A DNA stretch of 64,000 nucleotides from Buxus sempervirens (lineage: Eukaryota; Streptophyta; Magnoliopsida; Buxales; Buxaceae), in contig OX387192.1 in the NCBI GenBank assembly GCA_947561395.2, forward strand, positions 2,852,001 through 2,916,000, in the 5' to 3' direction. Position numbers and translations under genes: made by a program. The first letter of the stretch is position 1. The number at the start of each line of letters is the position of its first letter. Below, piece by piece: positions 1 to 64,000 of this stretch. The notes under the pieces are model-generated. The model was not told the DNA's origin. It searched no databases and worked only from the letters and a program-made list of their open reading frames with translations.

Positions 1-464
1 GGTTTTGAGTTAGACATTTCAGTTCACAATTCGGTTCGGTTATGTTTTGCGTTGACAATCAAAAACCTTGGTTTTGTTTTGGTTTTGGGTTGATGTCAAC
101 CCAGACCAAACCGAACGAGTTGCACCCCTAATACAAACCTCCATAAATTTTATTTTTTGACTTTTTATTAAAAAGCACCACTATCAATTAAATGCAATTG
201 TGACATGTAGAATTTTTAGTGTTATATATTATCTAGATGTCATTAAAAGTTAATATTAGTGATATTTTTTACAAGGAACAATTGCAACAAAGTGTATTTT
301 GTTGCAAATACTTATATATTTGCAACATTTTTTTTATATGTCGTTGCAGATATATTCGTCACAAATATCAAGTTTTACAATGAACATTTGCAGCAAAGCA
401 TATTTTGTTGCCAATAATTATGTATCTGCCACGATTTTATAAATCATTGCAAATAGCCATTTGC
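1..464. repeat. Dispersed repeat, left copy (paralogue at about 22535-23012)
   Basis: This stretch matches 22535-23012 closely in the same orientation, including the GAGTTGCACCC motif and the GATGTCATTAAAAGTTAA segment. From about 285 it becomes an array of degenerate short repeats built on TTGCAACAAAG and TTGTTGCAAAT. Homology resumes at 1927-1965 after the CACTA insertion and stops where the LTR at 1966 begins. The array style recalls subterminal repeats of decayed DNA transposons, but no transposase or clean terminus is visible here. Confidence 0.8.
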
Positions 465-928
465 CACTACAAAAAAGGACACTTTTACCGACGGTAGCTT
501 ACCGCCGGTAAAACAACAATTACTGCCGCTAAAAACATTTCCGGCGGTAACCCCTCTTGCCGTAAAATATGTCGTCACTAACGCTTATAGCGGTGTTAAA
601 AAACTTACCGCCGCTATTGCTCACTCATTACCGACGGTAAGTTACCGCCGCTATTGCCCATTCATTACCGTCGGTAGATTACCGCTGCTATATTTATCAC
701 TCATTACCGGCGGTAACTTACCGCCGCTATTGCCCATTCATTACCGGCGGTTGATTACCGCTGCTATTGTTATCAGTCATTACTGGCGGGAATCACCACC
801 ACTAAAAATGGTATTTTAAAAAATAAAAAAATGACATCATGACTTTTAGCGGTGGGAATTACCACCGCTAAAAATCATATTAAAAAATAAAAAAAAATTT
901 GCTGCTGTCCTTCAGCAACATACATACC

Positions 929-941
929 GAGAGAGAGAGAG

Positions 942-996
<55 letters not shown>

Positions 997-1110
997 AGGG
1001 AGAGGGAGAGAGAGATGGAGAGAGAGAACGAGATATGGAGAGGGAGAGAAAGAGAGATAGAGAGAGAGACAAAGAGAGATAGAGAAATAGAAAGAGAGAA
1101 ACATAAATAT
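929..1110. repeat. GA-rich microsatellite inside the CACTA element
   Basis: A long run of GA dinucleotides with interspersed GGGAGA units lies inside the CACTA element. On the minus strand it reads as serine/leucine-rich open frames in several registers. These overlapping low-complexity frames are not genes. Confidence 0.9.
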
Positions 1111-1349
1111 AAAGAGAAGAAGAGGGATTGAGACATACCTTGAAGAAAAGAAGAGACTCAGCGGGGTATTTATAGACTCGAGTTTTACCGGCGGCAAGTA
1201 GATTACCGCCCCTAAACCTTACATTTTAGCGCGCCCGCGAGCTGAATTAAATTTGAAAATAGCGCTTAAACTTTTAGCGGCGGTAATTACCGCCCCTAAA
1301 AGTTCAGTCAAAATTGCAACGCGGGGAAACATCCCGCTTGCACTTTTAG

Positions 1350-1641
1350 AAATGGTCTTTTAGGGGCGGTAACTGGCTTACCGCCCCTAAAAGTAATTTT
1401 TGGTTTTTTAATAAATGGCTTTTAGGGGCGGTAATGGGGTTACGGCCCCTAAAAGTAATTTTTGGTTTTTTAATAAATGGCTTTTAGGGGCAGTAATGGG
1501 GTTACGGCCCCTAAAAGTAATTTTTGGTTTTTTTAATAAATGGCTTTTAGGGGCGGTAATGGGGTTACGACCCCTAAAAGTAATTTTTGGTTTTTTAATT
1601 AATGTCTTTTAGAGGCAGTAATGGGGTTACGGCCCCTAAAA
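1350..1641. repeat. About 61-bp tandem repeat in the CACTA element, four to five copies
   Basis: Units carry GGCTTTTAGGGGCGGTAAT, then GGGGTTACGGCCCCTAAAAG, then TAATTTTTGGTTTTTTAAT, starting near 1412, 1473, 1535 and 1598. Each unit contains an inverted pair (TTTTAGGGGC and GCCCCTAAAA), so each could fold into a short hairpin. In CACTA elements subterminal repeats of this kind are transposase-binding regions; that role here is inferred. Confidence 0.85.
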
Positions 1642-2381
1642 GGGTTATTACTGGCGGCCACTTACTGCCGAAAACAAGTTTTTATTTCACACGAGCTTCC
1701 CGCCAACTTGTTACCGGCGGTAGATATGTTACCGCCGGTAAAACTTCCTTGAGCGTACCTACCACCGATAGCTATTTCGCGCTCAAAAAACTCGCGCCAT
1801 ATGTTTTTCGCGCGAAAAAAATGATATGTTAATTTTCAGGGGCGGGAAGTGTAATTACCGCCGGTAATAGTGCTTTTAGCGGCGGAATTTGTGTTACCGC
1901 CGCTAATTCCCCTCATGTTTGTAGTGTGCTAGCAATGATTTTTATTTAATTGCACATATATTGGTTGTAACGCCCCAAATCCAGTTCATTTTTTTTTCAT
2001 GACTCGAATCAACATTAATTAGTGGTACATTACAATCAGCTCAAAAGAAAAAAAATAAAAAGAATTAAGAGTTATTGGAGTACTAGGAAGCTTAAATTAT
2101 TCATTAAAATCTGTGTCTTATTATTACATCAAATATTCAAATAAAAGGGAAACTACAACTTAACTAACTCCCAAAACTGTACTAGTTCACCTACTATAAT
2201 TTTAAGAAAATAAAAACACATACATCAATATGTTACTCTTGACTTCTGAATATTCTAGACTTCAATCCCACAATCAGACTAACCCAAGGCGTCCTCTCCA
2301 AGATCACCTGAAAACAAAACATTTAAAAACAATAATGAGATATAAAATCTTAGCAAGTAGCAATATGTATGAAAGAAAACA

Positions 2382-2420
2382 TTATATATATATATATATA
2401 GACACACACACACACACACA
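2382..2420. repeat. (TA)n-(AC)n microsatellite
   Basis: A TA run at about 2382-2400 is followed by an AC run at about 2402-2420 inside the decayed LTR. Confidence 0.95.
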
Positions 2421-2689
2421 TATCATTTACAAACCTTTCATGAGTTGCAAAACAATATCAAAAATATCGCTAAAACAAGAAAACAAAGCCGTATAAATCA
2501 AATCTACAATTTCCCCAAATTAATACAAATCGTTTTTCCCAAAACAATTCATCATGTTAATCATGTCATTTTAATATTTCTTTTCAAAACCATTCTTGTC
2601 ATAACATGGCTAAACCGATCAATCAATCTCTTTTTTTTTAAAGAAATCAAATCATTTATAATTAGTAATTAATTCTCATCCACATGTAG

Positions 2690-3370
2690 TAGCCTACCTC
2701 TACTGCAGGATGTAAACACATAGTATCCATACCTCCTCCACAGGAGAATGCACATCTCTAGACCGCAAACACCCCCTGCATGAGATAGCATAACTTAACC
2801 GCCTAAATGTGAACACATAGCACCTACATCTCCCCCACAGGAAATAGCTCCCTCACCCTCAGGTGGTAACTCACACACCTATCTCCAATGTAGGATACAA
2901 TCACATAGTAATCATATCTCACTCACATGAGGTATCTCCCATGCAGGATGCAATCCCATCGAAACTACATCTCGCCCACAGGGGGCAACACATCTCTCCC
3001 TTAGGAGGTAACACGCACATCTCTCCTATGGGATGCAATCATATCATGATTACGTCTCCCCCACACAAGGTCTCTCCCCTGCAAGATTCAATCCAATCTG
3101 GACTATATCTCCCCCACAGGAGGTAACACATCTCCCCTGTAGGATGTAATCATATCATGATTACATCTCCTCTACAGACGGTCTCTCCCCTACAAAATGC
3201 AATCCAATCTGGACTACAACTCCCCCACGTAGAAGGTAACACATCTCATCTGCTGGTAGTAACACACACCTCCCCTGTAGGATGCAATCATATCGTGATT
3301 ACATCTCCCTGACAGGAGGTAACCCATCTCTCCCGTAGGAGGTAATCAAATCTCATCCACAGATTGTAAA
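2690..3370. repeat. Degenerate tandem array with CTCCCCCACAGGAGGTAAC-like units
   Basis: Phrases such as CATCTCCCCCACAGGAGGTA and GATGCAATCATATCATGATTAC recur with spacings of roughly 60 to 130 bases and many changes. No coding potential or RNA fold was recognised. It appears to be an internal minisatellite of the LTR at 1966-4278. Confidence 0.75.
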
Positions 3371-4278
3371 CAAATCTCACATTGCCATCATGGCATATAA
3401 ATCATTCCATGATACATGGAAGAGCATAAATCCACAATCCAAATCTCGTATATAAAGTAGTTGTCCATATTCAATCAATAATCTAAAACCTTTTGCTAAT
3501 ACTTATTATATTTCAAAACATAGGCCCAATGTACCCAAATCTGTTATAAAAGCATTTTGATCAATTCCACGACTTAAATAACATCTAAAACAATGTTTTA
3601 CTGGTGTACGAATCAACCAAATTGATTTTAAACAAATTCTGGAACCAAAACTCTCTTTCAAGTCAAAACAAGACATATTTCAGTAGAACATACTCAAAAC
3701 TTTATATAATTTTTATAAAATTAATCGTCCACCGAAAGCAACTCATAAACACCCAATTCTTATTTATACATGTGTTTGATTTGTCTAAAAATCATTTTAT
3801 AATAAAAATCTAGGTATATTTCCCAAAATCGTAAAATCTAGGTTAGGTGCTCAAGCATCCTGTCTAGCGCTCCCTTATTTAAAATGGGTGCTCAATAGGG
3901 AGCTCAAGCAACCTGTCAGGCGCCCACACAAAATCGCAAATTCTGGGTTTTCTTTAATTCATGAAATTTTATTCTAAATACGAATAACATGAAACAACTC
4001 CTCAAATCACTTCTAAATCATCTATTTTCATCCTCTGAACATGTTTGATCTTTCCAAATACATCTAAACATAGATTTACAATAAATATAAATCAAAACGT
4101 AAAGAAACTCAATACTTTAAGCATGCTTGACAGTTTTTATAAACCCCATCTAAGATCAATCAAACCAACGAAATCTATTGTATAAAATACATGGTTTAAT
4201 ATCTCAAATCATCATACATTAAATCCAGATCAAATCCAAACATTTAAACCTAAAATCATGCAACGATTAAACAAAATG

Positions 4279-6726
4279 TGTAAGACCCCAAAATTTCTAA
4301 ATTTTTTAAATTAATTAAAAATATAAAATGTAATGTGATTTTTGCTAAATCTATAATTGGGTTATATAGATGATCACATGGAATAAAGAGATGCGGAATA
4401 TGAAGCAAATCTGACCGTTGGATCATGAAATATCGAGGTAAGTATTAATTAAGGGCTATCTTTTAATCTGATTGGCTAGTACATATAGGATTTGATAGAA
4501 GAGAGATGTATGGAATCAAGGGATTAGAAAATAGGGTATACAGGCTGACCGTTTACCTACATTAGTTTTCTTCGTATTGATTAGTTGCAGCTAAGAAAGA
4601 GAAAAAAGAGAAACCGAGAGGGAGAGGAGAAGGAGACGCTCTGTTGGACGTGAGTACTACATCCAAGAGGAACCTGTGTCACCATAGAAGAAGAGATCAT
4701 CACCCACTGCAAGAGCAAAGAAGAAAGGAAGGAGTTTGGATCGATCAGAGGTAGGTAACACCCCGTTTTAGTCGAGATTTTGATTTCCTTCATGTTTGAT
4801 CGTTGTGCGTGCATGTTTTAGTCATATATATATGTATGTTTTGATGTATTATGGTTGATTATATATGTAGTTGTTGCTTGATATTAAGAAATCACAGTTT
4901 TAATTGTCGGATTAGCCGCAGTCGCATGGGCGCCTAGCACAATCGTGGGCATGCATTATTTTGAAATCACGGAATTTAGGTCGCTCAGCCATCGCCTGAG
5001 TGATGGGCTAGGCGACCGTGTAATCGGTGGGTTGCCTATGGGGTCGCTTAGGCGCCCACCTAGGCGCCTATTATTGAACCATGTTCGTTTGAGGAAATTG
5101 TTATTGTTGGTGTCCAGCGAGCATAGCTACATGTGGATCCATAGTATTAAGTTTGAGAGTGAAGAGGTTTTTCTTTGTTTAGTTACTCCTAGTTTGCACT
5201 CGCGCTTCCTTTGGAAGTTAGTTTGCTTTGGAGGGTCTGCATGTATGCGTGGATAAGCGACCATCTCCATGTATTGATTTAGGTGCTGCATGTTGGTGGT
5301 ACGTACCGAACTTCGTAAGTTTTGTACACAATAAGTCGATGACTACGCCTCTTGTCTCAGTGGATATAAGGGTTTGAGGGTCTTAGTAACTTCGCTCATA
5401 AGTCACGTGGTGGCATAGTGAATGGAGAGTTTCTTTTCAAAGACCTACTTGTCTTCATGAGTCCTACGATGTTGTATGATGGATTATGATGGATGAATTG
5501 TGATCTTGCTATTACACTTTTGTGTTGAAATTTATGTTGATGGAAATGATTATACTTGTGAATTGTTTTGATTTGAGTACTGTTTAATCTATTGAGATTG
5601 TATCGTATTCTGCTTATCTCGTTTATTTTACCGAGCATGAAAGTAACTATCTTCTATATATAAACTGTTTGTTCATGCATGTTATTACCTACTGAGATAT
5701 TCATATTTCATTCCTTTTTGTTTAGTTTTGTTTTGTTTTCAACTAAGATGCGTAAGAGATGTGAGGTTTGCTTCTGGAGGCGAGTTTGCTGATTTTCTTC
5801 CAAAGGACTATTATTATCCGGAGTAGTTAGGTTTTTTTTTTTTTTTTTGAGGTTGATATTGTTATTGAGACATTGATTAATTTCTGTTATTTTATGGTTT
5901 GATGTTTATGATAGTAAGAGTGATAGAACCTGTTTTTACCAGACTTGAGTTATATTTTGATGAGATGGTTTGGATGACTTTAATCCATGCTTATTATTGG
6001 TTTTTTTATTAATGATAAGACTTCCGCACTCAGATATTAATTGTTAATTGAATTTAATTTAATTGTCTGGTAGTTAGAAGCTTTGGGCCCGTAGCACTTT
6101 AGATTCGGGTTGAGTGCTGGTTTTGCATTAACCCAGGTTCGGGGCATCACAGAAATAGTATCAGAGAAAAATAGATCCTAACCCTAGGTAGTAAGCCATA
6201 GGAGGGTATGGGATTGTGAGCTCGCTAGTTAGAACTCCTAGTAATTATTATAGGGGAGTCCTAATGATTGGAATTCTGAATTTTGCAGATGGCTGGTAGA
6301 GGACGACGAGCACGCGTAGATATTCCTGTAAAGAGGCTGGATGAGACCGAGGAGCAGCAACAGGATGCCCCACCACCTGGCGATGGTATTTGGGCTATGG
6401 TGGGTACCTTGGCAAAATTTCTCACCAAGGAAAGAGAGGAAAGGATAAGTCAAAATGGGAACGGAAATGGAGGAGGAGAGGAACACAGGAATGCACTGAC
6501 ACATCCTGGAGAGATACAGACGGTACGGAACTTAGAGCAGTTCCGTAAGATGGATCCACTGATTTTTAGTGGACAGCCAGATCCGATGGAGGCCGAGAGG
6601 TGGCTTCTAAGGGTCGAATGGATATTTGAGGCTATTGACTGCCCTGACGACAGGAGAGTGAGGCTTGCTTCATTTCTGTTCGAGGGAGAGGCAGCTCATT
6701 TCTGTTCTAGAAATCACAAGGCATAG
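4279..6726 (+). mobile_element. Ty3/gypsy fossil: 5' LTR, primer site and partial gag
   Basis: The LTR runs from TGTAAGACCCCAAAATTTC at 4279 to GGGGCATCACA at 6151. It is followed at 6152-6166 by a sequence close to the initiator-Met tRNA primer site (AGTATCAGAG). A partial gag frame starts with MAGRGRRARV at 6289 and runs to 6726. It includes the retrotransposon gag stretch FRKMDPLIFSGQPDP, typical of plant Ty3/gypsy elements (Tekay/Del-like by my reading). Pol and the 3' LTR are not present in the window. The element is a truncated, broken fossil. Confidence 0.85.
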
Positions 6727-6820
6727 TGATCTAAAAATAATGTCCAAGTCTTTTAGGAATGACCCCTAAGTGATTATATAGGTTTCCAAGAAGTATAGAT
6801 GAAGTAGCTAAAAAAAAAGG

Positions 6821-8420
6821 GGAAATTTACAGCAACACTCACTGAGGTTTGGCAAATGGACACAGACACCCCTATGGTTTAAAATTGATCACTTATAACC
6901 CTTAATGTTTTAAAAACCGGCGTTTACTACCCTTGCCGTCAGTTGACACCAAACGCTATTTCTTCTCTAATAGAACCCTCTTCTTCTTTACTTGAACCCT
7001 TCATCCTACTCTAACATAATAAGCTACTGCTGTGTTTTGTCTACGTCTCTTCACAAACAAAACATTTTCATTCTACTATTTTGTTTCTTGAACTTCCTCG
7101 CAAAGGAGGAGCTTTCTCTTTTAACTATCGGCCTAATTGAAAAGCGAAGGGTGAAGAACCCTAATTTGAAGACTTTGCTGGCAGAAACCAAGGATTCGCA
7201 ATCCCTTAACTAATGGCCTCGCAAGATGGTGTCTGTTTCTGCTGCGCCGCAAGCATAGGGTTGGGCCCAAAAGAGGAGGCAAGAGAAAACGAGGACGGTG
7301 AGGGTTTTTCATCGTCTCAACATTAATTAGCCAACACTTCATTGTAGTTATCCCAAGTCTATCTCAGTCTCTCATTTATGAAGTTGAAATGAAGAAGAAG
7401 AAGATGAATTTTCTCACCAGTTTCCCTGAGACCTTATGATAATGGCATAAATCTTTCGAGCCAACCACTACATACTCAGGTTATTTGATTTTCTTTCTTT
7501 GGTTCAAACCTCAATATTCCATGTATTGGATGTGTCGTCTGCTGGTGACATGGTTTTGTTTGATATTCTTTGCACTTTATGAAAGAGAAAGTGAGAAGGA
7601 CCAGAAATTTCCTGGCTTAAGATTAATGTTGAATCGTTGATGGGGCATCGAGAGGAGATCCGAGACTGGCCATTGGAGCTATATGTCATGATGCAGATGA
7701 TAAAGAAAAGTGCTAATTTTCTCGAATGGGGATACATATCTTGTAAACGTAGACAGAGAATCCAATCGAGGGGGTCCTTATTCGATATTTGTTTGTTCCA
7801 ATAGCGAATCAAAGAAGCTCTCGTTGTGAATGGGTTCTGTCCCGTGGTTAACTTTTCGGAATTTCTGTCTGTCCCCGCTGGAGATTCCTGAAGAGAGAAA
7901 AAATAGAGATGATGAAGATGAGAAGGAGAAGGTAACAACAAAGCTGGCTGGAGATTCCTGAAGGGAGAAAAAATAGAGATGATGAAGATGAGAAGGAGAA
8001 GGTAACAACGAAGGGAAAGAAGATGGAGGAGAAAAAGAATTGGTCTTGTGTTGATAACTATTGTTGGTTTGTTGGCTGCAAATGTTGGTGCAAGAGCTGG
8101 CATTGTCGCTGGAATCTCATTGTTAAACCTATTGCAAGAGCGTCTAAGAATTCGGAGTCAGAGAAATGGGAGGAAAAACTCTGAGATTTTGCCAGAAAGC
8201 CGATTCCTATCAAGAGTGTGAAGATGAGTTAGAATAAGATACGAAAGGGGCACTTTGGTCTTTAAAATTAGTAAAGTTAACGCTGTTTCTTGTAAACTGA
8301 CGATATGGGTACCCAATGCCGGTTTTGAAATCGTTGAGGGTTATAAGTGATCATTTTTAAACCATAGGGGGTGTTCATGCCCATTAGCCAAACCTCAGGG
8401 GATTTTGTTGTAAATTTTCC
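6821..8420. mobile_element. Mutator-like element (MULE), 1.6 kb, non-autonomous
   Basis: Terminal inverted repeats of about 140 bp (6821-6962 and about 8278-8420) share GAGGTTTGGC, CCCTATGGTTTAAAA and GATCACTTATAACCC. The 9-bp target duplication AAAAAAAGG lies at 6812-6820 and 8421-8429, as expected for Mutator superfamily elements. No transposase is recognisable. The interior holds an approximately 66-bp tandem duplication and a stretch near 8040-8230 that could be a captured fragment: a plus-strand frame beginning LVLITIVGLLAANVGARAG. Its source is unknown and calling it a Pack-MULE is only a suggestion. Confidence 0.92.
7877..8012. repeat. Tandem duplication, two about 66-bp copies, inside the MULE
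   Basis: GCTGGAGATTCCTGAAG followed by AGAAAAAATAGAGATGATG occurs at 7877-7942 and again at 7947-8012 with one or two differences. The purine-rich copies create long antisense open frames that I do not regard as genes. Confidence 0.9.
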
Positions 8421-8429
8421 AAAAAAAGG

Positions 8430-9671
8430 ATTTTTCAGAAGTTTAAAATAAATTTCCGGAATGAAAATTCAAGTAGCCCCTCTCATGTGGGTCTCCTGTT
8501 CAATACTTAACACTTAATGTATTCCTTAGTTCGAAAGTCAGATCTTACGTTGCAGCTTATAACTTGATTGCTCAAGTCTTGCATCTAACGTCCAAGGCCA
8601 AGGGATTGGCCAGTTACGTGGTCTAGTTCAATAGGTCTGAAATCTTCTATATACATTGTTTACTACCATGTCAAGCGTATGCTACACGTGTATCAAAGTT
8701 GTGGGGCCCATTTAGATAAACAGCCTACTCTAAAAATAGGTAGCATGCCATTCTAAATGGGTAGTTACAGCACGTTTAAATTTGAATGTGAGAAAAGCAC
8801 TAACAGAGTCATTATAGTGGGGGATTGTCTTGTTTTTGGAGGGTAATATCTAGAAAAAAAATGAAGGGCCAGAATCTGGAGGGAATATTCCCCCTGTTCT
8901 CTTTACTAATAGTATAGATTATTTTTTTCTCTTATTGGTAAAATTTAAATACTTTTTAGGAGAGTATTTGTAATTTAACTTGCTTATTTGCATTTATAAA
9001 ACTAGGGTCAAATTTAAATACTTTTTAGGAGTGCATTTAGGATACTTTTTGAATATGAATTTAAAGATAAATCTCATATTAAGCAACTAATTGTGATTAA
9101 GGAATGAAACTTGGTAGTTGAGGACACATCAAATTGGGAATAGTGCGCAAATAGGAAGATAAGTGGGGGTATTTCGAGCATAGATTATCAAGCCAGGATC
9201 TTCGTAATTCCCTTTATATATTAGTATAGATAAGTGAAATATTATCTCCCTTTGCTGTAGGTTGTGTGTGGAAGATATTTTATCTTCAACAATAGCTTAA
9301 AGAGAGGAAGCAGATAAAATGCCATTTGTGGTCAAGAAAGAGCTTGATATCATGACATCACCGCGTTCGTAATTAAGCAATTAACGTGGGTGATTTCAAC
9401 CCTCTAGAAGCCACAATAATGTAAGGCCAGTAACTTAAAAGCAAGCTAGAATAAAGTTTCAGAGGATCCTCTCCTTTAGTAAGTGGTCCAAGAATTAAGT
9501 TCACATCAACAAAATAAATAATTAGATAGGACAGTTTACTCAAAGTTCTGATTGAGATCCTGTAGGACCTTTATCTAAAACCTTATGTGAAGCCTACATA
9601 GGGATCATGTCATGTGTACTGTGAAATGCTTCAAATAAGATTGTAGATAAAGGTCATACGAAATCTTAATT
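8430..9671. other. Intergenic DNA between the MULE and the UGT-A unit
   Basis: No gene was recognised. About 8515-8600 resembles 17083-17160 (shared TTATAACTTGATTGCTC), a dispersed repeat fragment. TTTAAATACTTTTTAGGAG occurs twice (about 8946 and 9014). The block shared with UGT-B begins near 9672. Confidence 0.6.
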
Positions 9672-10172
9672 GGAATAAATTAGCCATTAAAAGAATAACA
9701 CGTTGTATTCATAAATTATCTCTTGGACTTGGGTACCTAGAGAAAAGAAAATATTTAGAAGATATTTTTAGAAGATATTTTCTCTTGTTTGGTTTCTATT
9801 TTACGAATGCAGTGACGTCAAGCTCTTCCTTGTCCTCAAACTGATTCTTTTCTCTTTCGTCTCTTTCCGAGGTTTTGTCCAAGAAAACAGTTCTCTTTGG
9901 CTAGGCACCATTGAAGCCTGAACTTGGACTTGGTTCAATGCCGGACCATAATGCTTTAAAATCTAATGAATGGGACCAACCCCTGATTCAAAAGCACATG
10001 TCAGTTCAACCTTCAGTCAAGATCAAGTTTGTTCTTTTCTTCAAGTATTGCTTGAATGAAGACAAACACAATGCAGCTGCTACACGTAACTTCTCTGTAT
10101 TAACTTCCTGAAAAACAAACTGGCGATGGATCAGACTGGGATATTGTAGGAATATCCTGTGGAGGAGGAACA
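9672..10172 (+). promoter_or_regulatory. UGT-A upstream region, duplicated with the gene
   Basis: Sequence from about 9672 (AAATTAGCCATTAAAAGAA) to the start codon aligns with about 18672-19391 upstream of UGT-B. Parts recur reversed upstream of C and D. Shared landmarks are the TGACGTCA palindrome at 9813-9820 and the GGCTAGGCACC block at 9898-9922. I did not fix a TATA box or transcription start. The long shared block shows the promoter was copied with the gene. Confidence 0.65.
9813..9820. promoter_or_regulatory. TGACGTCA palindrome upstream of UGT-A
   Basis: A perfect TGACGTCA lies 360 bases before the start codon. TGACG is the core bound by TGA-class bZIP factors in as-1-type elements. 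The same octamer is kept upstream of UGT-C and UGT-D and is altered to TGACGCCA upstream of UGT-B. A regulatory role is inferred from this retention. Confidence 0.5.
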
Positions 10173-11655
10173 ATGGAGACGAATAAGAGTACTCTCAGAG
10201 CTCATGTTCTGGTATTTCCTTACCCTGCCCAGGGTCACATAAATCCTATGCTCCAGTTCTCTAAGCGCTTGGCCTCTAAAGGACTCCAGGTCACACTGGT
10301 CACAACTATCTTCATCTCCAAGTCCATGAATGCCCAAGCTGGATCAGTAAAAGTGGAGCCAATTTCCGATGGCTTTGATGATGGTTTTCCAAAAGAGACG
10401 GAAAGTTTCGATGTCTATCTCGAACGGTTTGAAGCTGTGGGTTCGAGAACATTAGCTGAGCTCGTTGAAAGACTAGGCCGTTGTGGCAATCCTGTTACAT
10501 GCCTCGTTGGTGACTCGATTTTAACATGGACACTCGACGTAGCCAAAAAACTAGGCTTAGCTTCTGCAGTTTTCTTCACACAGTCCTGTGCTGTGAATGC
10601 CATCTACTACCATGTGCAACAAGGACGTTTAAGTACTCCCATTCAAGGGACCATGATATCGGTTCCTGGATTGCCATTGCTTGGAATTTGTGAGTTACCA
10701 TCCTTTGTATCTGCACCGGAGTCATATCCTTCATTGTTGAACATTCTCTTGAAGCAATTCTCCAACATTGAGAAAGCTGATTGGCTCTTGTTCAATACGT
10801 TTGACAAGCTGGAGGAAGAGGTCTTGTTTCAATTATTGATTGAACTAATTAATTATAATTTGTTTGTTGGAGTGGAATTCGCTAATATACTTGTCTAATT
10901 AGTGACCATATGTTCTTGGACTTCATTAGGTCGTGCAATGGATGGCAAAGCAGTGGCGAATGATCAAGACGATCGGACCAACCTTGCCATCAGTGTACTT
11001 GGACAAGCGAATGGAAGACGAGAAAGATTATGGATTCGATCTCTTCAAGCCCAATTCGGATGATTGCATAAAGTGGTTGAGCTCCAAAGGAGATGGTTCT
11101 GTCACTTATGTATCTTATGGAAGCTTGGCAACACCAAGTGAAGAGCAGATAGAGGAGCTGGCTTGGGGACTGAAGAGGACAAACAGATATTTCTTGTGGG
11201 TTGTAAGGGAATCAGAGAAAGACAAGCTTCCTAGCAACTTCGAAGAGGAGATATCAGAGAAAGGTTTGGTAGTTACATGGTGTTCCCAAATGCAAGTATT
11301 GGCTCACAACTCAGTGGGGTGTTTCGTAACTCACTGTGGGTGGAACTCAACTCTGGAGGCATTAAGCTTGGGAGTGCCAATGGTGGCAATACCTCACTGG
11401 ACAGATCAAACGACCAATGCAAAATTTATTGTGGATATGTGGAAGGTAGGATTGAAAGTGAAGGTCAATGATAAGGGAATAGCTAGAAGAGAAGAAATAG
11501 AACTCTGTATAAACGAAGTTATGGAAGGAAAGAAGGGGAAAGATATAAGAAGGAATACTCTTAAATGGAAGGAGTTGGCGAAGGAGGCAATAGATGAAGG
11601 TGGAAGCTCAGATGAGAATATTAAAGAATTTGTTTCAGCACTTTCATGTGTGTGA
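10173..11655 (+). CDS. UDP-glycosyltransferase, UGT74-like (UGT-A)
   Basis: Family 1 glycosyltransferase predicted to move a sugar, probably glucose, from UDP-sugar to a small acceptor in the cytosol. Exon 1 is 10173-10820; a 109-bp GT-AG intron (10821-10929, phase 0) separates it from exon 2 (10930-11655). The product is 457 aa, the usual UGT74 length. Catalytic His22 lies in PAQGHINPM and the partner Asp114 in CLVGDSILTW. The 44-residue PSPG box spans 333-376, from WCSQMQVLAH through HCGWNS to HWTDQ; the final Gln376 suits UDP-glucose. The residue before Asp114 is Gly, where the sister copies have Tyr, which may alter the acceptor site. UGT74 enzymes act on salicylate, auxins, thiohydroximates or terpenoids, so the acceptor cannot be named. 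It is co-oriented with UGT-B. Confidence 0.95.
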
Positions 11656-11747
11656 TTTCATTGTATTCTATATAAACACAAGCTCTGAACTGTTAGTTTA
11701 AGATGGTATTGAAACTCAGTGGGTCATCTTGACTGACTCGTGACTTG

Positions 11748-11753
11748 AATAAA
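11748..11753 (+). terminator. AATAAA polyadenylation signal of UGT-A
   Basis: AATAAA lies 93 bases after the stop codon, in a 3' flank that also follows UGT-B. The B copy reads AATAAC at the matching place, so the two may differ in 3' processing. Confidence 0.5.
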
Positions 11754-11764
11754 CTTTTGAAAAT

Positions 11765-12689
11765 TTACTAGCGTCAATTAGTTCAATATGACAATACATA
11801 GAAAAAAAGTTTTCTTTATGTTGAAATGTATATTTTTTTAAAAGATTCTCTAGCTTGGGCAAGTACAATTTTATGAAAAATGCTCTTTAGACTCCAATAC
11901 ACTTGGCGGGGGTGTGTGTATTTTGGTGGGAGGCGGGCACGGCGGTGCGTTGTTGTGGTGGATGGGTGATCGAATAGATGTAGAAAATACTTGTGGCCTC
12001 ATGAATTAATTGGCCACAAATTTCATTGAGCCTATTTGTTTATTGGGAGAATTTGGGAATTTCTGACAAAGGCTATCTCAAGGGTTAAAGTGAAAGCCAC
12101 CTTAGCCATAAATAAAAATAAATAAAAATTTAAAAAAATAAAAAGAGTGAGAATAGGGAATGAGTTGTAGACCCCAGACATCCTAAGTTCAGCAAGTGAG
12201 TGAGAAAATTGAAATGAGCTGTAAACCACACACATCCTTAATCCATTAGAAATTAAAGAGGCAAAAATGGGAAGGCTACCTACCTTTGATGATTAAAAGC
12301 CAACAACAATACCACATCTCCCTTGGCACAAAAGTTAAAAAAATGTTGACAAGTATTCTCTATTTCTGTCTCTCATTGATAATAGCTAGTTTTTGAAAAA
12401 GACTCACATGAATATTACACACAACACTAGTACTAAACCATCTTTATGAAATTGGACCTTACTTGTTATGGATAATGTGTTCTTTGACCAAGTATGTTTG
12501 AAGGAAAAATCTTGTATATCTCTCTTTAATAATTGATTGTTAAAGTGGATCAGTGGATAATTTTTATGTACTTAACCAGTTCTATAAGAGAAATCATGTC
12601 ATAGATTCCCTGATTTGTTTTGATTTTTGATCCTCTATAGTGTTGTGATGATATTATCTTTAAGATGTTTGGATGTAGAATCATTCTAC
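11765..12689. other. Intergenic DNA after UGT-A
   Basis: No gene was recognised. The UGT duplication block ends near 11790. A GT-rich stretch (about 11903-11970) is followed by A-rich DNA. A short direct repeat, GAATGAGTTGTAGACCCCAG then GAAATGAGCTGTAAACCACA with CATCCT downstream of both, spans about 12158-12237. The 12032-12235 minus-strand frame is not convincing. Confidence 0.5.
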
Positions 12690-12854
12690 AAGTGTATTAA
12701 TGTCTAGATGTGGATTAAATCTAGGTTTACGTATGTTGCACAAAAATTTCATTTTATCAAAGTCCTGTAACCTGTATCAAGTTATAGTGTTAAATTTGGG
12801 TATCTTTGTCAAAGTTAAACGCTGTTTTCTAAAGAAATATGTACTTAGGTATCA

Positions 12855-13055
12855 AAAACCCGAGAGTGACGAGTTAGGCAAGAGTTCTCTCGGCTCAAGC
12901 GTCGTTTTAACTGTAGTTATCTGCAAATAACCTGAGAGTGACAAATTGGCAAGAGTTATCTCGGCTCAATCTTCAGTTTAAATGTACTAACCTGCAGGAA
13001 ACCCGAGAGTGACGAGTTTGGCAAGAATTCGGTCAGCTCAAGCGTCATAGTAACT
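12855..13055. repeat. Three degenerate copies of a 75- to 85-bp unit
   Basis: ACCCGAGAGTGACGAGTT with GGCAAGAGTT and TCGGCTCAAGCGTC recurs three times, starting near 12857, 12930 and 13000. It lies in the 3' internal region of the copia fossil and has no recognised coding role. Confidence 0.75.
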
Positions 13056-14723
13056 CTTTCTTTAAGAAAAAAAATATGAGTGAAATTTTTCATGAGATTT
13101 GTGTCAACTCAAGCATCAAAGTTTTTTTCAATCACATCATTCTTTTCTTTACCTCTTTAACTTCTTCTTCTTCAAATCATTTGTTTGTGAGTTCTTAAGC
13201 ATCAATCTTTGAATGCTCATGCGTTCAATCAATGAACATTCGAGTGATTCTTTTGAATTTCCTCCTTCATCCATTGGTTTTGTTATAAAACCAAAAAGGG
13301 TTTTTTACATGTTCTATCTTCGTTCCCGGTGAAAATTGAAGGGTTTGGAGTTCTTCTAAAAAACAAAAGGTCATGTGTTGTCTGGCTTTGATTTGCATTT
13401 CAACTTAAACTCAAAAGCTGATTTGAGGTGAGATAGGAGGTATGTTCTAAATTTCTCTGTTTTGTTTTAGGATTTTGTATTAGGGTTTAGTTAGCAAAAT
13501 TGGTTTCATCTTAGGATTTTTTTTATTTCGTTGGTTTTGTTGATTTCATCTTAAGGTTTCGTCGTATGATTTCATTGATTTTGTTGTTTTCTTTTTAAGG
13601 GTTTGTTCTCTAGATTTTGACCTTGAGCATTTGCACATAAGTCATTTGATCTCTTCTCTAGAAACTAAGATCAATCGTAATTTCAGCCATTGTTCAAATC
13701 CCTCTCAAAAGAATCCTTCATTGAGCATTTCTAAGTTTTTTTTTTTTTTCAGATTTCTTATTTCTATTTGCATATGGTTAAATCACTTTAAAATTTTCAT
13801 CATAATCACTAAAATAGGATGAATAATTTTTTTCTCTAACTCGTGAAGGATGTATGACTCTTTTTGACTTTCATTTTCCCATCAAGAAGAAATAGGTAAG
13901 ATCTTTCAGTTGTGATTTTGGGTGATTCAAATGTATAAACTTGTTTGATGCTCCATTTAGTTACTAATGTTTTGAATTTTATTAGTGTACTGCACTTGCT
14001 TACTGTTCTGATTTGAAGTGTTTCTTTGTTTTCTCACCTGGACAATTGGTGAGTAGAGTTTTTCCTTAAAGTTTTGATTCTTTTTGGTCAAAGGATATTG
14101 TGCTCTTATCCTTCCTTAAATTTGGTGTGAGTTGTCTTGTTAAGAACTTGTATCCCTTGAGTCATTGCATGACAAAAAGGGGGAGAATGATACCTGTCTT
14201 GAGGTAGAGATGATGATGTGATACTAGTGGAGCTGATAGAAAGGTGGTCTTGACTTGAGGGAGAGATATCTCTTGAGGGGAGATGATTTGATATATAATA
14301 TTGATGCACTAATTCCTTCCTTTTTACTTGCCTTGACTGATTCCTTTGATTTGTTTACTGATTTCTTTTACTACATATGTCTTGGCTGATTGATTTAATC
14401 TGTATACAGAATTCAGAGCATCCGTGGGAGATCTTCTTTCTGAGCATTGAGTTTGCAAAAACCTACAAGAAGGAAGGAGAGCTAGGGTTTCAAGAAGAGC
14501 CAAGATTAATTCATCAAGAATCGATCAAACGTTAATTCTAGACAAGTCCTGAAGAGTTTGTTAGTTTCTCTTGTTGGGTTATTGAGAGGTTCTTGAGGAT
14601 TCCTCTCTAAGGGTTTTTTGAGATTTGAAGAACTTATTGATGGATTCCAAAGAGAGGTTCAAATCTAGAGATTTCTTTGGTGGATTCCAAAGAGATCGAA
14701 GACTTTGGAGGATTCTAAGTTTT

Positions 14724-15845
14724 TGACGTAGAACGAGTTCTGAGGCTTCTATAGTCATTAACATTGTTTTCCGCACCAGGGGTATTTTGGTCATTTTTAG
14801 TCAAGTTGTCAGAATGGGCTGAAAATTGGTAATCTGATTGGAAATGGCCCGAAAAGTCAGACTCGGGGCCATAGCCCGAGGTCTTGGGATTTTAGCCAAA
14901 TTCCATCGTTTAAACCTTCGAATAGGCAAATTTACTATTTTAGGAAAAGAGTTGACTATTTCCGTCTAGGGTCAAGAAAAGTCCGTTTTGAGTCATTTTT
15001 TTAGGGAAACCCTTTTTTCGGATGTATTTTAGGAATTTGAGTCTTTCTCGAATTTTACTATTTTTAGTAAGTTTTGGGTCTTCTGATTTTAGGGTTTCTT
15101 GTAACACCTATATAAAGGCTTTTAGAGAGTTCATTTTTTTTAATGAATATTTTTATTTGAAACCCAGAAATTATCTCTTGAATTTTTTTCGTCTTCTAGA
15201 ACGATATCTAGACCAATTCGTCTATCAGAAGATATCTGAACTTTTCCTTCAATCTTCCCTGCGTCGATTACTGATATAGGACGAGTTCTGAGGCTTCTAT
15301 GGTCATTAACATTGTTTACCGCACCAGGGGTATTTTGGTCATTTTTAGTCAAGTTGTCAGAATGGGCTGAAAATTGGTGGTCTAATTGGAAACGGCCCGA
15401 AAAGTCGGACTCGGGACTATAGCCCGAGGTCTTGGGATTTTAGCCAAATTCTATCGTTTAGACTTTCAAATAGACAAATTTACTATTTTAGGAAAAGAGT
15501 TGACTATTTCCGTTTAGGGTCAAGGAAAGTCTGCTTTGAGTCATTCTTTTAGGGAAACCCTTATTTTCGGATGTATTTTATGAATTTGAGTCTTTCTCGA
15601 ATTTTACTATTTTTAGTAAAATTCGTTTTTCTATTTTTAGTAAGTTTTGGGTTTTCTGATTTTAGGGTTTTCTTGTAACGCCTAAATAAAGGCTTTTAGA
15701 GAGTTCCTTTTTTTTAATGGATATTTTTATTTGAAACCCAGAAATTATCATGTTCTGGAATTTGTTTTGTCTTCTAAAATGATATCTAGACCAATTCTTC
15801 TATCAGAACGATATCTGATCTTTTCCTTCAATCTTCCCTGCGTCA
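14724..15845. mobile_element. Two adjacent LTRs with no internal domain
   Basis: Two direct copies, 14724-15266 (543 bp) and 15272-15845 (574 bp), start TGACGTAGAACGAGTTC or TGATATAGGACGAGTTC and end CTTCCCTGCGTC(G/A). They are separated by about five bases. Each has a TATA-like motif (TATATAAAGGC or AAATAAAGGC) and similar 3' parts. The outer flanks are GTTTT (14719-14723) and GTTTG (15846-15850), a near-match 5-bp target duplication. The pair therefore seems to have entered, or collapsed, as one unit inside an older copia LTR. It is a fossil with no coding sequence. Confidence 0.75.
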
Positions 15846-16186
15846 GTTTGGGTGTTCGTGGACTTGGTGGATTCCAAGTTGAAGTCGAGTCTTGGAGGAT
15901 TTCAAGATGGCTAAAGAAATCAAGAAACGTGAATTGAAGCGTCATGGAATCGACTAAGAGTGAGATTTATGTTAGAAGTGATTTCTTGTTATTAAATCTA
16001 ACATTCTTGTATTCATCTTTTCAAACTGAATTGGTTTCTAAGGCTTGGTCTCCCTAAAAAGACCCGAGGTATTACCAAGATGGAAGTCTAGGGTTTCCTC
16101 GTATAAATCTTGTGTTGATCGGTTTTTCTTGTTGGTTGTATTGTTCAAATTTCATAGAGAAAGGGCCTACGAAATTAGAATTTTCA

Positions 16187-17640
16187 AATATATGTATTTT
16201 CTTTTCATGAACTCCATGGTTACCATGTTTGCTTTATTTTTTATGAACTTCAAACCCTTCAAACCATACGGATCTAATCATTTGAGAGCTTAATTAGTTA
16301 CACTAACAGTATCTCACATACAATCTCCTGCACCTAGGAAACCCTTTCTATTTAATAAACACAAGTAATAAGCACAAATACCCCTTTAAATCTAATAATA
16401 GTTTGGAATTTCATAAACAACAAGCGTATATAAAATAACTTATGTGAAATTCAAAGGATTTCATAATGCATAAGTTATTATTTTTAATGTGATATAAGAA
16501 ATATATATAGAGTGAAAAAAAAATGTAGTTTAGACTCTACTATACCTAGGGGGTGAATTGGTGTAATTAACGCGGAACAAAAATTTCTACTAATCAAAAG
16601 CAAGTATTTGAATAATAGGCATGCACAAGTCTCAATTAATCACAAACCAATCACTAGCCAAGTCACCCAAATTGCAAGTAAGGATAAAAGCAGAAAGTAA
16701 GAGAATGCAAGGCAATTTTGGTGACGAAGGGAACCCTTTGTGCTATTGGGAGCCACCTCAGAAAATTCACTAAAGAAATTGACTTATAGACCATGGTTCA
16801 GAAGACTCAACACAAACTCTAATACTCACAGACTCAATATCCGAAAAACTCTTCAGACTTGCACCCTTGCAACAAGTACTTCAAAACTCTGAAGATCTTT
16901 TTCGTGGACAGCCAAAGAAACTCCCTCACCAACCGTAGGAACTCTCACAAACAATCTACACAACCAGGAACTCCAAGGTAGAAGAAGAAATGTAGGAAAG
17001 AAAAAAAAAAGAATTGATAACTCAAAGGAAGAAAAACATGAAAGAGATTTGTATTCTGGTAATCACGAGGCTTAGGGCTCCACTTGATGTATTCCTTGGT
17101 TCATACATCCGATCTCACGTCACGCCTTATAACTTGATTGCTCGAGCCTTGCATCAAATTTTCTCGCATGCCATTCTCGAGTTCTTCAAAAATTAACAAA
17201 CAGAGGCTACCATGCGAAAACGTGAGGTAGATCGTTAGAGCAATCATGCACTCACCTCCATCACTCGAACGCTAGCTCTAACTCTCTCTTACACAACACT
17301 CGGGTTGCAGATGTCTGCAGATTTTAATTTCACCGTTCAAATGCTCCAACATACTTATCTCTCACATTCAACATTAAAAGCTTATTTTTGCTTTGCTTGC
17401 TTCACCATTTTAACCGTGACTTTTGGGACTCAATCTAAACACTCTAAACACACTTTTTGGCATCGAATTAAGCACAACCTACTAGACCTAACATACACGC
17501 GCTATGTGCATGTAAAAGTTGAAAATATAAAATCTTAGTATAAAGCTTTTCTTGACGCATCTTAAAGTGTTTGCATATAATGAAATATATCTTGTTATTG
17601 TTAATTATATATAAAATAAATTATTATATTCTGTAATAGT
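16187..17640. other. Decayed retroelement-like DNA between copia fossil and AT-rich tract
   Basis: No gene was recognised. Around 16530-16570 the phrase ACCTAGGGGGTGAATTGGTG occurs, a sequence often seen in plant copia-type repeats. From 17083 to about 17160 it resembles 8515-8600. Short open frames (17014-17196 and 17305-17538) show no family features. Confidence 0.5.
17083..17160. repeat. Dispersed repeat fragment shared with 8515-8600
   Basis: GATGTATTCCTTGGTTC, GATCTCACGT and TTATAACTTGATTGCTCGAG match the segment at 8515-8600 at roughly three bases in four by eye. The parent element was not identified. Confidence 0.6.
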
Positions 17641-18670
17641 AATATAGAAATAAGTTGTGTTTTTGGATTATAATAATTATAAAAAAAATTCGTAGTGTAA
17701 ACGTCTTTGTAATTGATCCATCTAAGTAACGTACGCAATATATTTAGGTAGAAAATAAAATATTTTATCAATTATTCTATCAAAGTATCATATTCATTAT
17801 TAAGATAAAAAAAAACCATATCTTTCGTTTTGATCGATTTACATATGTTGACAATTAATAATATCCTTATTCATGAGATTTGATGATAAGGATTAATAAT
17901 AATCTCCTTATTTGTAGGAATTAATGATTAAAATTAATATATATGATAGTGGTAATAAATATGTTATATATTATATTCAATTGGGGGTAATTTTTATTCC
18001 TTTTTAATATTTTTGTTAGGAATCTCATCTGATTCCTAGAGGTCGTAAGAAACAAAAACGATAGAAAGAAAAAAACACAAAGATTTTACGTGGTTCACCC
18101 CAAAATAGGGCTACGTCCACAGCCGCTTTCACTATATTTTTTGAATGATAGAAGCTTACAAGGATAAAACAATAAGAAGGGAAATATAACTCTAATACAA
18201 TAGAAATGCCCGAAATACCCTCTTGCCATTATGACTCAAAAATTTTTGTAGCTTAAATTTTTTAATATCATTTCCTTGTTCCTTATGAATAAATTTATAT
18301 ATTTCCTGCGAAAAGAATTCTAACTTTAATAAGAGCATTCCTTTGTTCCTTATTAATAAATTTATATATTTCCCGCCAAAAGAATTCAAACTTTAAAATC
18401 TTATTATAATTTTGGGTTTGAAATAAAATATTAAAAATTTATTAGCATAAAAGCTCGCTATAGGCTTTTTATTTGATTTAGCTTAGAAATTTTGCAACTA
18501 AATCTCACAATTTTTTATAATACCACATTATACTTACTATAAAATTAAAATTCCAGGTTTTGTATGGAAATTATATTTTAACATCTATCTAGGCAATTAT
18601 TATATTTTTTAAAATTTTAATTGTTACATATAACTATCATGATAGTTGTCAAATGTTACGCGTGTAGAAC
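17641..18670. other. AT-rich intergenic DNA with a decayed copia LTR piece
   Basis: Very AT-rich. Near 18075-18130, TTTTACGTGGTTCACCCC followed by AGGGCTACGTCCAC matches a phrase common in plant copia LTRs. A direct repeat (AATAAATTTATATATTTCC then AAAAGAATTC) occurs at about 18287 and 18354. No gene was recognised. Confidence 0.55.
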
Positions 18671-18671
18671 T

Positions 18672-19391
18672 TGGAAATAAATTATCCATTAAAAGAACAA
18701 CAAGTTGTTGTATTATAAATTATCTATTATCTAATAGTAAAGAAAATATATTTTCTTTTGTTTGGTTTCTATCATACAAATGCAGTGACGCCAACCTCGT
18801 CCTCGTCCTCGTCCTCGTCCTCAAACGAATTCTTATCTCCTTCGACTCTTTTTGATGTGTTGTCCAAGGAATCAGTTCTCTTGGCGGCCCAAATAAACAG
18901 AAAAAGGGATTTGTGTCCAAAAGAAGTGGCCAATTGACTTGGATTACATGGAAATAACAAACTCAAACGACAAATTAATAGAATAGAAAGAAATGGGTCA
19001 ACAGGTTTAACCATCTGGGTCTGTCAAGTTTTCTTTGGCTAGGCACCATTGAAGCCTGAATTTGGAGTCGGTTCATTGCCGGACAATAATGCTTTAAAAC
19101 CTAATAAACCGGGACGAACCCCTGGTTATCCTATTATTGTTATTAATTATTTTGTGGCCAAGGTAATACTGACAAGGACAAAACATTGATATCTATTATT
19201 AAAGCCTTTTAAGCACATGTCAGTTAAGATCAAGGTTTTTCTTTTCCTGAAGCATTACTTGAATGAAAAGAAATACCATTCAGCTGCCTCAATGAATTTC
19301 TCTGTTCTATAAAGTTAACTTTCTATAAAACCAACTGGCCAAGGGTGAGACTGAGACATTCTAGGAATTAAAGATTTGTGAAGGAGAAACA
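18672..19391 (+). promoter_or_regulatory. UGT-B upstream region, duplicated with the gene
   Basis: It aligns with the region upstream of UGT-A and in part, reversed, with those of C and D. The TGACGTCA octamer reads TGACGCCA at 18786-18793, followed by a CCTCGT/CGTCCT microsatellite to about 18826. The GGCTAGGCACC block is at 19035-19060. The transcription start was not determined. Confidence 0.6.
18786..18826. promoter_or_regulatory. Altered TGACG palindrome with (CTCGTC)n microsatellite upstream of UGT-B
   Basis: TGACGCCA replaces the TGACGTCA found upstream of A, C and D. It keeps one TGACG half-site but loses the palindrome. Four CTCGTC hexamers follow directly. This is the only copy with the expansion. 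Confidence 0.5.
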
Positions 19392-20887
19392 ATGGAATCT
19401 ATGGGGAGGAATAAGAGTATTCTCAGAGCTCATGTTCTTGTGTTTCCTTTCCCTGCCCAAGGTCACATAAATCCTATGCTCCAGTTCTCTAAGCGCTTGG
19501 CCTCTAAAGGACTCAAGGTCACGCTGGTCACAACCATATTCATCTCCAAGTCTATGCATGCCCAAGCTGGATCAGTAAAAGTGGAGCCAATTTCCGATGG
19601 CTTTGATGATGGTTTTACAAATAAGGGAAATTTCGAAAATTTCGATGTCTATCTTGAACGATTTGAAGCTGTGGGTTCGAGAACATTAGCCCAACTCATT
19701 GAAAGACTCGGTGGATCTGGAAATCCAGTTACATGCCTCGTGTATGACTCCTTTTTAACATGGACACGCGAAATAGCCAAAAGGCTAGGCTTAACTTCTG
19801 CTACCTTCTTCACCCAGCCCGGCGCCGTGAATGCAATCTACTACCATGTTCAACGAGGAAATTTAAGTACTCCCATTCAAGGGACAATGATATCGGTTCC
19901 TGGATTGCCATTTCTTGTAATTTCAGAGCTACCATCCGTTTTACATCCTCTTGGGTCATATCCAATTTTCTTGAACTTCGTCTTGAAGCAATTCTTCAAC
20001 TTTGAGGAAGCAGATTGGATCTTGATCAACACGTTTGACAAGCTTGAGGAAGAGGTCTGGTTTCAATTCTTGATTGATCTAATTAATTTGTTTGTTGGAG
20101 TGTAATTTGCTAAGATATATACTTGTCTAATTAGTGACCATATGTTCTTGGACTGCATTAGGTCGTGAAATGGATGACGAAGCAGTGGCAAATGATCAAG
20201 ACAATCGGACCAACTATACCATCTATGTACTTGGACAAGCGAATGGAATACGTCAACGATTATGGATTCAATCTCTTCAAGCCGAATTCAGATGATTGCA
20301 CTAAGTGGTTGAGCTCCAAGGGAGATGGTTCTGTCGTTTACGTGTCGCATGGAAGCTTGGCAACACCAAGTGAAGAGCAAATAGAGGAGATGTCGTGGGG
20401 ACTGAAGATGACAAACAGATACTTCTTGTGGGTACTAAGGGAATCAGAGCATAACAAGCTTCCTAGAAACTTCAAAGAGGAGATATCAGAGAAAGGCCTG
20501 ATAGTGACATGGTGTTCCCAAATGCAAGTATTGGCTCACAACTCAGTGGGGTGTTTCGTAACTCACTGTGGGTGGAACTCAACTCTGGAGGCATTAAGCT
20601 TGGGAGTGCCAATGGTGGCAATGCCTCACTGGTCAGATCAAACGACCAATGCAAAATTTATTGTGGACATTTGGAAGGTAGGATTGAAGGTGAAGGTCGA
20701 CGATAAGGTAATTGCTAGAAGAGAAGAAATAGAGCTCTGTATAAATGAAATTATGGAAGGAAAGAAGGGGAAAGATATTGGAAGGAATGCTCTTAAATGG
20801 AAGGAGTTGGCCAAGGAGGCAATAGATGAAGGTGGAAGCTCAGCTGAGAATATTAAAGAATTTGTTTCAGCACTTTCTTGTGTGTGA
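19392..20887 (+). CDS. UDP-glycosyltransferase, UGT74-like (UGT-B)
   Basis: Close paralogue of UGT-A with the same predicted reaction: transfer of a sugar from UDP-sugar to an unknown small acceptor. Exon 1 is 19392-20054 and exon 2 is 20162-20887, with a 107-bp GT-AG phase-0 intron (20055-20161). The product is 462 aa; the five extra residues lie at the N-terminus (MESMGRNKS) and around TNKGNFENF. Catalytic His25 (PAQGHINPM) and Asp119 (CLVYDSFLTW) are present. The PSPG box spans 338-381, ending HWSDQ with the Gln that favours UDP-glucose. The conserved VSYGS loop of the sister copies reads VSHGS here, an unusual His close to the sugar-donor pocket. No stops or shifts were seen. Its TGACGTCA promoter octamer is altered. 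Confidence 0.94.
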
Positions 20888-21034
20888 TTTTATCGTATTC
20901 TATATAAACACAAGCTCTGAACTTTGTTTAAGATGGTTTTGAAACTCAGTGGGTTATTTTCACTGACTCGTGACTTGAATAACTTTTGAAAATTTACTAG
21001 GTCAATCAGTTCAATATGAAAATACAAGTAAAAA

Positions 21035-21595
21035 AAAAATTCTGTAGTTTGGGCATTTTTGCAAACACTCACAATGCGACAAAACGAAACAGCATATTCA
21101 AAAAACGAAATAGCACAACACTTTAGAACTCCAGGAGAGTCGAAAAACGAAATAAACCACAGAGAGTCAGAGACAAAACGAGATAATACAAAACACAGGG
21201 ATTCAAAGACAAAACGAAATAACACAAAACAAAATTTCATATTCACAGCATAATTGTTCTACCTGAAATGATGAGGATGATCGTCAAACAGAGAGAAAGA
21301 GAGAGTGAAATAAAACTCTACAACTGCTTGGCAGATTGATCAATCGACAATCGGAGTACCCTGTACAGCTGATCAGAGGTTCCACGGAGAAAAAACAAGA
21401 GAGGGAGAGAGAGACATTCGAATGAAAAATAGGGCAGAGCACGTGAGGGCTTTCGGCAAACCATCAATCCGTGTGTCCTTTGGGGCTTTGTTCTTCTATT
21501 TACTCACTTTTGGCGGGAATACGGGCAGGGCGCGCGGATGGATTAAAAATTGTAATTTTAGATTTCTTTTAGTTTTACAATTAAAATTAATGGCT
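21035..21595. other. Intergenic DNA after UGT-B
   Basis: No gene was recognised. AAAACGAAA-like phrases recur at 21070-21240, a GAGAGAGA-type stretch lies at 21290-21415, and a more GC-rich part (21430-21540) contains GGCGGGAATACGGGCAGGG. The frames at 20890-21246 (minus) and 21059-21253 (plus) are repeat-driven. Confidence 0.45.
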
Positions 21596-22680
21596 CCGTT
21601 AAATCCGAGAACCGACTAACCCAAACCGATTTTGGATCATGGGTTGGGTTTCAATACCTTTGGTTCAATTTTGGTTCCAAATTCTCCAACTCGATATAAA
21701 TTGTTTCGGGTTTTGGGTTGATAACCGAATCAAACCAAAACCCGACATATAAATATTTTTAAATAAATCAACCAAATTGACCAATGTATATATTATTCAT
21801 GTTTCTTTATTTATTTATTTATAATTATTTTACCATAGTTATTATACAAAGTCAAAATTTATCTTTGTCTTAATCTTATAGACTATAAAGATTAGATGAC
21901 TTGCTTAACATGTGTTAATTTGACCCAACTCGACTCAAAACCAAACCAGTTTTACAATTCGGATTGGGTGCTTCGGTTCTAGGGTTTTCAATTTAATGTC
22001 AACTCAGTTTTTGAGTTAGACATTTCGGTTCCCAATTCGAATCAGTTCGATTTACAATCAAAAACCTTGGCTTGGTAAAAGCAAAAACTATAATACCATA
22101 TTCTATATTATATATACTTTACTATATTATGTTATACCTATTAGTATTATCAATTCCAATTTCTTCAAGATGGAAAACGGGAATTCCACAAAATTCAGTT
22201 GGAATTTCAATGAAATTCAATAATTCCATTGGAAAAAATTTCGATAGAATTCTATCAAAATTCCCTCATCCCGTTAGAATTACACTAAATGTCGGCATAA
22301 CCGAAAATTCCATGACAATACATTCACTTGTACATATTAGGTAATAATAAATTTTGGAACATTTTTTTATGTTGTTGCAGATGTATTCCTCACAAATAGC
22401 AGTTTTTACCAAGGATTGGGTTGCTTAACGAGTAGAGGAGTTTCTTAACATGTGTTAAATTGATCCAAATCAACTCAAAATTGAACCAATTTTGCAATTC
22501 AGATTGGGTTGGTTAGGTTCTAAGGTTTTTAAGTTTATATAAGTTTGGTTTCGAGTTAGACATTTTAGTTCACAATTCAGTTTGGTTAGGTTTTGCATTG
22601 ACAGTCAAAAACCTTGGTTTGGTGTTGGTTTTGTGTTGATGTCAACCCGGGTCAAACCGACCGAGTTGCACCCGTAATAC
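21596..22680. repeat. Decayed DNA-transposon repeats with an internal direct duplication
   Basis: AACCGA/TTTGGTT-rich sequence of the kind found in plant hAT-like non-autonomous elements. A segment of about 180 bases (21897-22076: CTTAACATGTGTTAA, TTGAGTTAGACATTTCGGTT, CAAAAACCTTGG) recurs at about 22440-22622, and its last part again at 1-80. Between them, 22100-22330 is rich in GGAATTCC-like palindromes. No coding capacity and no clear target duplication. Confidence 0.6.
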
Positions 22681-23541
22681 AAACCTCCATAAATTTTATT
22701 TTTTGACTTTTTATTAAAAAGCACCACTATAGATTAAATGCAATTGTGACATTTAGAAATTTTAGTGATATATATTATCTAGATGTCATTAAAAGTTAAT
22801 ATTAGTGATATTTTTTTTACAAGAAATAGTTGCAACAAAGTGTATTTTGTTGCAAATATTTATATATTTACAACATTTTTTTGTGTCATTGAAGATATAT
22901 ATATATTCATCACAAATATCAAGTTTTACAACAAACATTTGCAACAAACTGTATTTTGTTGCCAATAATTACGTATTTGCCACGATCTATATAATCGTTA
23001 CAAATAGTAATTTGCTAGCAACGATTTTTATGTCGTTCCACATATATTGGTCACAAATAACAATTTTGCAACTAACATTTTCAACAAAGAGTACGTCGTT
23101 GCAAATAATATGTATTTGTAACGATTCTATAAATTGTTGCAAATAACTATTTGCATGTTTGCAACATTTTTTTTGTCGTCGCAAATATGTTGGCCACAAA
23201 TAACAATTTTTGCAATGAACATTTGCAACAAAGAGTATTGTGTTGCAAATAGTTATGTATTTGCTACAATTCTATAAATAACCTTTTTTTTCTTTTTTCT
23301 TTTTCTTTTTTTTGTTTTTGTGTGCAATGACATTAGTCACAATTAATATTTTTTGCAACAAACATTTGTAACAAAGGGTACTTCATTGCAAATAATTGTG
23401 TATTTGCCACAATTACACAAATCATTGCAAATAGTTATACATTTACAACAATCCGCTAAATCATGGCAAATAATTGCTTTATTGCAACGACATTTATGTC
23501 GTTGCAAATAGTTTCATTGCAAAAAGGCCTTTTTTATGTAG
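22681..23541. repeat. TTGCAAC-type subterminal repeat array, unfilled paralogue of 130-1965
   Basis: This region aligns with 130-464 and 1927-1965 and lacks the CACTA insertion: TTTGCTAGCA at 23011-23020 is the unfilled target. Repeats on the theme AACATTTGCAACAAAG, TTGTTGCAAATA and TATTTGCCACGATT continue to GGCCTTTTTTATGTAG at about 23541. That end recalls a decayed CACTA terminus. No transposase was seen and the left terminus is unclear. Confidence 0.65.
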
Positions 23542-23721
23542 AAGAAAAAAAATACTTTGAAAAGAATTTGTGATTTTCGAAGCAAAAAATTTCAGACTTT
23601 TCTTAGAGAGGGAGAGAGAGAGAGAGGTACTCTCTTTAAACACTATACTTTATTATTCTTGCAAAAAAGTTACATTTTGGGCATCAGCCCTCAACTAAAT
23701 TTTCCCCTTAAACCCTTTTAC

Positions 23722-23922
23722 AGTTGAACCCGTAAAAGGATTCAACTGTAACCTATTGTTGCTTGCCACCTAGGCAAGCAACACTCCTCAAAAAGTGAAA
23801 AAGTTTCTCTCCTGCGTTAAAAAATGAAATCTTTTTTTTTTTTTTCACTTTTTGAGGAGTGTTGCTTGCCGTAGTGGCAAGCAACAATAGATTACATTTG
23901 AACCCGTAAAAAGGGTTCAACT
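23722..23922. mobile_element. Foldback MITE-like element
   Basis: Two arms of about 85 bases form an inverted repeat. AGTTGAACCCGTAAAAG, TATTGTTGCTTGCCAC and CTCCTCAAAAAGTGAAAAA in the left arm return as complements at 23840-23922. The loop is short and T-rich. Each arm has its own small palindrome (TTGCTTGCC/GGCAAGCAA). The family and target duplication were not determined. Confidence 0.85.
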
Positions 23923-24385
23923 ATAGATGATCTGAATCCTTTTTTACAAATACCGACAAAAACTGACCCTTCTTCATAATTCTCCCTTTTTTGTTTCTTA
24001 AAATTTCATCTTTTTATGCTGTATTTGACGCGATCTCATGCCTTGGTCCTTCAAATTATTCTTTTCTTTTCTTAAAATTTAATTTTTTAATTTGCCACAG
24101 CTGCAAATTCTATCTTTCAACAAAATATATATACATTTCAACATAAGGAATTTTTTTTTTTAAGTATTTTCAGATTGAACCTATAGTAAATTTTCAAAAG
24201 TTTATTTAAGTCAAGATGACCCACCTAGTTTCAAAGTCATACTAAACAGTTGAGAGCCCCACTATGTTATAAAACCACCTTAAACCGTTTTTTTTTTTTT
24301 TTTTTTTGGTGACAAAAAAAAGGAGCTTGTGTTTAAGATACAATAAAACGGTTAATAAGGAGCTTGTGTTTAAGATACAATAAAA
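23923..24385. other. 3' flank of UGT-C and adjoining low-complexity DNA
   Basis: From about 24173 (GATTGAACCTATAGTAAATT) the sequence matches the 3' flank of UGT-D at 44500-44650, marking one edge of the duplicated block. A T run at about 24288-24306 and a duplicated GGAGCTTGTGTTTAAGATACA (24322 and 24358) are local additions. No gene is present. Confidence 0.6.
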
Positions 24386-26150
24386 TTACACACATGTAAC
24401 TGCTGCAACAAATTCTTCAATGTTCCTATCTGAGCTTCCACCTTCATCTATTGCCTCCTTGACCAACTCTTTCCATCTCATAGCATTCCTTCCGATCTCT
24501 TTCCCCTTCTTTCCTTCCATAACTTCATTTATACAGAGCTCTATTTCTTCTCTTCTGACAATTCCCTTATCATCTACCTTCACCTTCAATCCTACCTTCC
24601 AAACGTCCACAACAAATTTTGCATTATCGTTTGATCTGCCCATTGAGGCATTGCCACCATTGGTACTCCCAAGCTTATCGCCTCAAGAGTCGAGTTCCAC
24701 CCACAATGTGTCACGAAACACCCCACTGAGTTGTGAGATAATACTTGCGTTTGTGAACACCATGTCACTACAAGGCCTTTCTCTGATGTTTCCTCTTTGA
24801 AGTTGCTAGGAAGCTTGTTCTGCTCTGATTCCCTTACCACCCACAAGAAATAGCTGTTTGTCCTCTTTGATCCCCACGCCAGTTCCTCTATTTGCTCTTC
24901 GATTAATATTGCATAGCTTCCATAGACACATAAACGACGGAACCAGCTCCCTTAGAGCTCAACCACTTTGCGCAATCATCCAAATTCGGCTTGGAAATAT
25001 CAAGGCCGTAAGCCTTGTCATCTTCTATCTGCTTCCTCAAGTACATAGATGGCAAAGTTGGTCCGATCGTCTTGATCATTCGCCATTGCTTCGCCATCCA
25101 TTTCACTATCTAATGAAGTTCAGGAACATATGGTCAATAGTTAGACTCAAGTATCACAATTGGAAAAGAGACTTCTAGTGGTGTAAGAACAAGGACTTCT
25201 TGGTGAGGAAAGTAATCAAAGAAGAGGGTTTGAAGGGAATGAGGAAGCTTGTATACAACTTGCTTCAACTTTATGGCATATACAAAATGGAGAGAATTTT
25301 GTATTACAACTATCAATTAGTTATATCTTCCAACTACCATCGACCAAGTAAATGACAATACCATCCACTAATCATCAACTATCTACTAGCCAAAAAAATA
25401 CACACTTCTTTGGGCCATTCTAAGACTAAGCCCAACATAAATATCAAGCCAAAAGTTAATTTTATTTCACTATAACAATGGGAATCAAAAGCAGACCTCT
25501 GCCTCAAGCTTGTCAAACGTGTTGAACAAGAGCCAATCTGCTTTCTCAAAGTTGGAGAATTGCTTCAAGGCGAGGTTCAAGATAATTGGATATGACCCGG
25601 GTGCATATACAAAGGATGGTAAATCTGGAATTCCAAGAAACGGCAATCCTGGAACCGATATCATTGTTCCTTGAATGGGAGTACTTGAATTTCCCCGTTG
25701 AACATGGTAGTAGATCGCATTCACGGCGCCGGGCTGGGTGAAGAAGGTAGCAGAAGTTAAGCCTAGCGTTTTGGCTATGTCGAGTGTCCATGTTAAATGG
25801 GAGTCATAAACGAGGAATGTAACTGGATTTCCAGAACCACCGAGTCTTTCAATGAGTTCGGCTAATGTTCTCGAACCCACAGCTTCAAATCGTTCAAGAT
25901 AGACATCGAAATTTTCGAAATTTCCCTTTTTTGTAAAACCATCATCAAAGCCATCGGAAATTGTCTCCACTTTTACTGATCCAGCTTGGCTATGCATAGA
26001 CTTGGAGATGAAGATGGTTGTGACCAGTGTGACCTTGAGTCCTTTAGAGGCCAAGCGCTTAGAGAACTGGAGCATAGGATTTATGTGACCTTGGGCAGGG
26101 TATGGAAATACCAGAACATGAGCTCTGAGAATACTCTTATTCCTCTCCAT
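24386..26150 (-). pseudogene. UGT74-like glycosyltransferase pseudogene (UGT-C)
   Basis: Fourth copy of the family and the only broken one. Exon 1 (25497-26150) is open, starts MERNKSILRAHVLVF and keeps His22 and Asp116 (TFLVYDSHLTW). The intron is 25110-25496 (387 bp) and exon 2 is 24386-25109. Compared with UGT-D, exon 2 has lost one base in the VSYGS codons (near 24923) and one in the QTINAK codons (near 24628), so the frame fails twice. The PSPG box between the two shifts is still readable (WCSQTQVLSH to QWADQ). Both losses are single bases and the rest aligns closely, so inactivation looks recent. A transcript could still act as RNA; a working enzyme is unlikely. Confidence 0.9.
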
Positions 26151-26398
26151 TGTTCCTCCTTCACAGATCTTTAATTCCTAGAATGTCTTAGTCTCACCCA
26201 TGGCCAGTTGGTTCTAGAGAAAGTTAACCTCATAAAGCAGAGAAATTCATTGAGGCAGCTGTATAAAGTTTGTCTTCATTCAAGAAATGCTTGAGGAAAT
26301 GATCTTGACTGAAGGCTGAACTGACGTGCTTTTGAAAGGCTTTAATCAGAGATACCAACGTTGTATCCTTGTTAGTATTCCTTTGGCTACAAAATAAT

Positions 26399-26841
26399 TA
26401 GAGCTGGCAACGGATCGGGTTCAGGTCGGGTCATAATCGGGTTGAGGGTTAATCGCGTTGGACTAAATTAAGGCGGGTTGGAAGACCCGTTTCGGGTTGG
26501 ACTAAATTAAGGCGGCTTGGAAAACCCCTAACCTACCAACCCATTTATATATATATATATATATATTCAAAAAAATGATTAAAATAGAGTTGAGGGGTTA
26601 ATTGGATCGGGTTGTACCGGGTTCAGATCGGGTTGTGGTTAATCGGATCGGAACGGGACACTTTTAGCACCTTTTTTTAATCGGGTTACCCGTCAGGCTG
26701 GCGGGTCATAATCAGGTTGACCCGATTACTGACGGGTTGGGAAAACCCCAACCAGCACCCAATCCAAGTAATAAACGGGTCAACCCAACCCATTTATAAT
26801 CGGGTTGACCCGTCCGGTCGGGTCACATTTTACCGGCTCTA
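26399..26841. mobile_element. hAT-like non-autonomous element in the UGT-C upstream region
   Basis: Left end TAGAGCTGGCAACGG and right end TTACCGGCTCTA are imperfect inverted repeats. The interior is rich in CGGGTTGACCCG and GGGTCGGGTCA motifs typical of such plant elements, plus a duplicated GGACTAAATTAAGGCGG. The corresponding places upstream of UGT-B (about 19135-19150) and UGT-D (about 46575-46615) lack it. No clean 8-bp target duplication was found, so the superfamily is tentative. Confidence 0.7.
26545..26565. repeat. (TA)n microsatellite
   Basis: A TA run inside the hAT-like element. Confidence 0.9.
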
Positions 26842-27604
26842 ATTAAATAATAATAAGAAGATAACCAGGGTTCGCCCCGGTTTATTTGGTTTTAAAGCAT
26901 TATGGTCCGGCAATGAACCAGGTCCAAATTCAGGCTTCACGCTTCAGCGGTGCCTAGCCAATGAAGACTTGACTGACACAGGTGGTTAAACCTGTTGACC
27001 CATTTGTTTCGGCTCTTTAATTTTATTTGTTATTTGAATTTGTGTTTTCCGCGTAACCGAAGTCGATGGATTAACCCATCAGTTCAACAATGGAGTTCAC
27101 TGATCAAAATTTGGTCTGGGTTTTAGAAAGTTCGTCACTGCATTTGAGTAAATTGATTTAAGTTATGAAAAACATATCCCTTTTTCTGTTTCTCTCTTGT
27201 GCCGCCAAGACCAGTGTTTTCTTGGACAAAGACCTCAGAAAAAGACGAAGGAGATAAGATTCCGTTTGAGGACGAGGTAGTGCTTGACGTCACTGCTATC
27301 GTTAAGATATAAACCAAAGAAGAGAGTCTCACAAATATTTTCTTTTCTTAGGAACTAGAGTTCTAGACACAGCTAAAAGGAGCTTGATGAAAGAAAAAGC
27401 TAGAGCCAGATATGTTATATCCACTCAAAATATATATTTTTTTCTTTTTTCATTTCTTTTTTTTTTTTTTTGGTTAGTTAGCAGTTAGCACGCGATGAAA
27501 GCGATCTAGTCTCAAGACTTGGAACTCAGCCTTTCCTCATACTCATTAACGGTGTTACATATTTGGGTGAAAAAAAAAAAAAAACAGAGAATGTTACTCC
27601 TAAC
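26842..27604 (-). promoter_or_regulatory. UGT-C distal upstream region, shared with UGT-D
   Basis: It aligns with 46600-47270 upstream of UGT-D. It contains the GGCTAGGCACC block (26929-26961, here interrupted by a short duplication of CTTCA/GCTTCA) and TGACGTCA at 27285-27292, then CACAGCTAAAAGGAGCTTGATGAA-type sequence to about 27420. Since UGT-C is a pseudogene this may be relic promoter. Confidence 0.55.
27285..27292. promoter_or_regulatory. TGACGTCA palindrome upstream of UGT-C
   Basis: A perfect octamer 1.1 kb before the UGT-C start, pushed out by the hAT-like insertion at 26399-26841. It matches the site at 47010-47017 before UGT-D. Confidence 0.5.
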
Positions 27605-28155
27605 TAGGGCTGGCAATGGGTCGGATATATATCCGAATTTGACCCGAATCCGATCCGAAAATCCCGAATCCGATCCGAAAATATAGATCCGTGGTTCGAA
27701 TACGGATATCGGATTTCGGATCCGACCGAATTCGGATCCGAATCCGAATCTGTCCATATCCGATCCGAAAAAGATCGGAACCGAAATCAACATATACTTT
27801 TTATTAAATCATTGGTAAACTTTGTATAAACTATGGTTGAACTATCCTTATTCATATCTTGCTTTAATATTTATATGGCTCATTAGTTTTGATAATTAAA
27901 ATTTGCTTTAATAGTTAAACTTGACTTTTGAATTTTAAGTTCAAATCGGATCTAATTCGGATCGAATTCGGATTTCGGTTATTTATTCGGTCGAATTTCG
28001 AATTAGGATACAGAATATAAATTCGGTTTCGAATTCGGATTCACATATAAAAGATCCGTCGGATTTCGGATCGAATTCGGATATCGGATTTTTATTTTCA
28101 GTTCGGATTCGGATCATGACAGATCCGTACCGTATTCGACCCGTTGCCAGCCCTA
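27605..28155. mobile_element. Non-autonomous hAT element, 551 bp
   Basis: It starts TAGGGCTGGCAATGGGTC and ends GACCCGTTGCCAGCCCTA, nearly perfect inverted repeats. It is flanked by the 8-bp target duplication CTCCTAAC (27597-27604 and 28156-28163), the hAT hallmark. The interior is GGATCCGAATTCGG-like palindromic repeats. No transposase. Confidence 0.93.
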
Positions 28156-28278
28156 CTCCTAACCTAGAGTGACTAACTTTTGGTTTTTGTTGATGTCCTA
28201 TGCATCCTTTTGGAATGAATATGCATCCTTTTGAATGAAAATGCCTAGGCATATTTCCTAACAAAAAAATAAATAAAC

Positions 28279-28458
28279 GACTAACTTTTTGACTTAAAAT
28301 GTGTGGAAGACTCAAAAAAGGGAAGGGGTACTTTTCCAAGCACTTTTCTTTCTTTTATTTATTTAATTTTTTTTTTGTTGTTGTAAATAGGTTGGCCCCC
28401 CCTCCTTTTTATTTTTTTTTTGGGTGTCTCCTACACATTTTAAGCTGAAAAGTTAGTC
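28279..28458. mobile_element. Small foldback element
   Basis: GACTAACTTTTTGACTTAAA with ATGTGTGGAAGAC (from 28279) pairs with CTACACATTTTAAGCTGAAA followed by AGTTAGTC (to 28458). The centre is T-rich. It sits just after the hAT element and has no coding content. A MITE remnant is likely. Confidence 0.65.
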
Positions 28459-28667
28459 ACTGTAGATAATAGTTAGTCAAAGAGTATAACATTCTGTTTT
28501 CTTTTTTTTCATCCAAATATCTAACACCATTATTTTCCAACCTATTTACAAAAAAAAAAATTGCTTGGAAACAGTGGTCCCAAACATCCTACTTATCCAA
28601 ATTAATTACCTATAACTCCAAAAACACTGTAGCTTAATGTTTTATTTCCTAAATACACTAAGAAGAA

Positions 28668-28821
28668 CTTGTTAGTATCCTATAATGATTGGACTAATAT
28701 CCTTAACTTGTATCCAACGATGATAACAATAGTATTTACAAAGAACATCTACACGTATCCTACCATTGAATCAACTAGTATCCTACAAAGAAAATGGTTG
28801 AATCCCATGAAGAACAGGCTA
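28668..28821. repeat. Degenerate minisatellite, left part (continues at 31734)
   Basis: Units resemble TTAGTATCCTATAATGATTG then GACTAATATCC and GAAGAACATC. The array is split by the solo LTR at 28822-31733 and continues to about 31990. Confidence 0.75.
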
Positions 28822-31733
28822 TGTAGCGCCCTAAACCCGAGTCTGTTCACTTAAGATATAGACCCGTGTTCTGAGTGCTAAGTATGGACCTATAAACATT
28901 TGTACTAATATGTTGTTAAGACAGGTAAACCAAGGAAGCATGGGATTTATCTTAAGTTGTGAAAGTTAACTACATGTATACATGGTTACTAGTCATAGGT
29001 TCAACTATACATGGTACTGTCCAAAAAAGAGATCATATACATAGTAGAAAAACCCAAGTCATCACTAAACCTACATAAAATAGTAGTCTCCCTCTATATA
29101 TTCTCCCTGCTGTGAAGTCCCAGAAGATACGTCCTCACCACGAGTAGCTAAAAACAAAACCGTTAAAGCCTCGAATGAGACTAAATCTCAGTAGGCAATA
29201 CATGCATGTAGTAAAACGAGATGAGGTGTATTTTCATTTCTAAATCATGATGAGTCTAATCTATATCAAAATCATGTCAAAGATATAAGCAAATAAAGTT
29301 GCATAATTTAAGGTATTCAATGACAATATAGGACTCGTGGACTACGGTAATTTTGACAAGATAATCACCTGTGTTCACCTGCCACCTCACGTCTTACAAG
29401 TAGGAAGCCTAGCTAAGGACAACCTCACTAAGCGGAGCACCTATTTATAGGTTGGTAAGAGACAACCCAGTCAAACTGTAAAGCACATCTCATAACCATA
29501 TGTCTCATATCACATAACCCATACCTCATAATGACCTCACCAATTACTCATGGTGGAAACGGATTGCCGCAGCTCATCCACCTACTGAAAGGCCTCACTA
29601 TCTCATATAGTGGAAACGCGGATGTGAACATAGTATTAACTTCATCAAAATGTACCCTATCACACTGCTTAGTTTAAGTATGGATCCATCTCTAAACTAT
29701 GCCTAATTGACTTATAAAGCTAATTATAGACAATGAAATGAGGAAATGTGCAATTATAGTAAATAATCATCAAGCTACTCTGACCATTCAAAATCAAGTA
29801 AATCTCTAGCCACTTCGGGCAAATAATGTCTGATAAATAGCAAGCCTCTCTAGGTTGCTTAGAACCAAATAAATTGCTAACCACATCTCATAGTTCAATT
29901 AAAACAGTGTAATCTCATGTAAAATTCCCTCAGAACTAATAAAATCTAAAACTGTACTTTAAATTTTAAGCAGATGTATTAATTTTATCAATTTTCAAAT
30001 TTTATCTAAGTTATAAAAAAATTTTACTCAATTCAATAAAATATGACCAATGATATTTTACCATAGTTATTATATTAAAATTTGTCGTAAGTTACTGAAA
30101 TATCTATTTGTAAATAAGTTGGCCGAAATATCCATTTTTAAGTTTCCAAAACAATTTTGTAAAAGATTGTTTTATTTGCTAATCTTTGTCTTAATCTCAA
30201 ACTTATTTATTTACTTATTTCTAATAGCAAAGATTACAATAGTTTTCAGGTTACAAACTTAGGTTTTATCCAAATTTATTTAGAAATGCAATTTTGAGCA
30301 AAAGTCTAGGATTTGATAAAATTTAAAATTAAAAGATTTATCCTGTATATTAGGTTGTTTGCAAAATTTAGGAATTTACACTGATTAGTAATTTCGTATT
30401 CAAAATTTGACTAAGATTTTAATATTTATTAAAATGAACTAATTTATCGCCACAGTATTTTTTGCACTAATAAGTAATTATTTTTTCAAAAAAAAAAAAA
30501 CTAATCTCCTCTTCACGCGCTCAATTCACTTCTCTGTAAGAGGTTTAATCTCATATCAAGTATTGACTAAGATTTAAAAATTCACCTATGCATAACTAAT
30601 TTATCATTAAAGTATCTGTTTCTGCTATAACATCAAATATTTTGTTAGAAATTCATCTCTGTTGGATGTGTTCTTCTTCCTTCCGGGTACGTTAACTGAT
30701 TCTCTTCTTTGGTTTTTCATATTCGAATCTAAGCATCTAATAACACTAAAACAATTCCATTCATCTAACAACATCTTAAACTAAATATTAAGCCATTAAA
30801 GAAAAATTAAACTTAAAGATTTCATCTTTTCGCAAGCAATCGATCAAATACACTTTTAAATCATTTGCAATCTTCTGAAACCAGTTTTGTTTCTAATCAA
30901 ATCAAAATTTAATCTGTTAATTTAAACAGAAGATAGAGTTAAAAATTTGTCATGATCTCATGAACAAAACTTCTGTTAACACTTGCTGGAAAAATCATTA
31001 CCCAAGATTATACAGCCATTTACGAACACTTCAAACAAATTCTGTTAACTCAGTTTAAAACAGAGCAGCAAACATCATTCTTTTCTTTAAAGGTATCACC
31101 TACCTCTGTAAGCTAAATTCCACAGCAATGAGATTCTTTAAAATCTGCAACACTTCCAGCAGATCTCCTCTCCATCTTCCCAACTCCAAAGTTCCATAAT
31201 TTCTTCAAAATTCAAAGGCAAAATCCTAAAATGTTTCCTCCGGATCTACTGAAATACTTTGGTGTTTTGTGAGGTGATTGACTCACCTACTGGTTTGGCA
31301 TTTGAAAGGTCTTGCTGTCAAAGAGATAACAATGGTTAACCCAAGTGTCTTTCTACAGGTTTAACTCTTGCCAACAAATGCTTTACGAAGACACCTCATG
31401 CTTTCTTAAATTTTACCATACCTCCAGCAACGACACCTCATACTTTGCTACAGACAAGTAAAACCCAATTGCACTATTTTTTTTTTTTTTAAAACAAAAT
31501 CAAATTGATTTGGTGTGTGGCCCTCCACCAAACCAATGCACCTTCAACCTATCAGCATTCAATGATTAACTAAAATCTTCTTACCTTAATTATGTATTCT
31601 CTAGCCGTTCGATCTCCTCCAAATTTTTAGATCTGGCCAATCCCAGCATCCTCTGCTCAAATCAAAAGCTTGATTATTCATTTATTCCAATAATACCCCT
31701 ATATTAAAGAATTTAGAGAAATAGGGTATTACA
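28822..31733 (-). mobile_element. Solo LTR, Ty3/gypsy type, minus orientation, 2.9 kb
   Basis: It starts TGTAGCGCCCTAAACCCGAG and ends AAATAGGGTATTACA. It is flanked by the 5-bp target duplication GGCTA (28817-28821 and 31734-31738). The phrase AGACTAAATCTCAGTAGGCAA (about 29180) is typical of the 3' part of such LTRs read in reverse. No primer site, polypurine tract or coding domain is present, so it is a solo LTR left by LTR-LTR recombination. Small open frames inside are not genes. Confidence 0.9.
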
Positions 31734-31738
31734 GGCTA

Positions 31739-31990
31739 GTATCCTACGATGATTGGACTAATATCCCACAAAGAACGTACTAGTATCCTATTATAATTGG
31801 AGTAATGTCCTAGGAAGATTTTGGCTTGCAGCCCACCATGGTAACAATAGTATCAAATACAATAAGGAGGAAACTTGGATAACATGAAGAGCATGCTAGT
31901 ATCCTATGATGATTGGAGTGATATCCTTGCTTTTTATCCAACAACGGTAACAATAGTATCCCATGAAGAATGTGCTAGCATCCTACGATT
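31739..31990. repeat. Degenerate minisatellite, right part
   Basis: It continues the GTATCCTACGATGATTGGAC-type units of 28668-28821 on the other side of the solo LTR. Units include TAGTATCCTATGATGATTGG at about 31900. Confidence 0.75.
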
Positions 31991-32282
31991 TTGATAATCC
32001 AGATTATAATTACTAATTTTCAAAATCTCTAATCTTGTTTGGATATCATAGATTTTTTAATCTAATTATATTATTAGAATCTAGAATCTTGTTTGGTCAA
32101 CATTGATTATTGAGATTAAATTTGGAATTCTATTTTAAAAATTGCACACAAAAAGAATATAATGTATATTGAAAAATCAATATCTTTTGTAAAATATATA
32201 TATTTTAAATATATTAAAAATAATATGTATATTACATATATAATGTAATGTAAGCTATATAATATTATAATATATATATACG
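31991..32282. repeat. AT-rich tract, left part
   Basis: Starts with GATAATCCAGATTATAATTA and passes into long TA-rich sequence. It continues on the other side of the solo LTR at 34517. No gene. Confidence 0.7.
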
Positions 32283-34516
32283 TGTGAGACATGGAAAATC
32301 AATTTAATGACTTCCTAATCATCACACGGGATTCATTAAAACAAGGAGTCGCCACCATTATGTTTAGGTGTGAATGGACACCAAAATATCAAATCAAGGA
32401 GACAGAAATTAGAGTTAAAATAACTCTAGTTTAAAATACAAAACAACCAGAGATGAGTAAGGGGATTAGATTATGAACAGGGGAAGGTGTTAGGCACCCC
32501 TATTCATCCACACAAGGTGGTTGCTAGGTATTGTTCATGTTAAAAAGAAAGAAGGCTTGCTTAATAACAAAAAATCATAAAAGTAACAAAAGTGTATGGT
32601 TTTTCATATGAATATCCCAATTAATTCAAAACTTTCAATATGATCACCATTCTAAAGGTTTCATGACTGAAATAAAATAGAGATAAAATCAAAGAAAACC
32701 AATCTAAAGTATAACCTGAAAAACTAGCTTTAGGCTAAACCATTAAAAGGTTGAAAAACTAGATTGAAATCTCTTGATTAAAACATTGAAGAGTAAAGTT
32801 CTTTAGGGTAAAGATCTGATCCAGATCTCTCTTTCAACCCATGTTGAAAAAAACCATCAAAAAGGAGAGTTTAGATCATAGGATCCACTCTCCAAGATTA
32901 AAACAACTTCAAAATTACATCATGAAACCTTATAGGTTACTTTCAGGCTTTTGGTTTTAGATCTACCATATAGATCATGGTAAATCCAGAATCCTAGCCA
33001 AATATCACCTAAACCAAGAAAACAGTGATGTAGGTGTAATGGTGTGAAAATCCAAACTATAGGAGGCAGTGAGGATCTCATGCTGTAAACAACCTGGATC
33101 CATAGGATTCCTCTAGATTCAGAATAAAACCCTTACATAACATCAACAAAGTAATAAAAACCACATATCACAGATTATAGCACGTAGGGGTATATCCTAC
33201 GGATCCACCTATTCTCTTTTCTCTTAGCTCTCTCTTCACGTTTTACGGCTAAAGAGAAGTCTTGAGGTACTTGGAAATAGGTTTGGGATACAAACACAAA
33301 CACGAGGCCTTATTCTACAAAAAAGAGAAGAACAGATTATAGGGTTCTATTCTAAAACCCACCTGTTCCCCTTTCCCGTAGCTCTCTCTTCACGTTTTAC
33401 GGCTAGAGCAGAGTCTTGAGGTACTTGGAGATAGGTTTGGGAATACAAGTATAAGCTAGGCCTTATTCTACAAAAATGGAGAAGATTATACTATTTCTAG
33501 AATTAAAAACAGAAAATAAAAGAGAAAATGGACTTACCTGGATTGAGAAAGCAGAGAAGCAGGGGTTCCCTTATTCACTTGGAGCTCTTCAAGCTTTAGA
33601 TTCTTGGCCTTTTGCTTGAGGAGAGGCCCTCTATTTATAGGCAAACCGAGGGGCATGGTTGGTCCCAAGGGATATGCCAAAATCTTCCAATTGAGTTAAA
33701 AAAGGATTTAATATAAATCCATTAAACCACAAAGGATAAACAAGAGGATTCGAATCTCCCAGAGAAAGATTTAAGTGCAGATAAGGCTCAGAAATCGAAA
33801 AAGGATAAATTCGCTCAAAAAAACCCGTGCTCGTATATATAATAGGGTCGTGCCTTGCCCGTATTGTTAATACGGTCCCGGCATGACCGTATATCAATTG
33901 CGGGCAAGACCAGACCGCAGATAAAATATGGGCATTTCATGCTTTACCAAATTTTACACTTTTTTGACCTGTTTCTGCACAGGCAATACTTATTTACATC
34001 TAATATCACTTACGTAAATGTCCTCGTATTTTTTAATCTCCATTTACTTAAGATATTACGTGTAAATAAGCAAACACCCCCCATTTGAATCCATTAAAAA
34101 TAGTTCCAGACCCAAATTCCCAGTGACTAAAAAGTCAACTTTCCAGTTCCAGGCTAAATTCCAATTTTTCAGGTCCGGTAAAAAGATTCAACATGTTAAT
34201 ACTAAGGTATTCGTCAAGATTTAAAATCTCAAAAAATTCATTTATTCAATAACATTGCTAAAAACTTGATTACCGGGAAAAATTATCTTGAATCTTGGTT
34301 TAAAAAATATTTCATTTTCTAGGGTCAAAAGTCAACAAAATTCAACCGGAAAAAGTTTGACTTTACACAAAAGATTGAATTCGGGCATTTTCCTTTGTGG
34401 TTTTGGATTCAAATGGGTTAAGGATCTCAAACCCAATACTAAGAATTGAAAATTTCAATAAAATCTTTCTCTCCTTCAAGATTTATCAAAAATCGTGCAA
34501 TTTTGGGGTGTCTACA
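32283..34516. mobile_element. Solo LTR, 2.2 kb, second family
   Basis: It starts TGTGAGACATGG and ends GGGGTGTCTACA. It is flanked by the 5-bp target duplication ATACG (32278-32282 and 34517-34521). It contains GGAGTCGCCACC near its start, a phrase also found in the LTRs at 52514 and 63387, suggesting related Ty3/gypsy families. A block beginning TCTCTCTTCACGTTTTACGG occurs twice (about 33229 and 33384). There is no internal domain, so it is a solo LTR. Confidence 0.88.
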
Positions 34517-35374
34517 ATACGCACACGTAAATTCTATATAATATAGATTATAATACAATAATATATTATAATATATATAATATTGTAGTAGTATTATACA
34601 ATATTAATAATATATAATATTATATTATAAATCATATAATATAAATTATATATAATATATGCATATAATATTATGATTACATCATATAATAATATTGTTA
34701 TTATAATATTCAATATACCCTAGTCTAATATTTTAATATATCATATTATATTGTATCATATTATGATATTAATATATAATATTTTTTACAAATAATATAA
34801 ACATATATATAATATGAAATATTTATTTATATAATTTAATATATATACCATATTATGTATGTCTTACATTTAATATAAACATAATAAAATTTATATTTTA
34901 ATATCTTATAATGTTGTATAATATATTATATTATATATATGTTTATATTATATGTAAGAAAATTATATATTAATATTATAATATAATATTATGTATTAAA
35001 TAATATTATATTATAGTATAATATTATACAATAATATACTATAATATCTTATATTATAATATATTATTATAAAATTGTATAATATACATTATATGCAATA
35101 TAAAATATTATATCTTACTTAATTTAATATAATATTATATGTAATATGTTATATAACATGTTATATTGTAATGCTTATAATATTATTATTTATTATAATA
35201 TATATTATATATTATGTTATGCATAATCTGTAGAATCATTGATTTTGGAAACTTAAGCACCAATGTTTGTAATCCTTACAATCATATTTAAGATAGATTA
35301 TGATTATGGCCTAGATTATAACATTAGATTGTAGAATCCGTCTAAAAAATCCAAACCAAACACACTTTCTAGAG
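34517..35374. repeat. AT-rich tract, right part
   Basis: Nearly 700 bases of TATAATATTA-type sequence (34522-35220) are followed by AGATTATGATTATGGCCTAGA and TAAAAAATCCAAACCAAACAC. The last part is roughly complementary to the TTGTTTGGATATC...GATTTTTTAATC stretch near 32035. The whole may be one AT-rich inverted-repeat element split by the solo LTR, but this is unproven. Confidence 0.65.
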
Positions 35375-36002
35375 TATAAAATTGGGAAAATTATCGAATG
35401 GGGCACCTTTTGCCCGGTATTGCCAAAAACAGGGAACGAAAATTGATATTGCGTGAAAAAGGTAACTTTTCTAAACAAATTGCGGAATGGGGGGGCCAGG
35501 TCATCTGGGGCTGAAGTAATCAAACCAACAAAGGAACACTTAAAAACTATCAAGAAAAAAGAATATGGTAAATAATTTCAGAGATAATTCGGTGTTTTTA
35601 TGAGAGCACTCAACACTAATGAAAAAGGATATGCATGAAGAAAAAAATATTTTCCAATGCTTTGATTGAAAGAAGTTTCTTGTGGGGGACAGAACAACAT
35701 CACATCTATTTCCTTGTAAAGCTGCTTTAAAGGAGACTCAGAAGCTAGGTATGTAGTTGTAATTAACGCAACTTACGACATCACAATTAGATACAAGTTG
35801 TTTAGTAATTCTTCTAATTTAATCCTACAGCTATATTGGACATAACATATATCAGCTCTACTTTATCACATAATACGGTTTAGTGTCCTTTATGGAGGAA
35901 AGAAGAGAAGTCATTAAAAGGGAGGAAACAACAGGATGATATTAACAATTCTTATGGAAGAGACATTCAATAGACCCACAGATTTAGCAATATGAGGCAT
36001 AC

Positions 36003-36335
36003 CATCTAAAAGATAATCAAGGCCAACATAACCCAGAGTGCCTGACAGTTTGATGTTCTTGTTTTGAGCCCCAGAAGTTACAGCAAGACCAAAATCAGAA
36101 AGCTGAATGAAGGAAAAAAAAATTGAAAAACAGCAACATTTTAGTAAATTCATAAAGGATGACAAATGAATATATTATGTAAGCTCTGAAAATCAATATG
36201 AAAAATTCAAGCAAAGGTAGAGGATTTGACCTTTGCATTGAACTTGGAATCCAGAAGAATGTTTGATGATTTTAGATCTCTATGGATCACCGGGGGATCA
36301 CAATGCTCATGGAGATTTTCTAATCCCTTGCTCAA
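36003..36335 (-). pseudogene. Captured receptor-like kinase fragment (catalytic loop and activation segment)
   Basis: Two exons of a plant receptor-like kinase are readable on the minus strand. Exon 36231-about 36335 gives [19 protein letters not shown] then [13 protein letters not shown], the catalytic loop with the HRDLKxxN motif. A 128-bp GT-AG intron (36103-36230) follows. Exon 36003-36102 gives [11 protein letters not shown] with the DFG motif, then [17 protein letters not shown]. The usual APEY reads GLDY, so Pro-Glu is lost. Both splice sites survive, which points to capture from genomic DNA. The rest of the kinase is missing. The closest remembered relatives are RLKs of the At1g80640 kind. 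It lies wholly inside the MULE. Confidence 0.88.
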
Positions 36336-36618
36336 CACCAATAAAGTCAAAATAACATATGCTAATATCGGAAGTCATTGCTTTACAAGGAAATAGATAC
36401 AAGTTGTAATTAACGCAACTTCCATATGTAACTTAATATGAGCATGCTCAGTTGCGTTAGATGTAAACCATCCACAAAAAACAATATCATGATATGAGCA
36501 TGCCCACTGTGCCAGTTACCTACATTGTTGAGATTAGGAACTTAAGTGAGTTATGCTTTAACACTAATATGTGTAGAGCTTTTTACGTGTGCCTCAATAG
36601 GCCAAACTGAGACGTACC

Positions 36619-38673
36619 TTATTCACGCAAAGCCTGCGAGTGGGCCACCATCTGCTCCCTCAACTTGTTTTCTGGATCTAGTAGAAGGCCCGCCAACAAC
36701 TTCCTCCGAAATTGCCCGATATTCGTCTGTTGCATTAAACTTTATCATTATAGCAAAAGAATTCTAGAGCACGAACCTAATGCATATATTTATTTATATA
36801 CTTGCCTGCGCAAATTGCGAGACCAATGCATGCCCATCCCAATACTCCATAAATTTAAGAAGGAACACACCGCAATCAACGCTATATCACACAATGCAAA
36901 ACAGAGGTTAGAGATATAACAGCTTGCTGAAACACAATCCTAAACTAATCACTTACGCGTTATCTTGCTTAGGCATTTTTGGATAGTAGACGGCCCACCT
37001 GGCAATTCCATTTGAATATCCAGCGGCATATGTACAAAATAATTTATCAAAAAATTTCGCCTGCATACATGAACTACATACTCACTAAGTGCATAGAAGG
37101 AAATTCAAAATTATAGAGTTCCATATGCATATAGAACCAGTAAATCTCCACTTGTTTTGTTATCTGGAGCAACATAAACTAATGCTAACTACTTGTAAAA
37201 TGCAATGATAGTTATTACGCACCAGACTTTTGATGATTCCCTTATATTGTTGCCCTCGCCGGTGTCCTTGCGAATCCAACACCTCGATCCTCGTCTCATT
37301 GTGATTGAACACAACAAGGAACCAGTGGTTCCTATGACAGACGGGGACGAAAAGCTACAAGGCAATCATAGCATGAAAACAAATACAATGGTTTCCATTA
37401 ATAATACTGTTATGAAAAACCCTTCAAGTAGACAAGATAGCACCGAACCATAGAAAATGCAAACTTACACACCAACTTGCAATGACTTAGCAACCTGCCA
37501 GTCTTACCGACAGTGAAGAATTTTTGGAATGCAGCCTTCTGGGTTATTTCGCCGCTTATTATTGCTTCCTAAAATTTATAATAACATCGGTACTCCACAG
37601 GAGCAAGAACAATATACAAGTTCAAAGCTAAGGCAATATACTTACACTGGCATAGGGGGGCAATATTGCTTGCGAAGCGTCGAAGAATGACGTAACTGAT
37701 GCCTCATTAGGCAAACACCATGGGCAGCCACAACCTAATTTCCATAGAACACGCAATTATGTTATCTTACCATATATGGATATAAATATTATATTGTAAT
37801 TCAAAGTTACAACGTAGTGCTTCCCACATACCGAGCTCCCAATCATGTGTTTGTCCATCGAGCAGCGAATCTCGCCCATCATCACATGAGTGCTGTCGAG
37901 ATCGACAACAGTCGTGCTATACAAAAATAGGAAGTCATTCGACTTAGTGTGGGGAACGCACAACGTAAATATGACAACCATACAAGAATTCTTATGTTTA
38001 TGTAACTATGGACCCCACATACGCATACATGTTGACAATGAATGGTTAAATATGACAATAATAAGTATAAATCGTGCTAATGAAGTACTTACTCTTCATC
38101 GCGGCTAAGATAAACCCAATCGCAGAGACGCTTTTCGTCATCCCTGAGTGGAGCGAATTTGTAGACCATTACATAAGGAGACGAAAGCTTTGTTGCTGTC
38201 TGCTTTATTCGTCTTTTCCTACTTGCAATTGGCACCGTGCGCGCAACTGGGGGGTTCCTCAGAAGGCGCAGCCACATCTGGTGGCACATCCCCGCCTGCG
38301 TCCTCATAGGTGGTAGGATCCTCAGTCAGTGCACCACCACGGTCCAAAGATGTATGAGTGGGTGGCGGCACACCAACTCCTACATCACCAGAGGACGTAG
38401 GCTCCTCTCTCGGACCTCCCTGTGCATGGAGACGTCTCTCGATGTATGCATCGAGAGAGGTGCAGCAGTGCTGCATCTCAGTGGCAGCTGCTACCATCCT
38501 CTGCATCTGGATCCGCAGGCCCTACATCAACAGCAGCAATGAAAGATTATAAAGTGAAACAATTACAACTTCAGCACAATGTCATTATAGCAACTTTTTA
38601 CCTCGTACACAAGAGACGGCAATCCGCCTCTATCCCTCCGACCGTAGCGTGTATCATCCCTACTATCAGCCAT
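36619..38673 (-). CDS. Ulp1/SENP-like cysteine protease (C48) gene inside the MULE
   Basis: Nine exons can be chained with GT-AG (one GC-AG) splice sites and matching phases: 38673-38602, 38521-38093, 37916-37832, 37734-37648, 37568-37471, 37331-37223, 37060-36957, 36881-36806 and 36726-36619. The product is about 390 aa. Catalytic motifs appear in C48 order: NHWFLVVFN (His), then EVLDSQ (Asp), then PKMPKQDNAVDCGVFLLKF (Gln region and Cys). C48 enzymes cleave SUMO or related modifiers from proteins, usually in the nucleus; the target here is unknown. Exon 2 needs one frame change near 38263 (a run of six C) or an unseen intron. Start choice (MADSRDDTRYG) is tentative. It lies on the minus strand within the MULE repeats. 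Confidence 0.82.
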
Positions 38674-38959
38674 AGCAATCAATTATATCTGCACATGTAT
38701 TCAATTTCATATGCATCGAATAAACCCAGAATACAGAAATAAATTTCCTTGTATGACTACTTGAGCAATGCACGAAGCGAACCATAAGGCGTTCACAACC
38801 GCGCCAAAAAAATCCGAACTAATGATAACAATGAAAACTACTTAATCTGCTACTCAGTACAACACACAAAATAACACTGGTAAATATGGGATTTTACTAG
38901 TACGACGATTATATACAATCATAATGTTATTATTTCCCACAAAATAATCATCGCAATAT

Positions 38960-39690
38960 TATAATAGGAATAAACAAAGTTCATTGCATACCAAGACATA
39001 TACTAAGATTGCTAAAAATATTCTAAACTCCCTTTGAACATGAGTCAGAATCTGCGTCTTCAGGTTTAGATGCTTCAACCACCTTACGTCCTTGTGTTGG
39101 AGGCGATTCAAAGTCTGAGTAGTCGGAATCTTGTTCCAAAACAAACCTACTTTCATTAGATATATCCAACTCCGATTGGAAAATGGTGTCACCATAAATA
39201 TCTCATACCTTACGTGAACACTCTTCAATGTCCTCACCCTTGCCTTTAGCATTTCTAAACATTTCCAATGCCCTTTGCCTTCTTAAACGGCTTAACATGT
39301 GCCAAGTTTCTCTTTTTATTAATTTCAACGCACGTTCAACTACGTCATTGTTAATATGCTCAATATCCAAGGACCTTCGTCTTGGAATTGTCATTTCCCG
39401 ATAACAGAGCCTACTTTGTAGTAGTTTAGCATGATGATAGTGTTGGGTCCACTGCTTTCGAAGATGCGAAGAGATCCCTTGTTGTGTGGGTACATCGCGT
39501 AGACTACAGCAACATCGAGTAGAGCAACTCCCACGACTAGCCATACTCTATAAGAATTTAACATGTATTTCTTCCATGTTAGTGGGAGATAGAAGCATGC
39601 TTTATGTCCTCTAAACAAATCACAAGAATCTATGAACATGATAAACTCAATGGAGTTTGAATACCAACAACGTAGGAACATTACACAAAT
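38960..39690 (-). other. Coding-like stretch upstream of the ULP gene, unrecognised
   Basis: The minus strand reads IKRETWHMLSRLRRQRALEM then FRNAKGKGEDIEECSRK (39203-39360), a basic and charged segment. Within 38960-39200, in another frame, is an acidic one: ESRFVLEQDSDYSDFESPPT then KPEDADSDSC. This looks like fragments of real exons, perhaps a separate gene or a 5' part of the protease gene. No family was recognised and the splice pattern was not resolved. Confidence 0.4.
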
Positions 39691-41570
39691 TTTCAGAACC
39701 CCAAAGACTGGACTCCAAAAACAAAGTCTCCTTCCATGTATCTATTCCCTTATAGTAATACTGTTTTAACAAGGCAAACGTCACTAGAATATCCTACCCC
39801 TTCCTCCAAATACTTATCTATAAAATACAGATATTTAGCAATAGTAGAACATTCACTTAATTTCTAAACAATTATGAATCATCAGGAAATCCTCAATTTG
39901 CAAAAAGCTAAAGCATTGGTACCCTGAAGCTCCCAAGCAGATCATTGCAATGTAGTTCCCCATACGCTTGCAAGTAGAGGATTTCTCCACAGACTCATAT
40001 GGGAGCTAGGATAACACATAATCACATTTTATAACTTCTTCAATGCCTAGTTGTCTAGCACAATGGGAGAGAAATATTCTCTGATGCTCTAATCCAAAAA
40101 ACTTAAAAAGTGAACAACATTACTCTATAGGTACCAGCTCCAATGTGATAATCAACTCAAAGAGTTAACAACTATTACATCCACCTTTGAAAGCAAGCAT
40201 TGCTGTCTGCAATCAAATATAGCCATACCTTCGGCATTATTTTTGATAATATTTCCTAAACTTGCCTTGAATGAGCAATTGAGGATATAGATCCATCATG
40301 CAATATTTTTAACAACTAGTATATAACCATGTCTCTTCGATTCCTAATACGATTAGTCCAACAGAAAACATTGATATACTTCACAAATTCCTTCAATTGC
40401 CAGATTTTTCTCTCCAATAAAAATGTAACCTTTCCAACCAGGAAAAACTGCTGAAATTAGTGTTCATACTAATGACTGGCCTCCTTATATGAAGTTGTAC
40501 TCTATATGGAAGAGCAAACACAAGGGTCAATGACAATGAGCATCAACCTTTGACAAAGGCTTGAAAATATATGCAGGACATATGATGATTTCATATATTC
40601 TTTACAAATTCAAGAAAGTTTTAGGAAATCAAAGAGAACTTCAGAATCTGACATGATGAGGTCCCACTTATTTGTTTTTTTTCCCTTCTTCTATCCTTTC
40701 TGTTCATTGGGATGGTTTTCTCTTGTTAGAGATGTTATTCGGTTACTAATGTATTCTTCTTCTATATTAGCAAATATTTCAATGCAAATGGATAAAAACA
40801 TGATAACTAAAATTCCAAAAAAAAAAAGGGGATACAGCAACCTGTACCGAAACAATCAGAAAAAATAGAGAACAAGTGATTATAAGAAACAATGTTGTTG
40901 AAAAGGGAATGGCCAATTGCCAAAAACCTACAAGTTTCCATCATTCAATCCCTAAATAGAAAAGAACCCTAGAAAAGAAATCAAGTAGCAACAAAAGGAA
41001 AAGAATCGAGAGAGCAACAAAAATACCGGGGACAGGAGCAGTGGGTGGTCGACGGCGTCTGCTTCAGATGGGGGGTGGCCGCAGAGTTCGTGAAGCTGGG
41101 TGCTTTCCACTTGCCAAAAACAGCCGAGGTTGCCGAACGGAAAAGGGGGAGACGGCTTTCCACTTCTCTCAAAACGAGACGAACAAACCGAAAGGGGGTT
41201 GACGAATGGGTGTCACCGGAGGGCCTATTAAGGGCACACGAAAATAGGCAAGCGCCTTCAAACAATCTCCAGGTGCAGTCTCCGGGGGTTCCAAAGAAAT
41301 AGGGTGAGTTCGGTCTTGGCGCGAACAAAAATAGGGTGAAAGCGAGAGGAGATAGAGGGGGTTTGGCGCGAACAGAAATAGGTTGATGCGATCGACGTCG
41401 CCAGAGAGAGTGACTGGCACGGTGGGGAAGATGGGAAACGGGGTTTGAGCTTTCCCTTCTCTCTCTTGCCGCCAAGCACGAACCCGTTCGAATTGAGAGA
41501 GAGGGAGAGAGGAGAAGCGTGTTTGGGTTGCTGACGTGGGAGAGAGGGGGGGCAAAATGGGAACAAAACA
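39691..41570. other. MULE interior without recognised coding, GC-rich near the right repeat
   Basis: 39691-40980 is AT-rich with no convincing gene. 40981-41570 is more GC-rich and holds overlapping long open frames on both strands (40981-41595, 41169-41684, 41258-41629, 41045-41302). Several frames being open at once argues for composition rather than coding. Its place upstream of minus-strand genes and inside the terminal repeat suggests promoter or 5' leader sequence. Confidence 0.5.
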
Positions 41571-42072
41571 GTGCCCGATGACCTGGCCCCCCCATTCCGC
41601 AATTTGTTTCGAAAAGTTACCTTTTTCACGCAATATCAATTTTCGTTGCCTGTTTTTGGCAATACCGGGCAAAAGGTGCCCCATTTGATAATTTTCACTA
41701 TAAAATTAGATTCAATCCAGGTTCAATAATGCCGACTAAACACCCCGACGTTCAACCGAGTAACTGTGGCAAAAAGCTTGGTCCTCGACTTAATTACATA
41801 TTTCTTTCAGAGAATGATGACAGTTCAAACCTTTTTGCCATTGTACACTTCTGTCTCCTCATCTCAACCTTCGTTGCCATCTCTCTCCCTTCTGCAGCGA
41901 TGCGCCACCGTTGGACAAATCCAACAGCTTCACACTCTTACCATTAAAACCGGTCTGCACCTCAACAATCCCTTAGTTGCTGCTAGATTTGTCCAATCAA
42001 TTTGTTCTACATTTGAGTTTTGTTCTTCTTTTTCTTCCTTCCCACCAAAACCTGGCGATGTCGATTACTTAC

Positions 42073-44021
42073 TGTCATGCCCCGAGTACTAAACCTTAAT
42101 AAATACATAGGCCCGTACCCCAAAGCACGACCTCGCTCGTAAGCCAACAACGATGTGAAAACAAATGTACGAACCAGATTAAAACCAATAATAAAATTCA
42201 AAGATTTAATAACATCTCCTAATGAAAATTTGTAAATACCATAAGTGAAATTCCTATAAAAGTTCCTCCATATTCAATATCTCAATAAAATCCTATCACT
42301 ACCAAGTGTTCAGACCTACCTATCAATTTAAAACTAGTAACTTGAGAGGAAGGTCGTTCACTGCCCCTTTGGTTTTGCGTTCTCCTCAAGACCTGAAATT
42401 TAATCAGTAGGGATGAGTACGACGACTCAGTAGATGGAGCTATTTCACTCCATATAATAAGATTCACAAAGTATGGCAGTTATCTCAGTATTTAGAGTCT
42501 AACAAGAATAAAATAATATGCAGAAATCAGCACCATCATGAACAACTTTATCATATATCATGTGCTACAACCATGTGTTTTAGAATCACGTATGCCATAT
42601 GCAAACATTACTTGTAAAATCAATCACACGATAAATCGCAAGGGTCCTTCTCCCCCTGCTACCCTGTCAGTCTTTATAAATCTCATTGATCAACATTTAA
42701 TAACAAGCAGGATGAAAGAAATAAAATTTTCCAAACTGTAAATATTTAAATATAGGTTCCTCATGCCTAAATTTAAATATTTAAGTAATCAAACAATGGT
42801 TTGTCTCTGTTCTGAAAACAATGGTAGGTTCTCCAATACAAAATATTTATTGTAAGTTAATGATACCTAAATTCACTTATTTAAATAATCAAACCATTCT
42901 CAGTCTTTTCCCGGAACCAAAAGAGAATCAAATCATCCTCTGTCTTTTCCTAGAACTCAAAAGAAGTTTAGGATTTTACCTTATGCCTAAACTTTAAATA
43001 TGTAAAAGTAACTTGATTCTTTTTAAAGAATATTGAATGACAGAAACGTCCCATTCATTTTTCAATTCCTAAATATTTATAGAAAGGTTCCTGTACCTGA
43101 ACTTTAAATATAACCTTAACTTTTAATTTCAAATAAATCATGTATCTCTTTTCCCAAACGAGCATATCACTTCTTTTCTAATACCAAAGGATCTGACAGA
43201 GTCAAGCAGCATTCAATCGTTCTCTCTAAATTTTTATAAAGCAATTTAGGTACCTGAACTTTAAATATTTATAAAACAATTCATGTCCCTCTTTGTATCT
43301 TTTCCTACCAAACAAAAGGGTTGAGTCTCTCTCTCTTTCTTTCTTCTCTCTTCCCAAACAAAACAAAAGTACAAGGCTCATGTCACTTTCCATTCTCTCT
43401 CATTTTCTTCCCTTTCTCTCTCATTTCCCAAAACAAAAGGGACCCTCATCTCTACGGTCTCTCTCTTTCTTTCTTCTCTCTTCCCAAACAAACAAAAGTA
43501 CAAGGCTCATGTCACTTTCCATTCTCTCTCATTTTCTTCCCTTTCTCTCTCACTTCCCAAAACAAAAGGACCCTCATCTCTACAGTCTCTCTCTCTTCTT
43601 CTTCACCAAAACACGAACCACTCTCTCTTTTATATGACACATTGAAATAGAACAAACATAACATCACAAAAGGGAAAATCAAATCATAAGGAGAGAATAG
43701 CAGCACCTACCTGGCTGCTTTTGCTTTTAGAAGACCCAACAAAGAAGGAAGCTCAACGACAAGGCCTCCTCCCTCTCCTGGTCGTCAAGTACAAGCCCCA
43801 ATTAGTGTTGCTAAAAAAAAGTTAATGAGATAACCCTAATCTTTATTTATACACATGAGGTAAAATGTCCTTAATATCCTTTAATCATAATCAAAATACC
43901 CATCTAGCCCTGAGGGTGTGAGATTTAATCTCAACCCTCCCATTTACCATCCCCAAAAGCTTTTTGACTAACCAATGGGGTGAAGCCCGGTCAATGTTGA
44001 AAAGTTGACCGGGTTCTTACA
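42073..44021 (-). mobile_element. Solo LTR, Ty3/gypsy type, inside the PPR gene
   Basis: It starts TGTCATGCCCCGAG and ends CGGGTTCTTACA, with the 5-bp target duplication CTTAC at 42068-42072 and 44022-44026. Read in reverse it begins TGTAAGAACCCGG and ends GGGGCATGACA, as in gypsy LTRs. It contains a tandem repeat of about 132 bp (43325-43585). There is no internal domain. Confidence 0.92.
43325..43600. repeat. About 132-bp tandem repeat in the solo LTR
   Basis: GTCTCTCTCTCTTTC, CAAAAGTACAAGGCTCATG, TCACTTTCCATTCTCTCTC and AAAACAAAAGGGACCCTC recur at 43325 and 43457, with a third start at about 43583. The overlapping serine/leucine-rich frames here come from this repeat. Confidence 0.9.
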
Positions 44022-44650
44022 CTTACTCTCCATTGTTGATCGTGGGGTCCTCTTCTTTTCTCTCCAACACCGTCATCAAAGCCTACACTCAAATCGATCG
44101 ACCCCAAGAGGCTTTCTTACTGTTCTACAAAATGCTCCATGACCCAACTCCAGTACTTCCCGACAAATTCACTTTCTCATTTGTCATCAAGTCTTGCGCC
44201 CAGTTATGCGCCATTGAAGAAGGTGAACAGATGCACTGCTTCTTATTGAAAACCGACTTTGCATCTGATCTCTTCGTGCGGAATTCTTTGATTCACATGT
44301 ATGTTCGCTGTAGGAAGATTGGTAGTGCTTATAAGATGTTCGATGAAATGCCAGAGAGAAATGTTGTGTCTTGGAACTCAATGATTGATGGGTTTTTGAA
44401 GACTGGGGACATTGGCGCTGCGCGGAGATTGTTTGACGAAATGCCTCAAAGGAACATTGTATCTTGGAATTGTATGATTTCTGCGCGTAGATTGTTTGAA
44501 CTGATTGAACCTAGTAATTAAATTTTCAAAAGTTTACTCAAGTGAAGATGACCAACCGAGTTTCAAAGTCATACTAAACACTTGAGAGCCCCACTAAGTT
44601 TCAAAACCATCTTAAACAGTTTAGGAGCTTGTGTTTAACATACAAAAAAA

Positions 44651-46361
44651 TTACACAGATGTAACTGCTGCAACAAATTCTTCAATGTTCCTATCTGAGC
44701 TTCCACCTTCATCTATTGCCTCCTTGGCCAACTCTTTCCATCTAATAGCATTCCTTCCGATCTCTTTCCCCTTCTTTCCTTCCATAACTTCATTTATACA
44801 GAGCTCTATTTCTTCTCTTCTGACAATTCCCTTATCATCTACCTTCACCTTCAATCCTACCTTCCAAACATCCACAATAAATTTTGCATTGATCGTTTGA
44901 TCTGCCCATTGAGGCATTGCCACCATTGGTACTCCCAAGCTTATCGCCTCAAGAGTCGAGTTCCACCCACAATGTGTCACGAAACACCCCACTGAATTGT
45001 GAGCCAGTACTTGCGTCTGTGAACACCATGTCACTACAAGGCCTTTCTCTGATGTTTCCTCTTTGAAGTTGCTAGGAAGCTTGTTCTGCTCTGATTCCCT
45101 AACCACCCACAAGAAATAGCTGTTTGTCCTCTTCAGTCCCCATGCCAGTTCCTTTATTTGCTCTTCACTTAGTATTGCATAGCTTCCATATGACACATAA
45201 ACGACGGAACCAGCTCCCTTCGAGCTCAACCACTTGGTGCAATCATCCGAATTCGGCTTGAAGATATCAAGTCCATAAGCTTTGTCATCTTCTATCTGCT
45301 TCTCCAAGTACATAGATGGCAAAGTTGGTCCGATCGTCTTGACCATTCGCCATTGCTTGGCCATCCATTTCACTATCTAATGAAGTTCAGGAACATATGG
45401 TCAATAGTTAGACACTCAAGTATCAAAATGAATTATGTTAGAAGAGAGACTTCTAGTGGTATAAGAACAAGGACTACTAAAGAGGGTTTGAAGGGAATGA
45501 GGAAGCTTGTATACAACTTGCTTCAACTTTGTGGCCCATACAAAAGGGAGAGAGTTCATGTGTTACAAATATCAATTAATTCTACTAATCAAAAAAGCAC
45601 ACACTTATTTGGACCATCGTAAGAACTAAAGCCCCCAACATAAATATAAGGCCAAAAATAAAGTTTATTTCTCAAGAACAAATTAATTAGATCAATGGGA
45701 ATCAAAACCAGACCTCTTCCTCAAGCTTGTCAAATGTGTTGAACAAGAGCCAATCTGCTTTCTCAAAGTTGGAGAATTGCTTCAAGACGAGGTTCAACAA
45801 AAATGGATATGACCCGGGTGCATATACAAAGGATGGTAGCTCTGAAACTCCAAGAAACGGCAATCCAGGAACCGATATCATTGTCCCTTGAATGGGAGTA
45901 CTTAAATTTCCCCGTTGAAAATGGTAGTAGATCGCATTCGCGGCGCCGGTCTGGGTGAAGAAAGAAGCAGAAGCTAAGCCTAGCCTCTTGGCTACATCTA
46001 GTGTCCATATTAAAAGCGAGTCATAAACGAGGCATGTAACAGGATTGCCACAATGGCCTAGTCTTTCAACGAGCTCAGCTAATGTTCTCGAACCCACGGC
46101 TTCAAATCGTTCCTGATAGACATCAAAACTTCCCTTTTCTTTTGTAAAACCATCATCGAAGCCATCGGAAATTGGCTCCACTTTTACTGATCCAGCTTGG
46201 GCATACATGGACTTGGAGATGAAGATGGTTGTGACCAGTGTGACCTTGAGTCCTCTGGAGGCCAGGCGCTTAGAGAACTGGAGCATAGGATTTATGTGAC
46301 CTTGGGCAGGGAAAGGAAACACCAGAACATGAGCTCTGAGAATACTCTTTTTCCTCTCCAT
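44651..46361 (-). CDS. UDP-glycosyltransferase, UGT74-like (UGT-D)
   Basis: Intact minus-strand member of the cluster, predicted to glucosylate an unknown small acceptor. Exon 1 is 45714-46361 and exon 2 is 44651-45376, with a 337-bp GT-AG phase-0 intron (45377-45713). The product is 457 aa. His22 (PAQGHINPM) and Asp114 (CLVYDSLLIW) are present. The PSPG box spans 333-376, from WCSQTQVLAH to QWADQ with the final Gln. Loop residues differ from A and B: VSYGSYAILSEEQ instead of YGSLATPSEEQ, and QWADQ instead of HW(T/S)DQ. Its acceptor range may therefore differ. It shares intron sequence and 5' and 3' flanks with UGT-C, making them sister copies. The first exon-2 residue is Ile where A and B have Val. 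Confidence 0.95.
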
Positions 46362-47280
46362 TGTTTCTCCTTTACGGGTTGTTAATTCCTAGAATGTCTC
46401 AGTCTCAGCCATGGCCAGTTGGTTCTAGAGGAAGTTAACTTCATAAAACAGAGAAATTCATTGAGGCATCTGTCTAGTTTGTGTCTTCATTCAAGTAATG
46501 CTTGAGGAAAACAACAAACTTGATCTTGACTAAAGGTTGAACCACTGACGTGTGCTTTTGTGTTCCTTTGGCCACAAAAAATAACATAATATATAATAAT
46601 AATAATAAGATAACCAAGGGTTCGCCCCGGTTTATTAGGTTTTAAAGCATTGTGGTCCCGAAATGAACCAGGTCCAAATTCAGGCTTCAGTGGTGCCTAG
46701 GCAATGAAAACTTGACCAACCCAGGTGGTTAAACCTGTTGACCCATTTGTTTCCTCTCGCTTAATTTGTTATTTGAGTTTGTTCTTTTTCCACGAAAGCC
46801 AAGTCATTGGACTGACCCAGCAGTTCAACAATGGAATTCACTGACCAAAATTTGGTCTGGGTTTTAGAAAGTTCGTAACTGCACTAGAGGAAAATGGATC
46901 TAAGTTATGATATACATTCATATCCTTTTTTCTGTTTCTCTTGTGGCGCCGAGACCAGTGTTTTCCTGGACAAGACCTCAGAAAGAGACGAACGAGATAA
47001 GAGTGAGCTTGACGTCACTGCGTTCGTAAGATATAAAACAAACAAATGAAAGTATTTTCTTAGATATTTTCTTTCCTTAGGAACATAGACTTCCAGTCTT
47101 CCGGACACAGCTAAAAGAAGCTTGATGAAAGAGAAGGCTAGAACCATGATATGTTATATCCACTCAATATTTTTTTTTTGTTAGTTAGCACACAATTGCT
47201 TAAAAGAAAATACCGTTGAGCTCATCCTTTCTAGATATTATGATGAAAAAGAAAGAATGTTACTCCGTTGGATTAACTGT
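46362..47280 (-). promoter_or_regulatory. UGT-D upstream region, duplicated with the gene
   Basis: It aligns with the UGT-C upstream region and in part with those of A and B. The GGCTAGGCACC-type block is at 46679-46703 (reads TGCCTAGGCAA on the plus strand) and TGACGTCA is at 47010-47017. Homology to the C flank extends to about 47280 (GAATGTTACTCC), near where the hAT element entered the C copy. Confidence 0.6.
47010..47017. promoter_or_regulatory. TGACGTCA palindrome upstream of UGT-D
   Basis: A perfect octamer 656 bases before the UGT-D start, in the same local context (GCTTGACGTCACTGC) as the UGT-C copy. Confidence 0.5.
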
Positions 47281-47766
47281 TATCTGCAGTATGATAGAAT
47301 ATTGCCTTTTGTTTCTTTCCTCTTGAGAGAAACTTTGGGAAAATTAATTTTTAGTAAAACTTTTTCAACATAATTAATATTCAGTAAACTTTATAAAAAT
47401 AATTAATTTCTAATAAACTTTACCAACATAATTAGTTTTTAATGAATTTTAAATTTTAGTGATCTTCATCAAAATAATTAAATTTTAGTCACACTTTTGC
47501 TATTAATAACAAATTCTTCCAAAAAGGCCTACTGACTTGTACAAGCAATAAATTGACTTGTATCTTGAATAAGTGATTTGTACAAGCCATTTGAAATAGT
47601 GATATATGGGTATTCTTAAAATAGTTGATTTGTAATAGTAAAATGTCACTAAAAATTAATTATTTTAATAAAGGTTTTTTAAAAGTTAAAGCTCAAAACT
47701 TTATTGATTGAACCTTAATTATTTTTAGAAAATCACTAAAAATTAATTTTTCCCCAAAAACTACAA
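47281..47766. other. AT-rich intergenic DNA
   Basis: Repeated phrases such as AATTAATTTTTAGT and TTTCACTAAAAATTAATT in both orientations suggest a decayed foldback element. No gene. Confidence 0.4.
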
Positions 47767-48757
47767 TGGGGTGTGCAACTCGGTTTGATTCAGTGGTGCA
47801 ACTCGATTTGATTCAGTTTCAGTCCAAAATTCCCTAAATTGAACAGCCTATTAAAGGGTTGGATGCTCAATTAAACCGAAACCGAACTGAATTCATATAT
47901 TTGCCTAAACTGAACAGAACCAAATTGAATATTATATATATATAATACGTAATATATTAAATTTTGAAAGTTTATCTTTAAACTTTGAGGATATTACAAA
48001 CAATACCCTTGTTTGAGCACAAGCATGTGTTGGTCTAATTTGGTTCAGTTCGGTTTACGTTTCAATTTTCTTATATATTTTCAATTCGGTTTTCTGTTTT
48101 AATATTTTGGCTTGGTTCAATTTGACTACAAACTGTTCCAATCATGATATCATGTGAATTGCATCAACTGCTTCCATTCATGCATGTTTACTACTTGCTG
48201 GGACTTTAAGTCTCACGCGTTTTGTTTTACTGGATTTGTTTTCAGATCCGTTTGGCGAGCCACGTACTGGGGCAGCTATTGAGGGTGAGCTTGAGCGCAG
48301 GCCCGAGGACTTTTACTATCTGTAGTAGGGGTTCTCTTTATGTTATTGTATTTAGTTCCTAGAAACTATCAAAGGGAATGTAGTTATTCTTTTTGGGATT
48401 TGTAAACTTGGGAGTTATCTTTAGATTATCATTTTTGTGTATGAATGCTCATGTGAGAGGCAGTGATAGAGAGATCTTAGTTGCCTTTTTGTATACCTAA
48501 ATGTTGTATTTTGGAGTTGTTACACAGATGCCCTTTTATTATATGGAAAATTTTAAATTCCATGCTTCTTTTTCTTATGCACTCTGATGATTAAATTGTA
48601 ATTGCCCATATTAATTATGCTTATCAGGTTCTTTTGGGCCCATAAGTAAGTTTCGGGTACGGGTTGGTGCCATGATAAGGCAGACCTGGATCTGGGGCGT
48701 TACAATTATATTCGGACTTAAGTTTAAAACAACTCGAACTAAACCGATTTGCATGAC
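47767..48757. mobile_element. hAT-like non-autonomous element split by an LTR fragment
   Basis: Left TGTGCAACTCGGTTTGATTC and right GAACTAAACCGATTTGCAT are rough inverted repeats, with AACCGAAC/GTTCGGTTT-rich interior. A gypsy-type LTR fragment interrupts it from about 48137 to 48704. No target duplication was identified. Confidence 0.5.
48137..48704 (+). mobile_element. Ty3/gypsy-type LTR fragment, 3' end only
   Basis: It ends CTGGGGCGTTACA at 48704. It contains TACTTGCTGGGACTTTAAGTC and GCGCAGGCCCGAGGACTTTT, matching in layout the 3' parts of the LTRs at 4279 and (reversed) 28822. The 5' part is missing. Fossil. Confidence 0.65.
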
Positions 48758-48866
48758 ACAAAAATAAATAAATAAATTTAATGCCCAAGTCAGCTATTTA
48801 GAGGTAAAAGCCATACATAAGTAACTTGCAAAAGCAAAATAAATAAAAGAAGCCCACAACACTAGG

Positions 48867-49896
48867 TGAGATTTCTTAATCTCAGGCTCCTTTCTTTATG
48901 AAACTTGTAACCAAGCAATGAACACAATAGCGAACACAACAATATAGAGAAACACGATTTTTACGAGGAAACCCTAGATTTCTATCTAGGTAAAACCTCA
49001 AGTCCTTTTCAAGGAGACCACGCCTGGAAAATCAAATCACTATGAAAAGAATCGTACAAGAGAATTCAGATTTACAAGAATTCACATCAAAAGTAAATCT
49101 CACTCTAGGTTGATTCCACAACCACTCTATCCATAGCCCTTAATTCATTCATCTCAGCTATTTCGCAAGAAAAAAAAGAAGAAAACAAGGGGTCGGTTGA
49201 ATTTCAAGTATTTAATTTCACCAATAAGATACGGATATTTACTTCACATTTGGAATTACACAGAAAAGACTATTCATCTCAGAGAGGTCTACGGAAAATT
49301 CTGGGAAAACGCCAACGGCTGCCGTCTTATTTGTCAAAGACTTCTCACCCTCTTGGTTGCTCCAAGAATGCACAACCACCTTTTGAGTGTGTCCAGGATG
49401 CCAATTCAAATCTGCTCTAGATCTGGATTTTTTTATCTTCAAGTCTTTCTCCAAGCCTTGAAGAAATCCACTAGCAACCTTCTTGTTTCTGATCTCACGA
49501 GCTCTCTTCTTCTTCACCAAAGAACCACTCGTTCAATCACCTTCTAGAATCCTTCGGATCCACTTTTACATCAGAGGTCAACCAACCCTATAACTACCTG
49601 AGAACCAAACTTAACAACCACTTCAACAACCTAACAGAATTCTAACAAAGATCGTATTCAACCAAGGATTCTGTTAGAGTTACAGCTACAACAGGTTACT
49701 ACTAAACTTGTTGGTAGCAACCTAACACAACATCAAGTTCTAATTTACCTTATTTCACAAAATCTACTTATTTACTAACACAGCATCATGTCTCTTTTAT
49801 TTACTAACTTGTGATACTACCCTGTTAAAAATCTTCACTGGAATTCAAAACTTTTTGTCATCCAATTGTCATAAAGGAAAATAAATTTTCCCAACA
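48867..49896 (-). repeat. 3' LTR of the copia fossil
   Basis: TG...CA termini as above. It matches 59201-59969 apart from the extra segment. The left flank CTAGG (48862-48866) would be one half of the target duplication; the other half is lost with the far LTR end. Confidence 0.85.
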
Positions 49897-50199
49897 ATCT
49901 CCCCCTTGACAATTGCATGACAAAACTAAAAATTCATGAAATACACAACATTGTAACTATACACAGAACTTGTCAAATATACTTAACATACTCGCACCTG
50001 AATTTCAACATTCTCAGCTTACTGTCATTCATGTTAAGCAATTCAGTTAGGAATAGACAAGTCATATACATCAGAGACAAAGCCAAGAAATTCTAATAGT
50101 TATAGCAAAAAAGATTCTAGCAAGTAAGGTTAAAAGCAGAAAAGTCACGTGCATCAGGGACAAGAAAAAAATGACAGTTATATCAAAAAAATTTCAGCC

Positions 50200-50810
50200 A
50201 CCATATAAAAAAACTTTCAGCAACCATATCAGAAAGTCAACTCTCTTCCTTACTCCCCCTTGACATCATCTCCACTTGATTTCTCTCCCCTTGACTCTTC
50301 CTTACTCCCCCTGTTTGATATGCATATTGTCAAGGAGGTCTAGAGATCTTCTTGGCAAATCCTTAAAGTAAGGCATCCATGTCATGCTATTTGGTGAGAA
50401 GATCCTTGAGATAATGTCTTATCTCACTTGAATCCCGCTACCTTGCTTCATGTAGGCTGTCTATCCTTTCAGCCATGTATTCAAGATCAGATTTGAATGT
50501 CATCTGCATGTCCTACATCTGCTTTTGTATGGATTAAACAGATGCTCTGTGCTCTTCTTGGAGTTGATCAATTTTGGATGAAAGGAGTGAAAAATCATTG
50601 GAAGAAGCTTGCCTGGATCTAGAGGGTCCTGATGTTTGGGCAAGGCATCTATCCTTTGTGGATTTATCCAAGATGAGACGAAGTTTGACATATGATTCTG
50701 TGGGGGGGAAAGAACAATGCCTTTGCTTAAAATAATATTTGAAATCAAAACACCAAAAGGTAATTTGTATGACACACCTTTTGAAGATTCAACAGCCAAG
50801 ATGTGATAAA
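50200..50810 (-). other. Possible additional 3' frame of the copia fossil
   Basis: Between the polypurine tract and the foldback element, a minus-strand frame (50500-50799) reads SYKLPFGVLISNIILSKGIV. This recalls the LP(Y/F)G(M/V)LI phrase of plant retroelement-associated extra ORFs found downstream of pol in some SIRE-like copia elements. The remainder is low-complexity (CTCCCCCTTGAC occurs several times at 50250-50330). Broken fossil; family assignment weak. Confidence 0.35.
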
Positions 50811-51371
50811 AAATGGTGGAAGCTATACAAAAGGATTGTCCTTGAAGGAGAGAGAGAGGGAGGCGGAGTTAAAGTGAGCGACTTACCAGCTTTTTGAGCA
50901 CTATAGCTCTTGTAGATCACCGGAGAGAGAGAAAGACTGAGAGGCAATGTGCACCACTACTTTACTCTTTGGGATTGACCAGTCTTGCCGGTTCAATCTA
51001 AAAAACCATGGCGCCACCTTTACCATTGGCCATTAGCAATTGGGAATCAAAGCATCAAGTTTCACATTGCCTACTGAAAGAAAAGACATCTCACAGACCC
51101 CAACTAATCCTAACAAGTTCTTCAAGTCTAGGAGAAGCCAAAAAAAGAAAAAAAAACAGAAAGCATTGAAAACTTAGAAAAACGTTCGTGTTAAGGCAAT
51201 GATAAATGCGGCTTAGTAGTTTAAGCTAGTTCCCACCAAAGATCAAGGTGTCTTAAACAAAGAAAGTGACTCACAAGGCAAAGCCTCCAAGCACTAAAGC
51301 AGCTCTAAAGACTGAAAGCCCATTACTTCAGAAGAGCAATAAAGGTGGTGGCAATGTGGGTCGATGGTGGT
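50811..51371. other. Copia interior without recognised content
   Basis: A purine-rich patch lies at 50840-50875 and mixed sequence follows. No gene, repeat termini or conserved retroelement domain was recognised. Confidence 0.4.
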
Positions 51372-52106
51372 AGCTGTTAGAAAGCCGAGACGTCGACCAA
51401 GCCACCCATTGTCATGACTCATCACCAGAGATCATGAGTTAGCCATGCGTCCTATGGTGCTCGAGATATCCGTCAGATCCAACCTCGTCAAAGTGGTGTC
51501 GCAATTTGCTCATCGTCGACACCTGCGTCTCAACGTTCTTAGCTGCTCTGGCAATGTACCCAATGTCACCCTGCACCACCATGCTTTATTTTATTTAATA
51601 GAAAGGCATTTGCACATAGGCGGAGGCCATCCCTAAAAGGCCATGAGCATATAGTTTGTGATCACCTGTTGGCCGAAAAAAGGAAAGGGCAAACTAGTAT
51701 TTTGTTATATTCGACCAAAGAGGGTGTGCACAAAATACGGTGTTTGTCCATTTTCATATGGGTTGTGTTGTTATTTGCCCTTTCCTTTTTCTGGCCAACA
51801 GGTGATCACAAACTATATGCTCATGGCCTTTTGGGAAGGCCTTTTGGGGATGGTCTCCGCCTACGTGCGTATGCCTTTCTATTAAATAAAATAAAGCAGG
51901 GTGGTGCAGGGTGACATTGGGTACACTATCGGAGAAGCTAAGAACGCTGAGACGTAGGTGTCGACGACGAGCAAACTGCAACACCACTTCGACGTTGGAT
52001 CCAGTGGATATCTCGAGGGCCATAGGATGCATGGCTGACTCATGCTCTCTGGTGATGAGCCATTAGCAATGGGTGGCTTGGTCGACCTCTCGGCTTTCTA
52101 ACAACT
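51372..52106. mobile_element. Large foldback element with arms of about 330 bp
   Basis: AG(C/T)TGTTAGAAAGCCGAG at the left and its complement at the right begin two arms (51372-51700 and about 51775-52106) that pair almost completely. Examples are GGTGATCACAAACTATATG and TTTATTTTATTTAATAGAAAG with their complements. The loop is about 70 bases (ACCAAAGAGGGTGTGCAC). Apparent frames in the two arms are mirror copies of each other. No target duplication was clear. If transcribed it would form a long hairpin RNA. Confidence 0.9.
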
Positions 52107-52513
52107 CCAAGTTTCAGAGCCAAACTATTTTGCACTTGAAGACGATTACTTCTGAAGAGTGAAACCGCACGATTGCTTATGGTATTCTATGAAATACTAA
52201 GGTAACGGCAAGTCCAGCACTTGGAATTTGTTAGAGTGTACAAGGATGAACCACAAAAAAAATGAGATTGAAAGATCCTTCAAGCAATTGAAGAAATGAA
52301 ATCGGAGAGAACCTTACCCAAGCGTTTTTTCCCCCTTTTGTGTTTCTTCGAACAGATTTAATCGAGAAGATGAGGAGAAGTAATTAAAGCCCTTTTATAT
52401 TTCACTCTTATGTAGCTCCAATAGACTACCCAGAACATTAGGCGTAACTTAAGTCAAGTTACATGGTACTTATACTAAGTAACTCGAAGCTGTTTTTTCT
52501 GTAGAGAGAGGGG
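52107..52513. other. Short unassigned stretch before the solo LTR
   Basis: No gene. The last five bases, AGGGG (52509-52513), are the target duplication of the solo LTR. Confidence 0.5.
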
Positions 52514-55500
52514 TGTGGGCGCATCGTGACGCCGCACTACGGGGCTCACGGGAGTGCGTGCTTCCTTTTTTTGGGAAAATCAGGGTTTTGGAGTCGCCAC
52601 TACCTGATGGGGTGTAGGCAAACACCCACGTGCCTAGGTTTGTCTTTTAGGCTGGTTTGTGGCTTAGGATTCTGTGTAAAGTCTCGGTTATAGTCCAAGG
52701 AAGTCCGTAGACACCTCGGTCCGCCCCGTCGAGTGACAAGTCCCACGGGTTTCCTAGTTTTAGAGTCAACTGCTTTTGGTCTCACCTAATCCTAATCCGA
52801 TATACAGCATTTGGTTAAGTCTGGTGGGGACCACCTAAGTGGTGTAGGTCCCCTTTTATTTGATTTTATCTTGTTTATGTAGGTGATCTAGGTTTGGGAT
52901 GTGGGCCCCGTTGGAAGGCCCAAGGATGCCAATTTGGGCTTTAGTGAAAGCCCAAGTCCCATTTGGGGTTACGTTGGATAACCCCCTTTCGGTTTTGGTT
53001 GATTTTATTTAAGGTTTGATCCAGAGAGTTTAAGTTAAGATTTTATGCTTAGTGGGCTTGGATGGTTTGTGGGCCCATTGGGTGGGTCCCACATGGCTAC
53101 CTTTAGATTTGTTAATCTTGGTTAAGTTCTTCCAATTAGGCTAGGAATGGGCTTGGGGCCCATAACCTAGGCTTGGGCTTGAAAGCCCAAGGCTTTCTGG
53201 GATTAGGGTTTTGGACCCCTTTTCCTTCTGGCTAAGTAGGCTTCCCCTATAAGGAGTTGGGCCCGATAGGCCCAAGCCCATGTCACGGCCAAACCAAACC
53301 TAAACTAACCAGCATGCTTTGGTTTGGGCTTTTATTGGGCCTCATGAGGTTTGGCCCATCCACTTGAGCTATTTGGTTGGATTTTAGGTTAAAGCTTGCA
53401 AGTTGGACTGGGTGGGCCCCGTTGGAAGGCCCACAATGAATCAAGCTGGACTCGAATGGTCTAAGGCCCACAGTGGGTTTCCGATTGACCCGAAAACCCT
53501 GCTGGGTGGTCTGGTTTAATTGAAAAAGGATTAAACAATGGCAAGGGGGGTTGAAAACTGGTTTTTTAGTATTTACAGGGTATGTCGGTCATACTGTATA
53601 CACACTTAACCAAAATTAAATTTCAGTTAAGTGTGAAACCAGGCTTGCCCGACCTGTGTGTTCAGGCAAGCACAAAAGAAACATTTTTTTGAGTTTTTGA
53701 TAGGGCGTTGGTTTACTGGGATTCCAAGGGTGCCTGGCAGCTGTGTGGGCCCGTGTTTGGGCCCACAGTGGCTCATGGATGGGGGGATGACCCCTTTTAG
53801 GCTACTTTTTTGGGACCTTTCGGAATAAGGGTGAAGGGGATCATGCTAAAGGGGTTCAAAACAGCAAAAGGAAGGAGGAGGGGGGGGGGGGGGGGGGGGG
53901 GAGAATTATCCATACATGCTTGGTGATCATGGAGGGGGAAATAAGGGCATGCATGATATTCCAAATCAGTGGGTAACAAGGCCATGGCAAGGGGGTGGGG
54001 ACATGCTACTCAAGACATGTATGTGAAATTTCTAATCCTAAACATGCATGCTTCATGGTATGGCAAGTACATAAAAAAAACAACAATAACATAAGTTAGC
54101 ATGTTAATAAGAAGGGACAATGGGGGTTTCAAGGGTACATTAGACAAGAAGGGGAGGGGAACATGCTCACCTTGTCGAAATAAAAAAGGAAGGTAGCTCA
54201 AAGGATTTCAAATGAGTTCATGCCTTGAGAACCACCCTTAAACCCTATTAATTAATCTCTTACCCTCTTTCCTTGCTGATCAAACCGGCTCCCCCACCTC
54301 CATGGGAGTTTTAACCACTTGGCGTGGGAGGGAAGATGGACAATAGAATGGGAAAAGCATGCTCAAATGGGGGAAAATAGTAGATAAGAACACATGCTCA
54401 TAACTTAACCATTTTCATATATGTTCAACATAATACCGCAAGAACACTAACCTTGGGGTTAGAAATCCCTTTTGAATTGTATTGAAGTCTCTTTGAAGCC
54501 GGAGCAGCAACTTGACACCTCCTTATGATCCACCAAGTCCTTCCAAGTTTTTTTCAAAGCTCCAAGAGAAGGAGGAAGAGGTAGGGGAGGGTTTTAAAGT
54601 GGTTTGGAAGGGGTTTGGGGTGTTAAGGAAGGGTTGAGAGGGTGGAGGAGGAGGTCTTGAGCAAGGTAGGGTGAGGGAAAAATTCGGGAGCCAACAACCT
54701 TCAGCCAAATGGCTAGGGTTGCTATTTATAGGCAAAAAAAAAAATAACCGAAATTGAATTTCGGTTATTTTTGTTTCAGGGCGGTTATACCATTTTTAGG
54801 TGTAACCAAAAATTTAATTTCGGTTACACCTATTTCCGACATGCAATCATGAAAAATCAGAGATTTTATTAGGAAATCTATCGGAAAATCTAGATTCTTA
54901 CTTTATGAACCAAAATTAAATTTCGGTTATGCACATTTTGTGTATAACTGAAAATTAATTTCGGTTATTTTATAATAAAAAAAGATTTTCTTACGAATTT
55001 GCCCCTGGATTTGATGGATTTGATTTGATATTATCTTGATTTTTTATTTATTTTAAATCACAAAATCGAGATATTTTGAGATAAAACATTATTATATTCC
55101 TGATATTTTCGTTGGCCGTCCTTTCAGTCCTTTGCTCGCCATGTGGCACGTTCCTACAATTTTACCACGTGGGCAGCTTCTGACAATTCTGCCCTAGAGC
55201 CTGAACTGCTCATAACTTTCTCATCTGAGCTCTAATTCTAGTAAACTCAATTGCGCTGGAACCGGGTCGAGATCCTCTATCCACTGGGATAGGGTTTTGT
55301 AGCAAATTCAAGTTTTTAGTAGAAAGCTGAAGCCGCGTCTGGAATCTCAATCCGCTCATATCTCCCAGATCCGAACCTTGATTCTGGCAAATTCAATTGC
55401 ATCGGAATCGTGTCAGAAATTTCTTTCTCTTGGGATAGAAATAGCAAATAATCTAGATTTGACCAGAAAGTCAATTTCTACTCCCCTGGGAATTGATCTG

Positions 55501-55699
55501 CCCATAAATCCTTCATCTGGACTCCGATTCCGACAAACTTAGTGGCTTTAGAACCTTGTCGGAAATCTCTATCCATAGGGATGAAGTATGGCAATCAATT
55601 TGAACTTGATCAGAAAGCCAATTTTGGTTTTTAGGGTTTTGAACTGTTTTGTTGTTTTTTAGCACCTTTTCTGGTTTGATCAAAATTTGGGTGCTTACA
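52514..55699 (+). mobile_element. Solo LTR, 3.2 kb, third family, nested in the copia fossil
   Basis: It starts TGTGGGCGCATCGTGACG and ends TTGGGTGCTTACA. The 5-bp target duplication AGGGG lies at 52509-52513 and 55700-55704. GGAGTCGCCACTACCTG near the start, CCGCCCCGTCGAGTGAC and GTGGGGACCACC also appear in the LTR at 63387, so the two belong to one family. AAATTTCGGTTA-type motifs recur at 54745-54965. There is no internal domain or coding gene. Confidence 0.92.
53880..53901 (+). repeat. Run of 22 G
   Basis: A homopolymer of G inside the solo LTR. It could form a G-quadruplex, or its length may be a sequencing or assembly artefact. Confidence 0.9.
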
Positions 55700-55704
55700 A
55701 GGGG

Positions 55705-56744
55705 TGTAACCTGTTCTAAACTTACCCAAAAAAAATCTGTAACCTGATGAGGTTACATGACACCCAGATTGCGTAATCTTTGTGCACATTAAAAAAAAAT
55801 CCAGATTTTGTCTCTCATTGACATTAATACACCCTTAAACTGATGTCACATCCAAACACTTTAAAAATAATATTTGCACAACACATTTGGATTATCAAAG
55901 ATTAAAACAAATTGAGAAATCATTAACCTTCTTACTCATATGATTGATTAGGTATAAAAAATTCATCAACTAATCCACTTCACAATCAAACACTAGTGAG
56001 AAATGTATAAGATTTTTCCTTTAAGCACACTTGATCAAACCATAAGCCATTCATGATATATGAGTTTAAATTTTATAGAAATGTTTGAGTGTGAGTGAGA
56101 CAAGTAATATCCATGTGAATCTTTTCAATGTCGGCTATTATTAATGAGGTACAGAAGTAGAGAATAATTGTTTGTAATTTTTCTACCTTGAGTGTCAAAG
56201 GAGTTGTGGTATTCTTCAAGACTTATACTCATTAAAGATAGGTAGCATTCCCATTTTTGCCTCTTTCTTTTTCAATGAATTCAGGATGTCTGGGGTTTAC
56301 AGCTCATCCCTTGTTCTTATTCACACATTTATTTTTTATATAACGCTCAGGTGACTTTCACTCTATCTTTTGAGATTGTTTTTTCAGAAATTCACAAATA
56401 CTCCCAATAAGCACACAAGGCTGAATTGAAGTTCACAAGTATTTTCTATATCTATTCTTAAAAAATAATAGTAGAAAAGCTTGAGCTCAAGGATATGATA
56501 ATATAACACTCCAATTTCTATGACATTTCTCATTTGTTAATGTGCTTTAGAAAATGATGTAGTGTGCAAACCAAAACTTTTCTTATGATTAATATATAGT
56601 TCATTGATTGTTGAAAGAAATGAGTATCAAGATTTTTATATACCTAATTTTCCATGGAGCATATTCCTAATGATTTTCCTGAGTGTTTCAAACTTTTGTT
56701 GATCTAAAGGTTTTGTGAAAATATCACCAACATGACACATAAGG
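55705..56744. other. Stretch without recognised gene between solo LTR and copia gag/pol remnant
   Basis: AT-rich. GTAACCTGATGAGGTTACA (55740-55758) is a near palindrome. No conserved retroelement domain was seen. Confidence 0.4.
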
Positions 56745-59180
56745 TTAGATTTTCTTACCCAAAACTTGTTTGTATCCCAAAACACAGTAGCAATTATCAC
56801 TTGTTCTTATTCCATTCATTACACATTTTCCATTTTCATTTATAATTTGACATTCTTTCTTTGTAAAATTCACATGGTGATTGGAATCACATAGCTGGCT
56901 GATGCTAATGAGATTGGCTTTCAATTCTTTGACAAACAGAACCTCATTTAAGCACAAACCATTAGGTCCTTGAATTTTTCTTTTCCCTTTATTTTAGAGG
57001 TGTTTCCATCTCCAAAAGTGACTATACCACCATTATAGTCATCTAGGGAACTGAACAGAGATTTATCTCTAGATACATGCCTGGAGCATCCACTATCTAG
57101 ATACCACAAGTTGTTGTCATGTGCTTTTAAAGCTGTATGGACAACTTAACAGACAAGATCATACTTCCTAACCCAGATTTTCTTCACTTTTGGAACCAGA
57201 TTTTTCATGTATGAGTTATTTGAAAGTATTGATGCATTCTTTTGCAATTTTTGAGCAAAACATATGAGGTATTTGGTGTCTCTTAGGTTCTGAATTTTTT
57301 GGATAGAAGTTTTGTTACTTTCGAAAGAGCGTCACATCTGTCGAATAAGGAAAATTTTGACTTATTTTGAGTCTGAAATTTTTTCTTATCAACATATTCC
57401 TTAGGTAACCCATGTAGAATGTGGAATTTAGGCTTTATGTGTCCTTTCCTTCCACAATAGTGACATATAGGGATAAAAGAGACAGGTTTAAATTCATGCT
57501 TCTTTCTAGCATTAACCCTATAATCAAAACTTTGAACATTGAGTTTAACAGTGGAAGTAAGATTATTACCAATTGAAGCTTTACTCTTGGGTAGACTTTG
57601 TGAAGAGCTTTCTCCAATTGATAACACCATTCTTTTTCCTTTGAAGGCTTGGTTCAATGAATTTTCAGCAACATATCCAAGTCCACTATGATCTTTATCT
57701 CTTCTTTGACTCTCCAGCATTTCGTCTAGTGCCTTAGTTCCTACAGAAAATTTAGTAAAAAAAAATTTTAGACAACTTGATTTCATTTTCTAACAAGGAG
57801 ATTTTACCTTTCAAGTTATCTAACTCAAAAGATTATTCCTTGTACATGAGCTTAGCTTCATGAATTTTAGATACTAAGTAAGTTTCTCTAACTTGTACTT
57901 CCAAGACAATTTTTTCCAACTCTTCTCTTTGTCTCAAGCAAGTTTCTTTTTCCTTTTCAGAACCCTTTAATTGAAGTGACATCCTCTTACATTTTTTCTG
58001 GAGTTTGTGAAATTCCCTGTAAAGGAGATTGTAAGCTTCTGGAAGATCACAATTCTCTTCTGATTCTTCATCTTCACTACACTCACTAGGGGATTCAGTG
58101 TCTGAATTCAGTGTGACTAAAAATGCCATTAAATTTTCTTGACTTTCATCTGTTTCGGAATCAGACGTTTCATCCTCACCACTGTCATCCCATGTGGCTT
58201 TCAAGGCATTTCTCCTTTTAGACATTTTTTTTGGACAATCAACAGCAACATGTCCAAAACCTTGGCATTTATAGCATTGAATTCCCTTCAGATTTCTTCT
58301 CTTATTTTCTGTTTTTGTTTCACTGTTCTTCTTATCGAATCTAAAATTCTTGGGTTTCACTAATAAGTTTGTTGATTGCTTCTTCTTGAAGAATCTTTTG
58401 AACTTTTTAGCAAGTAAGACCAATTCTTCAAAGTCATCATCTGATTCATCATCTATATCCTCTTTTATACTCTTAAGAGTAATCCCCTTCTATTTCTTGA
58501 AAATTTTCAGATTTGCTTCAAAAGTTTGTAGAGACCCAACCAATTCTTCTACCTTCATAGCATCAACATCTTTTGCTTCTTCAATGGCAGTAACTTTAGG
58601 TTGGAATCTCTCAGGTAAAGGTCTCAGAATTTTTCTTACAATCTTGGAGGTAGGAATCTTTTCTCCTAGATTGAAGCTAGTATTGACTATGTCACTCAAC
58701 CTAAAGTAGAATTGATCAAAACTCTCTTCTTCATCCATCTGAATTGTTTCAAAAAAAGTGGTTAAACGTTGCAAATGAGACAATTTAACAGCTAATGTAC
58801 CTTCACGAGTAACCTCTAAAATGTCCCAAGCTTCCTTAGCAATTTCACATGTAGAGTTTCTTCTAAATTCCTCAATAGTAATAGCACTGAATAAGGCATT
58901 AATAGCCTTGTTATTCCAACTACAATTGTCAAAATCCCCTTTACTCCACTTATCATGAATCTTTGGTACAACAACACCTTGAACATCTTCTGTTGGTGCT
59001 TAATACCTATTCAAAATAGACAACCAGATTCTCTCATCTAAAGACTTCAGATAAGCTCGCATTCTTGCCTTCCAATAGGCATAATTTGACCCATCAAAGA
59101 GGGGTGGCCTAGAGGAAGAAGCCCCTTCTTTGTTATAGTCCATAGAGAACCAAGATCTCACTCCTTAAACAGATTTGAGT
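56745..59180 (-). pseudogene. Gag and start of pol of the copia fossil
   Basis: From right to left, a copia gag region (UBN2-type) includes DEEESFDQFYFRLSDIVN (58490-58783). The CCHC zinc knuckle CYKCQGFGHVAVDCPKK lies at about 58235-58285. A second cysteine-histidine motif, CHYCGRKGHIKPKFH, is near 57440, followed by a gag-pre-integrase-like segment with LISISQLCDSNHHVNF (56745-56957). Integrase core and reverse transcriptase were not found. Several breaks are present. Fossil. Confidence 0.85.
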
Positions 59181-59200
59181 GGAGCGGCTCTGATACCAAT

Positions 59201-59969
59201 TGAGATTTCTTAATCTCAAGCCCCTTTCTCTATGAAACTTGTAACCAAGGAATGTACACAACAAACAGTAGATAGAAACACGATTTTTACGAGGAAACCC
59301 TAGATTACCATCTAAGTAAAACCTCGAGTCCTTTTTCAGGGAGACCACGCCTGGAAAATCATATCACTATGAAAAGAATCATACAAGAGAATTCAGATTT
59401 ACAAGAATTCACATCAAAAGTAATTCTCACTCTAGGTTGATTCCACAACCACTCTATCCATAGCCCTTGATCTTCCAACCCTCTTGGCTGCTCCAAGAAT
59501 GCACGACCACATTTTGAGTGTGTCCAGGATGCCAATTCAGATCTGCTCCAAATCTGAATTTTTTATCTTCAAGTCTTTCTCCAGGCCTTGAAGAAATCCA
59601 CTAGCAACCTTGTTGTTTCCGATCTCGCGAGCTCCCTTCTTCTTCACCAAAGAACCACTCGTTCAATCACCTTCTAGAATCCTCCAAATCTACTTTTATA
59701 TCAAAGGTCAACCAACCCTGTAACTACCTGAGAACCAAACTTGAACAACCACTTCAACCTAACAGAATTCTAACAAAGTTCGTATTCAACCAAGGATTCT
59801 GTTAGAGTTGCAGCTACAACAAGTTACTACTAAACCTATTGGTAGCAACCTAACACAACATCAAGTTCTAATTTACTTATTTCGCAACATTGACTTATTT
59901 ACAAACACAGCATCATGTTTCTTTTATTTACTAACTTGCAATAGTACCTTTTTAAAAATCTTCACTGGA
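59201..59969 (-). repeat. 5' LTR of the copia fossil, truncated
   Basis: Same sequence as the 3' LTR from TGAGATTTCTTAATCTCA to AAAATCTTCACTGGA, where the match stops. The outer end is lost next to the LINE. Confidence 0.85.
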
Positions 59970-60567
59970 TCAATTTTAGCACTATTTTACTCAACACTTA
60001 CTATTGTTTTTCACTAGAATTATTAAAAATTCTAATGAATAGATGCGTTGGAGGCGATTTTGGAGGCAATTTTGGAGTCTGAGTTGAGAGTTGTCTGATA
60101 AGTCTTGCTTTGGACAGTCGGTTGAGTGGATCGAGACTTACCGTGGTTTGCGCCTTCCTAGACGGTTTTCCTTCACTCGGATCAGTGGTTTCCTTCCTTT
60201 TCATCCGATTTTGTGTTTTCCCTCTTAGGTCCATTCCTGGTTTTGCTTGCTAGTTCTCTCTTCCTCTGCCTTTGTTGCACTGTCCTGGTTCTATTGTCCT
60301 AGTTCTGTTGTGGTTCTATCATCCTGGTTCTGTTTTGCTTGCCGTTTTTTCTGCTTTGCTTCCTTCCGTTGCTCTTGATTGCGTCCTTGTGCTCGTGCTT
60401 CCTGCTTCGCTCCTTTGCTTCCTTGCGTTCTTGCATTCACTTTCTTCTTCGCTCTTTGAATTCTTGCTTCCTGCTTCGCTTCCTTGTGTTCGTTCCTGCC
60501 CGCCTTCTCGTCATAAACTAATTCTCCTTCCTTGGTGAGGTGTTCCGGTCTATTATCCTTATGTGCA

Positions 60568-62019
60568 ATGGATGCCCTTGTTAGCGGTTTTCATCATCTT
60601 GCACTGCCTTCCAGACCGAACCACGTTTTCTCCTTGTCATATGACGAGAAAAATCGTATGGAGTCTCGCTGGACATATCTTTTGTTGATTGAAATCCCTA
60701 ATGCTACTCCTTCGTTAGCATCCCTAAAAAATCTGGCTGATCGGGTTTGGAAATCGATTACTATTCTCTCCTACCTTCAGATTTCTTCTAATTGGTTCCT
60801 GCTATCAGTTTCCACTGAAAATGAGCTTCAGGCTGTTATTTCATCACAACCTTGGTTCCTCAATGGTAGTCTCTGTTTGATGGCCCGTCTTCATAGCAAT
60901 GATGACACTAAGAAGTTCGTGTTCCGAACCATCACCATTTGGATGTAGCTACATAATCTTCCTCGTTCCCATTTTGATGTGGATTTCTTTTATCGACTTG
61001 GCGATGATTGTGGCAAAACTTTGGATGTTGAACTCCCACAGAACCCTGATTTCCCCCATGCTTGCACAAGGCTCGAGATGAATCTTCTGGCTCCTATTCC
61101 CTCCGGAATTTTTGTTGAATTGTTAGATTCAACTCAAGTTCGAATCGATTTTTGTTATGAAGATTTGCCTGATTTTTGTTTCGGTTGTGGTTTTATAGGT
61201 CACCTGCTTACATCTTGCTGTGCATCATCCGATGGTCATCATCATGGGTGTTCTTCGGAGTTTGTCCCCAAGTACTTAGAGAAGAATACTGTTCCTTCTC
61301 GCTGGTGCTGGCACTTGCTTGCCGCCTTCCTAGCCAAAGGCAATTCTAATTTGCCGGGACAAACCTCTGCTTCCAACCCTCCACATCCGTATCCGAACCC
61401 GGTTCCTGCATACGATGGGTCCAGTTCAGCAGCTTCTATGAACATTATTCCGTGTGGGCCCCTTGGCACTTCAGAGGGATTGGGCCGCGTTGGTGGGCTC
61501 TCGCCAGTCATTGCCACCATCCAATCTTCACATTCTTGGCTTTCACCAGTTCCTGGGCTTTCAACTGATGCTACCTCAGACGTCTCCACAGGGGCCCTCC
61601 CTTCCCGGCCTTCTCGGTTTTCTGCTTCTTCCGATAAAATGAGCACTTCAACAGAGCTGGGGGTCAACTTACTGTTTTCTGACTTCTTCAGCAAAATGTC
61701 TCCAGGAAATCAGGCTTGGGATTCTGTTCACCTAGCGGCTTTACCATTTCTTGTTTTATCAGACAACAGCACCAGAGCGTCTTCCTCGGCTAAGACTGTC
61801 AGGCATCACCAAAAGGCCATTTCAATCAAAAATTTCACTCACAAGGATGCTACATCGGTCCACTCCTCACCTATGGAAGCTTCTCCGACATCTAAGAAGC
61901 GAAAGCTCCTTCAAATCTCTAATCGTCCTTCTCCCTCAGATCATTCTTCTCACCCTGAGTCGAGCTCTTCTTCTGCTCCATCATCTCGTCCTTCTAAGGA
62001 CGCTTGTTCTCCTTCATGA
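60568..62019 (+). pseudogene. LINE ORF1 (DUF4283-like plus CCHC knuckle)
   Basis: RNA-binding protein of the LINE particle. From MDALVSGFHHLALPS the frame runs to the TGA at 62017-62019, 483 codons, with a single in-frame TAG at 60946-60948 (a Gln or Trp is expected in WxQLHNLP). A DUF4283-like region lies at residues 25-140. The knuckle FCFGCGFIGHLLTSC (CX2CX4HX4C) is near residue 210, and a Ser/Pro-rich tail follows with SKKRKLLQISNRPSPSD. The TGA overlaps the ORF2 start as ATGA. Confidence 0.85.
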
Positions 62020-63386
62020 AGTTTCTTTTTTGGAATTTCCATGAACTTGGTCAACCCGTGACGCAACAGCATCTTAAGGACCAAGTTTTTGCTCATAAGC
62101 CTGACCTTGTTATGCTCTCTGAGACTTTTGCCAAACAAGCTCTTGCTGCTCGAGTAGCTAAGAGTTTACTTTTTGCTCATAACTTTGTACTTCCTTCGAC
62201 TTTCCATAGGGAAGGTTTTCTTTTGTTGTGGACTTCTGAATATAGTATATCTGTTCTTCACTATCTTGAGTGGCTAGTCTTGTTTCAGGTGTGCCATCAG
62301 GATCAAACTTGGTTTATCGTGTTCTCATGCAAATTCTAATCCATCTATGCAAGAACAGCAATGGCATGAAATTCGACAGCTCACTATGTTTTTTGATAAT
62401 CCTTGGATGTTGGTTGGTGATTTCAATGCCATGCTTCACAAGGTTGAGAAACGGGGTGGCTCTCCACTTCTTCCGCGGCAAGTGCAGAATTTTAGAGATT
62501 TCATTCATGGTTGCTACTTGACAGAGCTTACTATGTATGGCCCCCAGTTTACTTGGACAAATGGCCAACAGGGATGCCATCGGATTTTTGAAAAGCTTGA
62601 CAGAGTTTTTGTCTCTTCTGATCTCTATGAGTTTTTTCCTTATCCGACTGTTTTTTCACAGCCTATTATCTCCTCCGACCATTGCCCAATTGTTGTGAAT
62701 ATGATGTTGTCCAAGAAAAAGGGTGCTCAACCTTTTCGGTTCGAGGCTTTTTGGATCCATGAGGGCTTCTGTTACCAGCTCATTGCCAACTCATGGCATG
62801 CTAATTCGATTTCTGGATCGGATTGCCTATTCATCAACGGTTTGCATCAATGACCGGTGCTTTGAAACAGTGGAATAAGGAGGTAGTCGGGAATATACAT
62901 ACTAAAAAAGATTAGCTTCATGCCCGGATTGCTGAGTTACAAGAAGATATGGCTTCCAATCCATCTCCAATTCTGAGCTCCGAAGAGCACGCTCTTCAAC
63001 TCCAGTATGCAAAAATTCTTCGTCAACAGGAAACCTTCTGGGCCCAAAAGTCGCGGATTATGTAGCTTAAAGAAGGCGACTGCAATACCAGTTTCTTTCA
63101 TCGGACCACACTGATCTGCCGGCAGAAGAACTATATTCATGCATTAAATGATGCAGAGGGCACGGAGATTAGCAATAGAACTTCCTTGGAGACCATGGTC
63201 AAAACTCATTTTCAGAATATTTGCCAACATAAACATGTGTCCCCTCAGTTTCAGTTGAATGGTCTTGTTCCAAAGAAAATTACTGCCTCTCAGAATGAAC
63301 TCATCACTCAGATTCCATCTCCTACCGAGATATGGTTGGTTGTCCAATCGCTTGGTTCCCTCAAGTCTCCTGGTCCAGATGGATAC
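62016..63386 (+). pseudogene. LINE ORF2 remnant: endonuclease and start of reverse transcriptase
   Basis: It starts MKFLFWNFHELGQPVTQQHL at 62016 inside the ORF1 stop (ATGA). Endonuclease motifs visible are KPDLVMLSET, MLVGDFNAMLHKVEKRGG, LDRVFVSSD and ISSDHCPIVV. The frame shifts by one base near 62320 and again near 62830, and stops occur at KKD*LHARI (near 62910) and RIM*LKEGDCNTSFFH (63061-63065). The RT begins with SLKSPGPDGY and is cut there by an LTR. The enzyme would have nicked target DNA and copied LINE RNA; this copy is dead. Confidence 0.87.
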
Positions 63387-64000
63387 TGTGCGCACCCGAT
63401 TTCGAGCCGCACGATGAGGTGCATGCAAAGTGATGCTCGCCTCGGGACTATTTGGAGTCGCCACTGCCTGAGAGGTGCAGGCAGACACAAAAGGGGCACA
63501 TATTTGGGCCTAATTATTTTGGTTTGCGGCTTTTTAGAGATCTAAGCAAGTTCTCGGTTACGTCTAGGGAAGTCCGAAGACACCCTAGCCCGCCCCGTCG
63601 GTTGACGGGTCCCATGGGTCTCCTTGGTTTGAGTCAACTTAATTCTCACCCAATTCCTAGGCCAGCATGCACACTTATTTGGTCTGTTGGGGACCACTGA
63701 GGGTGTGGGTCCCCTTTTTATTTGATTTTATCTTTTTTATAAATTGATGAAATGGGTTTGGTATGGGCCCTGTTGGAAGGTCCAGTGGAATCCAAGTTGG
63801 GCTAAAGTCAAGCCCAGGCCCAATTCGGGTTATTGGGTTACCCTTATTGGATTTTGGCTATTTGGTTTAAAGGTTGATTAAATATTTACAAAATTAGTGA
63901 GTTAAAGTTTTTAAGGCCCAATGGGCTTGGATTTGGCCCACTAACAATTTAATCAGGTGGCCTTGGGCCTATTTATCAAAATGGGCCTTGGTTGGGCCAA
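63387..64000 (+). mobile_element. LTR of the same family as 52514-55699, continues past the window
   Basis: It starts TGTGCGCACCCGATTTCGAG at 63387 directly after the LINE RT codons for GPDGY. Shared with the LTR at 52514 are TTTGGAGTCGCCACTGCCTG, CCCGCCCCGTCGGTTGACGG, GTTGGGGACCACTGAGG and CCCCTTTTTATTTGATTTT. The 3' end lies beyond 64000, so whether it is a solo LTR or a full element is unknown. Confidence 0.85.

What the first reader, a model, noticed from the sequence alone, without database searches (positions are those of the whole stretch)
35384..41698. 6.3-kb Mutator-like element carrying a multi-exon Ulp1-like protease gene
The sequence shows a 125-bp inverted repeat, a 9-bp target duplication and, inside, a spliced-looking C48 protease gene with His, Asp and Cys motifs in order. 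Plant MULEs with ULP-like genes (Kaonashi type) are known, but their function is not. The open frames and phase-consistent introns suggest the protease has been under constraint, or arrived recently. No transposase was recognised, so the protease may be a passenger or an accessory factor.
Basis: partly seen in the sequence, partly recalled or inferred. Interest (0 to 1): 0.8.

Follow-up and report, generated by a model that had tools for sequence, protein, structure and literature searches.

The report
Plant jumping gene carrying protease gene
This is a plant Mutator-type transposon, apparently without its own transposase, that carries a nearly complete SUMO-protease-like gene and a scrap of a receptor kinase gene; elements of this general sort are already described from other plants.

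Summary
The element is real. At 35384-41698, inverted repeats (123 bp aligned, 96.7% identity) are flanked by identical 9-bp duplications, TATAAAATT. Inside, on the minus strand, a nine-exon gene encodes a Peptidase_C48 match (E 1.7e-16, read through one frame break) with His, Asp, Gln and Cys aligned to SENP2.

(1) The frame breaks inside exon 2 at a six-C run: a frameshift, or an unusually G+C-rich extra intron; the exon 4 donor is weak. From an ATG at 38169 the protease part is open. (2) The element also holds a receptor-kinase fragment with an intron, framed by exact 20-nt direct and 19-nt inverted repeats, like a repair scar. (3) It fails the tested Kaonashi features: it has TIRs, and no mudrA or DUF1985 was found.

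No transposase family matched any of 105 open frames. Best reading: a non-autonomous Pack-MULE of the ULP-bearing TIR-MULE kind, moved in trans, the protease most likely a hitchhiker. No host genome was available, so copies, selection and expression are untested.

The parts
35375..35383 (.). left 9-bp target-site duplication TATAAAATT
35384..35513 (+). left terminal inverted repeat (best aligned part 35386-35508)
35704..35722 (+). 19-nt exact inverted repeat of 36380-36398, left edge of the kinase capture
35755..35774 (+). 20-nt exact direct repeat of 36402-36421, left edge of the kinase capture
35998..36102 (-). second exon-like piece of the captured receptor-kinase fragment (LSDFGLA...)
36231..36326 (-). 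first exon-like piece of the captured receptor-kinase fragment (...[12 protein letters not shown]...), phase-0 intron between the two pieces
36380..36398 (-). 19-nt inverted-repeat copy at the right edge of the kinase capture
36402..36421 (+). 20-nt direct-repeat copy at the right edge of the kinase capture
36619..36726 (-). ULP-like gene exon 9 with stop codon
36806..36881 (-). ULP-like gene exon 8, catalytic Cys (VDCGVFLLKF); GC donor
36957..37060 (-). ULP-like gene exon 7, Gln of the active site (PKQ)
37223..37354 (-). ULP-like gene exon 6, catalytic His (NHWFLVV) and Asp (VLDS)
37473..37568 (-). ULP-like gene exon 5
37648..37734 (-). ULP-like gene exon 4; the frame-consistent donor is weak
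37832..37916 (-). ULP-like gene exon 3
38093..38521 (-). ULP-like gene exon 2, frame break at the six-C run 38249-38254; internal ATG at 38169 lies in the protease frame
38602..38673 (-). ULP-like gene exon 1 with candidate start codon
39023..39544 (-). open frame MASRG... (173 codons, one in-frame TGA), unknown; possibly an exon of a second gene
41029..41568 (-). G+C-rich region (0.556) inside the right TIR, possible promoter and leader (inferred)
41569..41698 (-). right terminal inverted repeat (best aligned part 41574-41696)
41699..41707 (.). right 9-bp target-site duplication TATAAAATT

Best explanation
A non-autonomous TIR-type Mutator-like element (Pack-MULE) in a plant genome, of the kind that carries a ULP-like gene, in which no mudrA transposase could be found. 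Its TIRs are bound in trans by a MURA-type transposase encoded elsewhere (inferred); integration left the 9-bp duplication (shown). The Ulp1-like gene travels as a genomic gene with introns (shown by sequence, not by transcripts), is probably transcribed from the G+C-rich region inside the right TIR (inferred), and is more likely a decaying or neutral hitchhiker than a needed factor (inferred). The kinase fragment was captured by break repair with template switching, which left short exact direct and inverted repeats at its edges (structure shown, process inferred).
For: TIR and TSD. Nine-exon C48 gene. No transposase family among 105 stop-to-stop frames of at least 33 residues, while the same scan caught one kinase piece and one C48 piece. 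Frame break in exon 2. Kinase fragment with an intron, only part of the domain, APE replaced by GLD. Scar-like repeats. Precedents: grapevine TIR-MULE families marked as including a ULP region, e.g. Mutavine-4, 7.1 kb, TIR 141-144 bp, TSD 9 bp (Table 4 of PMC2528002, seen in passages).
Against: Only one copy could be seen, so mobility of this arrangement is not shown. The protease part after 38169 is open over eight exons with the catalytic residues kept, which could mean selection. The frame break may be an assembly error or an intron. The edge repeats could be older structure of the element: 3 of 200 shuffles gave an inverted 19-mer (0 of 200 a direct one). Short or badly decayed transposase remnants would have been missed.
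Confidence: 0.72

Rival explanations
1. The protease is a working accessory gene of a MULE lineage: it removes SUMO or a related modifier from the transposase or from host silencing proteins, so that the family escapes silencing. This would parallel the VANC/KIU proteins of Arabidopsis VANDAL elements, without DUF1985.
For: His, Asp, Gln and Cys kept. Frame open over eight exons after 38169. ULP regions recur in MULE families that do not group together (PMC2528002 passage). KIU-bearing VANDALs are reported to be hypomethylated through their own protein, and the Ulp1 part is strongly conserved in eudicots with unknown role (PMC13317346 passage).
Against: No DUF1985 or other second domain matched. 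Frame break in exon 2. No transposase found in the element. Profile positions 1-77 of C48 are not matched. The Arabidopsis KIU loci are described as weakly or not detectably expressed and unlikely to act on SUMO (PMC6117577 passage).
Confidence: 0.15
2. An internally deleted autonomous ULP-MULE: the transposase gene once lay in the 39-41 kb part and was lost, so the protease is an old resident of the lineage and not a capture by this element. This overlaps with the best explanation and differs only in where the protease came from.
For: In grapevine several MULE families have the ULP region downstream of the transposase ORF (PMC2528002 passage). Here 39548-41028 is about 1.5 kb of A+T-rich sequence (G+C 0.338) without a protein match, between the leader-like region and the genes.
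Against: No transposase remnant in the 105 frames scanned.
Confidence: 0.45
3. A host ULP gene that happens to sit between two unrelated MULE ends.
For: The gene has an ordinary exon-intron composition.
Against: The two repeats are inverted, 96.7% alike, end in register and are flanked by the same 9 bp, as the two ends of one insertion are.
Confidence: 0.03

Closest known systems
Grapevine TIR-MULE families marked as including a ULP region (Mutavine-3, -4, -18; PMC2528002, passages with Table 4 seen)
   Same: MULEs with long TIRs (Mutavine-4: 141-144 bp) and, for Mutavine-4, a 9-bp TSD; several kb long; ULP-like region inside
   Different: Those families were defined through a transposase; none was found here. 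This element also holds a kinase fragment. Sequence relationship could not be tested
ULP-bearing MULEs of melon, Arabidopsis and rice (van Leeuwen et al. 2007; not read, known from citing passages)
   Same: C48 domain inside MULEs, including TIR-MULEs in melon
   Different: Sequences and gene structures could not be compared
Kaonashi / KIU elements (Hoen et al. 2006; not read, known from passages of PMC2528002, PMC13317346 and PMC6117577)
   Same: C48 domain in a Mutator-like element
   Different: Described as non-TIR, with ULP opposite mudrA and as part of VANC-type genes; here TIRs are present, and mudrA and DUF1985 were not found
Pack-MULEs (definition seen in a passage of PMC3310237)
   Same: Non-autonomous MULE carrying genes or gene fragments
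   Different: Carries a near-complete nine-exon gene besides a fragment

Membership tests
TIR-type Mutator-like element | long terminal inverted repeats | tested here: met
   123 bp aligned, 96.7% identity
TIR-type Mutator-like element | 9-bp target-site duplication | tested here: met
   TATAAAATT on both sides
TIR-type Mutator-like element | MURA/MULE transposase gene (needed only for an autonomous member) | tested here: not met
   no transposase family among 105 frames of at least 33 residues
TIR-type Mutator-like element | further copies with the same TIRs in the host genome | not testable with these tools
   no whole genome held; no other copy in the window
Pack-MULE | non-autonomous MULE carrying genes or gene fragments | tested here: met
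   kinase fragment and C48 gene, no transposase found
Pack-MULE | parental host copies of the carried genes | not testable with these tools
   no host genome
Kaonashi / KIU MULE | absence of TIRs | tested here: not met
   long TIRs present
Kaonashi / KIU MULE | mudrA in the same element, ULP in reverse orientation to it | tested here: not met
   no mudrA match
Kaonashi / KIU MULE | VANC-type DUF1985 together with the Ulp1 domain (KIU as VANC: PMC13317346; DUF1985 in VANC: figure legend of PMC5735166) | tested here: not met
   no DUF1985 match for the whole product at E up to 1 or its N-terminal 167 residues at E up to 10 (HMMER filters drop most matches above about 0.1)
Peptidase C48 (Ulp1/SENP) | catalytic-domain profile with His, Asp, Gln, Cys | tested here: met
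   E 1.7e-16, profile 78-204 of 217; aligned to SENP2
Peptidase C48 (Ulp1/SENP) | N-terminal part of the domain (profile 1-77) | tested here: inconclusive
   not matched in the whole product nor by the 122-residue piece from exons 2-5 alone; a divergent or misjoined region would give the same result
Peptidase C48 (Ulp1/SENP) | SUMO protease activity | not testable with these tools
   needs an enzyme assay

The most novel reading that the evidence does not exclude
A transposase-less TIR-MULE keeps a working C48 protease without a VANC-type DUF1985 part, and the protease acts for the whole family as a shared anti-silencing or transposase-stabilising factor, so that the element helps in trans the family that moves it.
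Probability: 0.12. Interest if true: 0.65.

Novelty: new member of a known kind. Interest (0 to 1): 0.28.

Why it matters
Why ULP-like protease genes sit in so many plant MULEs is unsettled: a passage of PMC13317346 says that the function of the Ulp1 domain in these elements is unknown. This copy has exact ends, a protease part with its catalytic residues, no transposase found, no DUF1985 found, and a second capture with repair-like scars. If the host holds further copies, selection on the protease could be measured where it is separated from the transposase and from the VANC domain. On its own it adds one element to a described group.

Tried and rejected
Kaonashi membership: rejected (TIRs present; no mudrA match; no DUF1985 match). 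Host ULP gene between unrelated ends: rejected (same TSD). Other copies of the TIR: none in the window with up to 3 mismatches; no exact match of the same 25-mer in viral contigs or genome contigs, which are not plant collections, so this says little. Relatives of the protease in viral contigs: 6 stretches matched a peptide pattern, none confirmed by tblastn. Rfam at gathering score and ARAGORN (bacterial setting) over the window: nothing. Exon 4 read in another frame, ending at the stronger donor: the C48 score hardly changes (62.6 against 62.4 bits), so the profile cannot decide it. MASRG frame: no Pfam match below E 0.1 (best 0.11, Phage_int_M; 0.037 for a shorter frame, taken as chance). 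E2F-like repeats: one literature search for E2F binding sites with MULEs; none of the 8 papers listed (of 701) holds the phrase; not pursued. PMC6446971 was searched for ULP, protease, Kaonashi and peptidase: 0 occurrences. PMC9569675 mentions Ulp1 only in its reference list. A recalled DOI for a paper on anti-silencing in eudicots is not held. Structure prediction was not tried, because the spliced protein cannot be read letter for letter from the window.

Full report
What is there. The window looks like plant DNA: UDP-glycosyltransferase-like genes, PPR repeats and retroelement remains. No whole genome is held for it, so what follows rests on one copy, general protein libraries and papers read in passages.

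Ends. Inverted repeats at 35384-35513 and 41569-41698 align over 123 bp with 4 mismatches (96.7%), or over 128-133 nt at 94-95% without gaps. Both ends are flanked by TATAAAATT, and the element's own ends read GGGAAAATTATC and GTGAAAATTATC. A 25-nt stretch of the TIR, allowing 3 mismatches, occurs only at these two places in 64 kb and in none of 100 shuffles. In grapevine MULEs the TSD, when found, is always 9 nt (passage of PMC2528002).

Protease gene. On the minus strand nine exons from 38673 to 36619 can be chained. The joined product, 395 residues after reading through one frame break, matches Peptidase_C48 with E 1.7e-16 over profile positions 78-204 of 217. Of 15 PDB sequences matched at E up to 1, the first four are SENP2 (best E 9.6e-06); His, Asp, Gln and Cys line up in the alignment to 1tgz (their catalytic roles are recalled). 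Exons are 50.5% G+C and introns 32.2% (single introns 27.8-34.7%). With approximate, recalled donor weights, seven of eight donors have at most 31 better sites among the 393 GT sites of that strand. The exon 4 donor has 219 better, and a stronger one just downstream would change the frame. Exon 8 ends in a GC donor. The C48 profile does not distinguish the two exon 4 readings (62.6 and 62.4 bits).

The gene is not clean. In exon 2 the frame changes at a six-C run, 38249-38254. As written, the product from the first ATG ends after 124 residues, before the protease. Three readings are open: a mutation, an assembly error, or an intron. Forty-three introns would restore the frame; the one with the best donor, 38388-38247, is 59.9% G+C, exon-like and unlike the other introns, so I favour a frameshift or error. 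From an ATG at 38169 the rest reads openly for 254 residues and a stop, over eight exons, and holds the whole recognised protease part. Profile positions 1-77 of C48 are not matched.

Kinase fragment. At 36326-36231 and 36102 to about 35998 lie two exon-like pieces of a receptor-like kinase, same orientation, with a phase-0 intron between them. Joined they match Pkinase with E 2.7e-12; among 782 PDB sequences at E up to 0.001 the best are BAK1 and BRI1 (best 60 shown). The APE of BAK1 aligns with GLD here and the rest of the domain was not found, so it should not work as a kinase. Its edges carry an exact 20-nt direct repeat (35755-35774 / 36402-36421) and an exact 19-nt inverted repeat (35704-35722 / 36380-36398). 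Shuffles of the core gave a 19-mer direct repeat in 0 of 200 and an inverted one in 3 of 200. Copied junction pieces fit repair with template switching, a model proposed for animal Pack-TIRs and said to be worth exploring for plant Pack-MULEs (passages of PMC8277862).

No transposase found. The 105 stop-to-stop frames of at least 33 residues lying within 35370-41710 were scanned. Eighteen families matched at E up to 0.1; only two kinase families and Peptidase_C48 are below 0.001, and none of the eighteen is a transposase. Shorter or badly decayed remnants would be missed.

How it works. Shown by sequence: an insertion with MULE ends, a C48 gene model with introns, a kinase fragment. Inferred: a MURA-type transposase from elsewhere binds the TIRs and moves the element; transcription of the minus-strand gene starts in the G+C-rich region inside the right TIR (TIR promoters drive MuDR genes and Pack-MULE interiors: passage of PMC3310237). 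The protease most likely hitchhikes. Whether it was captured by this element or inherited from a ULP-bearing autonomous lineage cannot be told. In grapevine the ULP region lies downstream of the transposase ORF in several families that do not form one group; the authors read this as repeated capture or frequent loss (passage).

What it is not. Kaonashi elements are described as non-TIR MULEs with ULP opposite mudrA, and KIU genes as VANC genes with a Ulp1 domain; VANC proteins carry DUF1985 (figure legend). Here TIRs are present, and neither mudrA nor DUF1985 was found. The nearest described kind is the ULP-bearing TIR-MULE, e.g. Mutavine-4.

Against a working accessory role, Arabidopsis KIU loci are described as weakly or not detectably expressed and unlikely to act on SUMO (passage of PMC6117577). 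For it, the Ulp1 part of KIU is said to be strongly conserved in eudicots, and the catalytic residues are kept here.

Verdict. A new member of a known kind, of modest interest.

Noticed in passing
39023-39544 (-): Open frame of 173 codons (MASRG...) with one in-frame TGA that sits in a donor-like AAG|GTATGA, and an acceptor-like site just before its ATG; no convincing Pfam match. It may be an exon of a second gene of the element.
   Followed up: partly
41316-41339 and 41363-41386: Two 24-nt repeats, 92% alike, containing TTGGCGCGAA (E2F-like, motif recalled) in the subterminal region; a passage of PMC3310237 says the MuDR TIR holds cell-cycle enhancer motifs.
   Followed up: partly
44009-44518 (+) and 41730-42089 (+): PPR repeats at 44009-44518; the frame at 41730-42089, right beside the element, reads by eye like the start of the same gene but has no Pfam match. 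The gene looks split by about 1.9 kb and cut short.
   Followed up: partly
10104-11652 (+), 19365-20884 (+), 24389-26177 (-), 44654-46388 (-): Four UDP-glycosyltransferase-like copies, 81-89% alike in DNA. Only two frames were tested: the one at 44654-45376 matches UDPGT, the one at 10104-10895 has no match. The copy at 24-26 kb looks broken by eye.
   Followed up: partly
51372-52106: A 735-bp stretch that matches its own reverse complement at 80%, a large imperfect palindrome.
   Followed up: no
34535-35211: Very A+T-rich tract full of TA-type inverted repeats, ending about 170 bp left of the insertion.
   Followed up: no
57836-58999 (-) and 60949-62850 (+): Copia-type gag and zinc-knuckle frames, and an apparent LINE (zinc-knuckle-like frame below its cut-off, endonuclease frame).
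   Followed up: no
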